A stretch of 64,000 bases of DNA from Psychromonas antarctica (GTDB taxonomy: Bacteria > Pseudomonadota > Gammaproteobacteria > Enterobacterales > Psychromonadaceae): the NCBI RefSeq assembly GCF_022267535.1, contig NZ_JAHNZV010000001.1, positions 1-64,000 of the forward strand, given 5' to 3'. Below the pieces are notes generated by a model that was given only the letters and a program-made list of their open reading frames with translations, had not been told where the DNA came from and did not search any database. Position numbers and translations under genes: made by a program. This document shows, piece by piece, positions 1 to 64,000 of this stretch. How positions within the stretch are numbered: the first letter of the stretch is position 1; the number at the start of each line of letters is the position of its first letter.

Positions 1-533
1 ATGTCTCTTGTTGTATTATCCTTTGTCTAGTTAACAAGTATTTTACCACAATGAGACATCAACCTCTTTAAAATCATCGAGTTATTTGGGTTTTATTGTT
101 TGTTTTGAATCCCGAAACTTGAGTTATGTACTTAACTCAGGTAAAAATGGGAAAAGATGAAAACACGTCAAAAAATTGCACCGCAGAGTAAAATGAGGGA
201 AAACAGAGAAAAACATAATTATCTTATATTTTAGTCTCTTAGTTTTTTCTCTGTGTAGCGCGTAGCGCCTCTGTTAATGAATGCGAACCGAAACGCAGTT
301 TCGCAGTCGCATGAAGTGTGCGTGGTAGTGGTTTTAATCTTTTTACAAAAAATAACCTGAGTCATCTACATAAGCATGTAATTTTACATGCGTTTTTATT
401 TTATTGTAAAAGTACTTATTCAACACCAGAAAATAGGCATAAAGGAAGAGAGTAATCGACTTCTTTGCAGATAAAAAACGATCGCAGCAAGAGATATGTG
501 CGATCGCCATGATATTACTCGGTGCTTGCTTCT
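1..533. other. Non-coding stretch with hairpin-forming repeats
   Basis: No convincing gene is visible. An inverted repeat pairs ACAGAGAAAAA near 203-213 with TTTTTTCTCTGT near 244-255 around an AT-rich loop. A palindromic word, GAAACGCAGTTTCGCAGT at 290-307, recurs on the other strand at 29782-29799 in the repeat region beside the alkaline phosphatase. The stretch lies downstream of the minus-strand lipoprotein gene and probably holds its 3' end plus dispersed intergenic repeat material. Confidence 0.5.
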
Positions 534-2432
534 TTACTTAGCGTAATATTTACTGTGCAGCTTTGATGCGTTAATACTTGTTTTGACATATTTGTTGCGT
601 GAACTTATCGCCAATGAGCCACCATCATCTGGCTCAAGAGACCAAGTATTAACCGTATTTACTGTCATGCTTCCACTTTCTTGCACTTCAATATCAAAAA
701 CATGCCACCAAATTTGCGCTACACCATCAGGTGGCGTAAATGAAGTTCGTTGTTCATTTATAATCAGCTCAACTCGTGTTTCTGCAGGCTGAATATCAGC
801 ATCGCCAGAAAAGTTGTGAACAAAGTATTGATACGTGCCCGGTAGGTTATATTTTGGAATAGTGATCACTTCGGGTCCATAACTATTAATATCATCAACA
901 TCAAGGTACATATTGACACCATTCACAATTTCACTGTCGTTGTAATATGCTATATGAAAACGTTCACCATTCGCACTGGGTCCGTAAAAGTGAGAATCTA
1001 AATCCGTAGGTGATAGCCCCCATTTTAATTCAATTTTAGACGTTGCTTTATCTAAAACTAAGCACTCATTCATTGTAAAATTGGTGGCGGCTGTAGTAAC
1101 GGTGATAGTTCGGCTCTGGTGGTTATTACTTGCTGAAATAAACATGCTGCTGTTTGTTTTTACGGGCACCGTAAAATAACCGCCAATATCAGAAAATGCA
1201 TTTGAGCGGCCGTTATAGTCATGCCCTTCTGTACTAATGCGAGCATCGACAATTCTTGTACCATCAATATCTTCAACACAGCCATTAATATTAACCGTTT
1301 CATAAACACGATCTGCATTCCAAGTGCTAAAGTGAGAAACCTTACCAAGGTAATAATCACCGCTTATATCACTGATAAGCGTAGCCTCTCCCTCTTCAAC
1401 CCAAACACCATTAATATCATCATAATAATATAGTGGAATAGTGTTCGGTGGATTTACCCCTGAAACAGGGATATGAATTTCAGCCGTTTTATCCGCTCCA
1501 AGTTGTAAAGTTTCACCCGTTTCATTGGTAAAGGTTGCTGCAATAGCACCAAAAGACTCAATGGGTACCGATTGAGTTGGATCTTCGGCACTTTGAGTGA
1601 TCATTTCACCCGGCATCAGATCGATATCTAATGTTGGGTCAATAATAAATAATTCTGAGGTTATATTGCCGCTGACGACTTCGCCATTGGCATCAACAAA
1701 ACTATTTTCAGGGAGGAAAATCAACGGGAATCCATTAACTTTAAGCACATTCTCCACGGCGGCATTAAATATCACTTCTGCTTGAATCGGAGGAAGGTAT
1801 AAATTAGCGGTATTATCAATTTCAGAGCCAATCAAACTGATTGATGCTTCTGCATAACCCGGTGCATCTGCAGAGATAACGGCATTACTGTAAGTTAATG
1901 TATCTAAATACTTTAATGAAAACTCACCATTTTCTTGAGACACTGTTTTATTAATTACCACGCCATTTATTGATAACTGTACCTCTCCATTGCTAATCGC
2001 TTGATTGGTGTAATAATTAATTAAGTTACCCGAAGCGGTCAGGTAAAATAATTCATGTAAAGAAAAAGTTACTTGGCTTGGCTGTGCATTATTTTCACCA
2101 CCATCTTTAACTTGTATTGTGACCAAATTATTCTTCGATGCAGTTGCCGAAGAAATAAATGAAAGCACACCGTTTTCATCTATAGATAAGCCTTCAGGGC
2201 CTTTAATCACTTCAAATGTAAAATCGCTTGGGAAAGAATTATCGGGATCAGAAACAACAAGTTGATAAGAAAAACTATCACCTGATTCGATCTGTTTTGT
2301 TGTAATTTGCGCTAAGACAGGGCCCTTATTGGAAGAAGATTCAGGGGGTATTGTAGAAGAGTCGGAGCCTCCCCAACAACCCGTTAATAACAACATGGAA
2401 GTAAGGGAAGCCGCTTTTGTTAAATTACGCAT
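534..2432 (-). CDS. Large surface lipoprotein with Ig-like and YfaP-like domains
   Basis: The 632-residue product begins with a lipoprotein signal peptide and a lipobox ending LLTGC (Cys 19), so it should be lipid-anchored, probably in the outer membrane. Residues about 35-125 look like a cadherin or putative-Ig fold (PEGLSIDENGVLSF pattern). The middle has carboxypeptidase-regulatory-like beta segments. Residues about 460-600, with LKWGLSPTDLDSHFYGP and a later QIWWHVFDIEV, resemble the YfaP/DUF2135 family, which has no well-defined function. It stands alone on its strand. A TATAAT-like -10 element lies on the minus strand at 2450-2455, and heptad and poly-G tracts lie just upstream of that. 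The lipoprotein call is secure; the biological role is unknown, with adhesion or carbohydrate binding only a guess. Confidence 0.85.
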   Translation of the reverse strand: MRNLTKAASLTSMLLLTGCWGGSDSSTIPPESSSNKGPVLAQITTKQIESGDSFSYQLVVSDPDNSFPSDFTFEVIKGPEGLSIDENGVLSFISSATASKNNLVTIQVKDGGENNAQPSQVTFSLHELFYLTASGNLINYYTNQAISNGEVQLSINGVVINKTVSQENGEFSLKYLDTLTYSNAVISADAPGYAEASISLIGSEIDNTANLYLPPIQAEVIFNAAVENVLKVNGFPLIFLPENSFVDANGEVVSGNITSELFIIDPTLDIDLMPGEMITQSAEDPTQSVPIESFGAIAATFTNETGETLQLGADKTAEIHIPVSGVNPPNTIPLYYYDDINGVWVEEGEATLISDISGDYYLGKVSHFSTWNADRVYETVNINGCVEDIDGTRIVDARISTEGHDYNGRSNAFSDIGGYFTVPVKTNSSMFISASNNHQSRTITVTTAATNFTMNECLVLDKATSKIELKWGLSPTDLDSHFYGPSANGERFHIAYYNDSEIVNGVNMYLDVDDINSYGPEVITIPKYNLPGTYQYFVHNFSGDADIQPAETRVELIINEQRTSFTPPDGVAQIWWHVFDIEVQESGSMTVNTVNTWSLEPDDGGSLAISSRNKYVKTSINASKLHSKYYAK

Positions 2433-2480
2433 GTAAAGTCCATTTTTTGATTATAATTTAATAATGGCGAGATAATAGCA

Positions 2481-2527
2481 ATAAAACATAAAACATAAAA
2501 CATAAAATTTGAACTTTAGGGGGGGGG
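2481..2527. repeat. Heptanucleotide tandem repeat plus G9 tract upstream of lipoprotein gene
   Basis: Three perfect copies and one imperfect copy of ATAAAAC occupy 2481-2508, followed by an uninterrupted run of nine G at 2519-2527. Both lie about 50-95 bp upstream of the start codon of the minus-strand lipoprotein gene, in and just beyond the expected -35 region. Such tracts change length by polymerase slippage. Confidence 0.8.
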
Positions 2528-2601
2528 ATATGTTGCATCGGTGATTCTTTATTTTGACCTTGCCATTTGTACTGTTTATTAATCACCAATAGGGGCCGAC
2601 A

Positions 2602-2803
2602 ATGGATCCTGTAAAGCTTTCCTCTGCCGATTACAGCACTAAAACTGAAGCGTTAAATGCGGGGTATGGGATTGCAGAAGGATTTAATTGATGTTGATCA
2701 AACTGGAATAAAAGCTGAAAAATTTGCGCTATCTCGTGATGATATTCAATACCGCGCAGTGGTGAATGTGACTTACCATTTTGACACAAACAACAGTAAC
2801 TAA
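2602..2803 (+). pseudogene. Frameshifted remnant of a short secreted-type protein
   Basis: An ATG at 2602, preceded by AGGGG, opens a 29-codon frame ending in TGA at 2689. The +1 frame continues the same-looking protein from about 2672 to a TAA at 2801, ending VVNVTYHFDTNNSN. Read with one frameshift, the piece gives about 65 residues and lacks a signal peptide, so the 5' part is missing as well. The Ala-rich helix followed by a VNVxYxF end recalls small periplasmic DUF3316-like proteins of vibrios, but that is from memory and weak. Confidence 0.45.
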
Positions 2804-2879
2804 ATAAAGTTTCTAATAATAGAAATACTGAGAATATAAATCTCAGTATTTTATCTTTATCTTCTTATCTTTGATGGCC

Positions 2880-4688
2880 TCAAGATTGTATATTACTGAT
2901 CCATACCGTTTGGTAAGGAAGCAGTGTTAACATTTCTTGTAAAGGATCAACGGTTATACCCGAAATCAATTCAAACCAACTATCTGTCAATACTAAGTTT
3001 AGCCCATTAAGTGATAGATCAACGTCTTCGTTGGTAATATTGCTGATACAAAATATACTTTGTTTTCTAGCCATGCTTTGGCGCCAAAAACCAAAAAGTT
3101 GTAAACCTAAATGAAGCGTAAACTGAGTTGCATTGGGATGAAAAGCGGGTTGCCTGATGCGAATACTCAGAAGCTTTTTAAGTGATGATAAGACGATATG
3201 GTGATGGTTATTTTGATCGCCAAGATTTTCCTGCAATAAATCATAATCCCAACGGTGGCGGTTGATCGCTCTGTTTTGTTGGCTATTTTCATATTTTTCA
3301 TAATCATTGCGCGTACCTAACAGGCTATGAATATAAATACCGGGAATGCCTTCAAGGGCAAACATAATTGCATGAGCACAAATAAATCGTTGCAATCCGA
3401 GATTATCTTTACCTGCGGTCGTACCTTGTAGGGCGTCATATAAGGCGATATTAATTTCATAGGCTTTTTGTTTGTTAGACTCGCCGCTACGCCATGATAT
3501 TTTAGCGCCAAACGCTTGCATCGTCTCAACCAAAGTGGTTAGTTCTTGATCATCGAGTAAGCCTTCAGCTGGTCTTAAACCAATGCCGTCATGGGAGGCA
3601 ATGAAATTAAAATAACAGGTGCCATTCTGAGCAGGGGGCATGCTCATTAACCAACGTTTTAGGTATAAGCAGTTACCCGTAACTAAGGTGTTGATCAATA
3701 AAGGCGGCAACGAGAAATTATAAATAGAATGCGCTTCATTAGCATTACCAAAATAGGTCAAATTTTGGGTGTTAGGGACATTGGTTTCGGTAATAATAAT
3801 GGCATCAGATTGGGCATGTTCAATCAGGGTTCTCAATAAGCGAACCACCTCGTGGGTTTGTGGCAGGTTAATGCAGCTGCTACCAATGGTTTTCCATAAA
3901 AACGCAACAGCATCAAAGCGAAATATACTTACTCCCATATCAAGGTATAAGCGAATAATAGACACAAAACTTTTCAGTACGTCAGGATTTCTAAAATCAA
4001 AATCAACTTGATCATGGCTAAAAGTACACCACACATATTGCGTGCCTTTGCCTGTTGGTGTTTCTTTTAACAAAGCAGAGGTTCTTGGACGCACTACATC
4101 AGTCGTATCATCATCAGGTGAAGCCGTGTAGAAAAAGTCATGGCCAATTCCTTCTCCTTTAATAAAATTCTGAAACCACGCACTGCGACTTGAACAGTGG
4201 TTGATGACAAGATCCGACATTAAGCGTCGATGCTTGGCAATTTCGTTAATCTCCGGCCAACCACCAACAGATTCATTGACACTGGAATAATCGATAACCG
4301 AGAAGCCATCATCGGAGCTATAGGGAAAAAATGGCAGTATATGCACGCTATTAATGCTTTCACCAATATAGGTATCGATAAAATTTTGCAAAGTCACTAA
4401 GGGTTTCTGCTGTTGCTGCATGACGCTGTCAGCATAGGTGATCATGATAACGTCTTTCTCAGACCAATGGTTTTCATAAGGGGTGGGTTTGTAAAGCGTT
4501 TCATTAAGACGCATCAGTTTAATTAACTCATTGCCAAGCGCTGTGCTATCAATGCTTGAATCAACATCTTTATAAATGAAATCAATCTGCTGGGTCAATT
4601 TTGCTTGCAATGCTTGCAACTCAATCTGCTGAGTCAATTTAGCTTGTAATGCTTGTAACTCTTCACTTGTTTTATTTAAATCGACCAT
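2880..4688 (-). CDS. GH13_18 sugar phosphorylase, probably glucosylglycerate phosphorylase
   Basis: This 602-residue protein belongs to the sucrose-phosphorylase-like GH13_18 group. Visible features are the early [19 protein letters not shown] block, the nucleophile Asp 259 in [11 protein letters not shown], the acid/base Glu 301 in ITETNVP, and ASHD around 363-366 for the third carboxylate. GH13_18 enzymes cleave a glucosyl linkage with phosphate to give glucose 1-phosphate. As last gene of a run with GpgS-type synthase, phosphatase and glycerate kinase, the likeliest substrate is glucosylglycerate, as shown for E. coli YcjM and a Meiothermus enzyme. Sucrose phosphorylase is the alternative. 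The N-terminus carries an unusual exact 13-residue tandem duplication. A long hairpin separates it from the synthase gene. Family is certain; substrate is inferred from neighbours. Confidence 0.85.
4582..4659 (-). repeat. In-frame 39-bp tandem duplication in the phosphorylase gene
   Basis: Two adjacent 39-bp units, 4582-4620 and 4621-4659, encode the same 13 residues ([14 protein letters not shown]) but differ at a few mostly synonymous sites. The duplication lengthens an N-terminal helix ahead of the catalytic barrel, giving a Leu/Gln-rich segment at residues about 11-36 that could form a coiled coil. Confidence 0.85.
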
Positions 4689-4711
4689 AATTATCCCTTA
4701 ACTATTTTTAT

Positions 4712-4762
4712 AACCTAACTATCCCATCGTGTGAACAATATTTATATTGGGATGGCTAGGTT
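4712..4762 (-). other. Intercistronic hairpin between synthase and phosphorylase genes
   Basis: On the minus strand AACCTA-gc-ATCCCA (complement of 4753-4748 and flanks) pairs with TGGGAT-ag-TTAGGTT about 20 nt later, giving a two-part stem of about 12 bp. No clear U-run follows, so a processing or mRNA-stability element, or a weak attenuator, fits better than a classical terminator. It lies about 25 nt before the phosphorylase start. Confidence 0.5.
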
Positions 4763-4780
4763 GTTAAATAAGTTTGTCCG

Positions 4781-6004
4781 TTATTCACTAAACTCTTGGT
4801 AATCTAGCTCGACTGCTTCTTTAAGTTGTTCGAGTACATCTGGCATCGCACTGATAACCCGATTCCATGATGGAATAAAGGGTGTATCCATTGGTTTATC
4901 TAAAAATATTTGACCGGCCGTCATGATATTTTCAGCAAACATCTCAACTGCTTTTTCTTCATTATGAATGTCTAGTTGCAAACCGTTCATCATGGCATCA
5001 CAGCGATACATTTCTATATAATCAAGGGCGATACGATAATAAGTAGCCTTGAGAGTACGGATGGTTTCGCTGGTAAAGGTTTCGCCCTGAGTGGCCAATT
5101 TACGAATAAATGCTTTGGTAATATCAACCGACATTTTAGATAAACCTGCTTCCACATTTTCTAGAGACAAATCTTGATGTTTATGATCGTAAGCATCAGC
5201 AATATCTACCTGACATGTTCGATTACTTGCATAGTTACGATGCATCTCCGAAAGAACGCCAATTTCTAGCCCCCAATCACTTGGAATGCGTAAATCAGTT
5301 AGCACATCTTTTCTAAAGGAAAACTCGCCTGCTAGTGGGTAGAGAAAGCTATCGATAAATTCTAAATATTCATTATGACCGATGGTTTTCTTTAATGCCT
5401 TAACCAGTGGCGTAACCAATAGGCGAGATACTCGGCCATTTATTTTTCCACCTGCGATACGTGCGTAGTATCCTTTACAAAATTCGTAGTTGAAATGCGG
5501 GTTGGCTACTGGATAAATCAGTCGAGCTAATAATGAACGATCGTAGGTGACAATGTCGCAATCGTGCAATGCGACGGATTCAGTTTTACCTGATGCCAAT
5601 GTATAACCCATGCAATACCAAACATTTCGTCCTTTACCGAGTTCTTTAGGCGCGACGCCGAGTTTTTGCAGTTTGGCATCTAAAGCTTGTAATCTTGGGC
5701 CTTCATTCCATAAGACGCGATGATTTTGTGGCAGTTTTTTGAAAAATTTCAAGGCATGACGAAATTGTGCTTCAGTCGCTCGATCTAACCCAATAACAAT
5801 TTCTGTTAGGTAGGGGACTTCACATAAATGATCGACAATAGCAGGCAATGCCTCACCCTCTAATTCTGAAAATAACGAGGGTAAAATCAGTCCCATTGGT
5901 CGTGCTTTAGAAAATTGTTGTAACTCTTGTTCAAGATCTTTATTACTACGTTGCGACAAGTTATGCATTGTTGTAACAATACCGTTCTGATAAAAGTCAG
6001 CCAT
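4781..6004 (-). CDS. gpgS: Glucosyl-3-phosphoglycerate synthase (GT81 family)
   Basis: The 407-residue protein is a GT-A fold glycosyltransferase of the GpgS/MpgS-like GT81 family. It has the family start block (LSQRSNKDLEQELQQF, residues about 15-31), an ILPSLFSELEGEALP segment, EIVIGLDRAT near 68-76, and the metal-binding Asp-Cys-Asp at 148-150 inside ALHDCDIVTYD. These enzymes transfer glucose from an NDP-glucose to D-3-phosphoglycerate, making glucosyl-3-phosphoglycerate, the precursor of the compatible solute glucosylglycerate. The phosphatase gene lies 13 bp upstream in the same direction. Length and motifs match the family; the mannosyl version is less likely because the downstream phosphorylase group acts on glucosides. 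Confidence 0.9.
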   Translation of the reverse strand: MADFYQNGIVTTMHNLSQRSNKDLEQELQQFSKARPMGLILPSLFSELEGEALPAIVDHLCEVPYLTEIVIGLDRATEAQFRHALKFFKKLPQNHRVLWNEGPRLQALDAKLQKLGVAPKELGKGRNVWYCMGYTLASGKTESVALHDCDIVTYDRSLLARLIYPVANPHFNYEFCKGYYARIAGGKINGRVSRLLVTPLVKALKKTIGHNEYLEFIDSFLYPLAGEFSFRKDVLTDLRIPSDWGLEIGVLSEMHRNYASNRTCQVDIADAYDHKHQDLSLENVEAGLSKMSVDITKAFIRKLATQGETFTSETIRTLKATYYRIALDYIEMYRCDAMMNGLQLDIHNEEKAVEMFAENIMTAGQIFLDKPMDTPFIPSWNRVISAMPDVLEQLKEAVELDYQEFSE

Positions 6005-6017
6005 AAGAAAGTATCCT

Positions 6018-6854
6018 TTATAGTTTATTAATTAAGGGTGATAATAAAATTTTATGTAGTGATTCTGCCCAGCCTGCCGGGCCATCCTGGCGACTCTGGT
6101 ATACTTGATGTTCCCTTTTTAAACGAGGGAAATCATGCACTGGAGAATGGATCTGGATAGCAATAGTAGCTTCTTCAAGCATCGCATTGTCATTTTTGCT
6201 ATCACCAAGTGCGATTGTTATGATCTCTTTTTGCGGGTGTTCTTTTTGATATTGCTCGCTTAACCAGCGCTGAGCTTGACCTTTGTCGCAGTTTCCACTG
6301 ACATGTAAGAACCGACCACCTTGGAGAATATTCGCGCCTAATGCGCGCATTTTTTGAGTAAATTCTACTTGCGATTGTGCGGAACCTAGCCAGTTAAGTG
6401 GTTCACTGTATTGACGCATTTTTGCCATTGCTGCTTTATCAATACTTAGCCCGGTAAGCGCCGATAATTGTGTGTCACTTAATTGTGAAAATCCTTGAAA
6501 ATCATTCTGAAAATGTTGAGCATGCTGCTTTAATAATGATAACCAATGCTCTTTTGGTTGAGTGAATGATTTAACCCAAAAACCATTTTCTAAGTGCGTG
6601 TCTTGAGGCGGTACTTTAAAATAATTTACTGGGATATAAACAGCGGCGCCATTTTCAATAATAAAGGGGGAATTCAAATTTAATTGTTTTCGAATTAATA
6701 ATATCTCTTGCTGAGTTTTACTACTATTTGGAATAATCGGGATATTATTAAATTTAAGTGTGGTGATCGTTTCGTCTGCCGCATCGGTTTGATAAGTATA
6801 ATGGTCAAGTAACGTGCCATCTAAATCGGTAAAGACGATTGCTTTTTTTTGCAT
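6018..6854 (-). CDS. Glucosyl/mannosyl-3-phosphoglycerate phosphatase (HAD family)
   Basis: This 278-residue HAD-superfamily phosphatase belongs to the MpgP/YedP subgroup. The catalytic motif FTDLDGTLLD places Asp 10 as nucleophile and Asp 12 as acid/base, a Ser-Ser-Lys-Thr segment lies near 44-47, and GDSKND at 217-222 is the metal-binding motif. It should remove the phosphate from glucosyl-3-phosphoglycerate made by the neighbouring synthase, releasing glucosylglycerate in the cytoplasm. It starts 2 bp after the stop of the glycerate kinase gene, so the two are almost certainly co-transcribed. The exact sugar (glucosyl or mannosyl) is not readable from sequence alone. Confidence 0.88.
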   Translation of the reverse strand: MQKKAIVFTDLDGTLLDHYTYQTDAADETITTLKFNNIPIIPNSSKTQQEILLIRKQLNLNSPFIIENGAAVYIPVNYFKVPPQDTHLENGFWVKSFTQPKEHWLSLLKQHAQHFQNDFQGFSQLSDTQLSALTGLSIDKAAMAKMRQYSEPLNWLGSAQSQVEFTQKMRALGANILQGGRFLHVSGNCDKGQAQRWLSEQYQKEHPQKEIITIALGDSKNDNAMLEEATIAIQIHSPVHDFPRLKREHQVYQSRQDGPAGWAESLHKILLSPLINKL

Positions 6855-6856
6855 CT

Positions 6857-7741
6857 TTAGTCCTTTTTTTTAGTTACGGTTCGTTCTATCTGGCGATCTT
6901 TATTTAGGTAATAAACGAGATCGCAACCTTCGCCCATTGTTGCTAAACAATGCTCTGTTAAGCGTTGGTAATATTGAATAAATTGTAATACTTGTTGATC
7001 AGACATTAGGCTATCGCGATCCTTAATGTCTGTTTTTAGGGTTAGTTTATGCTCTTGTTCAAGACGCCATTGATAAACGCAAGTAAATGAAGGGGCTTGC
7101 AGTAATACCCAGAAGTCCATCTCGTCATAGAGCGGGAGATAATCAGTCGATAATGTCTGGTTAACAAAGCTACGCCATAAACCTTGCGTATCAAACTCTT
7201 GCTCTAGGTCATTTACTGGTTTAATTAACGCTTGTTCATCCTGTGGCGTGACTCCCCAGCACCATCCTTCAAAGAGAACGATATCTACAGGCAAATTAAC
7301 TTTTGGCCATTGCTCAATGGGGAACGGGTTATCTGTTACTTTATTAAAACGGGGAAGTGCAACTGTGCCACGGTCTTCTGCTAACTGAGTGAATATTTGT
7401 TGGATATGTTGGGTATCGTGAGTGCCAGGCACTCCACGGGTTGCTAGAAGAGGATGGATAGTATTTGCTAATTCTGAGCGAATTTTCTGTGAGAAATAAA
7501 AATCATCAAGAGACAGCACAATGATATTCAAATCAGTGTAATGGCTAATATAATCACAAATAAAGTCAGATAAAGTTGACTTTCCAGAGCCCTGACAGCC
7601 ATTTATAGCAACAAAAAACGGGCTTTTTAGCTGTTGGCTCTGCTGCTCGATAATGGTTTCAGCAAGAGGAACAAAGTGTGTTTTCGCTACCGTGATGAAA
7701 TCGTGAGCGAGTTGATGCCTGTTAATAAATGATGCGAACAT
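6857..7741 (-). CDS. D-glycerate 3-kinase-like P-loop kinase
   Basis: The 294-residue product is a P-loop kinase of the plant glycerate 3-kinase/yeast Tda10 type. The Walker A loop GCQGSGKST is at residues 48-56, LSLDDFYFS follows near 84, RGVPGTHD near 105, and FEGWCWG near 162, all hallmarks of this group. Expected reaction: ATP plus D-glycerate to 3-phosphoglycerate. It is the first gene of the minus-strand operon. In this setting it would both recycle the glycerate released by the phosphorylase and supply 3-phosphoglycerate, the acceptor used by the synthase. An alternative is an uncharacterised uridine-kinase-like protein, but the operon context favours glycerate kinase. Confidence 0.85.
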   Translation of the reverse strand: MFASFINRHQLAHDFITVAKTHFVPLAETIIEQQSQQLKSPFFVAINGCQGSGKSTLSDFICDYISHYTDLNIIVLSLDDFYFSQKIRSELANTIHPLLATRGVPGTHDTQHIQQIFTQLAEDRGTVALPRFNKVTDNPFPIEQWPKVNLPVDIVLFEGWCWGVTPQDEQALIKPVNDLEQEFDTQGLWRSFVNQTLSTDYLPLYDEMDFWVLLQAPSFTCVYQWRLEQEHKLTLKTDIKDRDSLMSDQQVLQFIQYYQRLTEHCLATMGEGCDLVYYLNKDRQIERTVTKKKD

Positions 7742-8274
7742 TAAATACTCTCCTCGACAACGTATTTATTTATATAAAGCAATAATCAGACCAATCTAAA
7801 AACAACCTGCCAGTAGCCACTGTGTGATTTTAATGTGTTGTTATTAAAAGGTTAAAACTCCATTTTCATGGATAACTAGTCAGAGTTTAATCATAATTAA
7901 TTTAGATAATCGTAAGCTGTGGATCAATTTGGTGCAATATAAAACCTATTACGACGAGCAACATGACGGATAGGAAATGCACTACCCGTAATCCCCAAGC
8001 AAACGTTATATTTTTATTTTATCTTTTTTTACCTTATGTTTTATCTTTTTTCTTGTGTATATTGGCATCGTGCAATATGCTAAATTACTCTGCTTGGGTT
8101 ATCTTTTTGAAAGCGGACGGGCTATTGAGCGAGTATTAGTGATAATAAGTTTTTAGTTGTCATTAAGATGTTGCTCAGATAATAGATTTAAATACCCGGT
8201 TTTAAAATGAGGGAACACTTGAAAACTAACATAAGCATCGATTGTATTTTTTAATAACTCAGAAGGAACATGTG
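7742..8274. other. Divergent promoter region, no gene
   Basis: No open frame is convincing. The region separates the start of the minus-strand glucosylglycerate operon from the plus-strand small lipoprotein gene, so promoters for both must lie here. Near the lipoprotein side, TTGAAA at 8219-8224 and TGTATT at 8243-8248 with 18-bp spacing could be a sigma-70 promoter. A near-direct repeat of TTTTATCTTTTTT occurs around 8018-8052. Confidence 0.4.
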
Positions 8275-8583
8275 ATGAATTTGATTAAATTGGTAGGCGT
8301 TTCAGCCATTATTTTGGGACTGGCTGCTTGTGGGCAGGCTGATAAAAAGACTGACGTTGAAAAAATGGAAAGTGCGATATCTGATACAATGAGTTCTACT
8401 AAAGAAGCTGCCACTAAGGCTGCGGATGAGGTTGGCGACGGCGTGGGAGAATTGGTCGAAGACGCCAAAGATGCAGGTGCAGAGATGGCAGATGATGCCG
8501 CTGAGCTGGGTCAGAATATCAAGAAAAAGACTGAAGAAACAATGAAGGATGCCGAGTCTGCCATTGAAGATCTTAAAGAATAA
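8275..8583 (+). CDS. Small Ala/Asp/Glu/Lys-rich lipoprotein
   Basis: The start at 8275 is chosen because AGAAGGAA precedes it and the protein then begins with a proper lipoprotein signal, MNLIKLVGVSAIILGLAAC. An upstream in-frame start would bury the signal. The mature part (about 80 residues) is a charged amphipathic helix with repeated AxxA-D/E patterns, low in aromatic residues, similar in style to small stress-related or cell-envelope helix proteins. It is monocistronic, with a perfect hairpin just downstream. No known family is recognised and the function is unknown. Confidence 0.8.
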   Translation: MNLIKLVGVSAIILGLAACGQADKKTDVEKMESAISDTMSSTKEAATKAADEVGDGVGELVEDAKDAGAEMADDAAELGQNIKKKTEETMKDAESAIEDLKE

Positions 8584-8600
8584 ATTCTCTTTGTCGTTTA

Positions 8601-8632
8601 TTTGAGCAAAGGGCCTTGTTCCTTTGCTCAAA
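8601..8632 (+). terminator. Strong hairpin after the small lipoprotein gene
   Basis: A perfect 12-bp inverted repeat, TTTGAGCAAAGG and CCTTTGCTCAAA, surrounds an 8-nt loop. There is no long U-run, so it may end transcription inefficiently or act from both sides, since a minus-strand gene ends 70 bp further on. Confidence 0.65.
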
Positions 8633-8702
8633 TAGCAAATCTTGCGTGTATGACTTGAGTGGTAAACCTTTAGAGTCCCATCTTGTGAACTTTTTCAGTT
8701 AA

Positions 8703-9848
8703 CTAAAAGGTAAACGCTAAATTAGCCGAAGCAGCAAACTGATTATCTCCCGCATAAGCGCCTGCGAGATCAAGGCTTACTACATCAAATGGGCTGATAC
8801 CAATGCCGGCAGTGATTGAGTTATCAAGCGTATCTTCCATATCAATTTCGTAACCTGCACGTAACTGAGCCCAACCCCATGCATTACCTTCTATACCAGC
8901 ACGGAGAAATTGTGTGTCATCATCTCTATTTTGGAAACGAGTTTGCTTAGTTAAATCAGCATCAAACGCAGCAGTAAAGTAATCAGATACATAAGCAAGA
9001 CCGAGTGTCACTTGTGTGTCTAACTTATAAGTATCCGTTAAACCTCTATTATTATTTGCTTCAATTTCTTGCGCGAACAGATCTTTAACTGCTAAGCCAG
9101 CCCGGACATTACCTTTATACCACATAGCACCTAAGTCCACGTTGAATGCACTCTTTGTTATTTCACTTTTATCATAATCTTCAATATCAAAATCTTCCAC
9201 GCTGGCACGTTGTGCATAGGTTGTCATTTTTTGGTATTTAGGCGTAATGCCGAAAGAGACTTTTTCATTGGCAATGGTGAATTCTTTGGCTAAAGATAAA
9301 CCCATTTCAGCATATCCAAATGCAAGCATATCCACAGTAGAGTCAGTGTAACGGTTGACGGGGTTTACATCGCCGGATATATCCATATCAGCCACAACTT
9401 CCATATAACCACGGGCAAATAAGTTAGTGGATACGGCTTTGGTTGGCAATGCGATAGCAAATCCAAGACCCACAGTAACGGTTAGATCTGCATTGCCTTG
9501 TAGCTCATCAAGGTATCCATCGATCCGGTTAAGTGCATTGACGTTTGTTGAACCTGAACTTTCAAAATCTTCAATCGCGGTTTGTAGATCATCAAGCGTG
9601 GTTAAACTATCATCAACATCATAGATAGAAGCGGCTACAGCGGGGACAAGTATGGCAAAGTCATCGTCATCTCTAAAGCTGGCACCTAGAGCGGGGTTAT
9701 AAAATGGTGCTGTCAGATAATCAGCCGAAGCAACGCCTGTATTGCCCATTGCATTACCACGGGCATCCGCTATTTTGTTGGCCGCATTTACAGAAGAGGT
9801 TAATAATGCGCTGCTAATACTTAAGGCCAAAAGGGCTTTCTTATTCAT
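8703..9848 (-). CDS. TraF-like outer-membrane beta-barrel protein
   Basis: The 381-residue product (ATG at 9848; a TTG two codons earlier is less likely) has a signal peptide ending about VNA and a mature start AANKIADARGNAMGNTGVASADY with PFYNPAL soon after. This opening is typical of the conjugal-transfer TraF-like (TraF_2) family of chromosomal proteins, which resemble FadL/OMPP1-type barrels. Alternating beta-strand pattern through the C-terminal half and a terminal aromatic residue (LAFTF) agree with an outer-membrane barrel. Despite the name, no conjugation genes are nearby and a role in DNA transfer is not implied. Function unknown. Confidence 0.8.
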   Translation of the reverse strand: MNKKALLALSISSALLTSSVNAANKIADARGNAMGNTGVASADYLTAPFYNPALGASFRDDDDFAILVPAVAASIYDVDDSLTTLDDLQTAIEDFESSGSTNVNALNRIDGYLDELQGNADLTVTVGLGFAIALPTKAVSTNLFARGYMEVVADMDISGDVNPVNRYTDSTVDMLAFGYAEMGLSLAKEFTIANEKVSFGITPKYQKMTTYAQRASVEDFDIEDYDKSEITKSAFNVDLGAMWYKGNVRAGLAVKDLFAQEIEANNNRGLTDTYKLDTQVTLGLAYVSDYFTAAFDADLTKQTRFQNRDDDTQFLRAGIEGNAWGWAQLRAGYEIDMEDTLDNSITAGIGISPFDVVSLDLAGAYAGDNQFAASANLAFTF

Positions 9849-9980
9849 ATGCAAAATCTCTTTTTAATTTAGTGAAGATGAATTGAGTTACTGTGATGGA
9901 TAGTATGTGATTTAGAATGAAAATATTTAGATCTACAACAAAAAGTAATTTATTGACACCCTCAGGGGCTGTTTTATTCA

Positions 9981-10212
9981 TTATTCTAACATTTCAAATA
10001 ACTCATCAATGAATTTCTTTTGCGAGACAATACTCATTGCCGTGCTAGTCGCATCTCGATAATCTTGCTCTTTTTCAATTCATAAACGTTGTTCGATATC
10101 ATAACTGTCGCTACCTTCCATTTGCCTCGTTACTTTATCGCCGGCCCTTAGCCCCTTAGTAAAGGATTCTGTTTGCAAAAAGGCTGTCGTAGACAGCGCC
10201 AAAAAAATAAAT
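9981..10212 (-). pseudogene. Broken small gene, no intact start and an internal TGA
   Basis: On the minus strand an open frame from about 10212 to a TAA at 9981 encodes roughly 75 residues. It begins with a hydrophobic FIFLALSTTAFLQ stretch like the end of a signal peptide and finishes KKFIDELFEMLE. It has no ATG at its open 5' end and is interrupted by one in-frame TGA after DIEQRL. The rest of the 9849-10331 gap holds nothing else recognisable. The polypeptide is not identified. Confidence 0.4.
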
Positions 10213-10331
10213 TAAGGTGTATTGACTGATTCGCTAGTTGAGCGGCTCACTAATATTAGCCGCCAGTTTAACGGAACTGTGCCACTAAAAAATATTTTAG
10301 GGGCATAAAAGTTTGCTATGATCTACTGTGA

Positions 10332-10952
10332 TTACCCCTCAATCGTTAACATCCCTTCGCTTTCAATAAAGGCAATAATATCAGCGAGTCCCTGTTTGCT
10401 TTTCATATTACTAAAGACAAAAGGCTTGTCGCCACGCATTTTTTTTGCATCTCTGTCCATCACGTCTAGTGATGCACCGACCAGATCTGCAACATCAATC
10501 TTGTTGATAATCAATAGATCTGATTTGGTAATACCGGGACCGCCTTTACGTGGAATTTTATCGCCAGCAGACACATCAATCACATATAACGTTAAGTCGG
10601 AGAGTTCCGGACTAAACGTGGCGCTAAGGTTATCACCACCGCTTTCAACTAAAACAAAGTCTAGGCCAGGATGACGCGCATGCAGCTCATCAATGGCAGC
10701 GAGATTCATTGACGCATCTTCACGAATAGCGGTATGTGGGCAACCGCCTGTTTCCACGCCTATAATGCGATCTTCACTGAGTGCTCCGTTGCGAGTTAAA
10801 AACTGAGCATCTTCATAAGTATAAATATCATTAGTGACCACCGCCATATCGTATTTATTGCGTAGCGCTAAGCATAATTCGCTGAGTAGGGCGGTTTTAC
10901 CTGAACCGACTGGGCCGCCGACGCCAATTCTTAACAGTTGTTTTTTTCTCAT
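10332..10952 (-). CDS. ureG: Urease accessory GTPase UreG
   Basis: The 206-residue protein has the UreG P-loop GGPVGSGKT (residues 12-20), the nickel-site motif [15 protein letters not shown] (Cys-Pro-His), an ESGGDNL switch segment and NKID for guanine recognition. UreG is the SIMIBI-class GTPase that powers nickel delivery to apo-urease in the UreDFG complex. It is the last gene of the minus-strand urea module, 57 bp after ureF. Length and motifs are standard. Confidence 0.98.
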
Positions 10953-11009
10953 GATAGATCTCTTTTTGTTAGATTTTCTAAATTATAAATAGTGAACATC
11001 AATCATCTT

Positions 11010-11705
11010 TTAAGAGCGAAATAAGCGCGTGTATTGAGTTTCATGCCAAGCGCTCGCCATTGCAAGACGTGGTAAACTACCGCCTAATTCACTATTATCG
11101 AGTTGATTGGCAAACTCAATCAGTTCACCCACTTTTTCGCTTAAATCAAATAATAGGTTTTGTGCTTGCGTTTGCCCTAAGGGCACAAGTTTTGTTGCAG
11201 CCGCGACCTGATTATCTATATAGGTCCAACAGAAGCCACTTTGAGCACTCTTTAAATCAAGCTTACAAAGATAAGCACTGATTGCGAAAACGCTGACAAA
11301 ACTGATTTCAGTTAGCGCAAACAGTTCACTGTACGCTGTGCTATCGACATTGTTTAACTGTCTTAATAGCCTAACCATCGCTTTACCCATGGCTAAATCC
11401 GCAAGGCGCAGTTCGCTGCTTTCGCGACAGGCGATCAGATGCTGGTTCCAGTAGGCAAACTCTTCTAATTCATTTTGCTGCAGCGCACTATAAAGACGTT
11501 TTAAAATGGCAATATCAGTACGGGCAAGCGACTCGCTTAAATTGAGTGATGTCCAATTAAAGCAACTTATTGGATCGTTGATCCAGCCCATTTCAACGGC
11601 ATATTCCAGCCCTTGGGAAAATGAAAAGCCACCAACCGGTAAGTTAGCACTGCAGAGCTGTAATAAACGATTAAGTTTAACCGGATCACTGTGACTAATG
11701 GGCAT
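11010..11705 (-). CDS. ureF: Urease accessory protein UreF
   Basis: UreF acts with UreD and UreG in the urease activation complex. The start at 11705 (MPISHSD) is preferred: it gives 231 residues, sits 8 nt after an AGG, and overlaps the end of ureE by 11 bp. A longer frame from 11786 would add 27 untypical residues inside ureE. The family block [21 protein letters not shown] near the N-terminus and the helix-rich remainder match UreF. Confidence 0.95.
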
Positions 11706-12147
11706 GGCTATGGCCTGATTTTGATGTCCCATAGGCGCCATTTTCAGGTTCAAATACAGCCGGCGTTTGATTGATCGACAATCCATATTTTTCAGCGAGT
11801 GCTTCTAAAACATGATCGGGCTTAAAACGCACCCATAGTTCACCGATTTGCAATGCTGTATGGCGGTTACCCAAGTGATAACAAATTTTACTAAAAGCTA
11901 GCCAATCGTTCGCCACCGCGGTTGAAACCGCTTCTTTTGCCCCTTTTACTGCGATCAGTAAGCCACATTCTGTTTTTAATATTTCACCCACCAGTAGTGG
12001 GTGACCACGTTCAACAAAAATAGCGATATCAGCCCCTTGATCGGTACATCCTTTAATACGCGACTTTTTACGCGTATCGTGATCTAAGGTGATGGAATCA
12101 TTGATTGTGTCGTGTGTATGAGAAAGTCTTTCAAAAACCTGCAACAT
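11695..12147 (-). CDS. ureE: Urease nickel metallochaperone UreE
   Basis: UreE carries nickel to the activation complex. The 150-residue protein has the conserved [16 protein letters not shown] segment, LGNRH with the dimer-interface metal-binding His, and a short His-rich tail ending HSHAH. The tail is much shorter than in Klebsiella UreE. The gene is 18 bp after ureC and overlaps the start of ureF. Confidence 0.96.
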
Positions 12148-12165
12148 ATCTTCTACCTCTGTTTT

Positions 12166-13869
12166 CTAAAATAAGCAATAACGTTGTGCTAACGGTAGTT
12201 CAGCCGCTGGTTCACAGGTTAATAGTTCGCCATTGGCGCGTACTTCATAAGTCTGAGCATCCACTTCAATTTTGGGTTGCCAGTTATTGTGGATCATATC
12301 TTTTTTACCAATATCACGGGTATTTTTACAAACGCCGATCATACGCGTCATGCCGATTTGTTCAGGTACTTTTTTATCAATGGCAACTTGCGGTAAAAAG
12401 GTCATGGATGTTTTTGCTGCTGCTAAACCAAAGGAGCCAAACATCGGACGATAATAAACCGGCTGCGGTGTTGGAATCGATGCATTTGCATCCCCCATGG
12501 GGGCGGCAGCGATAAAACCTGATTTTATGATCATCGCAGGTTTAATGCCAAAAAAAGCAGGTTTCCATAAGACTAGATCAGCAAGTTTGCCCACTTCAAT
12601 GGATCCGACTTCATGACTGATACCATGGCTGATAGCCGGATTGATGGTGTATTTGGCAATATAACGTTTTAATCTGAAGTTATCATTGCGCTCGGTATCG
12701 GGGGCTAATGGACCTCGCTGCTGTTTCATTTTATGAGCCGTTTGCCAAGTGCGGGTGATCATCTCTCCAACGCGGCCCATTGCCTGTGAGTCTGATGCGA
12801 TCATGCTGATTGCTCCTAGGTCATGGAGAATATCTTCAGCGGCAATACTTTCTTTACGAATACGCGAATCGGCAAAGGCAACATCTTCCGGAATTGAGGG
12901 ATCCAAATGGTGACAGACCATCAGCATATCTAGATGCTCATCGATGGTATTAACCGTATAGGGGCGGGTTGGATTAGTTGAAGAGGGTAGTACATTAGGC
13001 TCCCCACAAGCGCGGATAATATCGGGTGAATGACCGCCGCCAGCACCTTCAGTGTGGTAGGTATGAATCGTACGTCCTTTAAATGCGCCCATGGTATCTT
13101 CCACAAAACCCGATTCATTCAAGGTGTCCGTATGAATTGCTACTTGTACATCGTAACGCTCGGCAACTGATAAACAGTTATCTATCGCCGCGGGTGTTGT
13201 GCCCCAATCTTCATGCAGTTTTAAGCCACAAACACCGGCTTCAATTTGTTCTTCTAAAGCTAACGGTAAACTGGTGTTACCTTTACCTAAAAAGCCAAAG
13301 TTCATGGCAAAATCGTTGGTCGCCTGAATCATCTTATGAATATGCCAAGGCCCGGGAGTACAAGTGGTCGCTTTAGTACCTGTTGCCGGTCCTGTGCCGC
13401 CGCCTATCATGGTGGTAACGCCGGACATTAGTGCTTCTTCGATTTGCTGAGGACAGATAAAATGGATATGCGCATCAATGCCGCCAGCGGTTAAAATTTG
13501 TCCTTCACCAGCGATTATTTCTGTGCCGGGGCCAATTTCGATATCGATATTATCCTGAATATCGGGATTGCCCGCTTTACCAATCACCGCTATTCGGCCA
13601 TCTTTAATCCCCAAATCGGCTTTAACGATGCCCCAGTGATCTAAAATAAGGGCATTGGTGATCACCGTATCAACCGTTGTATAGCAAGAGCCTTGGCTCT
13701 GTCCCATGCCATCACGGATCACTTTCCCACCGCCAAATTTAACTTCTTCCCCATATTGAGTGTGATCTTTTTCAACTTCTAGCCATAAATCAGTGTCACC
13801 TAAACGAACCCGATCGCCAACGGTAGGACCAAACATATGTGCATAAGCATGTTTATCGATAGTTGCCAT
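12166..13869 (-). CDS. ureC: Urease alpha (catalytic) subunit
   Basis: The 567-residue length equals that of Klebsiella urease, and all catalytic residues are at the same numbers: nickel ligands His 134 and His 136, carbamylated Lys 217 (GLKLHEDWG), His 246, His 272, flap residues Cys 319 and His 320, and Asp 360. It hydrolyses urea to ammonia and carbamate in the cytoplasm as the UreABC complex. ureB ends 2 bp upstream. Nothing suggests loss of function. Confidence 0.99.
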
Positions 13870-13871
13870 AA

Positions 13872-14189
13872 TTATAAATCCCCTTGAATTTCTGCGCGAA
13901 AGCCAAATACGCGGCGCTTACCTCGGTAAGCGATTAAAGTTACTTCTCTTTGTTGTCCCGGTTCAAATCGCACCGCAGTACCTGATGTGATATCTAGGCG
14001 ATAGCCTTTACAGGCAGCGCGATCAAATTTTAAGGCGGGGTTGACCTCATAAAAATGGTAATGAGATCCAACTTGAATAGGGCGATCACCGGAATTGGCC
14101 ACGGTGATAGTAAATTGCGCGCAGCCAACATTTAATTCGCGCAGACCTGAATCTGTTTTTATTTCCCCAGGGATCATAACTTGCTCCAT
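13872..14189 (-). CDS. ureB: Urease beta subunit
   Basis: The 105-residue protein has the UreB opening MIPGEI (an alternative start at 14177), the [13 protein letters not shown] motif and the terminal [12 protein letters not shown] typical of the structural beta subunit. The start codon shares one base with the ureA stop (TAATG), indicating translational coupling. Confidence 0.98.
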
Positions 14190-14491
14190 TAAATTATAGG
14201 GTTATGGACAGTAACTAGTTTTGTGCCATCAACAAAGGTCGCTTCTACTTGTACTTCTGGAATCAGTTCAGCGATGCCGTCCATCACTTGATCGCGTGTT
14301 AGCAGCGTGCGCCCATAATCCATCATCTCGGCAACACTTTTACCGTCACGTGCCCCCTCCATAATTTCCATGGAAATATAAGCCATCGCTTCGGGATAAT
14401 TAAGTTTTACGCCGCGCTTTAGTCGCCGTTCAGCTAATAATGCAGCTGTAAAAATAAGTAGTTTGTCTTTTTCTCTAGGTAACAGATCCAT
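14189..14491 (-). CDS. ureA: Urease gamma subunit
   Basis: The 100-residue protein matches the standard gamma subunit, opening [23 protein letters not shown] and ending [16 protein letters not shown]. The separate ureA and ureB genes give the usual three-chain bacterial urease. It starts 12 bp after ureD. Confidence 0.98.
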
Positions 14492-14503
14492 AATATTCCC
14501 TTT

Positions 14504-15424
14504 TTAGGTGTGCCAAATTCTGGGTTGAATAGCCGTTTTGTTAATCAGTTGCGGCCGCAATAATTGCCATAATCTGATAAATAGCCGTTTGCATTGCTGT
14601 GCATGTTGCCCTAAATAACGGATAACCAATAAACCGTTGATCTCTGTAATACTGATTTTATCACTCGCTTCAGCTTGGCTTATCTGCTCGCGAAGCTGTT
14701 CAACTAATTTTTTGCGCATCGCAATGTCGGTTAACTGAGCGGGAGCATAGGCTAAAAATGTTGCAAAAACAGTGTTGCCAGCCAATCCGGCGGGACTGTT
14801 TAATAGCTGATTTTCTGGAGAGAGCGCGATGCGATCATGGTAAATAAGTTTGTTGTCACAAAATAGGCGGTTTAATTGGCTGTATTTACCCTGACTAAAG
14901 GGTTGTGCCGAATCGGGTAACCCAAGGCAGGTAATATCCCAGCCGAGATAAACCGTGCTACTGGTTAAGTGGATATCGACACTATTAAAGCCATCGGCAC
15001 CTTCGTAAACGATGGTTTCTTGTGGGAAATTTTCACATGTAGCCTGCGCGGCAAGATCAAATTGGGTAATTTGAGTCTGTTTAGAATCGCCAATGCTTAA
15101 ATCCTGACGGGCTCGATAAAAACGGCCTGCACCTGGGGTTGTAAATAAAAGATGGGCATTTTTTTTAACCATGACGCTAATGCGTAGTTCATCTCCAGAG
15201 ACAATCCCCGCGGGGGGATGCAGCAGGTATATATGGGCGCAATCCTTGCCTTCTGGATAAAAGGCTTTCTGAACTGATAACGGCCCTTTACGTTGAGTGC
15301 GGGTAAGTTGTGTACCGACAGGAGTATCACTAAACTCTAAGGATAAATTAGCCAACCAATGATTTTTCAGTGGTTTTATTCGCGTTTCTGGGTTTATCTT
15401 TGTCGTTAATATTGTATTTGTCAT
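14504..15424 (-). CDS. ureD: Urease accessory protein UreD
   Basis: UreD (UreH) is the scaffold linking apo-urease to UreF and UreG during nickel insertion. The 306-residue product has the family blocks LHPPAGIVSGDEL, FTTPGAGRFYRA and QETIVYEGA. It lies 4 bp after urtE, which joins the transporter and enzyme genes in one transcription unit. Confidence 0.95.
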   Translation of the reverse strand: MTNTILTTKINPETRIKPLKNHWLANLSLEFSDTPVGTQLTRTQRKGPLSVQKAFYPEGKDCAHIYLLHPPAGIVSGDELRISVMVKKNAHLLFTTPGAGRFYRARQDLSIGDSKQTQITQFDLAAQATCENFPQETIVYEGADGFNSVDIHLTSSTVYLGWDITCLGLPDSAQPFSQGKYSQLNRLFCDNKLIYHDRIALSPENQLLNSPAGLAGNTVFATFLAYAPAQLTDIAMRKKLVEQLREQISQAEASDKISITEINGLLVIRYLGQHAQQCKRLFIRLWQLLRPQLINKTAIQPRIWHT

Positions 15425-15428
15425 TTGC

Positions 15429-16124
15429 TTAGACCGCGAGATATTGGCTAATAAGTTGATCGCTTAATTCGTGCATCTCACCCGATGCGATTACTTGCCC
15501 TTTTTGCATTAGATGGAACTGTTCGCCAACCGCGCGGGCAAAGGGGAGTTTTTGCTCAACGAGTACAATGGTCATGCCCTGTTCTTTATTTAATTTGAGT
15601 AACACATCACGTATCAACTGCACAATATTGGGTTGGATCCCTTCATTGGGCTCATCTAAAATAAGGATATCAGGGTTAAGCACTAAGGCGCGAGCGATAG
15701 CAAGTTGTTGTTGTTGTCCGCCAGAAAGATCACCGCCAAGCCGATGTAGCATCTCCTTTAATACAGGGAAAAGATCATAAATATGCTCTGGAATTGTTTT
15801 ACTGCTTTGTCGTAAGCAGTTTAAACTGATTTTTAAATTTTCCTCAACGGTCAGTTGCGGGAAAATGTGACGACCCTGTGGTACATACCCAACACCAATT
15901 TCAGGGCGTTTTTCGACCGGACTTTTGCTCATATCTTGATCGTTAATGACTAAGCTGCCTGAACTGATGGGTAACAATCCCATAATGGTTTTTAGCAGCG
16001 TTGTTTTACCAACGCCGTTACGGCCCATAATACAAGTTCGCGATCCCTTTTTTATATTAAGTGAAAGATCCCATAAGATCTGTGTGCCACCATATTTTTG
16101 ATCAACTGATTTCAATTCAATCAT
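15429..16124 (-). CDS. urtE: Urea ABC transporter ATPase UrtE
   Basis: This 231-residue LivF-type ATPase has Walker A GRNGVGKTT (34-42), signature LSGGQQQQLAIARAL and Walker B LILDEP. With UrtD it energises the UrtBC permease. The start overlaps the urtD stop by 4 bp (ATGA). The assignment as urea rather than branched-chain amino-acid transport rests on its place between urtD and ureD. Confidence 0.95.
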   Translation of the reverse strand: MIELKSVDQKYGGTQILWDLSLNIKKGSRTCIMGRNGVGKTTLLKTIMGLLPISSGSLVINDQDMSKSPVEKRPEIGVGYVPQGRHIFPQLTVEENLKISLNCLRQSSKTIPEHIYDLFPVLKEMLHRLGGDLSGGQQQQLAIARALVLNPDILILDEPNEGIQPNIVQLIRDVLLKLNKEQGMTIVLVEQKLPFARAVGEQFHLMQKGQVIASGEMHELSDQLISQYLAV

Positions 16125-16927
16125 AATTCAGCTTGCTCCTCACCCAAATAAACTTCTCGGACAGCTCTATTTTCTTGGATTTCATCCATGCTGCCTTCTG
16201 CTAAAACCGATCCCTCATGCAATACAGTGACCTTGCGCGCAATTGAACGCACAAAAGCCATATCATGTTCAACGACCACCACGGAGTGTTTGCCTGCTAA
16301 TGATGTTAATAGTTCAGCGGTACGTTCCGTCTCTTGTGCTGTCATACCGGCAACGGGTTCATCAACCAACAGTAAGCGTGGTTCCGCAGCCAGTAGCATA
16401 CCTATTTCTAACCATTGTTTTTGTCCATGAGAAAGACGCCCAGCCGGATAGTTTCGTTCTGCAATTAACCCGATAGTATAAAGTACCTCTTCTATTTTAT
16501 CTTTTTGTGCCCCGCTTAATTTATGAAACAGCGTGCTATAAATTCCTTTATCACCTGATAGGCTAAGTTCAATATTCTCGAAGACGCTAAGCGCTTCAAA
16601 CACCGTGGGTTTTTGAAATTTACGGCCAATTCCGGCACGGGCTATTTCGGATTCGTTAAGTGTTAAAAGATCAATCTGTTGTCCAAAATTCACTTTGCCC
16701 TTATCGGGCCGTGTTTTACCTGTGATCACATCCATTAGGGTGGTTTTACCTGCGCCATTAGCGCCAATCAGGCAACGTAATTCGCCATCTTTAATATAGA
16801 GATTGAGATCGTTTAATGCTTTAAAACCGTCAAAGCTGACGCTCACACCTTCAACATATAAGATCATGCCATGTTTAGTATTTAAGTCTTGAGAGCTTAG
16901 TAGCGCGCCTTTGCTATCTACTATCAT
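16121..16927 (-). CDS. urtD: Urea ABC transporter ATPase UrtD
   Basis: The 268-residue LivG-type ATPase has Walker A GANGAGKTT, the UrtD-like signature LSHGQKQWLEIGMLL and Walker B LLLVDEP. It pairs with UrtE on the cytoplasmic face. The start shares one base with the urtC stop (TAATG). The extra 25 residues before MILYVEGVSVSF are common in this family. Confidence 0.95.
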   Translation of the reverse strand: MIVDSKGALLSSQDLNTKHGMILYVEGVSVSFDGFKALNDLNLYIKDGELRCLIGANGAGKTTLMDVITGKTRPDKGKVNFGQQIDLLTLNESEIARAGIGRKFQKPTVFEALSVFENIELSLSGDKGIYSTLFHKLSGAQKDKIEEVLYTIGLIAERNYPAGRLSHGQKQWLEIGMLLAAEPRLLLVDEPVAGMTAQETERTAELLTSLAGKHSVVVVEHDMAFVRSIARKVTVLHEGSVLAEGSMDEIQENRAVREVYLGEEQAEL

Positions 16928-18084
16928 TATTTAACCTCCACAGCGGCAGGCTTCTCTGCATTTGCAGTTGTCTCTGTTTGCCTAGGTGATATTTGATTAA
17001 GTAATTTATCGAGCAGGCCAGCCAAACCTTTAGGCAGCAATAGTGTGGATAAGACAAATAATCCGCCCAACGCAAATAACCAAGCTTCGGGCATAATGGC
17101 GGTAAAACGCGTTTTTGCATAGCTCACGACGACTGCACCAATAAGTGCGCCATAAAGAGTGCCACGCCCACCTACTGCGACCCAAATGACAATTTCAATG
17201 GAGTTAAGAGGGGAGAATTCACCGGGATTAATAATGCCTACTTGGGGTACATAGAGTGCACCAGCAAGACCGGCAAGCATTGCCGACACAACAAAAATCC
17301 ATACTTTAAAATGGGCTGGCTGGTAACCGACAAAGCGAACGCGGTCTTCAGCGTCGCGGATGGCGGTGATCACGCGGCCCATTTTGGAGTTCATAATAAA
17401 GTGACTGACTGCATAGCCCGCCGCCAGTGCTATGGCGGTGGCAACAAACAGTGCTAATTTGGTATCGGGTGATTGTAAGGAGTAAGCAAATATTTCTTTA
17501 AAATCGGTTAGGCCATTATTGCCGCCAAAGCCCATCTCATTTCGGAAGAAGGAGAGAAGCAGCGCATAGGTCATCGCTTGTGTCATTATCGATAAATAGA
17601 CACCGCTGACCCGTGAGCGGAAAGCTAAACTACCGAATAGATAGGCGAGCAATCCTGGGCCAACAAATACCATTACTATCATAAATAGCACGTTATTTGA
17701 GCCTGCCCAGTACCATGGCAGTTCCGTCCAGTTAAGAAAGACCATAAAATCAGGCAATTCAGGGTTTCCGTAGACCCCACGATCACCGATTTGACGCATT
17801 AGATACATACCCATCGCATAACCGCCGAGTGCAAAAAACGCACCATGGCCAAGGCTAAGAATGCCGCAATAGCCCCACACTAAGTCAACAGCTAATGCGA
17901 GCAAGGCATAACAGAGATATTTACCTAATAGGCTGACTGTGTAATCGCTGACATGGAGCAGGGTGCCTTCAGCAAAAAACAGGTTACAGACAGTGACATA
18001 AAGGGTTGAGGCAAATAAAATTGCGATCACCCAATGCAGGCTGCTGAGTTTTTTTAAAACCGGGTAGTTAAGTAAAGTATTCAT
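16927..18084 (-). CDS. urtC: Urea ABC transporter permease UrtC
   Basis: This 385-residue LivM-like inner-membrane permease has about ten hydrophobic segments, the LSLGHGAFFALGGYAMGMYL motif near residue 75, and the coupling-loop motif MGRVITAIRDAEDRVRFVGY near 235-255. It forms the channel with UrtB. The start is overlapped by the urtB stop, so the two are coupled. Confidence 0.95.
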   Translation of the reverse strand: MNTLLNYPVLKKLSSLHWVIAILFASTLYVTVCNLFFAEGTLLHVSDYTVSLLGKYLCYALLALAVDLVWGYCGILSLGHGAFFALGGYAMGMYLMRQIGDRGVYGNPELPDFMVFLNWTELPWYWAGSNNVLFMIVMVFVGPGLLAYLFGSLAFRSRVSGVYLSIMTQAMTYALLLSFFRNEMGFGGNNGLTDFKEIFAYSLQSPDTKLALFVATAIALAAGYAVSHFIMNSKMGRVITAIRDAEDRVRFVGYQPAHFKVWIFVVSAMLAGLAGALYVPQVGIINPGEFSPLNSIEIVIWVAVGGRGTLYGALIGAVVVSYAKTRFTAIMPEAWLFALGGLFVLSTLLLPKGLAGLLDKLLNQISPRQTETTANAEKPAAVEVK

Positions 18085-19724
18085 TATTCTGCTGCTCTCC
18101 CTTTTTGCGGAAATAATCCCTTAGGTCGTTTTTGAATAAACAGGATCAAGCCGACTAGAACAATAATATTGGCTAGAACGGGGCCCATTGAGGGTTCTAA
18201 GAATTTATTAAAGGTACCGAGTGTCATTGCCGCGACCAACGTGCCCCATAAGTTGCCTACGCCACCAAATACCACTACCAGGAAGGAGTCGATAATATAA
18301 GCCTGTCCTAAGTTAGGGCCAACATTGGTTAATTGACTTAAGGCTACACCAGCAATACCTGCAATACCGGAGCCTAAACCGAAGGTTATCGCATCGACCC
18401 ATGAGCTTTTGATGCTTAAGGCGCGGGCCATATCGCGGTTTTGTGAAACGGCGCGAACGTGTAGGCCCAGTGAGGATTTTTTTAAAATCATTAATAGTGA
18501 GAAAAACACCATCAGGGCAAATAAAATAATATATAAACGGTTATAGGTTAATGAAAAAATCGGGTTTATGTCCAGTGATCCACTCATCCACTGAGGCGCC
18601 TCAACTTGACGATTTAAGGGAGAAAATATGGTACGAACGAGTTGTTGCAAAATAAGACTAATACCAAAAGTAGCTAATAGTGTTTCTAAAGGACGACCTT
18701 TTAGAAACCGTATCACGCCACGTTCAATTATTATTCCGACTAAGCCAGAGACAACAAAAGCTGCTGGAATAGCCATTAATAATGAATATTCAATTAGGGT
18801 CGGGAAGGTTTGCTGAATGACATAAGTCGTATAGGCTCCGAGCATCATCATTTCGCCGTGTGCCATATTGATAACACCCATTACGCCGAAAGTAATTGCA
18901 AGTCCAATGGCTGATAATAGTAATACCGAACCTAAACTTAAACCAAAAAAGAGGTGATCAGCTATTTGATAGAGATCGCCTTGCTGTTCAATTTTATCGA
19001 TAGCATGGCTTAATGCTCGTGTTAGTTCGCTCTTATCTGATAAGGCGGTTGAGTTGTCTAACGCTTTCACTAGTGCGTTTTTAACTGCAGGCTCCAAACG
19101 CCCTGTTAATATGCTCACTGCCGCTAGTTTTTCAGCTTCGGTGCCGGCTTTTAACTGCTCAACAGCTAACACGACAGACATTAGTTCACGTATTTTACTT
19201 TGTGGTTCGTTATCGTGTAATAGGGTAACGCTTTTAATGCCGACTTTGTTGGGACTGTCTAATAGTTGTTTGACCGCCTCTAAGCGTATAGCGGGATCTT
19301 TTGCATTCAATTCCATATTGGACAACAGATCGCCTATTTGTCTACGAATTCTGTTATTAGTTCTAACTTTTTTAATGGCTGAACTCGTTACTGATGGCAG
19401 TGGCGCATTACTTAGTAAATCGGTTAAGTCATATTTTTTGTGTTGGGTTCGTTGTGCATGTACCAGTTGTTTATTAGCTTTTAAGTAGTACAGTTCGCCG
19501 GCTTGTAACGTTTCTAAAATGGCCGGTACTTGTGGTGCTGAGGTGGCTGCTATTTTTTTAATTAAAGGCGCCATCTTATTTAATTTTGTGTTTGGTAATT
19601 GTTTGAGTAGGCTGGCTAGCGTGGTTTCAGCTTGTTGCTCATTACCTGCCGTTGCAAGATGGTCATCAGCTGCAACATGCCACGACATTAAGCAGAAAAC
19701 CAATAGAGAAAAAAGTCGCAACAT
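18084..19724 (-). CDS. urtB: Urea ABC transporter permease UrtB
   Basis: The 546-residue protein has a signal peptide and a roughly 230-residue non-membrane region before the LivH-like permease domain. That long N-terminal extension distinguishes UrtB from LivH and is normal for the urea family. The permease part shows GVINMAHGEMMMLGAY near 285 and the coupling segment VRAVSQNRDMARALSI near 430. The extension has HEAT-like helix pairs (AIRLEAVKQLLDS) and should lie in the periplasm. Confidence 0.95.
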   Translation of the reverse strand: MLRLFSLLVFCLMSWHVAADDHLATAGNEQQAETTLASLLKQLPNTKLNKMAPLIKKIAATSAPQVPAILETLQAGELYYLKANKQLVHAQRTQHKKYDLTDLLSNAPLPSVTSSAIKKVRTNNRIRRQIGDLLSNMELNAKDPAIRLEAVKQLLDSPNKVGIKSVTLLHDNEPQSKIRELMSVVLAVEQLKAGTEAEKLAAVSILTGRLEPAVKNALVKALDNSTALSDKSELTRALSHAIDKIEQQGDLYQIADHLFFGLSLGSVLLLSAIGLAITFGVMGVINMAHGEMMMLGAYTTYVIQQTFPTLIEYSLLMAIPAAFVVSGLVGIIIERGVIRFLKGRPLETLLATFGISLILQQLVRTIFSPLNRQVEAPQWMSGSLDINPIFSLTYNRLYIILFALMVFFSLLMILKKSSLGLHVRAVSQNRDMARALSIKSSWVDAITFGLGSGIAGIAGVALSQLTNVGPNLGQAYIIDSFLVVVFGGVGNLWGTLVAAMTLGTFNKFLEPSMGPVLANIIVLVGLILFIQKRPKGLFPQKGRAAE

Positions 19725-19810
19725 GGGAGTTTCCTTAATAGGTGTTTATTATTCATAATAACTGCGAATATTTATCTCCCAGTTATTGATTGAGCACTTT
19801 ATTGGTCGTC

Positions 19811-20392
19811 TTAAACGGCAAGGTAAAGACCGCCAAGTGCAATGGCTCCGCCTGCAAAACGGCTGAATTTGTGTAATGCTATTTTTTGAAAGAATTGTCC
19901 AAAGGCGATACCTGTGCTGTGGAGTAATACTGTGGCAAGTACAAATCCAATCGTATAAGTCATCGCGGCAGCCTCAATTGGCATTTCAGCGCCGTGTGCT
20001 GCACCGTGGAAAATTGCAAAAATACCGACCAGCAACGCACTATAGGTAACGGGTAATTTGTATGCGCTTGCGATTAAAGCACCGAGCACCAAGACAGAAG
20101 CTAATATACCGACCTCGATAAAAGGAATCTGCACCCCTGAAAAACCGATTAGACCGCCGATTACCATCAAAATAACAAAGCTGCTAGGCACTGCCCATAA
20201 CGCTTTTCCACCGAGTTGCACGGCCCAAAGTCCAACAGCTAGCATGGCGAGTAGGTGATCCATGCCACTTATGGGATGGTTTAGTCCATGCATAAAGCTG
20301 GTTGGTTCAGCAACACCGGTATGTGCCATTGCGGCTGTTGGGAGTAGCAGCAATAATGCAGCTGTCTTTAAATATATTTTTTTACTCATCAA
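19811..20392 (-). CDS. HupE/UreJ-family probable nickel transporter
   Basis: The 193-residue protein has a cleavable signal (AMA-H), then His-rich HTGVAEPTSFMHGLNHPISGMDHLLAMLAVGLWA, the defining HupE/UreJ motif, and about six membrane segments. Characterised family members are nickel permeases or facilitators found with urease or hydrogenase genes. Its place between urtA and urtB, in a cluster that otherwise has no nickel importer, supports nickel uptake for urease. Cobalt cannot be excluded. Confidence 0.9.
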   Translation of the reverse strand: MMSKKIYLKTAALLLLLPTAAMAHTGVAEPTSFMHGLNHPISGMDHLLAMLAVGLWAVQLGGKALWAVPSSFVILMVIGGLIGFSGVQIPFIEVGILASVLVLGALIASAYKLPVTYSALLVGIFAIFHGAAHGAEMPIEAAAMTYTIGFVLATVLLHSTGIAFGQFFQKIALHKFSRFAGGAIALGGLYLAV

Positions 20393-20408
20393 CCTTTCTC
20401 CTGTTATG

Positions 20409-20430
20409 AAAAAGTGGGCCTAAGCCCACT
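20409..20430 (-). terminator. Attenuating terminator after urtA
   Basis: On the minus strand AGTGGGC-ttag-GCCCACT is followed by TTTT. It lies about 20 bp after the urtA stop and before hupE. The rest of the module has no other clear internal terminator, so this one probably lets extra urtA be made relative to the downstream genes, as expected for a periplasmic binding protein. Confidence 0.8.
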
Positions 20431-20451
20431 GAATCAATTAGCTATTTGTTA

Positions 20452-21729
20452 TTATTTACCTGAACATTTAGCTGTTTTGATATTAAAGTTGCCACAGCTA
20501 ACCGGAGCCGTCCAATCTGAGATAAGGTCTTTCGAGCTTGGTAGATAGTTAGACCAAGCATCACCAATCACCGTGTCGGGTGTCGACCAAACTACTTCAA
20601 ACTGACCGTCCGCTTGAATTTCACCGATAAAGACAGGTTTAGATAAATGATGGTTGCTGTTCATAACGGCAATTCCACCTGTTAAGTTAGGTATTGCTAT
20701 GCCAATCATCGCTTGTTCTACTGCATCAACATCTGTAGTACCCGCTTTCTCAACTGCTTTTACCCACATTTTGAAACCAATGTAGGTCGCTTCCATAGGA
20801 TCATTTGTGACACGTTTGTCATCACCAATATATTTTTTCCAGTTCGCGATAAATTCTTCATTTTCTTCTGTATCAATGCTTTGAAAGTAGTTCCAAGCAG
20901 CCATATGTCCGACTAATGGTGTTGTATCAAAACCAGATAGTTCTTCTTCACCTACAGAAAACGCGATAACTGGGATATCTTCAGCAGAAACCCCTTGATT
21001 GCCGAGCTCTTTGTAGAAAGGAATATTTGCATCACCATTAATGGTTGAAACGACCGCTGTTTTTTTGCCTGTAGAACCAAATTTCTTCACATCAGCAACA
21101 ATGTTTTGCCAATCAGAATGGCCAAATGGAGTGTAGTTCACCATAATATCTTCAGGTTTCACGCCTTTAGATAATAGATAAGCTTCTAGAATTTTATTGG
21201 TTGTACGTGGATAGACATAATCTGTACCTAATAATACCCAACGTTTCGCACCGATATCATTCATTAGGTAATCAACCGCGGGGATAGCTTGCTGATTTGG
21301 CGCGGCACCAGTGTAAAATATATTGCGCGATGATTCTTCACCTTCATATTGAACAGGGTAAAACATTAAGCCGTCCAATTCTTCAAGCACGGGTAAAACT
21401 GATTTACGTGAAACTGAAGTCCAGCTTCCGAAAATAACATCAACTTTATCTTTGGCTAGTAATTCACGTCCTTTTTCAGCAAAAAGTGGCCAGTTTGATG
21501 CAGGATCAACAACCACCGCTTCGATTTTTTTACCTAATAAGCCACCTTTGGCGTTTTGATCCGCTATCATCATTAGTACGGTGTCTTTTAGCGTCGTTTC
21601 ACTGATTGCCATGGTGCCTGAGAGTGAATGTAAAACACCTACTTTGATGTTTTCTGCGGCAAAAGCAAAATTGGATATCATCGTGCTTGCAACAATCGAA
21701 CTTGCAACTATCAGTTTTTTAAATTTCAT
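20452..21729 (-). CDS. urtA: Urea ABC transporter substrate-binding protein UrtA
   Basis: The 425-residue protein has a signal peptide ending FAFA-AEN and then IKVGVLHSLSGTMAISETTLKD, the standard UrtA opening. Further family blocks are VVDPASNWPLFAEK, GSWTSVSRKSVLPV, LMFYPVQYEGEE and MEATYIGFKMW. It captures urea in the periplasm for UrtBCDE. It is the first gene of the urea module, with a terminator hairpin after it. Confidence 0.97.
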   Translation of the reverse strand: MKFKKLIVASSIVASTMISNFAFAAENIKVGVLHSLSGTMAISETTLKDTVLMMIADQNAKGGLLGKKIEAVVVDPASNWPLFAEKGRELLAKDKVDVIFGSWTSVSRKSVLPVLEELDGLMFYPVQYEGEESSRNIFYTGAAPNQQAIPAVDYLMNDIGAKRWVLLGTDYVYPRTTNKILEAYLLSKGVKPEDIMVNYTPFGHSDWQNIVADVKKFGSTGKKTAVVSTINGDANIPFYKELGNQGVSAEDIPVIAFSVGEEELSGFDTTPLVGHMAAWNYFQSIDTEENEEFIANWKKYIGDDKRVTNDPMEATYIGFKMWVKAVEKAGTTDVDAVEQAMIGIAIPNLTGGIAVMNSNHHLSKPVFIGEIQADGQFEVVWSTPDTVIGDAWSNYLPSSKDLISDWTAPVSCGNFNIKTAKCSGK

Positions 21730-21974
21730 TATGAGTTTCCTTTTCTCTATTAATGGTTCTCGAGCCTTGCTCTGCGGGGTAAAGCTTAATCTAACCTTAT
21801 TTCAAGTGAAGCTAGTATCTCTTAATCAATGCAAGCATTAAATGCGTAAAAGCGCGCAATCAAGTACGCAAATATGCGCATATAATTACGTGCTTTATCA
21901 GTGTAAAATAAATAAATATTTGCCCGTAATTGAATGAAATTTCACTAATAACTCCATTAAACAAGTCGCATCTT
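21730..21974. promoter_or_regulatory. Divergent control region between urtA and the permease-kinase gene
   Basis: This 245-bp gap must hold the promoters for the minus-strand urea module and the plus-strand sensor gene. It contains several related words with GCG, around 21841-21895 (TGCGTAAAAGCGCGCAA, GTACGCAAATATGCGCAT), that could be regulator sites, but no clean operator palindrome or sigma-54 promoter was found by eye. Confidence 0.4.
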
Positions 21975-24900
21975 ATGATCTCTAATCAGAAAATAATTAA
22001 AGCACGTAGAACCTATAATAAGCTTGTGGCTAACGAGATGATGGAAGATTTCGCTCTGCGTTTTACCGCAAAACGGGCGAGAAAGTGGTCCTTAAACCGT
22101 ATTTCGGTAACCGCATTAGGGACTATTTCCTTTTTAGTATTAGAAGCGATTGGTGGGGCTATCACCCTTAATTATGGCTTTGAAAATTCGGCATGGGCCA
22201 TTTTAGCGGTTACTTTTATTATTTTTTTCACGGGTTTACCGATCAGTTATTACGCTGCAAAATATGGCGTGGATATAGACTTACTTAGCCGTGGTGCAGG
22301 ATTTGGTTATATTGGTTCGACCATCGCTTCGCTTATCTATGCTTCTTTTACCTTTATCTTTTTTGCTCTTGAAGCCTCTATCATGTCGATGGCGCTACAG
22401 ATCCTGTTTGATTTACCTCTTTCGCTCGGCTATATCATAAGTGCTTTACTGGTGGTGCCATTAGTAACGCACGGCATTACCTATATAAGTCGGTTTCAGG
22501 TCTGGAGCCAACCTTTGTGGATTGCACTACAATTACTGCCGCTATTTTTTGTTTTTAGTCACGCAGATAGCCAATTAAGTGGCTGGCTAAGCTTTACTGG
22601 CGCCGCGGCAGAGGAGGGGGCTTCATTTAACCTATTGCTATTTGGTGCGGCCTCCGCTGTATTGCTTTCTTTAGTGGCGCAAATTGGTGAGCAAGTTGAT
22701 TTTTTACGTTTTTTACCTGAAAAACCTCAGCAGGGGGCGTTGCGTTGGTGGATTGCATTAATCGCGGGCGGCCCGGGTTGGATTATTTTTGGTGCACTAA
22801 AACTTTTTTTAGGCTCTTTTTTAGCCTATTTTGCATTGCAGCAAGGGATTAGCAGTGATTTTGCGGGTGATCCAGCACATATGTATCAGCTTGCTTATGG
22901 CTATGTATTTGAAAATAAACAAATTGCACTTACCGTTGCTTGCGTATTTGTGGTTATCTCACAACTGAAAATTAATGTAGCGAATGCTTATGCAGGTTCC
23001 TTGGCTTGGTCAAACTTTTTTTCTCGCGTAACCCAAAATCATCCTGGGCGAGTTGTGTGGATGCTATTTAATGTTGCCATTGCTTTATTGCTAATGGAAT
23101 TAGGTATTTATCAAACGATTGCCAGTATGTTATCGGTTTATTCGGTGCTGGTACTGGCTTGGTTAAGTTCTGTTGTTGCTGATCTTATTATTAATAAACC
23201 GCTTGGTTTCAGTCCTAAGCATATCGAATTTAAACGCTCACACTTATATGATATTAACCCGGTCGGTGTTGGTTCAATGTTGATCGCTTCTTTTGCTGGG
23301 TTGACTGCGCATCTGGGGTTCTATGGCGAAACAGCAAGAGCGCTGGCTTCATTTGTTGCCTGTTTTTTGCCTTTTATAACCGCGCCATTAATCGCTTGGT
23401 TAACTAAAGGAAAGTTCTATTTAGTAGAGGCTGATAAAAGTGAGATTAACGTAATAACGCGCTGTCACATTTGTGAAAATGACTTTGATCCTGAAGACAT
23501 GACTTTTTGTCCAGCCTACGGAAAAGCGATCTGCTCATTATGTTGTAGTTTGGATGTGCGCTGCGGAGATCAATGCCGTCCTCATGCAACGCTTTCGCAG
23601 CAATCACATGACTTTTTCTCTCGTTTTTTAAGTACCAAGCTGCTGCGTAAAATGACGAATCCTCTAAGCCAGTTTATTGCTCTGACCTGTGCATTGAGTT
23701 TTATTGGCGCGTCCATTTTGTATTTAATCCATCTGCAAGTTCCGCTTAATGATCCTGTTGTTAAACAGCTGTTTGCGAGTACTCTCGTGAAAATATTCTT
23801 TCTTTTACTGATTACGATAGGGGTGGTGAGCTGGCTCTTTATTTTAGCGCGAAGCGGTAATCAACGGGCGTTAAAAGAGTTAAGATCACAAACGAACGCA
23901 CTGGCTAAAGAGATATCGGCTCATGAGAAAACCGCCGATGCGTTGCAAACCGCAAAAGAGGTTGCAGAAGCCGCCAATGAAGCTAAAAGCCGTTACTTGG
24001 CAGGGTTAAGTCATGAATTGCGCACACCGCTCAATGTACTACTCGGTTATGCACAGTTGCTCAGTCGAGATCAGGCGTTACCCATAAAGCAGCGTGAAAC
24101 GATAGCGATTGTTAAACGTAATGGCGAACATTTAGCGGATCTGATTGAGGGCCTATTAGAAATTTCAAAAATTGAGGCTGGCCGAGTTAATCTGCAGCGA
24201 GATGAATTTAATTTAAAAGCGATTTTGCAGCAACTGGTGGATATGTTTCAGATGCAGGCCAGCAAAAAAGGGTTGAAGTTTCATTATATTACCAGCCCTA
24301 ATCTTCCCGATTATGTAGCTACAGATAAGCAACGCTTTCGCCAAATTTTAATTAATTTAATTTCTAATGCGATTAAATATACGCAGCAGGGAGAGATCAC
24401 GTTTAAAGTTGCATATCGCAGTGAAGTGGCTCATTTTAGTATTATTGATAGCGGTGTTGGTATTTCCAAAAGCGACCAAGAACTTATTTTCAAACCTTTT
24501 GAACAGATCCGCTCGACACATAGCCAAGCTATTTCAGGGACCGGATTGGGATTAACTATTTCGCGTTCGTTGGCTGAATTAATGGGAGGCGAAATAAGTG
24601 TAACTAGCACATTAGGGCAAGGTTCAACTTTTAATTTTCGGCTTATGTTATTTAAATTGCATAAAGACCCTAAAGAGCCAGAATTTACTCAATTACATGC
24701 TATTGGCTATAGCGGGAAAAAACAAACCGTATTAGTCGTTGATGATGATAGCAATCAACGCGATCTTATCGATGAGTTGTTAACGCCTATTGGCTTTGAA
24801 GTATTACAGGCCGAAAGCGCGAAGACAGGTTTCACGCTTTTGGATACACGTGATATTGATCTTATTTTATTAGATGTGCGTATGCCAGAAATGGATGGTT

Positions 24901-25340
24901 GGACAATGGTTAAACTGTTGCGGGAAGCACATTATGGTATGCCAGTACTGATGGTGTCGGCCAATGCCCGTGATGCAGAATATAATTTGCAAGCAGAAGG
25001 CTACCATAACGGTTATATTGCAAAACCCGTTAATTTAGATGCTTTGTTGGGGAAAATTGCGCAGTTATTGGATCTGCAGTGGCATTATAAAAACACCGTA
25101 AAAGTAGTTGCACCAACTCGTCAGGAGCAAGCTAGACCTTTGGCAACAATGGTGCAATATCAAGCGCTAATCGCTTTAGCTGAAATTGGTTATCTTTCTG
25201 GTTTTAAAGATAAATTTGCCGAAATAGAAACACAATACCGTTATCCAGAAGAGGTTGAAGCGCAAATCAAAAACTATGTTGAAGTGTGTAATTTCCCGAA
25301 AATTATTGAATATTTAAGTGAGTTAAATCATGACGCATGA
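21975..25340 (+). CDS. NCS1-type permease fused to hybrid histidine kinase
   Basis: Starting from ATG 21975 (a TTG 15 codons earlier is possible; neither has a strong ribosome site), the protein is about 1121 residues. Residues about 35-490 form a multi-pass membrane domain resembling cytosine/purine (NCS1) permeases (EAIGGAITLNYGF, LLSRGAGFGYIGS). Next comes a Cys-rich segment from about 495 to 535 with CxxC pairs and CSLCC, a probable metal site. Two further membrane segments precede the kinase: phospho-acceptor His 680 (SHELRTPLN), N-box NLISNAIKY, G-boxes DSGVGIS and GTGLGLT. A receiver domain follows with phospho-acceptor Asp 967. It is divergent from urtA and overlaps the next regulator gene by 11 bp. 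Sensing of urea or another nitrogen compound is inferred from position only. Confidence 0.9.
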   Translation: MISNQKIIKARRTYNKLVANEMMEDFALRFTAKRARKWSLNRISVTALGTISFLVLEAIGGAITLNYGFENSAWAILAVTFIIFFTGLPISYYAAKYGVDIDLLSRGAGFGYIGSTIASLIYASFTFIFFALEASIMSMALQILFDLPLSLGYIISALLVVPLVTHGITYISRFQVWSQPLWIALQLLPLFFVFSHADSQLSGWLSFTGAAAEEGASFNLLLFGAASAVLLSLVAQIGEQVDFLRFLPEKPQQGALRWWIALIAGGPGWIIFGALKLFLGSFLAYFALQQGISSDFAGDPAHMYQLAYGYVFENKQIALTVACVFVVISQLKINVANAYAGSLAWSNFFSRVTQNHPGRVVWMLFNVAIALLLMELGIYQTIASMLSVYSVLVLAWLSSVVADLIINKPLGFSPKHIEFKRSHLYDINPVGVGSMLIASFAGLTAHLGFYGETARALASFVACFLPFITAPLIAWLTKGKFYLVEADKSEINVITRCHICENDFDPEDMTFCPAYGKAICSLCCSLDVRCGDQCRPHATLSQQSHDFFSRFLSTKLLRKMTNPLSQFIALTCALSFIGASILYLIHLQVPLNDPVVKQLFASTLVKIFFLLLITIGVVSWLFILARSGNQRALKELRSQTNALAKEISAHEKTADALQTAKEVAEAANEAKSRYLAGLSHELRTPLNVLLGYAQLLSRDQALPIKQRETIAIVKRNGEHLADLIEGLLEISKIEAGRVNLQRDEFNLKAILQQLVDMFQMQASKKGLKFHYITSPNLPDYVATDKQRFRQILINLISNAIKYTQQGEITFKVAYRSEVAHFSIIDSGVGISKSDQELIFKPFEQIRSTHSQAISGTGLGLTISRSLAELMGGEISVTSTLGQGSTFNFRLMLFKLHKDPKEPEFTQLHAIGYSGKKQTVLVVDDDSNQRDLIDELLTPIGFEVLQAESAKTGFTLLDTRDIDLILLDVRMPEMDGWTMVKLLREAHYGMPVLMVSANARDAEYNLQAEGYHNGYIAKPVNLDALLGKIAQLLDLQWHYKNTVKVVAPTRQEQARPLATMVQYQALIALAEIGYLSGFKDKFAEIETQYRYPEEVEAQIKNYVEVCNFPKIIEYLSELNHDA

Positions 25341-26217
25341 AAATCGTGATGTAGTGTTAGTAGTTGATGATTCACCAGAATCATTGGGTATGCTTAATGT
25401 TGCGCTAAATAGTCAGGGATATACTGCGTTAGTTGCGCTCAGTGGTATGCAAGCGTTAGCCATTGCTGAAAAAGTCCCTCCGGATGTTGTGTTATTGGAT
25501 GCGATGATGCCGGAAATGGATGGTTTTGAAACCTGTCGAAAGTTGAAGCTGATACTCCCTAATACACCCATTATTTTTATGACGGGATTAACTGATGTTG
25601 AAGATATTGTTAAAGGCTTCGATGCAGGGGGTGTCGATTATGTGACTAAGCCTATTTCACCCGATGAAGTGATTGTGCGTATTAAACGGCATATTGAAAC
25701 GGCTAAATTAGCGCTAAGTGCGCAAGATGCGCTTGATCATGCAGGCAAAAATATGTTTTGTGTGAGTGACTTGGGCCGTTTGTCTTGGGCTACGCCCTAT
25801 GTACATGCCTTAATTGATCAATGCTCAAAAGGGGATGCAAGTCCTTGGGCAAGCATGGCTGGATTAATCGCCATCTGGCTAAAAACAGATACTACTGAGA
25901 ATTTAAAAATAGATTGTTTTTCAGAGTCGATAGAGGTGTTTTACGAAGACAAGCAAGAAAATATGCATTTGCTGCGTATTGTGCAGAAAGTGCAGCAAAA
26001 AAATCCGCAAGATCTGAAGGATAATCTGCCCATAACAAAACGCGAATCAGAAGTTTTATATTGGGTCTCTTACGGTAAAACAAGTTGGGAAATTTCACTC
26101 ATTCTAGCGATGAGTCCACGAACGGTGAATAAACATCTAGAGCAAATTTATAGGAAATTGGGGGTTGATAACCGCACCTCAGCAGCTGCTATCTCAATTC
26201 GTATATTGGAAGCTTAA
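25330..26217 (+). CDS. Response regulator, receiver plus LuxR-type DNA-binding domain
   Basis: The 295-residue product has a receiver at residues 8-125 with phospho-acceptor Asp 57 (LLDAMMPEMDG) and Lys 107 (TKP). A linker of about 110 residues of unknown fold follows, then a LuxR/FixJ helix-turn-helix at about 237-290 (TKRESEVLYWVSYGKTSWEI, SPRTVNKHLEQIYRKLGV). The start codon overlaps the kinase gene end, so the two form an operon and should be partners in a phosphorelay. The adjacent divergent urea module is the most likely target. The long middle linker is larger than in ordinary NarL-type regulators. Confidence 0.92.
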   Translation: MTHENRDVVLVVDDSPESLGMLNVALNSQGYTALVALSGMQALAIAEKVPPDVVLLDAMMPEMDGFETCRKLKLILPNTPIIFMTGLTDVEDIVKGFDAGGVDYVTKPISPDEVIVRIKRHIETAKLALSAQDALDHAGKNMFCVSDLGRLSWATPYVHALIDQCSKGDASPWASMAGLIAIWLKTDTTENLKIDCFSESIEVFYEDKQENMHLLRIVQKVQQKNPQDLKDNLPITKRESEVLYWVSYGKTSWEISLILAMSPRTVNKHLEQIYRKLGVDNRTSAAAISIRILEA

Positions 26218-26262
26218 AGTCTTTTATTATCCACCCATTAAAAGGGCACGGGGTGAATTTTT

Positions 26263-26580
26263 CGTTTCTACGCTCTGCGAGGTAATGTTGATGCCGCTTT
26301 GAGTTCTCGTCAGCTTTCGCTTGTGAGTGCTTGCTGTAACTTTCATTGTTGGTATTTCTCGTTCCCACGTTCTGCGAGGTAATGTTGATGCCGCTTTGAG
26401 TTCTCGTCAGCTTTTGCTTGTGAGCGCTTGCTGTAACTTTCATTGTTGCTATTCCGCCCTGATGCGTTTTTTTCGTTCCCACGCTCTGCGTGGTAATGTT
26501 GATGCCGTTTTGAGTTCTCGTCAGCTTTCGCTTGTGAGCGCGTGCTGTAACTTTCATTGTTGCTATTCCGCCCTTGACGG
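26263..26580 (+). repeat. Three tandem copies of a ~90-110 bp REP-containing repeat
   Basis: Units start near 26263, 26360 and 26474. Each has the hairpin core (CCCACGCTCTGCGTGG in the third copy), then GTAATGTTGATGCCG, GAGTTCTCGTCAGC, and TGCTGTAACTTTCATTGTTG. The spacing is 97 and then 114 bp. The hairpin core is the same as in the short repeats at 60903-61011, which lack the longer tail. No protein is encoded. Confidence 0.8.
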
Positions 26581-26815
26581 CGTGTTACTTTTTCTCAACA
26601 GCAAGAAAATAGGGTAATGATAGTTTTGTTCGTGACACTATGCTGGCGCATAACTCTCAGTGCCGTTCCGAACGTTTTTTTATTCTTGACTGCTCAATTC
26701 CTTTTTAACGCACCGGCTTGGACAGCACATCCCTGTGCTGAGCCAAGCCTAATGAAATCATCCATGATTTCCTTTGCTAAAGTAATTTCTCAGACAAGAA
26801 AACGTAAACGGAAGG
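26558..26815 (+). repeat. Left copy of a structured inverted repeat flanking the phosphatase gene
   Basis: This block matches, in reverse complement, the block at 29533-29845. Shared words include TTCTCAACAGCAAGAAAA, GACACTATGCTGGCGCATAA, TGCCGTTCCGA and CCTTTGCTAAAG. Inside are hairpins GGCTTGG..CCAAGCC (26715-26749) and AAATCAT-cc-ATGATTT (26755-26770). It encodes no plausible protein. Confidence 0.75.
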
Positions 26816-27196
26816 TAAGACGCTAGCCGAATAGGTTTGGATGTCCCCCGAATTCGATCTTCTACCGATTTATATCGACGTTCTGGCTGCTTTTTCTAAA
26901 AGGTTTGGGTGCTCATTTCCTCTTCTTGCTATTAACTTCTTTGTCATCGCATCTTCATATTTTTGTCATGTCTGTATTGTAGAGTTTAACAATCAATATA
27001 TTAGTTGTTTATTGATATTAACTTTACTTTTTACAGTCCGTAAATTTACTGATGGAATATCTTTTATGTCATTAATGGGGCGATTATTTACTATGTTTTT
27101 ACTCTTTATTCTCCGAAATAAAAACTAACTAAACTAACTTTTTTACCTATTTAAATTATGAAACTTATTCAGTAAATCAATATATAAGGAAATAAA
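26816..27196. other. Gap before the alkaline phosphatase gene
   Basis: A hydrophobic 95-codon frame at 26841-27128 has no ribosome site and no family resemblance and is judged spurious. The last 70 bp are very AT-rich and should contain the phosphatase promoter. ATAAGGAAATAAA just before 27197 supplies the ribosome site. Confidence 0.4.
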
Positions 27197-29443
27197 ATGC
27201 AAATTAGGAATGTTATTAAAGTGTTATCGAGCGTACTTCTTGTTTCGGCAGTGAGTGGCTGCAATAACGACAGTGAGCTTATTTATGTACCGACACCAAT
27301 TACTCCGTCAATTGCGGAGCATATCGATTTAGGTCCATTTAAATGTACAGATGCAGAATTAGCAGAAGATGCTGCTAAAGATTGTCGTTTGTACATTAAA
27401 GGTTCAATGAATAGTTGGTCATCTCGTCCTGAAGCGCAATTGCATTATCAAGGTGATGGAGAATACATTGCCTTGTTTAGTATGAAACCAGGTGATTACT
27501 CATTTAAGATATCTGATCCAAATTGGAGTGCTGAACGCGATTTGGCAATTGGCCCAGATGCTAATGCTGAAGTGGTATTTGATGCAGCGATGGAGCTGCA
27601 ACGTAAATACGATGATTTTTCTAACCAGAATATGAATATTACAGTCGCTAATGATGAAGACCAAGTGTATCGTTTTACCTTAGATTCTTCAGAGGGTATT
27701 AATAATCCAACCTTAAAAATTCAAAACATCACAGCATCCGATGCTGATAATCTGACTAAATCCATGTATTTAGTCGGTACGTTTAATGATTGGACTGCTT
27801 CGGAAAGTGACGTTTTTTCTTATACTGGTGCTGGTAATTATCAAGTACAAGTGACCTTTGAAAAAGCGGGGACAGTCAGCTTTAACGTACACCAAGGCAT
27901 CACTGATCCACTTGTTTATGGCTCTTTAGATAATAAACCAATTACTTTAACTGAAGGTGTATCATCACTGACAACTTACCCTGGTGGTAAAATGTCTGCT
28001 CAGATAGAAGCGGGCACATATGTATTTTCTTTATCGGCACTCGGTGACGGGCAGTTAGCGATCCCACTCTCTATTGCCAAAGTAAAAGCAGTTGCAGGTC
28101 ACGATACGATTACCGCTATAAATGTAGCCACTAACTTGACAGCTGACGGGAGTCGCTTTGCGAGTTCTTTCGATTGGGCTACTACAGGTGAGATGGACGT
28201 GATTTTGAGTGATGATAATACTCAAATGCCAGTGACTAAACGGCAATTAGCCAGTGCAGAGAGCTTAGGTCGATATACCGTGACCCTGACTACCAACCAA
28301 GGTCTTGCTTCCGAGTCTAGCGCTAGCCATGATGTGGATGTCATTGAAATTGAAAAAGCAAAAAACATTATAATGATGATTGGCGACGGCATGGGGTATG
28401 GGCAAATTGCAGTCACTAGGGCGTATAAAGGAGAGGCGCTATTTCTTGAATCAGGTAAACATCGTGGTGAAATTAAAACTGCGAATGCTGATACATTAGG
28501 CTACGAAGATCTACCTAATGTTGGTGGTAACTACTACACGGATTCAGCTTCTGCAGGTACGGCAATGGCGACTGGACGTAAGGTTCTTACTGGTACTATT
28601 TCTCAGGCATACCCAGGTAATGCATCTGATTTGAAAACTATTTTGGAATATGCACAAAGCCTAGGTAAATCGGTAGGTATTGTCGCAACGTCACATTGTG
28701 TGCACGCAACGCCAGCTAGCTTTGCGGCGCATGGTCCAACCAGAAATGATTTTGCTGCACTATCTAAAAGTATGTATGGCGTGGTGAAACCTAACGTAAC
28801 ACTATGTGGTAGCAAGCAAGTGGACGGAGTGGATGTGATTAGCGCTGAAGCAACTAAAGTGGGTTACACTGTGGTTAAAACCAAAACGGATTTAATCTCT
28901 GCGGTAGCCGCTTTACCTGCGAGTGATGACGGTACTGGTATCTACTTTGCAGGTATTTTTGGTGAAGACGAAATTCCTTTTGTGTTACCGCTAGGTGAGC
29001 AGAAAAGTTATGAAATGCAAGATATCCCGCAGCTTAATGAAATGACTGATGCTGCAATCGAGATTTTATCGAAAAATCCTAATGGTTTTGTTCTGATGGT
29101 AGAAGGTTCGCAAATCGACTTCGCTGGGCATAATAATGATGAAGAACGCATGATTCATGAAACTCTTGCCTTTGATAAAACGGTTGAAGCAGTTGCTCTT
29201 TGGGCTGAAAATAGCGGAGAGACAATGGTTATCGCTACTGCTGATCATGAAACCGGGGGGCTAGAGCTTCAAAAATCCAACGGGGTAGGTAAGGTACCTG
29301 AAGTGACTTGGTTATGGGGAAGCCATACCAATGTCGATGTTCCAATTGCTTCGTGGGGTATTAACTCGCATGCTTTTGTCGGGCGTACAGTAGAAAATAC
29401 GGCCATTTACAATGTAATGCGTGGCGCCTTAGATGCTCAATAA
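27197..29443 (+). CDS. Alkaline phosphatase lipoprotein with N-terminal carbohydrate-binding-like modules
   Basis: The 748-residue protein starts with a lipoprotein signal (Cys 22 in SAVSGC). Residues about 64-135 and 187-250 each contain a glycogen/starch-binding-like motif (LYIKGSMNSW.., MYLVGTFNDWTA..), resembling CBM48/CBM20-type beta sandwiches. A further beta domain extends to about 385. The alkaline phosphatase domain covers about 388-748: metal site Asp 397 (MIGDGMG), catalytic Ser 450 in YYTDSASAGTAMATG, EGSQIDFAGHNND and TADHETGGLEL. It should release phosphate from organic phosphates at the outer membrane or periplasm. It is a lone gene between inverted repeats. The modular N-terminus is longer than in PhoA; what it binds is not known. 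Confidence 0.9.
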   Translation: MQIRNVIKVLSSVLLVSAVSGCNNDSELIYVPTPITPSIAEHIDLGPFKCTDAELAEDAAKDCRLYIKGSMNSWSSRPEAQLHYQGDGEYIALFSMKPGDYSFKISDPNWSAERDLAIGPDANAEVVFDAAMELQRKYDDFSNQNMNITVANDEDQVYRFTLDSSEGINNPTLKIQNITASDADNLTKSMYLVGTFNDWTASESDVFSYTGAGNYQVQVTFEKAGTVSFNVHQGITDPLVYGSLDNKPITLTEGVSSLTTYPGGKMSAQIEAGTYVFSLSALGDGQLAIPLSIAKVKAVAGHDTITAINVATNLTADGSRFASSFDWATTGEMDVILSDDNTQMPVTKRQLASAESLGRYTVTLTTNQGLASESSASHDVDVIEIEKAKNIIMMIGDGMGYGQIAVTRAYKGEALFLESGKHRGEIKTANADTLGYEDLPNVGGNYYTDSASAGTAMATGRKVLTGTISQAYPGNASDLKTILEYAQSLGKSVGIVATSHCVHATPASFAAHGPTRNDFAALSKSMYGVVKPNVTLCGSKQVDGVDVISAEATKVGYTVVKTKTDLISAVAALPASDDGTGIYFAGIFGEDEIPFVLPLGEQKSYEMQDIPQLNEMTDAAIEILSKNPNGFVLMVEGSQIDFAGHNNDEERMIHETLAFDKTVEAVALWAENSGETMVIATADHETGGLELQKSNGVGKVPEVTWLWGSHTNVDVPIASWGINSHAFVGRTVENTAIYNVMRGALDAQ

Positions 29444-29532
29444 GTAAAACAAAGTGTCTTACAATAAAAAGAAAGAAAAACTATTTTTATTGTACAAGTA
29501 ATTCAATATATTAGAGTGCCAGACCAGTGCGG

Positions 29533-29845
29533 CTACGGAAATTTCCGTACGTTTTTCTGGTGCTGAACAAGCGCTTTAGCAAAGGGAAAACATGGATGTT
29601 TTCTCTAACCTCAGCCAGTACAGGGGCGTAATGTCTGAGGTGGTATGTTAAAACTGCTTGGGCAGTACAAGAATAAAAAACGTCTCGGAACGGCATTGTG
29701 AGTTATGCGCCAGCATAGTGTCACGAACAAAACTCTCTTAACCCTATTTTTTCTTGCTGTTGAGAAGCAGGACTCCCTCAAACTGCGAAACTGCGTTTCA
29801 GTTTCTCATCGTCTACACACCGTCAAAGGCGGAAGACCAACAACA
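29533..29845 (-). repeat. Right copy of the structured inverted repeat
   Basis: In reverse orientation it matches 26558-26815. The hairpins are kept but their sequences differ: AAAACAT-gg-ATGTTTT at 29587-29602 and CCTCAG..CTGAGG at 29609-29640 replace the left-copy stems, with both arms changed together. This copy also carries an extra palindromic insert (GAAACGCAGTTTC) not present in the left copy. Confidence 0.75.
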
Positions 29846-30391
29846 AATGTTTAACCATTAGCCTCCAAGTGAAAGCTTACAAACCAATCAAATCAGTTAG
29901 GTTAAAAACTCATTGAGGTTCTCGACTAAACATCTCTAGAATGGCGAACAAAAATAGAAGAAAAGTAAAGTCGCCGTCAAGGGAAAAACTTCAGCAAAGA
30001 AAGTTAAAGCAAACGCCAGAAGCGAAAGCTTACAAATAACCTGTGTGGTATTTGCATTACCACGGCGAGTGTAAACTCGAGGAAAATGCGCAATACCGAG
30101 GTCATTTTTTGACAGTTTGATAATTACTTTACAGTACACATGTTGAGTTAGAAATAGTTTTATGGTATAAAGCGCAGCGAGAATGTGACTTCATTTTTTG
30201 TCACAGATTTCATTTAACTTATTTGGTTTTATTGTTAGCCCTTTTATCTTCTGAAAGTGCGCTATAAAATTTAAATTATATAAAACACACACACATCATC
30301 ACCACGCTCGGGGTGCCTGTTATTCAATTTGTTTGAATATTGGTCGAGTCTAGGGATGTGTGGAGGCCTAACCCCTATTAAGGAAATTCAA
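29846..30391 (+). promoter_or_regulatory. Repeat debris and rpsB leader region
   Basis: The first 250 bp hold more repeat fragments, including CGCCGTCAAGGG at 29971 shared with 26572 and a reversed REP-like GCATTACCACGG near 30055. The last 90 bp form the rpsB leader. GGGGTGCC near 30310 can pair with GGCCTAACCCC near 30366-30376 around further stems, as in the autoregulatory rpsB leader (t44-type) of gammaproteobacteria. Ribosome site AAGGAAATTCA. The leader call rests on position and pairing, not on a covariance model. Confidence 0.5.
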
Positions 30392-31126
30392 ATGGCAAAT
30401 GTATCAATGCGCGATATGCTACAAGCTGGCGTTCACTTCGGTCACCAAACTCGTTACTGGAATCCAAAAATGAAGCCTTTCATTTTTGGTGCGCGTAATA
30501 AAGTTCATATCATTAACCTTGAAAAAACGGTTCCGATGTTCAACAGTGCACTTAACTTTTTAGAAGCAAAAGCGTCTAAAAAAGGTAAAGTACTATTTGT
30601 TGGCACTAAACGTGCAGCTTCAGAAGCGGTTAAAGAAGCAGCAATTAGCTGTGATCAGTTTTATGTTGATCACCGTTGGTTAGGTGGTATGTTGACTAAC
30701 TGGAAAACAGTTCGTCAATCGATCAAACGTCTGAAAGACCTTGAAGTTCAAAGCCAAGACGGCACTTTTGACAAGTTAACTAAAAAAGAAGCGCTAATGC
30801 GTACTCGTGAATTAGAGAAACTTGAAAAAACGCTTGGTGGTATCAAAAACATGGGCGGTATCCCTGATGTAATCTTCGTTATCGATGCAGATCACGAGCA
30901 CATCGCTATTAAAGAAGCAAATAACCTCGGTATTCCAGTTATTTCTATTGTTGATACTAACTCATGCCCAGACAACATCGATTTCGTTGTTCCTGGTAAT
31001 GATGATGCTATCCGTGCTATCAAATTGTACTTAGGAGCCGCTGCGCAAACGATTAAAGAAGGTCGTGAGCAAGATGCTATCGTACAAGTTGAAGAAGACG
31101 GTTTTGTTGAAGAAGTAACTGAATAA
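30392..31126 (+). CDS. rpsB: 30S ribosomal protein S2
   Basis: The start at 30392 ([20 protein letters not shown]) is the family start; an upstream in-frame extension is the leader read through. The product is 244 residues, normal for S2, with [21 protein letters not shown] and [11 protein letters not shown]. It sits first in the rpsB-tsf-pyrH-frr string. It is likely autoregulated through its leader. Confidence 0.98.
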
Positions 31127-31178
31127 TAATTACTTCTAAGCTAAAAATCTCTTATTAATCAGTCTATGATTGATTATC

Positions 31179-31203
31179 GGGGGTCTTAATGACCCCCTTT
31201 TTA
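31179..31203 (+). terminator. Intercistronic terminator between rpsB and tsf
   Basis: GGGGGTC-ttaat-GACCCCC followed by TTTTT is a textbook intrinsic terminator. Because tsf starts 25 bp later without another obvious promoter, it probably acts as a partial terminator setting the ratio of S2 to EF-Ts. Confidence 0.85.
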
Positions 31204-31227
31204 ATTGAAAAAAATAGGAATTCGACA

Positions 31228-32109
31228 ATGGCTATTACTATTACAGCTAAGCAAGTTAAAGAACTTCGTGACCGCACCGCTGCGGGTATGATGGATTGTA
31301 AGAAAGCGCTCGTTGAAGCTGAAGGTGACATCGAGCTTGCAATTGAAAATATGCGTAAATCAGGTGCAGTTAAAGCCGCTAAAAAAGCCGGCCGTATTGC
31401 AGCTGAAGGTGTTATTCTAGCTAAAACAACGGGTTCAGTTGCTGTTATTGCAGAAGTTAACTGTGAAACAGATTTTGTGGCAATGGATAAAAGCTTCCTT
31501 GCATTCGCTAATGCGGTCGCTGATATTGCGTTGGCAAACAAAATTACATCTATTGAAGCATTAGGTCAATTTGCATTCGATGCTAACTCAACTGTTGAAG
31601 ATGCACGTGCAACATTGATTGCTAAAATTGGTGAAAATATTTCTGTACGTCGTTTACAAATCGTTGAAGGTGAAAACCTTGGCGCTTACGTACACAGTGG
31701 TAAAATCGGTGTAATCACTGTACTTAAAGGTGGTGATGCGGAACTGGCTAAAGATCTTGCAATGCACGTTGCAGCTGCCGCTCCTCAGTTTGTTACTCCT
31801 GCAGATGTACCTGCTGATGTAGTTGCTAAAGAGAAAGAGATCCAGCTTGCTATTGCTGTTGAAAGTGGCAAACCGGAAGCTATCGCTGAAAAAATGGTCT
31901 CCGGTCGTATGGCTAAATTCACTGGCGAAGTCAGCCTGACTGGTCAAGCGTTTATTAAAGACCCTTCAATGACTGTTGCTAAGCTTCTTAAAGATGCTAG
32001 TGCTTCTGTTGAGTCATTCATCCGTTTAGAAGTGGGTGAAGGCATCGAGAAGAAAGTTGAAGATTTCGCTGCTGAAGTTGCTGCGACAATGGCTGCTTCT
32101 ACTAAATAA
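31228..32109 (+). CDS. tsf: Elongation factor Ts
   Basis: The 293-residue protein has the family opening [23 protein letters not shown] and [15 protein letters not shown]-Ts is the nucleotide exchange factor for EF-Tu. The start at 31228 follows TAGGAA; an in-frame start further up would begin within the terminator. Lys/Ala-rich composition is normal. Confidence 0.98.
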
Positions 32110-32150
32110 TTGTTTTAGTAAAGAATGAGTCTTGCATATTGTACAAAAAA

Positions 32151-32180
32151 AGAACCGCGGCCATGACTGCGGTTCTTTTA
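32151..32180 (+). terminator. Terminator after tsf
   Basis: AGAACCGC, a 10-nt loop and GCGGTTCT followed by TTTTA, with an A-run before the stem, form a strong intrinsic terminator between tsf and pyrH. Confidence 0.9.
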
Positions 32181-32275
32181 TATTAAGAATATAGTGATTT
32201 CCTTAATAAATTGTTTAACAATAAAACAGCTGCTTAATGCAATCACTATTACGTCTACATTGAGGAATTAATATT

Positions 32276-33019
32276 ATGAGTACCAATCCTAAGTCTGCAT
32301 ATCGTCGCATTTTACTAAAATTAAGTGGTGAAGCCTTAGTCGGTGAAGAAGGCTTTGGTATTGACCCTAAAGTACTTGACCGAATGGCGCTTGAAATAAA
32401 GTCTCTTATAGAAGCTGGGGTGCAAGTTGGTCTCGTTATCGGTGGTGGTAATATTTTCCGTGGTGCAGGTTTAGCTAAAGCAGGTATGAACCGTGTCGTT
32501 GGCGACCATATGGGAATGCTGGCAACGGTAATGAATGGTCTGGCAATGCGTGATGCACTGCATCGTGCACATGTCAGCTCGCGTTTAATGTCCGCAATTC
32601 CATTAAATGGTGTTTGCGATGATTATAACTGGGCTGAGGCGATCAAACACCTTAAATTAGGCACCGTTGTCATTTTTGCTGCGGGTACGGGTAATCCTTT
32701 TTTCACAACGGATTCCGCTGCTTGTCTGCGTGGTATCGAGATTGAAGCCGACGCGGTATTAAAAGGCACTAAGGTTGATGGGGTTTATGATTCTGATCCG
32801 ATTAAAAATCCGGATGCAAAATTATATGCAGAGATTGATTACCAAGTTGTCTTGGAAAAAGAGCTACAAGTGATGGATTTAGCCGCCTTCACACTCGCTC
32901 GAGATCACAGTCTGCCTATCCGAGTCTTTAATATGAATAAGCCGGGCGCATTAAGTCGCGTGGTATCGGGCGAGCCTGAAGGCACAACCATCACACATTG
33001 TGCTCCTGTAGAGAAATAA
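32276..33019 (+). CDS. pyrH: UMP kinase
   Basis: The 247-residue amino-acid-kinase-fold protein has [21 protein letters not shown], the [14 protein letters not shown] segment and [17 protein letters not shown], all typical of bacterial PyrH. It phosphorylates UMP to UDP as a hexamer regulated by GTP and UTP. A GAGGAA ribosome site precedes it. Confidence 0.98.
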
Positions 33020-33057
33020 ACTAAAAAAATATTAAAATTTAAATTAAGGAAGTTGTT

Positions 33058-33615
33058 ATGATTAATGAAGTAAAAAATGATGCACAGACTCGCATGGGCA
33101 AAACTGTTGAATCATTTAGAAACCAACTTGCAAAAATTCGTACTGGCCGTGCACACCCTAGTTTATTAGACGGGATTATGGTGCCATATTACGGAAGCAA
33201 TACACCGCTTCGTCAAGTGGGTAATATTTCAACTGAAGATGCGCGCACATTAACAGTCACTGTCTTTGATGCGAGTCTGATTAAAGCCGTTGAAAAAGCG
33301 ATCATGGGATCAAATCTAGGTTTAAATCCGATGTCAGCCGGAACTGTTATTCGCATTCCATTACCACCATTAACGGAAGAGCGCCGTAAAGATTTGATTA
33401 AAGTGGTACGTGGTGAAGCTGAAAATAACCGGATGGCGATTCGTAATATCCGCCGTGATGCCAATAATGACCTGAAAACATTAGAAAAAGACAAAGATAT
33501 CAGCGAAGATGAGCAAAGAGTCGGTGAAGATGGTGTTCAAAAAACAACTGATGAGTTTGTTAAGCAGATTGATGACCTTTTAGCGGTAAAAGAAAAAGAG
33601 CTGTTAGAGGTTTAA
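33058..33615 (+). CDS. frr: Ribosome recycling factor
   Basis: The 185-residue protein carries the RRF signatures [35 protein letters not shown] and [14 protein letters not shown]. It splits post-termination ribosomes together with EF-G. It follows pyrH by 38 bp with an AAGGAAG ribosome site. Confidence 0.98.
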
Positions 33616-33630
33616 TACCCTTCAAATCAA

Positions 33631-33657
33631 GGTGGTGGATGGTCACCACCTAGGTGG
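33631..33657 (+). other. Overlapping alternative hairpins between frr and uppS
   Basis: GGTGGTG-gatggt-CACCACC (33631-33650) overlaps the perfect 12-bp palindrome CCACCTAGGTGG (33646-33657). The two cannot both form as RNA. No U-run follows, so neither is a normal terminator. Confidence 0.5.
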
Positions 33658-33694
33658 ATGGTATTGCCATTAGTGCTATTTATTAAGGCTGAAT

Positions 33695-34450
33695 GTGATA
33701 ACGTTAAACCAACAAACGAAAATACCTCAGCATGTTGCCATTATAATGGATGGTAATGGTCGTTGGGCACAAGCGAGAGGAAAGCATCGTGTTTTTGGAC
33801 ATAAACATGGTGTTAAGTCTCTACGTAAAGCAATTGCGTTTGCCAGCGAAAAAAGAATTCAAGCATTAACCATCTTTGCTTTTAGTAGTGAAAATTGGCA
33901 GCGACCTGCGCAAGAGGTGAATATGCTGATGGAACTGTTTTTTACTGTGCTTGGCAGCGAAATCAAAAAACTGCATAAACACAATATTAAATTAAAGATT
34001 ATTGGTGAATTAACCGGCTTTAGCACACGTTTACAAAAAAAGGTATTTGAGGCGGAGAAAATGACCGAAGATAATACTGGATTAGTACTTAATGTTGCCG
34101 CTAATTATGGCGGGCGTTGGGATATCACTCAGGCGACTAAAAAAATAGCAAAATTAGTTGCGGCTGGTGAGTTAGACTGCAACGATATCGATGAAGAATT
34201 GGTAAGTAAAGCAATTACATTGCATAAACTTCCCGCCGTAGATTTAATGATTCGTACTGGTGGTGATCACCGAATAAGTAACTTTTTATTATGGCAACTG
34301 GCTTATGCTGAACTCTATTTTACCGATGTATTATGGCCCGATTTTGATGCCCTCTCTTTTCAGCATGCGCTGGATCTGTTTTCGGGTAAAGAACGTCGCT
34401 TTGGACAAACCAGTGAGCAAGTTAGTTTGAAAAATACTGAGTCAAATTGA
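33695..34450 (+). CDS. uppS: Undecaprenyl diphosphate synthase
   Basis: The 251-residue cis-prenyltransferase has IIMDGNGRWAQARG with the catalytic Asp, the FAFSSENW block and RTGGDHRISNFLLWQLAYAE. It makes the C55 lipid carrier for cell-wall and O-antigen synthesis. The start is GTG at 33695, since the nearby ATG is immediately followed by a stop. RTGGDH replaces the commoner RTSGEQ, a conservative change. Confidence 0.96.
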   Translation: MITLNQQTKIPQHVAIIMDGNGRWAQARGKHRVFGHKHGVKSLRKAIAFASEKRIQALTIFAFSSENWQRPAQEVNMLMELFFTVLGSEIKKLHKHNIKLKIIGELTGFSTRLQKKVFEAEKMTEDNTGLVLNVAANYGGRWDITQATKKIAKLVAAGELDCNDIDEELVSKAITLHKLPAVDLMIRTGGDHRISNFLLWQLAYAELYFTDVLWPDFDALSFQHALDLFSGKERRFGQTSEQVSLKNTESN

Positions 34451-34481
34451 AAGCTACCATTGAATTTAACAGGACATCTCT

Positions 34482-35333
34482 GTGAAACAACGAATTATAA
34501 CCGCTTTGATTATAGCGCCACTGGCAATTGCCGCTATTTTTTTCTTACCGCTTAAATTTTTTATGCTTTTTTGTGCCGCTCTATTTTTATTAGCAAGTAA
34601 AGAGTGGAGTGGGTTTGTGGCTAAGAAACCATCGAGTTTAGTGCTTTATCTGTTTGCCGCAGTACTTGGCATGACACTGCTGTTGATGCCCTCGCAGCAG
34701 ATTTGGCTAAGTGGGCAGGTCAATCCTCTGCTTCAGTCTGGTTTGATGATGGCGACTGGTTGGTGGTGCTTATCCTTGTTGATGGTCATTACTTATCCAA
34801 AAACGGCGTCTATCTGGCAAAATAGCAAAATACTCAAGAGTTTGTGTGGTTTGTTCACGTTGATCCCTTTCTTCTGGGGGATGGTGTTATTGCGCTCTGT
34901 GAATATCCAGCTTGATTTTTATTATGGTGCACAACTATTAATGTTTGTATTTTTATTGGTGTGGGCAGCAGATACAGGCGCCTATTTTTGCGGTAAAAAA
35001 TTTGGTAAGCATAAACTAGCTGCCAATGTTAGCCCCGGTAAAACCATTGAAGGTTTCCTCGGTGGATTGTTGAGTTCTCTGCTGGTGGCTTTTGTGGGCA
35101 GTCTCTTTTTTGCCATTCCCGCAGATAAAATCGTTTTCTTCTTTATTGCTGCTTTTGCCACTAATCTCGTGTCTGCATTGGGCGATCTGAATGAAAGTAT
35201 TTTCAAGCGTGAAGCCGGACTTAAAGATAGTGGTAATTTATTACCAGGCCATGGGGGTATTTTAGACAGGATTGACAGTTTAACTGCTGCGGTCCCTGTT
35301 TTCGCTGTTTTATATCTTTTCTGGCTCAATTAG
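34482..35333 (+). CDS. cdsA: Phosphatidate cytidylyltransferase
   Basis: The 283-residue polytopic membrane protein ends with the CdsA signature (SALGDLNESIFKREAGLKDS, GHGGILDRIDSL). It converts phosphatidic acid and CTP to CDP-diacylglycerol in the inner membrane. It uses a GTG start and precedes dxr by 3 bp. Confidence 0.97.
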   Translation: MKQRIITALIIAPLAIAAIFFLPLKFFMLFCAALFLLASKEWSGFVAKKPSSLVLYLFAAVLGMTLLLMPSQQIWLSGQVNPLLQSGLMMATGWWCLSLLMVITYPKTASIWQNSKILKSLCGLFTLIPFFWGMVLLRSVNIQLDFYYGAQLLMFVFLLVWAADTGAYFCGKKFGKHKLAANVSPGKTIEGFLGGLLSSLLVAFVGSLFFAIPADKIVFFFIAAFATNLVSALGDLNESIFKREAGLKDSGNLLPGHGGILDRIDSLTAAVPVFAVLYLFWLN

Positions 35334-35336
35334 AAA

Positions 35337-36536
35337 ATGAAAAAATTAGCCATTTTAGGCGCAACAGGATCAATCGGTGCTAGCACATTAAGTGTTTGCC
35401 GTGCGAATCCCGACTTATATCAAATCACTTTATTAGCAGCGGCTAGTAGTGTCGATAAAATGTTTTTACTGTGCCAAGAGTTTTCGCCGTTATATGTTTC
35501 CATGAGCGATAAAAATAGCCGCGTACTTTTAGCTGAACGCCTAAAACAGGCCGCTTTGCCTTGTCAGTTGCTTAAGGATCAAACTGAGTTATTACAATTA
35601 CTGGGTAGTAATGAAGTTGATAGTGTGATGGCAGCTATCGTCGGGGGAGCTGGGTTAACAACGACATTAGCGGCCGTTAATGCGGGCAAGGAGATTTTTC
35701 TTGCCAACAAAGAGGCATTAGTGATGTCCGGTGCACTGTTTATCGATGCGGTGATAAAGTCGGGGGCTAAGTTATGGCCTGTTGATAGTGAGCATAATGC
35801 TATTTATCAAGCCTTGTCGCCAAATCTGCAAAACAATATTGGCGCTTGTGATCTGCACGGACAAGGCGTTGCAAAAATATTACTGACGGGATCCGGTGGT
35901 CCTTTTTTAGAAAAAAAACTCAGCGATTTTGCAACAATAACAGCAGCTCAAGCTGTGAAACATCCCAATTGGTCAATGGGCCAAAAAATATCTATTGATT
36001 CAGCCACAATGATGAATAAAGGGCTGGAGTATATTGAGGCGCGTTGGTTATTTAATGCCTCTCGTGAGCAGCTGCAAGTTGTCATTCATCCGCAGTCCGT
36101 CATTCATTCTATGGTGCAATATAAAGACGGTAGTGTGATTGCGCAAATGGGTAATCCTGATATGCGCATTCCAATAGCACATGTGATGGGCGGTGGCCAG
36201 CGGATCGACAGTGGCGCTGCAACGTTAGACTTTTTTTCGGGTGTTAACTTTAACTTCTCTGAACCTGATTTTGGCCGTTATCCGTGCTTGAAATTAGCGA
36301 TCGACGCGTGCTACCAAGGGCAGCAAGCAACTACCAGCTTGAATGCAGCAAATGAAGTGGCCGTTGATGCTTTTTTAAATCAGCAGATAAAATTTACGCA
36401 AATTTCACAGCTGGTTGAGCGTGTATTGACCAACACTGATACTCAGCCAATTAACTCGATTGAGCATTTATTAGAAATTGATAGTGAGTCTAAAGCACTC
36501 GCACGGCAAATCATTAAACGAGATTTATTATGTTAA
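35337..36536 (+). CDS. dxr: 1-deoxy-D-xylulose 5-phosphate reductoisomerase
   Basis: The 399-residue enzyme of the MEP isoprenoid pathway has the NADPH site [11 protein letters not shown] at the N-terminus, [20 protein letters not shown] with the metal ligands, and the [21 protein letters not shown] active-site block shared across the family. It overlaps rseP by 7 bp. Confidence 0.98.
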
Positions 36537-37906
36537 CTACATTATGGAATTTAGGTGCCTTCATTGTCGCACTGAGCATTTTGGTTGCGATTCATGAATT
36601 TGGACATTTTTGGGTAGCCAGACGTTGTGGTGTAAAAGTGCACCGTTTTTCCATTGGTTTTGGTAAAGTTCTTTTTAAATATACAGATAAGCAAGGCACA
36701 GAATTTGCTATTGCAGCCATTCCATTGGGCGGATATGTGAAAATGTTGGATGGGCGTGTTGAGCCTTTATCTCCTAGTGATGAGCCCTATGCTTTTGATA
36801 AGAAAACAGTTTGGCAACGTATAGCTATCGTTGCCGCAGGACCTTTGGCTAATTTTTTATTGGCTGTGGTTGCCTTCTTTTTGATGTATATGATCGGCGT
36901 GGAAAGTGCTAAACCCATCATAAGTACAACTGTCAGTGATACACCGATGAGTATTATTAAAAGTGATGGTCTTTTTCAAGTGACCGCGATTAATGATCAA
37001 CAGGTGGGAGATTGGGAAGCCCTTAATCTGGCTTTGGTCAGTCAAATGGGTGAAAGTGGATTCAATATTACTATTGCACCCTTAATGGCTGATAAAAATA
37101 GTCTGCGCCTTGAACCAACAAAAACTTTTACTGTCTCATTGAATAATTGGCAATTTGATCCTAAAAAAGAATCAATTATAACCGGTTTAGGACTGCTACC
37201 TTATAGGCCGGAGATCCACCTAGAAGTAGCTGATGTGGTTAAAGGGGGAGCCGGTGATAAAGCGGGACTGCAGAGCGGCGATAAGCTGCGTACTATTGAT
37301 GGTGTTAAATTAAGCAATTGGCAGGGATTTGTTGAGCTGATCCAGAAAAATGCCAATCAACCACTGCAACTTGAAATTGAAAGAGGCACAATAGCCACAA
37401 CGATTGAATTAACACCCGAAGCAAGGACTCTGGATGCTGAGATAATTCGAGGTTATATTGGCGTCGCTCCAGTTGTTGATCCGTATCCAGAAGCATTTCG
37501 TGTTAAATTGCAGTTTTCACCGATTAATGCCTTTATAAAAGGCGTTGAAAAAACGGCACAGTTAAGCAAATTAACCTTTGATACCTTAATCAAATTGGTC
37601 ACCGGGGATATTTCGGTTAAAAACCTAAGTGGACCTGTTTCGATTGCTAAAGGCGCAGGCATGAGTGCTGATTACGGTGCTGCCTATTTCCTTGGGTTTT
37701 TAGCCTTAATTAGCGTTAATTTAGGTTTGATGAATTTAATACCATTACCCGTGTTGGACGGGGGGCACCTGCTTTATTACTTTGTCGAGTTGTTAACTGG
37801 AAAACCTATTCCGGAAAAAATTCAAGAGGTAGGGTTTAAAATCGGAGGCGCTATTTTAATGGTACTAATGACCCTCGCTATTTTTAACGATTTTAATTTA
37901 TTATAG
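36530..37906 (+). CDS. rseP: Site-2 intramembrane zinc protease RseP
   Basis: The 458-residue protein has zinc motif HEFGH at residues 22-26, two PDZ regions in the middle (the second at [18 protein letters not shown]), and [16 protein letters not shown] near the C-terminus. It cleaves the anti-sigma factor RseA within the membrane to release sigma-E, and clears remnant signal peptides. The start lies within the end of dxr. Confidence 0.97.
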
Positions 37907-38110
37907 ATTGCGGCGGATCCGCAGTTGTTAACGTATTGTGTTGAAAGTGTATTTACAAGCTTATAAACTCGTACCTAGTGGAATAAAGATACCTTAATCG
38001 CGTCGCGTTTTGCGAATCGGCTAAAACATGCGCATAGACCAAAATGGCACTTAGCGGGCTAAATAAAAAAACATAAATCACGATAAGTGTTGAAAGGATT
38101 AATAAATATA

Positions 38111-40528
38111 ATGATTAAGCAATGTCTACTTACCTCTGCCCTGATAATCGGCGGCTGCTTCCCAGCGTTTGCGACTGCACAGCCATTTACGATTTCTGAT
38201 TTACAGTTTGAAGGTTTACAGCGTGTTACTTTAGGCGCTGCCTTGTTAAGCTTACCCATTCGAGAAGGCGATAGTGTTGATGATTATGAATTGTCAAAAG
38301 CCATCAAAAAACTTTATGCCAGCAGCCATTTTGAATCAATCGAATTGGTTAGAAAAGGTGATGTTTTAATCTTTAAAGTTAAAGAGCGAGCAACGATTAG
38401 CAATGTTACCTTGGTGGGTAACAAAAAATTAACTGACGAGCAGATCCTTGACTCTTTAAAATCTTCCTCAATACAAGCGGGTGAAACCTTAGACAGAACA
38501 ACCCTCGCCGGTATTGGTAAAAATTTAGAAAACTTTTACCATAGTGTCGGTAAATATAGCGCCCAAGTTGAAACTATTGTTACAACCCTACCTCGTAACC
38601 GTGCTTCTATTCAGTTTGTTTTTCATGAAGGCTTGACGGCAAAAATTGAACAGATAAATATTATTGGGAATAACGTTTTTTCAGATCAGCAACTGTTAAA
38701 ACGATTAACACTTGCCGATTCGGGTGGCTGGTGGGACTTTTTTGCGGATGATAACTATCAAAAACAAAAATTAGCGGCTGATTTAGAAGTGATCAAAAGT
38801 TATTACTTAGATCGCGGTTATATTCGTTTCAAAATTGCAGATACACAAGTTTCATTAACACCGAATAAAAAAGCGGTTTATGTTACGGTTAATGTAGAAG
38901 AGGGGGGGATCTATAAAATAGGCGATGTGAAATTTATCGGTAACCTCTTAGATAATGATGCTGAAATAGCTTCCTTGGTCCCTTTTGCAAGTGGTGATAT
39001 TTATGCTGCATCAGACATAGCGGCTACTGAGCAAAATATTCGCAAATTCTTTGGTCGCTTAGGTTATGCCTATCCAGAGATAGTTACTTATCCAGAAATT
39101 GATGATGAAAGCAAGACTGTAATGGTTAATTTCTCCATTGATCCAGGGCAACGTGGGTATGTTCGCAACATCAATATTTCAGGTAATACTACAACTAAAG
39201 ATGTTGTCTTACGCCGAGAAATGCGGCAAATGGAAGGTGGATGGTTATCAAGCGAAAGCATTGAAACCTCTAAGGAACGTTTAAATCGTTTAGGTTTTTT
39301 CTCGAAAGTTGATCTGACGACTGAAAGAATCAGTGATGATTTAGTGGATATAAATGTTAACGTTGAAGAGCAAGCTTCCGGATCATTTAATGCCGGCGTA
39401 GGATTTGGTACCGAATCAGGACTCAGCTTGACGGCGGGAATTCAGCAAAATAACTTCCTCGGTTCAGGTGATAAAGTCGGTTTTGAAGCGAAAACTAACC
39501 AATATAGCTTAAGTGCAAATATCAACTATACCACCCCTTATTTAACTAAAGATGGAGTGAGCGGCGGCGGGCGAATTTTTTATGATAAATTTGAAGCGGG
39601 CCAAGCAAACATTGTCGATTACACTAACACCACTTATGGGTTGCGTTTAGATGTCGGATTTCCTGTCAACGAAACAAACCGTTTAGGGTTTAGTCTGGGG
39701 TGGGAAAACAACGGTATTTCACAACTTAAATCCTATGAGCAGTTAAAACAGTTCTGGCGGATTTACGCTTCGCAATTAGACTCTTCTGGTTCGGTCGATT
39801 TCCAAAACTTTGATATATCTTTAAAGTGGACAAAAAACAATCTTGATAAGGGGCAGTTAGCGACACAAGGTATGAAACATACACTGTGGACAAAAGTGAC
39901 CATCCCAGGTTCCGATTTACAATACTTCAAAGTAAATTTTGATTTTATGAATTATCAACGTATTACAGATGATGGTGATTGGACTACCTTGATCAGAGCT
40001 TCTGCTGGTTATGGGAATGGTTATGGTCAATTTGAAGGCAATGATCAAATCTTGCCTTTCTTTGAAAATTACTATGCAGGCGGTTACCGTACGATACGAG
40101 GTTTTGCAAGTAATACTGTTGGTCCTCGCGCTATGTATGTTAGTGATGCTGGTAATAGTAGTATGGCACTAACCAATAGCGCGGTAGGCGGAAACGCAAA
40201 ATACACGCTCAGTGGAGAGTTGATTTTCCCTGTGCCATTTTTAGATGAGGCCTATACAAGGCAAGTTCGTAGCAGTATATTTATTGATGCGGGTGAAGTA
40301 TGGGATACCGAATTTAATTATAATAATTACAGCCAAATGGGGTGTTCATATAATTGTGAATATTTTGGTGATTACTCAAAACCAGGTAGAATACGTGCTT
40401 CAGTAGGCACACAAATTACTTGGGTCTCGCCGATGGGACCTCTGATTTTTACCCTCGCGCTGCCGTTAAAAGAGTACGAAGGGGATGTTACGGAGGTGTT
40501 CTCATTTAATATTGGTCAAACATTCTGA
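38111..40528 (+). CDS. bamA: Outer-membrane assembly factor BamA
   Basis: Start at 38111 is chosen because it opens a signal peptide (MIKQCLLTSALIIGG..FATA); a GTG eight codons earlier overlaps the AAAGGA site. The 805-residue product has five POTRA repeats (from FTISDLQFEGLQRV) and a 16-strand barrel with the lid-lock motif region YYAGGYRTIRGFASNTVGPR and a C-terminal FNIGQTF. It inserts barrel proteins into the outer membrane. The 200-bp upstream gap has only a weak hairpin. Confidence 0.97.
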   Translation: MIKQCLLTSALIIGGCFPAFATAQPFTISDLQFEGLQRVTLGAALLSLPIREGDSVDDYELSKAIKKLYASSHFESIELVRKGDVLIFKVKERATISNVTLVGNKKLTDEQILDSLKSSSIQAGETLDRTTLAGIGKNLENFYHSVGKYSAQVETIVTTLPRNRASIQFVFHEGLTAKIEQINIIGNNVFSDQQLLKRLTLADSGGWWDFFADDNYQKQKLAADLEVIKSYYLDRGYIRFKIADTQVSLTPNKKAVYVTVNVEEGGIYKIGDVKFIGNLLDNDAEIASLVPFASGDIYAASDIAATEQNIRKFFGRLGYAYPEIVTYPEIDDESKTVMVNFSIDPGQRGYVRNINISGNTTTKDVVLRREMRQMEGGWLSSESIETSKERLNRLGFFSKVDLTTERISDDLVDINVNVEEQASGSFNAGVGFGTESGLSLTAGIQQNNFLGSGDKVGFEAKTNQYSLSANINYTTPYLTKDGVSGGGRIFYDKFEAGQANIVDYTNTTYGLRLDVGFPVNETNRLGFSLGWENNGISQLKSYEQLKQFWRIYASQLDSSGSVDFQNFDISLKWTKNNLDKGQLATQGMKHTLWTKVTIPGSDLQYFKVNFDFMNYQRITDDGDWTTLIRASAGYGNGYGQFEGNDQILPFFENYYAGGYRTIRGFASNTVGPRAMYVSDAGNSSMALTNSAVGGNAKYTLSGELIFPVPFLDEAYTRQVRSSIFIDAGEVWDTEFNYNNYSQMGCSYNCEYFGDYSKPGRIRASVGTQITWVSPMGPLIFTLALPLKEYEGDVTEVFSFNIGQTF

Positions 40529-40636
40529 TTTTTTATAGATACAATTACCAGCAGTTAAACAGCATTAGTATATTAACTATGTTTAGCGTTTAGCAACTTT
40601 ATTAACACATTACCTTTTATATTATGGAGTTACAAA

Positions 40637-41149
40637 ATGAAGACCTTGTTTAAAGTAGTTACACTTACAGTTGCATTAGTCTCGCTTTCTACAGCAAATG
40701 CGGCGCAAGAAGCACAAAAAATAGGCGTGGTGTTCCCAACTAAAATTATACAACAGTCACCACAGCGTGAAAAAACCATAAAAAAATTAGAAAATGAATT
40801 CAAACCGCGTTATGAAGAAATACAAGGATTGGAAAAAGAGATAACTAAAATGCAGGCGACACTTGAACGCGATGGCGAAATGATGGCGCAGGGGGATGTA
40901 ACCAGTTTAAAACGTAAAATCGAAGTTAAACTATCTGAGTACAAATTAAAAGGTAAAGCATTTCAAGAAGATCAACGTCGTCGTCAAAGTGAAGAGCAGC
41001 AAAAAGCATTCATAACACTACGTGAAGTGATTAACGCCGTTGCCTTAGAAGAAGGATACGATGTTGTTTTAAATGGAGAGCAAATTGTTTATTCAAAACC
41101 AGCATTAGATATATCTGATATTGTCATTAAAGAAATCAGTAAAAAGTAG
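40637..41149 (+). CDS. skp: Periplasmic chaperone Skp (OmpH)
   Basis: The 170-residue protein has a signal peptide ending ANA-AQE, an IGVVFPTKIIQQSPQ start and a long Lys/Glu/Gln-rich helical arm, as in the jellyfish-shaped Skp trimer. It escorts unfolded outer-membrane proteins to BamA, its upstream neighbour. lpxD follows 8 bp later. Confidence 0.95.
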   Translation: MKTLFKVVTLTVALVSLSTANAAQEAQKIGVVFPTKIIQQSPQREKTIKKLENEFKPRYEEIQGLEKEITKMQATLERDGEMMAQGDVTSLKRKIEVKLSEYKLKGKAFQEDQRRRQSEEQQKAFITLREVINAVALEEGYDVVLNGEQIVYSKPALDISDIVIKEISKK

Positions 41150-41157
41150 ATTAAAAA

Positions 41158-42174
41158 ATGACATACACTTTATCTCAGTTAGCTGAACAATTAAACGCCC
41201 AACTAATGGGCGATAAAAATCTTGTTTTACAACGTTTGGCTACATTTTCTCAGGCCGGACCGGGTGATATTACTTTTGTTTCTGATAAAAAATTACTCAC
41301 CCAGTTGGCCGATTGTAATGCAAGTGCTATTGTTTTGCCCACTGCTTTGCAAACGAGTTATCAAGGCAATGCGCTGTTTATGGACAACCCTTATGTTGGT
41401 TATGCATTATTAGCAAAAATTTTTGATAATACACCGAATCTATCTGCCGGTATTGCGACTTCGGCTGTGATCCATGAAACAGCCGAAATTGGTGAAAATG
41501 TCGCCATTGCGGCGCATGTCGTTATCGGAGCGGGTGTTAAAATCGCTGCTAACTGTCAGATCTTAGCGAACGTAGTGATTGGAGAAAATTCAAGGGTTGG
41601 AGAGCAGTCCAAAATTTATCCAAATGTCACTGTCTATCATCACTGTCAAATAGGCAAACGTTGCATTGTCCATGCAAATAGTGTGATTGGGTCAGATGGT
41701 TTTGGTAATGCGCCTTATCAAGGGACTTGGGTGAAAATACCACAAATAGGTCGAGTCCAAATTGGTGATGATGTTGAAATTGGCTCATCAACTACGATTG
41801 ACCGCGGTGCAATAGCAGACACTATTATTGCTGATGGCGTGAAAATTGATAACCAGTGTCAAATTGCGCATAATGTCACTATCGGTGCGCATACAGCGAT
41901 TGCTGGCGGTTCTAATATTGCGGGCAGCACACAAATTGGTACGCATTGTATTATTGGCGGCTCAGTGGCAATGAACGGCCACTTAACTATCACTGATAAT
42001 GTCGTTATCACTGGCGATAGTATGGTGATGCGCAGCATTGATAAAGCAGGTGTTTATTCGTCTGGTGTACCAGCACAAAAAAACCGAGCTTGGCGTAAAA
42101 CAACTGCACTCACGTTAAAAATAAGTGATTTATTCAAACGTGTTAAAGAACTCGAAAAACAACTTAAAGATTAA
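41158..42174 (+). CDS. lpxD: UDP-3-O-(3-hydroxyacyl)glucosamine N-acyltransferase LpxD
   Basis: The 338-residue protein has an N-terminal uridine-binding domain and a left-handed beta helix of hexapeptide repeats (residues about 100-300, with SVIGSDGFGNAPYQG and catalytic His in QIAHNVTIG). It adds the N-linked acyl chain in lipid A synthesis. Confidence 0.97.
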   Translation: MTYTLSQLAEQLNAQLMGDKNLVLQRLATFSQAGPGDITFVSDKKLLTQLADCNASAIVLPTALQTSYQGNALFMDNPYVGYALLAKIFDNTPNLSAGIATSAVIHETAEIGENVAIAAHVVIGAGVKIAANCQILANVVIGENSRVGEQSKIYPNVTVYHHCQIGKRCIVHANSVIGSDGFGNAPYQGTWVKIPQIGRVQIGDDVEIGSSTTIDRGAIADTIIADGVKIDNQCQIAHNVTIGAHTAIAGGSNIAGSTQIGTHCIIGGSVAMNGHLTITDNVVITGDSMVMRSIDKAGVYSSGVPAQKNRAWRKTTALTLKISDLFKRVKELEKQLKD

Positions 42175-42189
42175 ATAAAGGAACAGATC

Positions 42190-42642
42190 GTGAGTAACGA
42201 ATTAAATTCATTAGATATTAAAGAGATCATGGATCTCTTACCACATCGCTACCCATTTTTATTAGTCGATCGTGTATTAGATTATGTTCCAGGTAAAACC
42301 TTGCATGCAGTTAAGAATATTTCCTTTAATGAGCCGCAATTTCAAGGTCATTTTCCGGGCACACCGGTTTTTCCTGGTGTGATGATTATTGAAGCATTGG
42401 CACAAGCTACTGGTATTTTGGCGTTCGCAACCTACGGAAAGCCCGCCGAAAATGAACTTTATTTTTTGGCCTCTATCGATAAAGTCCGTTTTCGTAAACC
42501 GGTAGTACCGGGTGACGTGTTGCACCTTGAAGTTATCTATTTAAAAGAGCGTCGCGGCATGGGTAAATTTGAGTGTGTGGCGAAAATAGACGGGGAAATA
42601 GCTTGTCAGGCGATGATTATGTGCGCAAGAAGAGAGATTTAA
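42190..42642 (+). CDS. fabZ: 3-hydroxyacyl-ACP dehydratase FabZ
   Basis: The 150-residue hot-dog-fold enzyme has [14 protein letters not shown] with the catalytic His, and [20 protein letters not shown] with the catalytic Glu. It dehydrates 3-hydroxyacyl-ACP in fatty acid synthesis and competes with LpxA/LpxD for the same substrate pool. GTG start after AAAGGAACAG; the stop shares one base with the lpxA start. Confidence 0.97.
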
Positions 42643-43430
42643 TGACGAATTCAACAGCTCGGATTCACCCAACCGCAATAGTGCATGAAAATGCGCTGAT
42701 AGGTGAAAATGTAGAAATTGGTCCCTATACCGTCATCGGCGATCGAGTAGAAATTGGTGATAACTGTTGGATCGCACCACATGTTGTTATCAAAGGCCCC
42801 ACTAAAATGGGTAAAGGTAATAAGATTTATCAATTCTCCTCAATTGGTGAAGATTGCCAAGATCTTAAATATAATGGTGAAGAAACTTTTTTGGTCATTG
42901 GTGACAATAACGTTTTTCGTGAGAGCTGTACGATCCATCGTGGCACCGCACAGGATCAGGGAACAACACGCATCGGTAATAATAACTTACTGATGGCCTA
43001 TGTGCATGTTGCACATGATTGTATTCTTGGTGACCATATTATCTTGTCAAATAATGCCACCTTAGCTGGACATACCAAGCTGGCCAATCACGTCATTATT
43101 GGCGGTCTTTCTGCGCTACACCAGTTCACCCGAGTTGGTGAGTATGCAATGGTGGGCGGTTGCTCGGCGGTCAATAAAGATATTCCACCTTATTTCTTGG
43201 CAACAGGCAATTATGCGCAGGCACAAGGCATTAATTCTGTGGGTTTAAAACGTCACGGATTCAGTAGTGCGGCGATTATGGAAATTAAACGAGCTTATAA
43301 AGTAATTTGCCGTCAGGGTAATACACTTGAAGAAGCTAAACAGGAGATTGCAGAAAAAATTGCAGACGCTCCTGAATTACAAATACTATATGATTTTATC
43401 TGTGCAGATAACCGCGGCATTGTCCGGTAG
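42642..43430 (+). CDS. lpxA: UDP-N-acetylglucosamine acyltransferase LpxA
   Basis: With the start at 42642 (TAATG coupling to fabZ) the product is 262 residues, the same as E. coli LpxA. A hexapeptide beta helix from [20 protein letters not shown], with [14 protein letters not shown] holding the catalytic His, and a C-terminal helical domain identify it. It catalyses the first step of lipid A synthesis. Confidence 0.97.
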
Positions 43431-43463
43431 AGGTAGTTTGCGCATAGTCAATTAATTTTATTT

Positions 43464-43492
43464 AAAAAAGGCTCATTAGAGCCTTTTTTTTT
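43464..43492 (+). terminator. Terminator between lpxA and lpxB
   Basis: AAAAAAGGCTC-atta-GAGCCTTTTTTTT forms an intrinsic terminator with A and T tracts on both sides, so it could work in either direction. lpxB starts only 15 bp later, so read-through or an extra promoter is needed for lpxB. Confidence 0.88.
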
Positions 43493-43506
43493 AAGGCAAA
43501 TTAGAG

Positions 43507-44649
43507 ATGAATAAACCATTAAGAATTGGCCTGATTGCTGGTGAAGCATCCGGCGATATTTTGGGTGAAGGGTTGATTAAAGCTTTAAAGCTGCATTATC
43601 CAGATGCCATCTTTGAAGGCATAGCTGGGCCTAAGATGATAGCGCAAGGCTGCCATGCGTTGTACCCGCTTGAAGCTTTGTCGGTGATGGGGTTTGCCGA
43701 AGTAATCGGCAAGTTACGCAGTATATTACGTATTCGGCGCGCTATTGTTAAGCATTTTATTGCGACTCCCCCGGATATTTTTATAGGTATTGATGCGCCG
43801 GATTTTAATATCACTGTTGAACTTAAATTAAAACAGCATAATATAAAAACGATCCATTATGTCAGTCCTTCAGTCTGGGCCTGGAAGCAGTGGCGCATTC
43901 ATAAAATAGCTCGTGCGACCGACCTAGTGCTAGCGTTTCTGCCATTTGAAAAAGCGTTTTATGATAAATTTAATGTACCTTGCCAGTTTGTTGGTCATAC
44001 ACTGGCGGATCAATTGCCATTAGTGCCTGAAAAGTCAGTTGCGCGTCAGAAATTAGGGCTGCCGTTGGGGGATAAACTGTTAGCCGTATTACCCGGCAGC
44101 CGTAAAGCGGAAGTTGAGATGCTGGGACCGATCTTTTTGCAAGCCGCCGCTATTATCAGTGAGCAATATCCCACCCTAAAATTTATTGTCCCGATGGTCA
44201 ATAAGGCGCGTAAAAAACAGTTTTTAGCCCAGCAACAACAGTATGCGCCGAATCTGCCTTTGCTCGTTTTTGATGGCGAAGCAAGCGCTGTTTTACAGTC
44301 TGCCGATACTGTGCTTTTGGCATCTGGTACCGCTGCGCTTGAAGCTATGTTGGCAAAAGCACCGATGGTGGTGGCCTATAAAGTGAAGCCAATTACTTAC
44401 ATTATTGCTAAATCACTGTCCAATATAAAATACACTTCATTACCTAATTTAATTGCTAATAAAGAGGTCGTTAAAGAACTTAACCAGAATGATTGCACGG
44501 TCGACAATATAGTGACAGAGTTAAAACGGTTATTAGGCGAAGATAATAACGAAATTATTAAGACCTTTACCGAGTTGCATCAGCTGATAAAATGCGATGC
44601 CGATAGCAAAGCCGCCCAAGCTGTTGTTGATTTATTAGAATCCCGTTAA
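43507..44649 (+). CDS. lpxB: Lipid A disaccharide synthase LpxB
   Basis: The 380-residue GT19 enzyme has [21 protein letters not shown] at the start, [13 protein letters not shown] near 119, and [10 protein letters not shown] near 195. It joins UDP-diacylglucosamine and lipid X to form the lipid A disaccharide. rnhB follows 14 bp later. Confidence 0.97.
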
Positions 44650-44663
44650 ATGAGAAAGAGATA

Positions 44664-45278
44664 ATGAGTAAGTTAAAAAGTGATTTTGCAGATATAATTT
44701 ATCCCGATTTTGATTTAATCGCGGGTGTAGATGAAGTTGGGCGTGGTCCTTTGGTGGGGGATGTGGTCACTGCCGCGGTAATTTTAGATGCAAATAATCC
44801 CATCGAAGGGCTAACCGATTCAAAAAAACTCAGTGAAAAAAAACGCGAGTTTCTATTTGAGCAGATTCATGAAAAAGCGCTTTGTGTTGCGGTGGGACGC
44901 GCTTCGCCAGAAGAAATTGATAAGCTTAATATATTGCATGCCACTATGCTGGCAATGCAGCGCGCAGTTGATAAGCTTGCCATTGTTCCGGAATTTGTTT
45001 TTATCGATGGCAACCGCTGTCCTACACTCGTTATGCCATGTGAAGCCGTTGTTAAAGGCGACTTACGTGTTGCTGAAATCAGCGCCGCCTCAATTATTGC
45101 TAAAGTGACGCGTGATCGCGAGATGCTTGTATTGGATAAAAAATATCCCCATTATGGGTTTGCCCAACACAAGGGCTATCCGACAAAAGCACATTTTGAT
45201 GCATTACAAAAGTATGGCGCTATCCCGGAGCATCGTAAAAGTTTTAAACCCGTTAAGAAAGTATTGGGGATGTTATAA
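44664..45278 (+). CDS. rnhB: Ribonuclease HII
   Basis: The 204-residue enzyme has the RNase HII metal site: [17 protein letters not shown] with Asp and Glu, FIDGNRCP, and [21 protein letters not shown]. It removes misincorporated ribonucleotides and RNA from DNA. The lpxB-rnhB-dnaE order matches E. coli. Confidence 0.97.
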
Positions 45279-45339
45279 AAATTCGCCAAAAAAGATGAAC
45301 AAAAAAGTAAGATAGTCAGTAATTATTAATTGAGATCCT

Positions 45340-48300
45340 ATGCCTGAAATGCAACAGATTAAAACAGCGTCAACCCCCAAGTTTATCCATCTACGGGTGC
45401 ATACTGATTATTCCATGGTGGATGGTTTAACTAAGATAAAGGGGTTAATTGCTAAAACTGCAGCAATGCAAATGCCCGCATTGGCCATCACGGATCAAAC
45501 TAATTTTTGCGGTCTGGTTAAGTTTTATGGTGCCGCCCATGGCGCTGGCATAAAACCGATTGTTGGTGCTGATTTTTGGATGCAGAGTGAACGTGTGGAA
45601 GGTGAGCAGTACCGCTTAACTGCACTGGCAATGGATAATGATGGTTATAAAAATGTAACCGAATTAATTTCTAAAGCTTATTTACGTGGCCATATTAGTG
45701 GTCGTGCGATTATCGATCAGGCGTGGTTAATCGAACATAATAAAGGCGTATTATTACTTTCGGGCGCAAAAGAAGGGGATTTGGGTAACGCCTTATTAAA
45801 AGGCCATCATCAGCTCGCGGAAGATATCACCGCTTTCTACCAATTGCATTTCCCTCAGCGTTACTATCTGGAATTGATCCGTACCAATCGACCGGATGAA
45901 GAAAACTACCTACATTTTGCGCTCAGCTGGGCGCAAAAATATCAGTTACCTGTTGTGGCCACCAACCAGGTTGTTTTTGCCGATAAAACTATGTTCGATG
46001 CTCACGAAATCCGAGTTTGCATTAATCAAGGATTTACCTTAGGTGATGATCGTCGTGCTAAAGAGTACAGTCCAGAGCAGTATCTTCGTAGTGAGCAGGA
46101 GATGTGCGAACTCTTTTCAGATATCCCTGAAGCACTGGAAAACAGTGTTGAAATAGCTAAACGCTGTAATGTCACACTGCGTTTAGGCGAATATTTTTTA
46201 CCGGACTTTCCTACCGGTGATATGTCGATTAATGATTTTTTCTGCACGGCTTCGCGTGAAGGGTTAGAGGCGCGCTTAGAATTTCTGTTTGATAAAAACT
46301 CTCCCGATTTTACTGCTATCCGTCAACCCTATGACGAGCGCTTGCAGATAGAATTAGATGTCATTAATAGCATGGGATTTCCTGGGTATTTCTTGATCGT
46401 GATGGAATTTATCCAGTGGAGCAAAGATAACAATATTCCGGTTGGACCCGGCCGTGGCTCAGGTGCGGGATCATTAGTCGCTTATGCGTTAAAAATAACC
46501 GACCTGGATCCGCTTGAATTGGAACTACTGTTCGAACGTTTTTTGAATCCTGAGCGTGTCTCAATGCCCGATTTTGATATCGATTTCTGCATGGATAGAC
46601 GTGATGAAGTAATCGATCACGTTGCCCAGTTATATGGACGCGAAGCGGTTTCACAGATCATCACTTTTGGGACCATGGCTGCCAAAGCGGTTATTCGCGA
46701 TGTTGGCCGTGTATTAGGGCATCCCTACGGTTTTGTTGACGGTATTTCCAAATTGGTACCACCAACGCCAGGCATGACTCTCGCAAAAGCGTTTGAAGAG
46801 GAACCTAGGCTTCACGACCGTTATAATGGCAGTGAAGAGGTACGCGCATTAATTGATATGTGCCGCACGCTAGAAGGTACTATTCGTAATGCGGGTAAAC
46901 ATGCTGGTGGTGTGGTTATCTCGCCGACCACTATTACTGACTTTGCACCGCTTTATTGTGATGAAACAGGCAACAATCCGGTGACTCAGTTTGATAAAAA
47001 TGATGTTGAATATGCTGGGTTGGTTAAATTTGACTTCTTAGGACTGCGCACACTGACTATTATTCAGTGGGCGCTGGATATGGCCAATGCACATAAGAAA
47101 ATACGCAACGAAGAGCCTATTTTTATTGAAAGAATCGATCTTACCGAGCCGGCCTGTTTTGAATTATTAAAACGCTATGAAACGACGGCTGTATTCCAGT
47201 TAGAGTCGCGTGGTATGAAGGATCTGATCCGCCGATTACAGCCCGATTCTTTTGAAGATATGATCGCGTTGGTGGCCTTATTTCGACCCGGTCCATTGCA
47301 ATCCGGCATGGTCGATAACTTTATCGAGCGTAAACATGGCCGTGAAGCGGTTTCCTACCCTGATGAAAAATGGCAGCATGATTCGTTAAAAGAGATTTTA
47401 GCGCCCACTTACGGCATTATTTTGTATCAAGAACAGGTTATGCAGATAGCGCAAGTCTTGTCTGGTTATACCCTAGGCGGCGCCGACATGCTACGCCGTG
47501 CAATGGGTAAGAAAAAACCAGAAGAGATGGCTAAACAACGTGCTGCCTTTGAAGAAGGTGCTGTTGGCAACGGCATTGATGGCGAACTGGCGATGAAGAT
47601 TTTTGATCTGGTGGAGAAGTTTGCCGGTTACGGATTTAATAAGTCGCATTCCGCTGCCTATGCATTAGTTTCTTATCAGACGTTGTGGATGAAAACTTTT
47701 TATCCTTCTTATTTTATGGCTGCGGTGATGTCCGCGGATATGGATAATACTGAGAAAATTGTTGTCTTAGTGGCTGAATGTCAAAGCATGGGATTGGTGC
47801 TTGGTCCGCCGGATGTAAATGAGGGACTGTTTAAATTTAATGTGGATATGGATCTGCGCATTGTTTACGGTATTGGCGCTGTAAAAGGTGTTGGCGAAGG
47901 TCCTGTTGATGCAATAATCGAAGCTCGAACGGCGGGGGGCAAGTTTAAAGATCTGTTTGATTTTTGTAACAGGATCGATCTTAAACGTTGTAATAAGCGC
48001 ATTTTGGAAAAACTTATTTTATCCGGTGCCTTAGATAAATTAGGGCCGCATCGTGCGGCGCTCATGGAAACCTTACCGGTCGCACTGCAGTCGGCTGTGC
48101 AGTACAAAAAAGCGGAAGCGTTTGGGCAATCTGATCTATTTGGAGTATTAACCACTGACAGTGAAGAGATTGCTGATAAATTTGCTTGTGTACTGCCATG
48201 GCCAGAAAAGAAATGGCTTGCAGGTGAAAAAGAAACCCTTGGTTTATATCTAACGGGCCATCCTATTAATCAATATGAGCCTCATCTTAAAGCTTTCTAT

Positions 48301-48858
48301 TGCACTAAATTGGCTGATCTTGTGGCCAATCGTCGTGGTCAAAATAGCCGTGTTGCCGGTCTGATCTTAAGTATGCGTGTAATGGTGACCAAAGCGGGCA
48401 AACGTATGGGCATTATCACTCTTGATGACAAAAGCTCACGCATGGAGATTACCGTTTTTGCAGATCTACTGGATCAGTATGAAACGTTATTAGTCGCTGA
48501 CAGTGTAATCGTGTTACAGGGACAGGTCAGTGAAGATTACTTTAATGGCGGTCTAAAAATGAATGCCCGCGAAGTGATGAGCATTGATCAGGCGCGCGAA
48601 CGCTTTGCTTCTAAATTACGTCTTACAATCAGTTACGAGCAGGTCGGTGAGGATTTTCAAACTTTATTAAATGACGCCTTGCAGCCGGCGATGGGCGGCT
48701 TATGCCCCGTTTTTATTGAATATAAAAATAAATACGCACAAACTGAATTGTCATTAGGGCGGGCTTGGTCTGTTACTCCCTGTGACGATTTGCTGTTTGC
48801 ATTGTCTGCTTTACTCGGCAAAGAGAATGTGACATTGCACTTTGAACATGTCAGTTAG
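45340..48858 (+). CDS. dnaE: DNA polymerase III alpha subunit
   Basis: The 1172-residue replicative polymerase has an N-terminal PHP domain ([16 protein letters not shown]), the polymerase core with catalytic Asp in [32 protein letters not shown], a tandem helix-hairpin-helix zone, and an OB domain near 1005-1080 ([20 protein letters not shown]). It is complete. A short tandem duplication spans its stop codon. Confidence 0.98.
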
Positions 48859-48879
48859 CTTTGATCATGTTAGTTATTT
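48842..48879 (+). repeat. 19-bp imperfect tandem duplication across the dnaE stop
   Basis: TTGAACATGTCAGTTAGCT (48842-48860) is followed directly by TTGATCATGTTAGTTATTT (48861-48879), with differences at a few positions. The first copy encodes the last residues of DnaE and its stop; the second is beyond it. A hairpin GAGAC-gtta-GTCTC follows at 48891-48904. Confidence 0.7.
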
Positions 48880-48921
48880 CTGTAGCAGCTGAGACGTTAG
48901 TCTCGTAAGGTTTGTTGTTTT

Positions 48922-50286
48922 ATGCAAAAGCAGGATTTATTAGACTCATTTGGCAAACAGCTGGAGTTACTATCGGTGCCTCCAGCGGCTAATTTTCATA
49001 TCGCCTTAAGTGGCGGTTTAGATTCTGTTGTGTTGCTGCACCTTTTTGCCCGATTACGAGAAAGGGGGGCGAATTTAACCTTGAATGCGCATCATATTCA
49101 TCATGGTTTAAGTGAAAATGGCGATTGCTGGATGGATTTTTGTGCCGCCTTATGTGTGACACTGAAGATTGATTTTACCTGCTCAAAGGTACACTTAAAT
49201 AGACAAACTCGTACTAGTTTAGAAGCGCTTGCGAGAGAGAAACGTTATCATTGTTTAACACAAAGCTTGTCTGAAAATAGCTATTTAGTGACGGCTCATC
49301 ATCAAGATGATCAATTGGAAACGCTCTTATTGGCGCTCAAACGGGGGGCGGGTAATACTGGGCTGCAGGGAATCCATCATCAGCAGAAACTAAAATTGGG
49401 CTATCTTATCCGTCCTTTATTAAATTTTTCACGGGCACAGTTAGCGGATTATGCGACTTGCTTTGAGCTGCATTGGATTGAAGATGAAAGTAACCATGAT
49501 CAACTTTTTGATCGTAATTTTATTCGTCATTCGATCACCCCCCTACTTAAAAATCGTTGGCCTGGGATAGCTAAATCGGTGGCTCGCACTGCGACTATTT
49601 GCCAAGAGCAGCAACAGATATTAGATGAAATCGCCGCACAAGATTTCTCTGCCAGCGTATTTTATTTTTTAAATCAACAAGCTTTAAAATTTGAGCAACT
49701 AAAACAATTAAGCACTGGGCGTCGCAATAATTTGTTACGTTTTTGGTTTAAAGATAATTGCTTGGATTATCCCTCTGCTGCGCAATTACACGTCATTTGG
49801 ACGGATGTGGTTTTAGCAACAGATGATGCACTACCGGTTATGCAGTTTAAAGGTTATTCTATTCGTCGCTACCGTAAACATCTTTATCTGTTAAAAGATT
49901 TGGATATCGCAGTAAACAGAGGAGAGTCAGTTACTTGGCAAGGAGAGCAACAAATAAGCTTAGCGGATGGGCGGGTAAAATTATTGTTCATTCAAGATGC
50001 GGACAATCATAACCGTAGTGATATTTTTAAATACCAAGAAAATGCCAAAATTGAGATCTGCTTTCGCCAGCATTTGCCGGCCCAATTAACTTGCCAGCCG
50101 ATCGGCCGTAACGGCTCGCGCAGTCTTAAAAAATTGTTACATGAATATCATGTGCCACCGTGGTTACGTGATTTGATCCCCTTTATTGTTATTGATGGCG
50201 AATTACGAGCCGCTATTGGTTTATGGCAATGCCAAACGTCACGAAGTGAAATCGGTGTGCATAACCTAAGCATCGTATTTGCTTAA
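48922..50286 (+). CDS. tilS: tRNA(Ile)-lysidine synthase
   Basis: The 454-residue PP-loop ATPase has SGGLDS at residues 30-35, TAHHQDDQLETLLLALKRGAG, and the two C-terminal TilS domains. It converts the wobble C of the CAU-anticodon tRNA-Ile to lysidine so that AUA is read. It directly follows dnaE, with no accA between. Confidence 0.96.
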   Translation: MQKQDLLDSFGKQLELLSVPPAANFHIALSGGLDSVVLLHLFARLRERGANLTLNAHHIHHGLSENGDCWMDFCAALCVTLKIDFTCSKVHLNRQTRTSLEALAREKRYHCLTQSLSENSYLVTAHHQDDQLETLLLALKRGAGNTGLQGIHHQQKLKLGYLIRPLLNFSRAQLADYATCFELHWIEDESNHDQLFDRNFIRHSITPLLKNRWPGIAKSVARTATICQEQQQILDEIAAQDFSASVFYFLNQQALKFEQLKQLSTGRRNNLLRFWFKDNCLDYPSAAQLHVIWTDVVLATDDALPVMQFKGYSIRRYRKHLYLLKDLDIAVNRGESVTWQGEQQISLADGRVKLLFIQDADNHNRSDIFKYQENAKIEICFRQHLPAQLTCQPIGRNGSRSLKKLLHEYHVPPWLRDLIPFIVIDGELRAAIGLWQCQTSRSEIGVHNLSIVFA

Positions 50287-50341
50287 TGTTAAGCCTTCAT
50301 TTTCATCTATTTACTGATTCCTTATTTAACCTCTGTAGAGG

Positions 50342-50947
50342 TTAGTCGAGATACGGGGATAACGTCTTTGCCATAAACTGTGCAATCCAGGGTTGCGCTT
50401 GCACTGTTGGATGCAGTCCATCATTCATTATCCATTGAGGTTTCTGCAGCATCAGAGGTTCGAGAAAGAAAGGCACTAAAGGGACGCCATATTGCTCACT
50501 TAATTTAGGATAAAGTGATCTAAAGGCTTGCGTATAACGTTTACCATAGTTAGGTGGGATTTGGATCTGCATTAAAATAACCTGACTATTTTGTGCTTTA
50601 CTTAAGGTTATTATCTGCGCAATATTAGCACTGACAGTTTGTATTGAAAAACCACGTAAACCGTCATTTGCGCCTAATTCAATTAATACGGTGGTGGGTT
50701 TATATTGTGCAAGCAAGGCGGGCAATTTTGCTAAGCCATTGCCCGTTGTATCGCCGGAAGTGCTGGCGTTAATCACCGTGATGGGTTTGCCTTTGTGATT
50801 AAGCTGCCCATCGAGCAACGTCGGCCAACTCTGCGCAATGGGCATATTATAACCGGCACTTAAACTGTCACCGAGAATAAGCAGCGTAGCACCGTTTGTT
50901 GGTGCACAAACGAGCAGTATAAAAAAGAAGGAAAAAAATATTCTCAT
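50342..50947 (-). CDS. tesA: Multifunctional acyl-CoA thioesterase / protease I / lysophospholipase TesA
   Basis: The SGNH hydrolase has a signal peptide ending about NGA, the GDSLSAGY block (nucleophile Ser 28), GANDGLRG, and NDGLHP with the catalytic Asp and His. It is periplasmic and acts on thioesters, lysophospholipids and some peptide-like esters. The start at 50947 (MRIFF) gives 201 residues; a second ATG at 50959 would add MDND. Either start overlaps the divergent ybbA start. Confidence 0.94.
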   Translation of the reverse strand: MRIFFSFFFILLVCAPTNGATLLILGDSLSAGYNMPIAQSWPTLLDGQLNHKGKPITVINASTSGDTTGNGLAKLPALLAQYKPTTVLIELGANDGLRGFSIQTVSANIAQIITLSKAQNSQVILMQIQIPPNYGKRYTQAFRSLYPKLSEQYGVPLVPFFLEPLMLQKPQWIMNDGLHPTVQAQPWIAQFMAKTLSPYLD

Positions 50948-51620
50948 GTCATTATCCATTATTAAAACAGTATCTGTCTGTAAATCAGTCAGTTCGAATG
51001 AGGCTCAGCTGTCTATTCTAAACGATATTTCATTTGAAATCTTTGCGCGTGAGCGTGTCGCTATTATTGGCACATCAGGGGCAGGTAAATCAACCCTAAT
51101 GGGATTATTAGCGGGGCTAGATAGCCCAAGCTCGGGTGAAATAGAACTACTTGGGCAGCCTCTATCGCAATTAGATGACGAGCAGCGTGCAAAAATACGC
51201 AGCGAGTCGATCGGTTTTGTGTTTCAAAATTTTTTATTAATACCTTCATTAACGGCATTAGAAAATGTCACCTTACCCGCTATTTTACGGGGGGAGGGCG
51301 AAGATATCGTCAAAGCGCAGCAATTACTTCATTCCGTCGGTTTGTCTGGGCGCGAAACACATTTACCCGCGCAGTTATCCGGAGGTGAGCAGCAGCGTGT
51401 TGCACTGGCGCGCGCGTTTATGACGCAACCCAAAATTTTATTTGCTGATGAGCCAACGGGCAATCTAGATGAGAAAACGGCACAAAATATCATTGAACTG
51501 TTATTTGAAATGAATCGTGAATATGGCACAACCTTAGTCTTAATCACCCATGATAGCAATCTTGCTGAACGATGCGATCGCATACTCACTATTCACGCAG
51601 GCGAACTGCAGGAGCTGTAA
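50946..51620 (+). CDS. ybbA: ABC transporter ATPase YbbA
   Basis: The 224-residue LolD/MacB-type ATPase has Walker A GTSGAGKST, signature LSGGEQQRVALARAF and Walker B ILFADEPTGNLD. It pairs with the YbbP permease encoded next, whose start shares one base with its stop. The divergent tesA-ybbA-ybbP arrangement is the same as in E. coli; the substrate is not established. Confidence 0.95.
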   Translation: MSLSIIKTVSVCKSVSSNEAQLSILNDISFEIFARERVAIIGTSGAGKSTLMGLLAGLDSPSSGEIELLGQPLSQLDDEQRAKIRSESIGFVFQNFLLIPSLTALENVTLPAILRGEGEDIVKAQQLLHSVGLSGRETHLPAQLSGGEQQRVALARAFMTQPKILFADEPTGNLDEKTAQNIIELLFEMNREYGTTLVLITHDSNLAERCDRILTIHAGELQEL

Positions 51621-54049
51621 TGCAAACTAGCAATGTCTCATCAGGCAATAAAATGCTGCTACGCTGGAGTCTGCGCGAGATCTGGCAAGGTCAACTTTGG
51701 CCTGTGATGGCTGCGCTTACTTTAATCGTCGCCTGTGTTGTGGCGCTATCGGCATTGGCGATTCGCGTAGATGCAGTGCTCACTTCGCAGGGGCGTGCGA
51801 TGATCGCCGCCGATTTAGTTTTTAACTCTGCCACAGCAACACCATCATTGCTCTCTGATGCGCAAAATTTAGGCTTGACCAGCTCTTCACAAACGCGTTT
51901 TCAAACCATGGCATTTAGTGATAATAATATGCAGTTAGTCACTGTTAAATCGGTTGAAAGTAGTTATCCGCTGCGCGGCGAATTGATTTTAATGGGCGAG
52001 ACTGAAAAGGTTAGCCATTCGGTACAAGCCAGTGAATTATGGATTGATGAGCAACTCTTGTCGTTATTAGCGGTGAATATAGGTGATAAGTTAGCTATTG
52101 GTGATGCAGAATTAACTATATCAGGTAAAATTATAGCGCAGCCGGAGGTGACTTTTAACCCCTTTAGAACCATGCCCAGTGTCCTTATCCATGAATCTGA
52201 TCTGCCTAAAACGGGGGCTATTCAGGTAGGTAGCCGGGTACAGTACCGGACCTTTTTTAAAGGCGAAAAAAGTGCTTTAACGCAGTTACAGCAAAACTAT
52301 CAATTGCAGGCTTCACAACGTTGGATAAGTGAGGATAATAATGGCCGCAGCGCTGATTTAATTAGCAAGTCCAAACAGTATTTATCACTCACTATTGTGA
52401 TGGTGATTCTGATGGCATCGGTGACCTTAATATTGACCTGCCAGCATTATGCCCGCAGTCGGATCGATACGGTGGCGATGCTTAAAAGTATGGGGGCGAG
52501 TAAAGGCTGGTTGCGCCGATGGTTATTGGTGCAAGTGGGATTGATGTTTACTGCCGGTTTGTTGCTAGGCTCCTTAGTAGGGATCTTATTAGAGTTACTT
52601 TTGCGTCTGCCTTTGCAACATATTTTACCTGAGCAATTACCCGGTTACGGTTACCTACCTTTTGTCTTTGCAACGTTAGTCGCGTTGTTGATTGGATTAC
52701 CTGCGTTGGGCATACCGCTAATTCGTTTATTAGATACCTCGGCGATTGTCGTGTTGCAGGCACAACAGCCGACGCCTTCTAAAAAAGGCTGGTGGCTGAA
52801 TATTCTACCGATTGCTGCATTTATATTTTTTTATGGCAATAATTCCTTGGTGTGGATGGTATTAAGTGGGCTTATCGTACTATTTTTTGTCTTAGCCAAT
52901 AGCAGTTATGCTTTGTTATTTTTGCTTAGCCGTTATAAATGGGGGGCTGCAATGAGCCTTGCTTTAAGTCGTATTAAGCGCTCCCAAAAGATAACTATAA
53001 TGCAGTTAGCTGCGCTCTCTGGATCGCTGCTGTTGGTGACTCTGATCTGGTTGCTGCGTAGCGATCTCTTGGGTGATTGGCAGCAGACATTGCCCGCGGA
53101 AACAGCGAACGTCTTTGCACTTAATATTGCCCCAGCACAGCAGCAAGCCTATCTACAGGAATTGGATAAAAACAATATAACGCGCTCTCCCGCTTATGCA
53201 ATCATTCGCGGGCGATTAACAGCCATTAATGGTGGAAAAATCAAAGATACAGTCGCACCAGAGAAGCAAGATATAAATGTGCTACATCGCGAAATTAATT
53301 TTACTTGGGCTAAGCAGTTACCTGACTATAATGAGGTTTTAGAGGGAGCATGGACAGATAAAGGCGGGGTCTCCGTCGAACAAAGCGTGGCAAAGGATCT
53401 GCAGATTGGTATCGGAGATAGTCTCGATTTCACGGTCAACAACCAAACTGTTGTTGCTACGGTTAACTCTATTCGAGCAGTAAACTGGCAGAGTATGAAG
53501 CCTAATTTCTATTTTATTTTCACGCCAGATGTTATTGCACAGCTACCCGCTACTTGGTTGGTCAGTTTTCGTATTGATGACTCGCAAACCCCCTTATTGA
53601 ATGAGCTTGGTCGTAATTATCCAACGGTGAGTTTGCTAGATTTTCGGATTATAGGGGAGAAAATTCAGCAGCTTCTGGCGCAGGTAGTCTGGTCTTTAAG
53701 TGTATTGGCCGGGCTTGGTGTCGTCAGTGGTATCTTATTGATCTTCACTTTATTGCGTTTGAGTTTAACGCAGCGACAGCGAGAAATTACACTTTATCGC
53801 ACCTTGGGTGCAAGTAGAAGGCGGATCAGCCAAACATTGTGGTGCGAATATGGCGTGATGGCTGTTGTTGCTGGATTTGTGGCGGCGATAGGGGCAGAGT
53901 CGATTGAATTCAGCTTGATGAAGTGGGGCCTTAAATTAACGCCGAGTGTGCATATTGAGATGTGGTTTATTGTCCCTTTGTTGGCACTATTGCTTGTTTT
54001 TGCCAGTTTAATGAGTGCAATTAAGCAATTACTGCAACCATTGCAGTAG
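51620..54049 (+). CDS. ybbP: FtsX-like ABC permease YbbP
   Basis: The start at 51620 overlaps the ybbA stop (TAATG), with AGGAGC upstream. The 809-residue protein has one membrane segment near residue 30, a MacB-type periplasmic domain, two FtsX-like membrane blocks (about 250-420 and 690-805) and conserved ALSRIKRSQKIT and TLYRTLGASRRRI cytoplasmic loops. It probably extrudes or handles a lipid or envelope component with YbbA. Confidence 0.93.
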   Translation: MQTSNVSSGNKMLLRWSLREIWQGQLWPVMAALTLIVACVVALSALAIRVDAVLTSQGRAMIAADLVFNSATATPSLLSDAQNLGLTSSSQTRFQTMAFSDNNMQLVTVKSVESSYPLRGELILMGETEKVSHSVQASELWIDEQLLSLLAVNIGDKLAIGDAELTISGKIIAQPEVTFNPFRTMPSVLIHESDLPKTGAIQVGSRVQYRTFFKGEKSALTQLQQNYQLQASQRWISEDNNGRSADLISKSKQYLSLTIVMVILMASVTLILTCQHYARSRIDTVAMLKSMGASKGWLRRWLLVQVGLMFTAGLLLGSLVGILLELLLRLPLQHILPEQLPGYGYLPFVFATLVALLIGLPALGIPLIRLLDTSAIVVLQAQQPTPSKKGWWLNILPIAAFIFFYGNNSLVWMVLSGLIVLFFVLANSSYALLFLLSRYKWGAAMSLALSRIKRSQKITIMQLAALSGSLLLVTLIWLLRSDLLGDWQQTLPAETANVFALNIAPAQQQAYLQELDKNNITRSPAYAIIRGRLTAINGGKIKDTVAPEKQDINVLHREINFTWAKQLPDYNEVLEGAWTDKGGVSVEQSVAKDLQIGIGDSLDFTVNNQTVVATVNSIRAVNWQSMKPNFYFIFTPDVIAQLPATWLVSFRIDDSQTPLLNELGRNYPTVSLLDFRIIGEKIQQLLAQVVWSLSVLAGLGVVSGILLIFTLLRLSLTQRQREITLYRTLGASRRRISQTLWCEYGVMAVVAGFVAAIGAESIEFSLMKWGLKLTPSVHIEMWFIVPLLALLLVFASLMSAIKQLLQPLQ

Positions 54050-54145
54050 CGAGTTAAGCGGCGTTATCCTTTGCTGTCTATTTATTCGACATCAGATTAC
54101 ACGCCGCACGGCCCCCTATTTCAATCTGTACTTAGGTCTCACCTC

Positions 54146-55003
54146 TTATTTATTCGACTTTTTATTAACAACTTTATTCAGATAGAGGCTTTGATCGGCG
54201 ATGGAAAATAGCTCGTTAGCGCTTAACCCTATCTGCCAGTGACCAAAACCAACACTGCTTGAAAAATTTAACTTACTTAAGAAACTATTATTCTTAATTT
54301 CATGATGCATGCGTGCAATCACTTTATTAACTGAATTTTGGTCTCCTGGCTGCAATATAATTGCAAATTCATCACCCCCTAAACGAAATACCATATCAGA
54401 GGTACGCACGCTTTTAATCAGAATACCCGCAAAGTGTTGTAATACTTGATCGCCCTTTAGATGCCCAAAAGTATCATTGATCATTTTAAAGTCGTTAATA
54501 TCTAATATTAATAATGATAACGCTTGATCGCTGCGACTGCTTTGCAGTATCGCTCTTGCCAAACTTTCATCATAGTAAGCACGGTTACCAATATTAGTTA
54601 GATGATCTTTAAATACCATCGCGTTTAATTCTGAAAATTTTAGTGCGTGTCTTAAACTGGGTAACAGTAATTGGTGTAATTCGTTGAGTAATTTATTTTC
54701 TTGCGAAGTAATGGGGTTGCTACTTTGATATGTGATAGCTCCGATTCTTGCGCTTGTTGATGTCATTGACAAATTAAAACTGTCACTGCAATGGAATTTA
54801 GCGTCATTTTGAAGACTAAAAAAACCATGGGCGGATTGAAAACGTATATTAAAGGGGCGGATAAACTTTGCCACTAAAGCGGCAAAATCAGTCATCATCT
54901 CTTTTAGATCGAGTGAAGTTTGTAATTGCTCGAGGCAAAGTATTTTGTTTTCAGGAGTTAATGTAGGATCATTTGAAAATACCGTAAACAGGCTATTGTT
55001 CAT
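54146..55003 (-). CDS. Diguanylate cyclase (GGDEF)
   Basis: The C-terminal GGDEF domain is intact: RLGGDEFAI for catalysis, the inhibitory I-site RTSD five residues before it, and LTNIGNRAYYDE at the domain start. It should make cyclic di-GMP. The N-terminal half (about 130 residues) has no membrane segment and resembles no recognised sensor, though its layout recalls a GAF-like fold. The start is uncertain: ATG at 55003 gives 285 residues, while a GTG at 55090 adds 29. It is a single gene with the opposite strand coding on both sides. Confidence 0.88.
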   Translation of the reverse strand: MNNSLFTVFSNDPTLTPENKILCLEQLQTSLDLKEMMTDFAALVAKFIRPFNIRFQSAHGFFSLQNDAKFHCSDSFNLSMTSTSARIGAITYQSSNPITSQENKLLNELHQLLLPSLRHALKFSELNAMVFKDHLTNIGNRAYYDESLARAILQSSRSDQALSLLILDINDFKMINDTFGHLKGDQVLQHFAGILIKSVRTSDMVFRLGGDEFAIILQPGDQNSVNKVIARMHHEIKNNSFLSKLNFSSSVGFGHWQIGLSANELFSIADQSLYLNKVVNKKSNK

Positions 55004-55440
55004 AGGATAATTTGCGATCCCTGCTTGTATTGTTGTTTCGATAGTAACCCCCTTAGTTGATATTTGACTTCCTTTTCTTAAAATAAGCACATTTCATGCC
55101 AAATGTTAACTTTATAACGTAGTGTGGTGGATTTCATCATAGTGATGGGCCAGTGGCCTGGCTATGCTTTAGGTGTCTGCTTTGCTGTGCAAATAAGTCG
55201 CTTTTATATAAAGGGGAAGGGGGATGTTTAGACAATAAAAATGAATGACTTATGGTCTGTACTTTCCTCTCTAAAGTGGTTTTTTTGACAATAAAAAGCG
55301 GATTTAACAAAAGGTGTCAATATAGCGGCAAATAAGAATAGCACTAAGCGAATCACTTTACGATAAAAGGGTGGCGAGATCTTTTTCAATAAAGAAGAAT
55401 GTTTGCTGTTATAGCAATCGGCATAACTATCTGATCAATC
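55004..55440. other. Intergenic stretch with possible further nnrS debris
   Basis: No intact gene. On the minus strand, around 55230-55380, a stretch reads RLVLFLFAAILTPFVK in one frame, hydrophobic and possibly an eroded membrane segment of the same nnrS remnant. The promoter of the diguanylate cyclase should lie at its low-coordinate end. Confidence 0.3.
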
Positions 55441-55699
55441 TTAGTGGTTAAAATGGATGAATACTTTGTTGCTTTCAATGCCAATAATAATCGCGCCAGC
55501 AAAACCAAATAGCATCTTATGGCTATGCCAAAGTGTGGCGGGTAATAGTGAGGGGAGTATTATTTTTGCAGAAATTAACAACCCACAATAACATGGATAA
55601 AAGTGAAAAAGTGGTGCCAGCTAAAAAAAATGGACGAAAAGCAAAACGAAATAATGACAATAATTGCTGTTCTGTTGCATTGTCGGTAATCTGTAACAT
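55441..55699 (-). pseudogene. nnrS: Truncated, frameshifted nnrS-like gene
   Basis: From an ATG at 55699 with an AGGAA site, the frame gives LLSLFRFAFRPFFLAGTTFSLLSMLLWVV, which matches the first membrane segment of NnrS (haem- and copper-containing membrane protein of nitric oxide stress). After a frameshift it continues LWHSHKMLFGFAGAIIIG, the conserved second-segment motif with its His residues, then ends in unrelated sequence and a stop at 55441. About 80 of the usual roughly 400 residues remain. Confidence 0.65.
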
Positions 55700-55759
55700 T
55701 ATTGGTTCCTAATTATATTGCGCTTAAAATACGCGCTGATTTTATAAGACGAGTAACTT

Positions 55760-57019
55760 ATGTCAGAAAATTTATCTAAAACACTTTTTACCCCTAAATT
55801 TAATGTACAAGAAACTTCAACAATTATCCCTAATTCATCAACAAAAAAAAACCATGTTTTAGATGATGTTATTATGGATGGTGAAAAGCATAATGGCTGG
55901 TATCGTTTATTAAAATTTATGCTTTGGTCATGGCAAGGGCTAGATCTTATCGACTGTTACGACGTTCTTTCTCATATTTCAGCTTCCACGAATAAACGCA
56001 GTGATGAAGGAACTCTCGACAGTGTTATCGGTTTTCGTTCAGGTAATTGGAGTTATGAATGGACACAGCTGGGAATGCGATATCAAAAAAAAGGTAATAA
56101 CTTTGCCAAATTGGGAGAACGAAAAGAGGCCCAAAAAGCCTATTATTGTGCTTCTCAGTTTTACAGTGTTGCCAGCTACCCCAACTTGAAAGGGGATGAA
56201 TTGAGCCTTCAGGCGCAGGCGTTAGCATTTCATAGTTATCGTGAATCATTTAAATACAATGACAGTTGCCTATTAAAGGAAATAAAAGTTCCCTTTAAAG
56301 GTAAAGAAGTGAGCTGTTTTTTACATCTCCCTGATAGCGAAACAATCCATCCGGTGGTTATTGTGAGTGGTGGGCTGGACACGCTGCAATGTGAACTCCT
56401 GCCTCTTTTTGAAAAAGATCTTGCGCCAGCAGGTATTGCGATGTTGACCGTTGATCTGCCGGGTACTGGTTATTCCAATCATATCAAATTAGAGCAGGAC
56501 TCCTCGAACCTGCATCAGGCCATTATTCACCATTTAATGGAAGTGCCTTGGGTTGACCATGACCGGATTGCACTAATGGGGATGCGCTTTGGTGGTAATA
56601 TTGCGGCACGATTGGCTTTTTTAGAGCCCAAATATGTTAAATCTGTCGTTTGTGTCGGGGCGGCGGTCGGTAGTCTCTTTGATAAGGAGGAAAACTTTAA
56701 ACGTTTACCGCCCATGTTATTAGATTGCCTTGCTTCAAGGATGCAGGTTAAGAGCTCTAGCGTGGATATTTTATATCACTATTGCGTACCCTTTTCCCTC
56801 ATAAAACAAGGGTTACTTGCGCGTAAACGTATTAATACACCGCTCCTGAGTATCGGCCATAAGGACGATATTATGTGTACCGAACAGGATTTACGACTTA
56901 TTGCCGGTGCAAGTTGCGATGGAGAGTCTCATATTATTGATAAACCTCCCATTTTTGAATCATATATGAAATCTTTAAGCTATTCTGCGCAGTGGTTAAC
57001 AAGACATCTGGCTGAGTGA
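55760..57019 (+). CDS. frsA: FrsA-like alpha/beta hydrolase
   Basis: The 419-residue protein matches FrsA (YafA): GFRSGNWSYEWTQLGMRYQKKG in the first half and an alpha/beta hydrolase domain from about residue 185. At the nucleophile elbow the sequence is GMRFGG (Arg 276 instead of Ser), as in other FrsA proteins, so ordinary esterase chemistry is doubtful. FrsA was named for binding glucose-specific EIIA and affecting the fermentation/respiration balance; a pyruvate decarboxylase activity reported in Vibrio is disputed. crl follows in the same direction, as in E. coli. Confidence 0.92.
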   Translation: MSENLSKTLFTPKFNVQETSTIIPNSSTKKNHVLDDVIMDGEKHNGWYRLLKFMLWSWQGLDLIDCYDVLSHISASTNKRSDEGTLDSVIGFRSGNWSYEWTQLGMRYQKKGNNFAKLGERKEAQKAYYCASQFYSVASYPNLKGDELSLQAQALAFHSYRESFKYNDSCLLKEIKVPFKGKEVSCFLHLPDSETIHPVVIVSGGLDTLQCELLPLFEKDLAPAGIAMLTVDLPGTGYSNHIKLEQDSSNLHQAIIHHLMEVPWVDHDRIALMGMRFGGNIAARLAFLEPKYVKSVVCVGAAVGSLFDKEENFKRLPPMLLDCLASRMQVKSSSVDILYHYCVPFSLIKQGLLARKRINTPLLSIGHKDDIMCTEQDLRLIAGASCDGESHIIDKPPIFESYMKSLSYSAQWLTRHLAE

Positions 57020-57067
57020 GTGGTAAGTTAATATTTATGTACATCCTTGTATTGGAAATATATTTTT

Positions 57068-57463
57068 ATGACTTTTTTAACAAAGAAAACACCTACTCAT
57101 GGTAGATTAATTAAATTGTTTACTGACTTAGGTCCTTATTTTCGCAAATTAAAATCAACAGAGAGCGTGTTCTTTTTTGACTGCTTAGAGGTGTGTGTGG
57201 ATCCGGAGATCGTGCCTGAACAAAGAGAGTTTTATGGTTGGTGGCTGGTTGTGAGCAAAGAGGAAAATGCATTTTATTACCAACGATTTGATGGCCTTTA
57301 TAATTTAGCCGGAACTTGGGTTGCTGAATCGCTTTGTAAAAAAGATATTGTGCAAATTGATAATTCATTTGCTCTTTTTATACAACGACTGCAGGCTCTC
57401 ATTGAGATTGAAACAGGTATCAAGCTGGAGCCTCAGAAACAAGCTGAGTTAACAGAGGTATAG
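57068..57463 (+). CDS. crl: Sigma factor-binding protein Crl
   Basis: The 131-residue protein (start at 57068, MTFLTKKTPTHGRL) has the Crl blocks LFTDLGPYFR, FFFDCL, FYGWWLVV and the WV..L end. It stabilises RpoS binding to core RNA polymerase. An upstream in-frame TTG would add seven residues and is not favoured. It lies 48 bp after frsA and ends before a clear terminator. Confidence 0.92.
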   Translation: MTFLTKKTPTHGRLIKLFTDLGPYFRKLKSTESVFFFDCLEVCVDPEIVPEQREFYGWWLVVSKEENAFYYQRFDGLYNLAGTWVAESLCKKDIVQIDNSFALFIQRLQALIEIETGIKLEPQKQAELTEV

Positions 57464-57529
57464 CAATTTATCTAGTCGGGGAGTTGTTATCCGTAACGTG
57501 TGAACTGCAAATGAATAATGATATACTAA

Positions 57530-57561
57530 AACAGTAGCGATAAACTCGTTGCTGTTTTTTA
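57530..57561 (+). terminator. Terminator of frsA-crl
   Basis: An 11-bp stem with two wobble pairs, AACAGTAGCGA and TCGTTGCTGTT, around TAAAC is followed by TTTT. It separates frsA-crl from proB, which begins 130 bp later. Confidence 0.8.
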
Positions 57562-57693
57562 TTTTAGAGCGTTCGATATTTTGCAGTTCCTATGCGCTGC
57601 ATGGGAATTTATATTTTTAATAGCAATTTCACTCATTAAATGAATAGATAATGAGTAGATTTGCTATAACTCCTAATTCAAAATGAAATAAGC

Positions 57694-58803
57694 ATGAAAA
57701 CGAATATAAAGACAATTGTTGTTAAGCTAGGAACCAGCGTGCTAACCAATGGCACAGCAAAATTAGATCGTGCCCACATGGTTGAAATCGTGCGTCAATG
57801 CGCGCAGTTGCAAAAGCTGGGGCATCAAATTATCGTAGTGACATCAGGCGCCATAGCGGCAGGCAGAGAGCATTTAAATATGCCTGACATTGAACCGACT
57901 ATTGCCAACAAACAAATGCTGGCGGCTGTGGGTCAAGGTCAATTGGTACGTGAGTGGGAAAGCCTCTTTAGAATTTACGGTTTGCATGTTGGACAGATGT
58001 TGTTAACGCGAGCTGATTTAGATGATCATGCGCGCTACCTAAATGCACGCGATACCATCAAAACGTTGCTGAAACATCACATTATCCCCTTGGTAAATGA
58101 AAATGATGCAGTCGCAACGAATGAAATAAAAGTAGGCGATAATGATAATCTTTCTGCGTTAGTGGCATTACTTGCTGGTGCGGATCAGTTATTACTGCTA
58201 ACCGACCAAGCGGGGCTGTTTTCAGCCGATCCTCGTCATTATCCAGATGCCCGGTTATTGTCTGAAATCGACGTCATTACTGATGAGATTCATGCACTTG
58301 CTGGCGGCAGTGTGAGTGGACTGGGAACCGGCGGAATGACGACTAAAATTGAATCCGCCACGGTTGCGCATCGAGGAGGGGTCGAAGTCGTCATTGCTTC
58401 GGGGTATAGGCCGAATGTGATTATTGATGCCGCCAACAATAAATCGGTTGGCACTCGTTTTGCCTCGTCTAAATGTCCTTTAGAGGCGCGTAAAAATTGG
58501 ATTTTTGCAGGATCGCGTATTGCCGGCTCTATTATTGTTGATGCCGGTGCAGAGCGAGCAATTATTGATTGTGGCAGTAGCTTATTAGCAAAAGGGATAA
58601 CGGGCACAACCGCTAATTTCTTACGTGGTGATGTGGTTGCTATTACCAATCAAAGGGGTAAAGAGCTTGCGCGGGGTATTGCAAGATACCAACGTACTGA
58701 AATCGAGAAAATCAAAGGGTTACATTCTGATAAAATAGAAGGCTGTTTAGGCTTTGAGCATGGTCGCGTGGTGATCCATCGTGATGATTTAGTGTTGTTA
58801 TAA
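57694..58803 (+). CDS. proB: Glutamate 5-kinase
   Basis: The 369-residue protein has an amino-acid-kinase domain (VVKLGTSVLT, VTSGAIAAGR, NENDAVATNEIKVGDND, SGLGTGGMTTKI) and a C-terminal PUA domain from about 278. It phosphorylates glutamate, the first and proline-inhibited step of proline synthesis. proA follows 62 bp later. Confidence 0.98.
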   Translation: MKTNIKTIVVKLGTSVLTNGTAKLDRAHMVEIVRQCAQLQKLGHQIIVVTSGAIAAGREHLNMPDIEPTIANKQMLAAVGQGQLVREWESLFRIYGLHVGQMLLTRADLDDHARYLNARDTIKTLLKHHIIPLVNENDAVATNEIKVGDNDNLSALVALLAGADQLLLLTDQAGLFSADPRHYPDARLLSEIDVITDEIHALAGGSVSGLGTGGMTTKIESATVAHRGGVEVVIASGYRPNVIIDAANNKSVGTRFASSKCPLEARKNWIFAGSRIAGSIIVDAGAERAIIDCGSSLLAKGITGTTANFLRGDVVAITNQRGKELARGIARYQRTEIEKIKGLHSDKIEGCLGFEHGRVVIHRDDLVLL

Positions 58804-58865
58804 ATAACACTCGCATTGATAGATAACATGAACATTGCCGACAGGTAATCAAATAAGGAAAAAAA

Positions 58866-60113
58866 ATGAATTTACAAATGATAGGAAAACTCGCAAAAGA
58901 AGCAAGTTATGAACTTGCCATCGCCGATAGCAAACAAAAAAATGCCGCGTTAGAAGCGATTGCAGTGGCGTTGCAAGCTAATGAAAGTGAGATTGTTAAA
59001 GCTAATAAGCTAGATATTCAAGCGGGAATTGATGCGGGATTAACGGAGGCATTATTAGATCGCTTATTGCTTGATGAAACGCGTTTAGCAGGCATTATCA
59101 GCGATTTACGTAATGTCGCTACATTAGCCGATCCCGTGGGGGAAGAGTTTGATAGCAAGTTGCTTGAAAATGGTCTTAAGCTCAGCAAACGCCGTGTGCC
59201 GGTTGGCGTGATTGGTGTTATTTACGAAGCGCGTCCCAATGTCACGATCGATATTGCTGCACTTTGTTTGAAAACAGGTAATGCCAGTATTTTACGCGGT
59301 GGTAAAGAAACCATTAATTCAAATCTGGTATTAGTGAAAGTGATTCAATCTGCACTGGAAAAAGCGGGCTTACCGAAAACGGCGGTACAATATATTGAAA
59401 ATACTGACCGCGCATTAGTCGGCGAGTTATTAAAAATGGATCAGTATGTGGATATGATTATCCCGAGAGGTAATGCGGGTCTACAGCAGTTCTGTAAAGA
59501 AAACAGCAATATTCCGGTGATTATTGGCGGTATCGGTATCTGTCATCTGTTTATTGAACAAAGTGCCGATATAGAAAAGTCATTAGCTATTATCGAAAAT
59601 TCCAAAGTGCAGCGTCCAAGTGTCTGTAATACGCTTGATACACTGCTGGTCGATAAAAGAATTGCCGCTGATTTTTTACCTAAATTAGCCGCGCACTTAA
59701 CACCATCGGGGGTTACTTTAGTGGCGGAAAGTAAAGCTAAAGCAATTTTAGGAGAAAAAGCAACACTGGCACAGGAAGGCGATTTTTCTCGTGAATGGTT
59801 ATCGTTGCATTTAGGTGTCAAAGTGGTTGACGATGTAAATGAAGCCATGGCGCACATTCGCGCCCATAGCTCTGGTCACTCTGACGGTATTTTGACTAAC
59901 GATTTTACTCTTGCTAATAAATTTGTGAATGGCGTTAACTCCGCTGCTGTTTATGTGAATACAAGCACGCGTTTTACTGATGGTAGCCAATTCGGTTTAG
60001 GTGCTGAAGTCGCTGTTTCTACGCAAAAATTACACGCTAGAGGCCCAATGGGTTTACAGGAGCTAACAACTTATAAGTGGATCGGTGTTAGTGAATACTT
60101 GGTTAGAATTTAG
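58866..60113 (+). CDS. proA: Gamma-glutamyl phosphate reductase
   Basis: The 415-residue aldehyde-dehydrogenase-fold enzyme has [21 protein letters not shown], the catalytic Cys in [13 protein letters not shown], and [20 protein letters not shown]. It reduces glutamyl phosphate to the semialdehyde. It has an AAGGAAAAAA ribosome site. Confidence 0.98.
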
Positions 60114-60384
60114 CCTTAATAAAATATTGCCAAGTCAGTTAGGTTGTTAATATTCAGTTCGTTAGGCTGTTAATTGCCGGCTTGCTTGGTAGTGGCATAA
60201 CAATTGCTTTATTTATTGAGCCAGCTTTAAAGTCATAACGTGATATGAGGTAAACTTTTATTACACAGAGCGCTTTATTTTAGGTTAAACTTCTCTTATC
60301 AAATACAAAGAAGTTTAATATTTTAAATTATCGATGGTCGAACATAAATGTCAGATCATATTCTCAACAAAGGAAAGTTATATT
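60114..60384 (+). promoter_or_regulatory. Upstream region of the first pilin gene
   Basis: A 271-bp gene-free gap. A direct repeat (GTTAGGTTGTTAAT / GTTAGGCTGTTAAT) lies near 60139-60173. The long AT-rich leader and the separate terminator after the pilin suggest its own promoter, but no clear -35/-10 pair was identified. Confidence 0.4.
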
Positions 60385-60837
60385 ATGCAAAAACAGTCGG
60401 GCTTTACGTTAATTGAGTTAGTTATTGTCATTATTATTTTGGGTATTTTGGCAGCAACCGCGGTGCCTAAATTTATCGACCTACAGGGTGATGCACGTGC
60501 ATCAGCGATAAAAGGTGTTAAAGCAGCGATGGAAGGGGCTGCTACTTTATCTTATTCGCGTGCAGCAATTGAAGGGGTTGAAAAAGCATCTACCGCCGCA
60601 GCCACTACGACTAATGTTCAACTTGTAAATGGTTACCCAGCAGCAACTGCAGACGGAATTATAGATGCCATTGAGTTAAGTGCAGATGATTGGACTGCAA
60701 CTCCAGGAACTAACATCGTAACTATTACTAGTGTTGTTGCATCAGGAGCGACACAAACATCAACTTGTACTGTTACTTACAATGATGCAGTTGCTGGAGA
60801 GCGCCCTGTTATTACTGTTAATGATGACGATTGTTAA
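60385..60837 (+). CDS. mshA: MSHA-type major pilin (MshA-like)
   Basis: With the start at 60385 (AAAGGAAAG before it), the 150-residue prepilin has a six-residue leader MQKQSG cut before FTLIELVIVI. Glu 5 is present, and AVPKFIDLQGDARASAIKGV matches MshA. Two Cys near the C-terminus (STC.. and DDC) should close the D-loop. It is the likely main subunit of a type IV pilus of the mannose-sensitive haemagglutinin class, exported across the inner membrane. A strong terminator follows directly. Confidence 0.9.
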   Translation: MQKQSGFTLIELVIVIIILGILAATAVPKFIDLQGDARASAIKGVKAAMEGAATLSYSRAAIEGVEKASTAAATTTNVQLVNGYPAATADGIIDAIELSADDWTATPGTNIVTITSVVASGATQTSTCTVTYNDAVAGERPVITVNDDDC

Positions 60838-60865
60838 TTTTTAACTTATTTGCATCATGAATTTT

Positions 60866-60893
60866 AAATCCCACTTTATTGTGGGATTTTTTT
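60866..60893 (+). terminator. Terminator after the first pilin
   Basis: AAATCCCAC-tttatt-GTGGGATTT followed by TTTT. It separates the first pilin from the rest of the cluster, fitting a highly expressed major subunit. Confidence 0.9.
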
Positions 60894-60902
60894 ACCTTGT
60901 TT

Positions 60903-61011
60903 ATCTCGTTCCCACGCTCTGTGTGGTAATGCATATAACAATTATCTCGTTCCTACGCTCTGCGTGGTAATGCATATATCTCGTTCCCACGCTCTGCGTG
61001 GTAATGCATAT
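60903..61011 (+). repeat. Three short REP-like repeats between pilin genes
   Basis: Three 34-bp copies start at 60903, 60943 and 60978. Each holds the hairpin core CCCACGCTCTGCGTGG (first and second copies with one change), flanked by ATCTCGTT and TAATGCATAT. The core recurs in the longer repeats at 26263-26580. Confidence 0.9.
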
Positions 61012-61079
61012 ACGCATGTAAATAAATTCAGTCAGTCAGTCAATACAGTTGGCAGTGATTTCTCGCTACAGGAACCCAC

Positions 61080-61514
61080 ATGAAAAAAAAATCGGGTTTT
61101 ACATTAATTGAATTAGTGATTGTTATTATCATATTAGGGATTTTATCTGCAATAGCAGTACCTAAATTTATCGACTTGCAAAACGATGCACGTCAAAGCG
61201 CAATGAGTGGGTTAAAAGCATCCTTAGAAACAGCATCAAGGTTCACTTATAGCAAGGCTGTTATTGAAGCTAAAGAGACGCTAGCGAATAAAGTACTATT
61301 ATCAGGCATAAAAGTGCGATACGGGTATCCGCAGGGATTACAAAATAATTTAAAGCGAGTTATTAATATAAATAATAAAGATGACTGGGAACTTAATGGT
61401 AGTAACGGCGTTATAACCTTTCTACTTAAAGGTGATGACAGTGGTTGCCAGCTTGTATATACGCAAGCGGCCAAAGGCGAGCGGCCAGATATTCGCATTT
61501 CGGGCTGCCCATAA
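61080..61514 (+). CDS. Second MshA-like pilin
   Basis: The 144-residue prepilin (leader MKKKSG cut before FTLIELVIVI) is paralogous to the first pilin: AVPKFIDLQNDARQSAMSGLKASLE, YGYPQG, and the final C..GERPDIRISGC pattern with two Cys. The globular part differs substantially. ACAGGAACCC precedes the start. It may be a minor subunit or an alternative major subunit. It is separated from the first by a terminator and three REP-like repeats. Confidence 0.87.
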   Translation: MKKKSGFTLIELVIVIIILGILSAIAVPKFIDLQNDARQSAMSGLKASLETASRFTYSKAVIEAKETLANKVLLSGIKVRYGYPQGLQNNLKRVININNKDDWELNGSNGVITFLLKGDDSGCQLVYTQAAKGERPDIRISGCP

Positions 61515-61603
61515 TAGTTATTCTTTGGTTGCTAATCAACTTTGTCTGGTTATTTTGTTAGCGCTAAAATCAACGTCCAACTACGTTAAGGCTGAACAAT
61601 AAT

Positions 61604-62134
61604 ATGCGCCAATTAAAATATCGGCATGGAAAATCTCGCGTCTCTTTACCGGAACTGCTCCTCGTTGTGACTTTAATCGGTATCTTAAGTGCGTTTGTGC
61701 TGCATAAATATATTGAGATGCGGCATGCTGCCCATATTTTGGTATTAAAAGGCACTAAACTGTCTCTAGAGGGGGCTACGAACTTGGTTTATGCTAAAGC
61801 ACTGATAATGGGCGTTGATAATCAAGTGTCGGGCACTATATCGATTAATTTAGACAATCCATTTAGTGTAGAAAAGAGGAATAGCAAGCCTTTTACAGTT
61901 AGCACACGTTATGGTTATCCACAGGGAGCTTGGGAAGATATAATGCAAATTACTGAATTGGATCCAGCACAGTGGTTTTATTTTAATCGCCCCGCTTCAT
62001 CGGCAAGCCTTGCTATGCTTTACCTTTGGAGCAAAGAGGGACCTGGATCTATTGCAAACTGTAATATTTCATACCAAGGTGCTCAGAAAGAGGGTGATAA
62101 TCCGACAATCATTATTAATGAAACAGGTTGTTAA
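61604..62134 (+). CDS. Third MshA-like pilin, with aberrant cleavage site
   Basis: The 176-residue protein has the pilin N-terminal helix (SLPELLLVVTLIGILSAF) with Glu 5, a YGYPQG block and paired C-terminal Cys (ANC.., ETGC) like the two preceding pilins. But the residue before the expected cut is Arg 12 (KSR/VSLPE) instead of the Gly that prepilin peptidase normally needs, and the usual Phe 1 is Val. The AVPK motif is changed to VLHK. It is either unprocessed, processed differently, or decaying in function while its frame stays open. Confidence 0.82.
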   Translation: MRQLKYRHGKSRVSLPELLLVVTLIGILSAFVLHKYIEMRHAAHILVLKGTKLSLEGATNLVYAKALIMGVDNQVSGTISINLDNPFSVEKRNSKPFTVSTRYGYPQGAWEDIMQITELDPAQWFYFNRPASSASLAMLYLWSKEGPGSIANCNISYQGAQKEGDNPTIIINETGC

Positions 62135-62149
62135 AAGGGCTTATATAAA

Positions 62150-62683
62150 GTGAAAATGCGATTATTGCTTGCTAATAAAAAACTAACTCAACAGGCCGGC
62201 TTTACATTCATTGAGCTGGTGATAGTGATTATTGTGCTTGGCATTTTGTCTGTTACCGTTATTCCCAAATTGACTAGTAAGTCAGGATTTGAAGATTATA
62301 CTGTACGCGATCAATTGATAGCCCGCCTGCGTTTAGTGCAGCTGCAAGGTATGAATGCTGACCCGACCGATGGTCTAGCGGATAATCGCTGTTACTGGCT
62401 GGTGGTGAAGGATAGTTGCTTTTATCATGAACAGACGGCGAGAAATGCTAATTCCTGTGTAACACCTGTCTCCAATTATTGTAGTGACGAGAGTTACAAT
62501 CGATATAATAGCGTCACTTTTCCTAAAGGCATGTTAACGCCCGCTGAATACCGGTTTAATATCAAGAATGGCACATTAAGTTCCGATTCAGCTGTCAGCC
62601 CTATTCGTCTCTACGGTGATAACGGGTTATGTGTTGAGATCGAGTCGGAGGGCTATATTCATGGAGAGCAAAACTGTGACTAA
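62150..62683 (+). CDS. mshC: MSHA minor pilin MshC-like
   Basis: A 17-residue leader ends QQAG before FTFIELVIVIIVLG. The 177-residue protein has the MshC-like region KLTSKSGFEDYTVRDQLIARLRLVQLQGMN and several Cys. GTG at 62150 follows AAGGG; an ATG at 62156 is a possible alternative. Its end overlaps the next gene by 23 bp. MshC in Vibrio sits directly after mshA. Confidence 0.85.
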   Translation: MKMRLLLANKKLTQQAGFTFIELVIVIIVLGILSVTVIPKLTSKSGFEDYTVRDQLIARLRLVQLQGMNADPTDGLADNRCYWLVVKDSCFYHEQTARNANSCVTPVSNYCSDESYNRYNSVTFPKGMLTPAEYRFNIKNGTLSSDSAVSPIRLYGDNGLCVEIESEGYIHGEQNCD

Positions 62684-63239
62684 TAGAACCCACGGCTTTA
62701 CATTGGTTGAGCTAGTAGTGGGGATTGTCGTATTGGCAATCGCTATGATGGTAATGAATACGATGCTGATATCACAAAGCAAAGATGCGCTAGAACCCTT
62801 ATACCGCCTGCGCGCTTCGCAGCTCGGACAGAGTATTATGCAAGATATACTATCGCGCGCTTATGATCAGAATTCCGATCATAACGGCGGCTATTATCGC
62901 TGTGGTGAAATTTGGGATATATTATCGCCTGCGCAACTAGTCAGTTGTACTAGTGCTATAAGTTATGGACCAGAAGGTGACGAAATAGGCTCTGATCAAG
63001 AAAGGAAGCACGCAGAATTCAATGATGTCGATGATTTCATTACCGTCGGTTTTGTTAATGTGCGTATTTATGGGGATGTATTGGCTAAGGATTTACCTCA
63101 GCAATATGAAAATTACTCTGTAAAAATCGCGGTTGCTGCAGAGACAGTGAGTGGCGTGACAATGAAGTGTATCGATGTGAGTATCAAAACCCCCAGTAAT
63201 GAACAGATACGTTTTTCTGCGTTAAAGGGGAATTATTAA
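62661..63239 (+). CDS. mshD: MSHA minor pilin MshD-like
   Basis: The start at 62661 (MESKTVTNRTHG then FTLVELVVGIVVLAIA) gives a normal prepilin leader; an upstream frame inside mshC is not favoured. The 192-residue product has the MshD-like LYRLRASQLGQSIMQDILSRAYDQNSDHNGGYYRCGE. It lies within the mshC-mshD-mshO run and shares one base with the next start. Confidence 0.85.
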   Translation: MESKTVTNRTHGFTLVELVVGIVVLAIAMMVMNTMLISQSKDALEPLYRLRASQLGQSIMQDILSRAYDQNSDHNGGYYRCGEIWDILSPAQLVSCTSAISYGPEGDEIGSDQERKHAEFNDVDDFITVGFVNVRIYGDVLAKDLPQQYENYSVKIAVAAETVSGVTMKCIDVSIKTPSNEQIRFSALKGNY

Positions 63240-64000
63240 TGGCAAGGACTCCATTATTTTTACAAAAAGGCTTTACGCTAATTGAATTGGTCACTGTGAT
63301 TATTATCCTCTCCGCATTAGGCATAGCGACCAGCCGTTATATCACCACTGGGGTCGATCTTTATACGGATATTACCGATCGAGACAAATCTTTGAACAGC
63401 GCCCGTTTTATGATGGAACGCCTACGTAGAGAAGTATCTAATGCGCTACCCAATAGCGCCACTATAGAAAAATACAATGTGACAGACAATGACGGGTGGT
63501 GTTTAACTTTCACTCCGATAGTTGCTAGTTCTATCTATGCAGGGGATTTCCCTATTTTTCCATTAAGTAAAAGTAGCGGAAGTATAGCGACAATTTCAGA
63601 CTACACTGTAGAAGCAGAAGATAAAGCCGTTGTTTATCTGCTCGAGCAAAGTGAATTAAATGCGAGCAATACGGTGCAGGCTATTAGCGGGATTAATACT
63701 AATAATGTTTGGGCTATTGATGGAATTAATGCGAGTCAAGATATCCTGACCTTTACCGGTGATGCGAGCTTCCTGTTAGCATCTCCGGCTAAACGACTTT
63801 ATATTATCCGCAATAATATTAGCTATTATTTTAATAGCAATAATGAACTACGCCGTGGAAGTCAGTGTGCTGATGGTGTGCTGATGGCAGAGAATATAAG
63901 TGGTAGTTTTTCAGTAAAGGATGCCACACTGCAACGCAATGGGTTAGTACAAGCTAAGTTCTTATTAGACCCTAATGGAGAGAGGATGCCAGTTGAACAA
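63239..64000 (+). CDS. mshO: MSHA minor pilin MshO-like (cut by window end)
   Basis: ATG at 63239 overlaps the mshD stop (TAATG). The leader MARTPLFLQKG precedes FTLIELVTVIIILSALGIA. The next 254 codons stay open to the end of the window (SARFMMERLRREVSNALPNS, LYIIRNNISYYF), resembling MshO. Order A-C-D-O agrees with the Vibrio msh locus, so mshP and mshQ are expected beyond the window. Confidence 0.87.
   Translation, partial: MARTPLFLQKGFTLIELVTVIIILSALGIATSRYITTGVDLYTDITDRDKSLNSARFMMERLRREVSNALPNSATIEKYNVTDNDGWCLTFTPIVASSIYAGDFPIFPLSKSSGSIATISDYTVEAEDKAVVYLLEQSELNASNTVQAISGINTNNVWAIDGINASQDILTFTGDASFLLASPAKRLYIIRNNISYYFNSNNELRRGSQCADGVLMAENISGSFSVKDATLQRNGLVQAKFLLDPNGERMPVEQ

Follow-up and report, generated by a model that had tools for sequence, protein, structure and literature searches.

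Among the described fusions of a transporter with a histidine kinase, the transceptor CbrA couples histidine transport through a LeuT-fold domain of the SSS/SLC5 family to a kinase, its partner CbrB being an NtrC-type regulator. In CrbS/CrbR (MxtR/ErdR), an SLC5-STAC transporter is fused to a hybrid kinase with a LuxR-family partner, the target is an imperfect inverted repeat and the use of a small nutrient is governed, according to the available text of PMC5715377. Ks-Amt5 is a transporter turned receptor that drives its fused kinase for a nitrogen compound, its loss of transport being experimental (available text of PMC5764959). Moreover, fmdCABDEF of Methylophilus combines a formamidase with binding-protein-dependent amide/urea uptake and is induced by formamide and urea; a putative positive regulator is named, but sensor, histidine kinase and two-component system are absent from the main text of PMC10781810. 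Also, urtABCDE beside fmdA has been suggested as a formamide uptake system (available text of PMC13209695), and in Ectopseudomonas a hybrid kinase and a LuxR regulator accompany a second urtABCDE beside an fmdA locus tag, the permease being unnamed in the available text of PMC13296017. Transporter-fused kinases are known, as in CrbS/CrbR, but an NCS1 version was not found in a literature search to which subscription journals were mostly closed, and the available texts of PMC6368324, PMC8399564, PMC7918813 and PMC8467165 hold nothing on the family described here.

PMC10781810 names no sensor for the formamide/urea induction of fmdCABDEF. The protein described here is a candidate receptor, and a regulator, a DNA site and target genes are predicted along with it. 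It is encoded in the window (the whole stretch of DNA analyzed, 64,000 nucleotides from Psychromonas antarctica) by an ORF spanning 21930-25340 on the plus strand, whose best start, the ATG at 21975, gives a sensor of 1121 aa (21975..25340). An NCS1-fold permease domain (residues ~20-485, 22032..23429) is followed by an eight-cysteine module running from C497 to C534 (23463..23576; C497, C500, C512, C520, C523, C524, C530 and C534), membrane helices, the HisKA dimerization and phospho-acceptor domain (23982..24182), the HATPase_c catalytic domain (24324..24647) and a hybrid-kinase receiver domain (24729..25058), the last three recognized by Pfam. The eight cysteines are invariant in 79/79 aligned fusions, that is, the window and 78 of 80 loci (L013 and L046, with interrupted ORFs, were dropped), and the same holds for each of the hybrid histidine kinase residues, namely the HisKA histidine (His680), the HATPase N-box and the receiver Asp (Asp967) and Lys; one member of the receiver acidic pair is kept in 78/79. 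The fusion of permease, Cys-rich segment, kinase and receiver proposed in the first-pass annotation is thus borne out by Pfam, model fold and alignment. Names in public records are uninformative for this protein, e.g. "ATP-binding protein".

The closest structural class of the permease domain is NCS1, whose structures outrank those of the SSS family. An AlphaFold model of the first ~480 residues (mean pLDDT 80.6) matches CodB with a Z of 33.8 (3.5 Å over 398 residues) and Mhp1 with a Z of 26.0-30.2, the next APC-fold entry having a Z of 25.3. Profile comparison by hhalign of 48 fusions with five PF02133 proteins gives a probability of 94.5 (E 8.3e-8, 389 columns), which becomes 95.4 once stand-alone permeases join the profile. 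At the level of single families the similarity is distant: the window sensor stays below the Pfam PF02133 (NCS1) cut-off, with no match at E<=1, and PF02133, the SSF (SLC5) family and STAC are absent among 25 of 26 Pfam families listed for the 48 fusions. Searched against PDB sequences, the permease profile gave one chance row. Among kinase-free relatives, L169 (31.8 bits) and L177 (36.4 bits) exceed the PF02133 cut-off of 23.5, and L168 falls below it. In Mhp1, the Na2-site ligands are Ala309, Ser312 and Thr313. Lys332 of the sensor aligns opposite Ser312, at only ~16% identity. The sensor permease shares its fold with Mhp1 and CodB (Z 26-34), whereas these are unfused and 14-16% identical; where Mhp1 has the Na2 serine, the sensor would, by this alignment, have its invariant lysine. 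A lysine in the Na2 region, as Lys332 may be, is present in CbrA (K196, according to the available text of PMC13022988), although CbrA belongs to SSS/SLC5 and not to NCS1; Ks-Amt5 differs in having the Amt fold.

The response regulator gene (25330..26217, plus strand) overlaps the sensor ORF by 11 bases. Its product has a receiver domain at 9-118 and a GerE/LuxR DNA-binding domain at 235-287, both recognized by Pfam, and residues ~119-234 (~115) separate them, in accordance with the overlapping receiver-LuxR gene with a long middle region described at first pass. REC and GerE (LuxR/NarL type) are found in 48/48 regulators, with D13, D14, D57, T85 and K107 among the invariant columns. In the AlphaFold model (pLDDT 93.5), the strand and helix order makes the middle (~140-220) PAS-like, and this order is the sole basis of the term since the match lists from structure libraries were filled by receiver domains. 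FlcA of Azospirillum was considered as a relative of the regulator and rejected, being a 215-aa LuxR-family protein (available text of PMC4264754); it is classed as an orphan regulator in the available text of PMC4618731. Compared with CrbS/CrbR, the present pair has an NCS1 sensor, the eight-cysteine module and extra membrane helices in the place of STAC and PAS, a regulator with a PAS-like middle, and urea/formamide genes as predicted targets.

Divergent from this pair, on the minus strand, the order is urtA-hupE/ureJ-urtBCDE-ureDABC, then ureE, ureF and a UreG-like gene. The UrtA-family substrate-binding protein (20452..21729) scores 569.9 bits with TIGR03407 (cut-off 492.75), a model whose cut-off is exceeded by binding proteins linked to formamidase too (L040, L112). 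Beyond a HupE/UreJ family membrane protein (19811..20392; PF04955, 193.4 bits) follow urtB (18084-19724), urtC (16927-18084), urtD (16121-16927) and urtE (15429-16124), each over the cut-off of its NCBIfam equivalog. Pfam then places ureD (14504-15424; UreD), ureA (14189-14491; Urease_gamma), ureB (13872-14189; Urease_beta) and ureC (12166-13869; Urease_alpha/Amidohydro_1) over cut-off, and identifies ureE (11695-12147; UreE_N/UreE_C), ureF (11010-11786; UreF) and the UreG-like gene (10332-10952; cobW/HypB/UreG). NCBIfam and Pfam thus agree with the divergent urea module read earlier, to which the HupE/UreJ gene is added.

The association recurs. In a phylum-wide draw, where the sensor was found in 52/398 sampled genomes, UrtA-like, formamidase or urease genes lie near 54/56 other sensor copies (fetched stretch <=20 kb), the regulator is present in 54/56 places, and a formamidase with a UrtA-like ABC importer is the commonest neighborhood (35/56 regions). 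The survey of homologues suggested by the first-pass annotation thus places them near urt/ure-type genes, more weakly in the smaller class draw, where urea/amide genes are found in 11/18 regions. The other seven lack them (L179, L180, L181, L183, L186, L189 and L190), L179 being a 5.7-kb contig and the contig of L181 ending ~1.4 kb upstream; in L183, L189 and L190 no LuxR regulator adjoins the sensor either. A UrtA-family protein (E<=1e-70) is encoded in 51/52 genomes with the sensor vs 119/346 without it (Fisher p 3e-20, taking genomes as unrelated). The divergent order is kept across loci whose names place them in the alpha-, beta- and gammaproteobacteria, and plasmid records with the sensor number 342 for Klebsiella and 78 for Sinorhizobium. 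Among viral contigs, 22 pattern matches to the Cys module gave 0 confirmed cases.

A conserved palindrome, MTRCGYMAWWTKRCGYAK, is found in the sensor/urtA divergent promoter. In the window, the predicted regulator-binding palindrome GTACGCAAATATGCGCAT (21864..21881, no strand assigned, 15.1 bits) has its center ~143 bp upstream of urtA and 102 bp upstream of the sensor gene, counted from their starts, and a second, weaker palindrome (21842..21859, likewise unstranded, 11.0 bits) lies exactly 22 bp from it on the urtA side; a 17.4-bit match is also present inside the sensor coding sequence. The dyads occur 37 and 36 times vs a shuffle maximum of 3, and a palindrome above 12 bits is present in 117/141 upstream regions but in 0.35% of regions after base shuffling; these 141 are the regions that trained the matrix, and the shuffle fractions overstate independence because the sequences are related. 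The set comprises fusions above 1200 bits, leaving out the duplicates L082-L111 and L012, L161, L168 and L187, in which no start was found; because of this selection, the divergent copies L166, L167, L183, L189 and L190 lie outside it. The best site of the whole locus falls within the 450-bp sensor upstream region in 100/131 loci, with ~3 expected. At 17 bits or more, a line above the 15.1 bits of the window site, 145 sites are counted in 144 loci (3.0 Mb) and 3 in the reversed-sequence control: 101 precede a UrtA-like gene, 25 fmdA, 12 a sensor without either, 1 the regulator and 1 urease, and 5 are assigned to no gene. None of the 25 fmdA sites comes from the training regions, nor do 10 of the 101 UrtA sites. 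Moreover, in loci that separate the sensor from the UrtA-like gene, it is the UrtA-like gene that keeps the site (L018, L021, L118, L121, L124, L130). In records outside the training set, sites precede urtA on a Klebsiella plasmid (24.7 bits) and a Sinorhizobium medicae megaplasmid (23.5 bits), the latter being identical in an unannotated S. meliloti megaplasmid. A site before fmdA is seen in only 25/94 loci with an fmdA start in reach, fmdA mostly following the ABC genes. In six loci of group f110 the sensor and ureA face each other directly; sites of 14-18 bits separate the two genes in L157, L159 and L162, vs no intergenic site >=12 bits in L141, L143 and L158; L145, L164 and L165 likewise lack one. 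A scan of the window genome allowing <=1 mismatch gave 48 strand matches vs 33 in the backwards control, so no clear extra regulon targets emerge, and a promoter scan of 21700-22000 found 0. The palindrome is the predicted site of the regulator, which would most likely activate urt(-ure) or fmd genes.

The sensor is probably a transporter-derived 'transceptor' kinase for urea or short amides with a dedicated LuxR-type regulator. The permease domain would bind urea or a near-isosteric amide, and binding or the transport cycle would alter its packing against the Cys module, a change passed via the following membrane helices to HisKA. Phosphorylated at the invariant His680, the kinase would transfer phosphate to the invariant Asp57 of the regulator, the Asp967 receiver acting as a modulator. 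The regulator would then bind MTRCGYMAWWTKRCGYAK in the region separating urtA from the sensor gene, thereby activating urt(-ure) in the window, and fmdDEF-like and fmdA operons in relatives.

A permease fused in this way is not necessarily what senses the ligand, since in Pseudomonas the SLC5 domains of CrbS and CbrA are swappable and activation is said to be independent of transport (available text of PMC5715377). It is possible, at less than even chances, that the permease is a mere anchor or importer and that the kinase responds to something else, such as nitrogen in the cytosol or the redox state, perceived through the Cys module or the PAS-like part of the regulator, the ABC operon being under that signal. 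The extra PAS-like domain would fit this, as would the Cys module, which ranks first in conservation among seven segments (its commonest residues have a mean share of 0.81). However, the permease equals HisKA in conservation (0.756 for both, vs 0.704 for HATPase and 0.572 for the receiver), its TM8 Lys332 and TM1 Glu57 are invariant in 79/79 fusions, and it occurs together with the Cys module in 57/57 places.

Regarding the ligand, the first-pass guess of urea or a purine/pyrimidine breakdown product would stand in its urea part by gene association; the commonest neighbors being formamidase and a UrtA-like ABC importer, with urease genes in 13/56 regions, the class would be urea and short amides rather than purine breakdown products. 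Similarly, the suggested control of urea genes is consistent with the gene association and with a palindrome that follows urtA and fmdA. Apart from two conservative columns, urease-linked and formamidase-linked sensors do not differ by any pocket substitution in three of the four clades (L166, L167, L183, L189, L190 and L177 being left out of the comparison), so a single compound could be the ligand of both; no convincing ligand-specific pocket residues emerged. A rather unlikely version of this is that formamide or a short amide is the ligand in all members, the urease-linked copies sensing formamide too, or urea weakly. Formamidase is indeed the commonest partner (37/56 regions), and the tree shows at least six changes between fmd and ure labels, with which no pocket signature goes along. 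Nonetheless, the labels cluster strongly (0/500 shuffles as low for fmd or ure, near-copies adding to the clustering), window-type copies adjoin a complete urease operon, and stand-alone permeases occur in urease clusters. Finally, two-component genes are common and some copies have no urea/amide gene nearby, but an ordinary hybrid kinase placed by chance beside urea genes is contradicted by the conserved divergent order, the common palindrome and the co-occurrence, and is very improbable.

A nickel role of the Cys segment, raised at first pass, is rejected as unsupported, since most relatives accompany formamidase: formamidase-linked fusions keep all eight cysteines, and in the stand-alone permeases beside urease only four remain, namely C1, C2, C4 and C5, with C3, C6, C7 and C8 lost (8/8, one a partial ORF), although 6/8 of these permeases adjoin a NicO-type nickel transporter.

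Eleven full-length kinase-free permeases of the family were found in urease/formamidase clusters whose fetched stretch encodes no ABC importer, and for this reason the sensor probably comes from a urea/formamide importer. Stand-alone permeases adjoin ureABC or fmdA at the usual position of the ABC importer. In the tree, which predates the fetch of L200-L208 and includes four stand-alone permeases, these branch outside all fusions. The sensor domain thus most likely derives, judging by branching order and gene position, from a stand-alone Cys-tailed urea/formamide permease that would still be an importer in some lineages. In a wider proposal, which we hold about evenly balanced between right and wrong, the Cys-tailed permeases would be unrecognized secondary urea/formamide transporters able to replace the Urt/Fmd ABC importer, and the sensor a duplicate fused to a kinase, its transporter and kinase parts being coupled through a two-site metal module. 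If so, importer and receptor would be built on one fold within a single divergent locus (L168, L205-L207). The family also offers a natural series for the passage from transporter to receptor: putative importer alone, putative importer with sensor in one locus, and sensor with ABC importer. Sensors and stand-alone permeases differ at ten columns, of which four lie in TM1, and transport may therefore have been lost in the sensor.

The sensor gene lies in an ORF at 21930-25340 (+), for which ATG 21975 is the likely start; the close relative L002 (L-numbers denote fetched loci of relatives) begins there in the same context. The 1121-residue product, numbered from this ATG, has a membrane bundle at residues ~20-485, and HisKA, HATPase_c, and Response_reg were detected in it by Pfam, with no histidine phosphotransfer domain at E ≤ 1. 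The permease part is left unnamed by Pfam in the window, PF02133 being absent among the 25/26 families listed for 48 fusions. Nonetheless, the AlphaFold model of this part (mean pLDDT of 80.6) matches CodB with a Z score of 33.8 and 3.5 Å over 398 residues in a structure comparison, and Mhp1 with Z scores of 26.0-30.2, other LeuT-fold families being lower (best 25.3). Moreover, a profile-profile comparison of 48 fusions with five PF02133 proteins gave a probability of 94.5 over 389 columns, and two relatives that lack the kinase score above the PF02133 cut-off. Because of these three matches, the term "NCS1-type" used in the first-pass annotation is correct by fold and remote descent, and its description of a permease, a cysteine-rich segment, a histidine kinase, and a receiver in one protein is borne out by Pfam, the model, and the alignment. 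The same applies to the overlapping receiver-LuxR regulator with a long middle region: the gene (25330-26217, +) overlaps the sensor gene by 11 bases, and the model (pLDDT 93.5) contains a receiver, a middle domain, and a GerE domain. As modeled, the strands and helices of the middle domain follow one another as in a PAS fold; structure searches with this region returned match lists filled by receivers. The phosphorylation residues are invariant in both proteins. Also invariant is Lys332 in TM8 of the permease, aligned opposite Ser312 of Mhp1, a sodium ligand. A lysine near the corresponding site is likewise described for CbrA in an excerpt of its report (PMC13022988).

Among 80 close relatives, a urtA-like gene is found on the opposite strand within the fetched stretch in 76 (exceptions L014, L016, L044, and L054), and the regulator lies just downstream on the same strand as the sensor in 77 (exceptions L011, L012, and L014). 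In a phylum-wide draw, the cysteine module was found in 52 of 398 genomes, at 57 places. Of the 56 outside the window, 54 have at least one of three kinds of gene (UrtA-like, formamidase, urease) within a fetched stretch of ≤20 kb: a UrtA-like protein is encoded together with formamidase at 35, with urease at 6, and alone at 4, and 7 places have urease genes and 2 formamidase alone. At the other two (L149 and L161), the sensor is at a contig end. The class draw gives a less uniform picture: matches came from 18 of 369 genomes, including the window's own, and for the 18 regions from the 17 other genomes, urea/amide genes are present in 11 and absent from 7. A UrtA-family protein occurs in 51/52 genomes with the sensor versus 119/346 without it. 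Binding proteins beside formamidase (in L040, in L112, and in the phylum draw) pass the cut-off of TIGR03407, the NCBIfam model of urea UrtA, so the UrtA model and automatic names cannot tell urea from formamide importers. Within the window, a HupE/UreJ family gene (PF04955; 19811-20392, -), possibly a nickel importer inside the urea-uptake operon, is inserted between urtA and urtB. In L166 (7849-11683, -) and L167 (7701-11662, -), the permease-cysteine module is fused to a receiver-less kinase, with a separate receiver-kinase adjoining and a formamidase nearby; an OmpR-type regulator is also beside the variant in L167.

Exact dyads of five bases occur up to 37 times in the regions upstream of 141 sensors, versus at most 3 in five shuffled sets, and they merge into a single 18-base palindrome, MTRCGYMAWWTKRCGYAK. 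Its weight matrix exceeds 12 bits in 117 of the 141 regions on which it was trained, versus 0.35% of base-shuffled regions. A scan of whole loci, which is a fairer test, gave 145 sites of at least 17 bits in 144 loci (3.0 Mb) versus 3 in the reversed-sequence control. These sites precede a UrtA-like gene (101), fmdA (25), a sensor without either (12), a displaced regulator (1), or urease (1), with 5 unassigned; all 25 fmdA sites and 10 UrtA sites are outside the training regions. The site stays with urtA when other genes separate it from the sensor (L018, L021, L118, L121, L124, and L130). Three plasmid records were not part of the training set. In two of them, the site stands immediately before urtA, scoring 24.7 bits on an IncFIB plasmid of Klebsiella pneumoniae and 23.5 bits on a megaplasmid of Sinorhizobium medicae; in the third, an unannotated S. 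meliloti pSymB, the same 23.5-bit site is found 1.7 kb before the sensor. In the window, the predicted palindrome GTACGCAAATATGCGCAT is at 21864-21881 (15.1 bits), with a weaker predicted site at 21842-21859. A second site of at least 6 bits exactly 22 bases off is present in 12/117 loci, partly kin and including the window; no other offset between 10 and 60 occurs more than once. However, where the sensor faces ureA in the f110 group of relatives (n = 6), sites of 14-18 bits lie between the genes in three loci, and none was found there in L141, L143, and L158; L145, L164, and L165 are likewise without one. Also, a 17.4-bit match to the palindrome falls within the window's sensor gene (23643-23660). 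The urea-gene association and the shared palindrome partly support the earlier reading of a relay for urea genes, which now has to take in formamide as well as urea.

Kinase-free versions of the permease occur in two settings, fmdA-fmdB loci and urease clusters. In four loci (L168 and L205-L207), the stand-alone precedes fmdA-fmdB, divergent from sensor and regulator, with a palindrome of 22-25 bits in front. In urease clusters, it lies between ureG and a NicO-type gene (L169, L200-L203, and L208), after ureG (L204), or beyond a sensor gene that faces ureDABC (L014). No UrtA-, UrtB-, or UrtC-like genes were detected within the fetched stand-alone regions, and the urease-linked loci have no palindrome above 14.2 bits, except L014, where a 27.1-bit site precedes the displaced regulator. 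Stand-alones branch outside all fusions (FastTree; four stand-alones, with long branches flagged). Ten columns distinguish the 147 fusions compared from the 11 stand-alones; four of these columns, S52, F53, L56, and E57, lie in TM1. A distant NCS1 permease in L177 (9949-14984, +) is clustered with a carbon-nitrogen hydrolase, a Peripla_BP_5 protein, and an AmiR/ANTAR regulator, which is another amide setting.

Behind the permease, eight cysteines (C-x2-C-x11-C-x7-C-x2-C-C-x5-C-x3-C) are invariant in 79/79 aligned fusions, from loci partly chosen by a peptide within this segment; a permease profile that does not cover it recovered all 57 places of the phylum draw and one more. All eight urease-linked stand-alones (L169, L014, L200-L204, and L208; one a partial ORF) keep cysteines 1, 2, 4, and 5 and have lost 3, 6, 7, and 8. 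Since these four go together, the alignment suggests two interleaved four-cysteine sites, although the joint loss may be one single event, those stand-alones being kin. By hairpin and helix order in the model, the first site would resemble a treble-clef finger. The nickel role once proposed for this segment is not supported, given that formamidase-linked fusions keep all eight cysteines and urease-linked stand-alones have lost four.

The pair is best explained by a receptor kinase of transporter origin that would respond to urea or short amides and is predicted to activate the importer and hydrolase of its own pathway. Beside the observed architecture, conservation, gene context, and site of this system, the permease-derived receptor would sense urea or short amides, the permease, the putatively metal-binding cysteine module, and the kinase would be coupled, and the relay would then switch on importer and hydrolase, activation being the predicted direction of the response. 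Among experimentally studied systems, CrbS/CrbR and CbrA (SLC5) and Ks-Amt5 (Amt) come closest; the sensor family differs from them in its transporter family, cysteine module, and predicted targets. Domain swaps between CrbS and CbrA (PMC5715377) call for caution in taking the permease as the specificity element, since specificity does not have to reside in the fused transporter.

Matches to the permease segment are present in 524 public plasmid records, including 342 from Klebsiella and 78 from Sinorhizobium, and the names among the 40 matches listed, where any, are "ATP-binding protein," "Aerobic respiration control sensor protein ArcB," and "response regulator." A 2026 genome paper, as excerpted, gives the neighbor genes without the permease (PMC13296017). 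On the K. pneumoniae IncFIB plasmid, locus L209 (NZ_OX359176.1, 61860-83620) combines the sensor with a regulator ORF, urt-like ABC genes, and a formamidase. Elsewhere in the window, an Rfam 5_ureB_sRNA match (13434-13716, +; 113.4 bits) is antisense to ureC and may merely mirror conserved urease sequence. Finally, an alkaline phosphatase ORF at 27197-29443 lies between two Rfam TwoAYGGAY RNA matches on opposite strands (26657-26822, -, 61.0 bits; 29534-29699, +, 52.9 bits).
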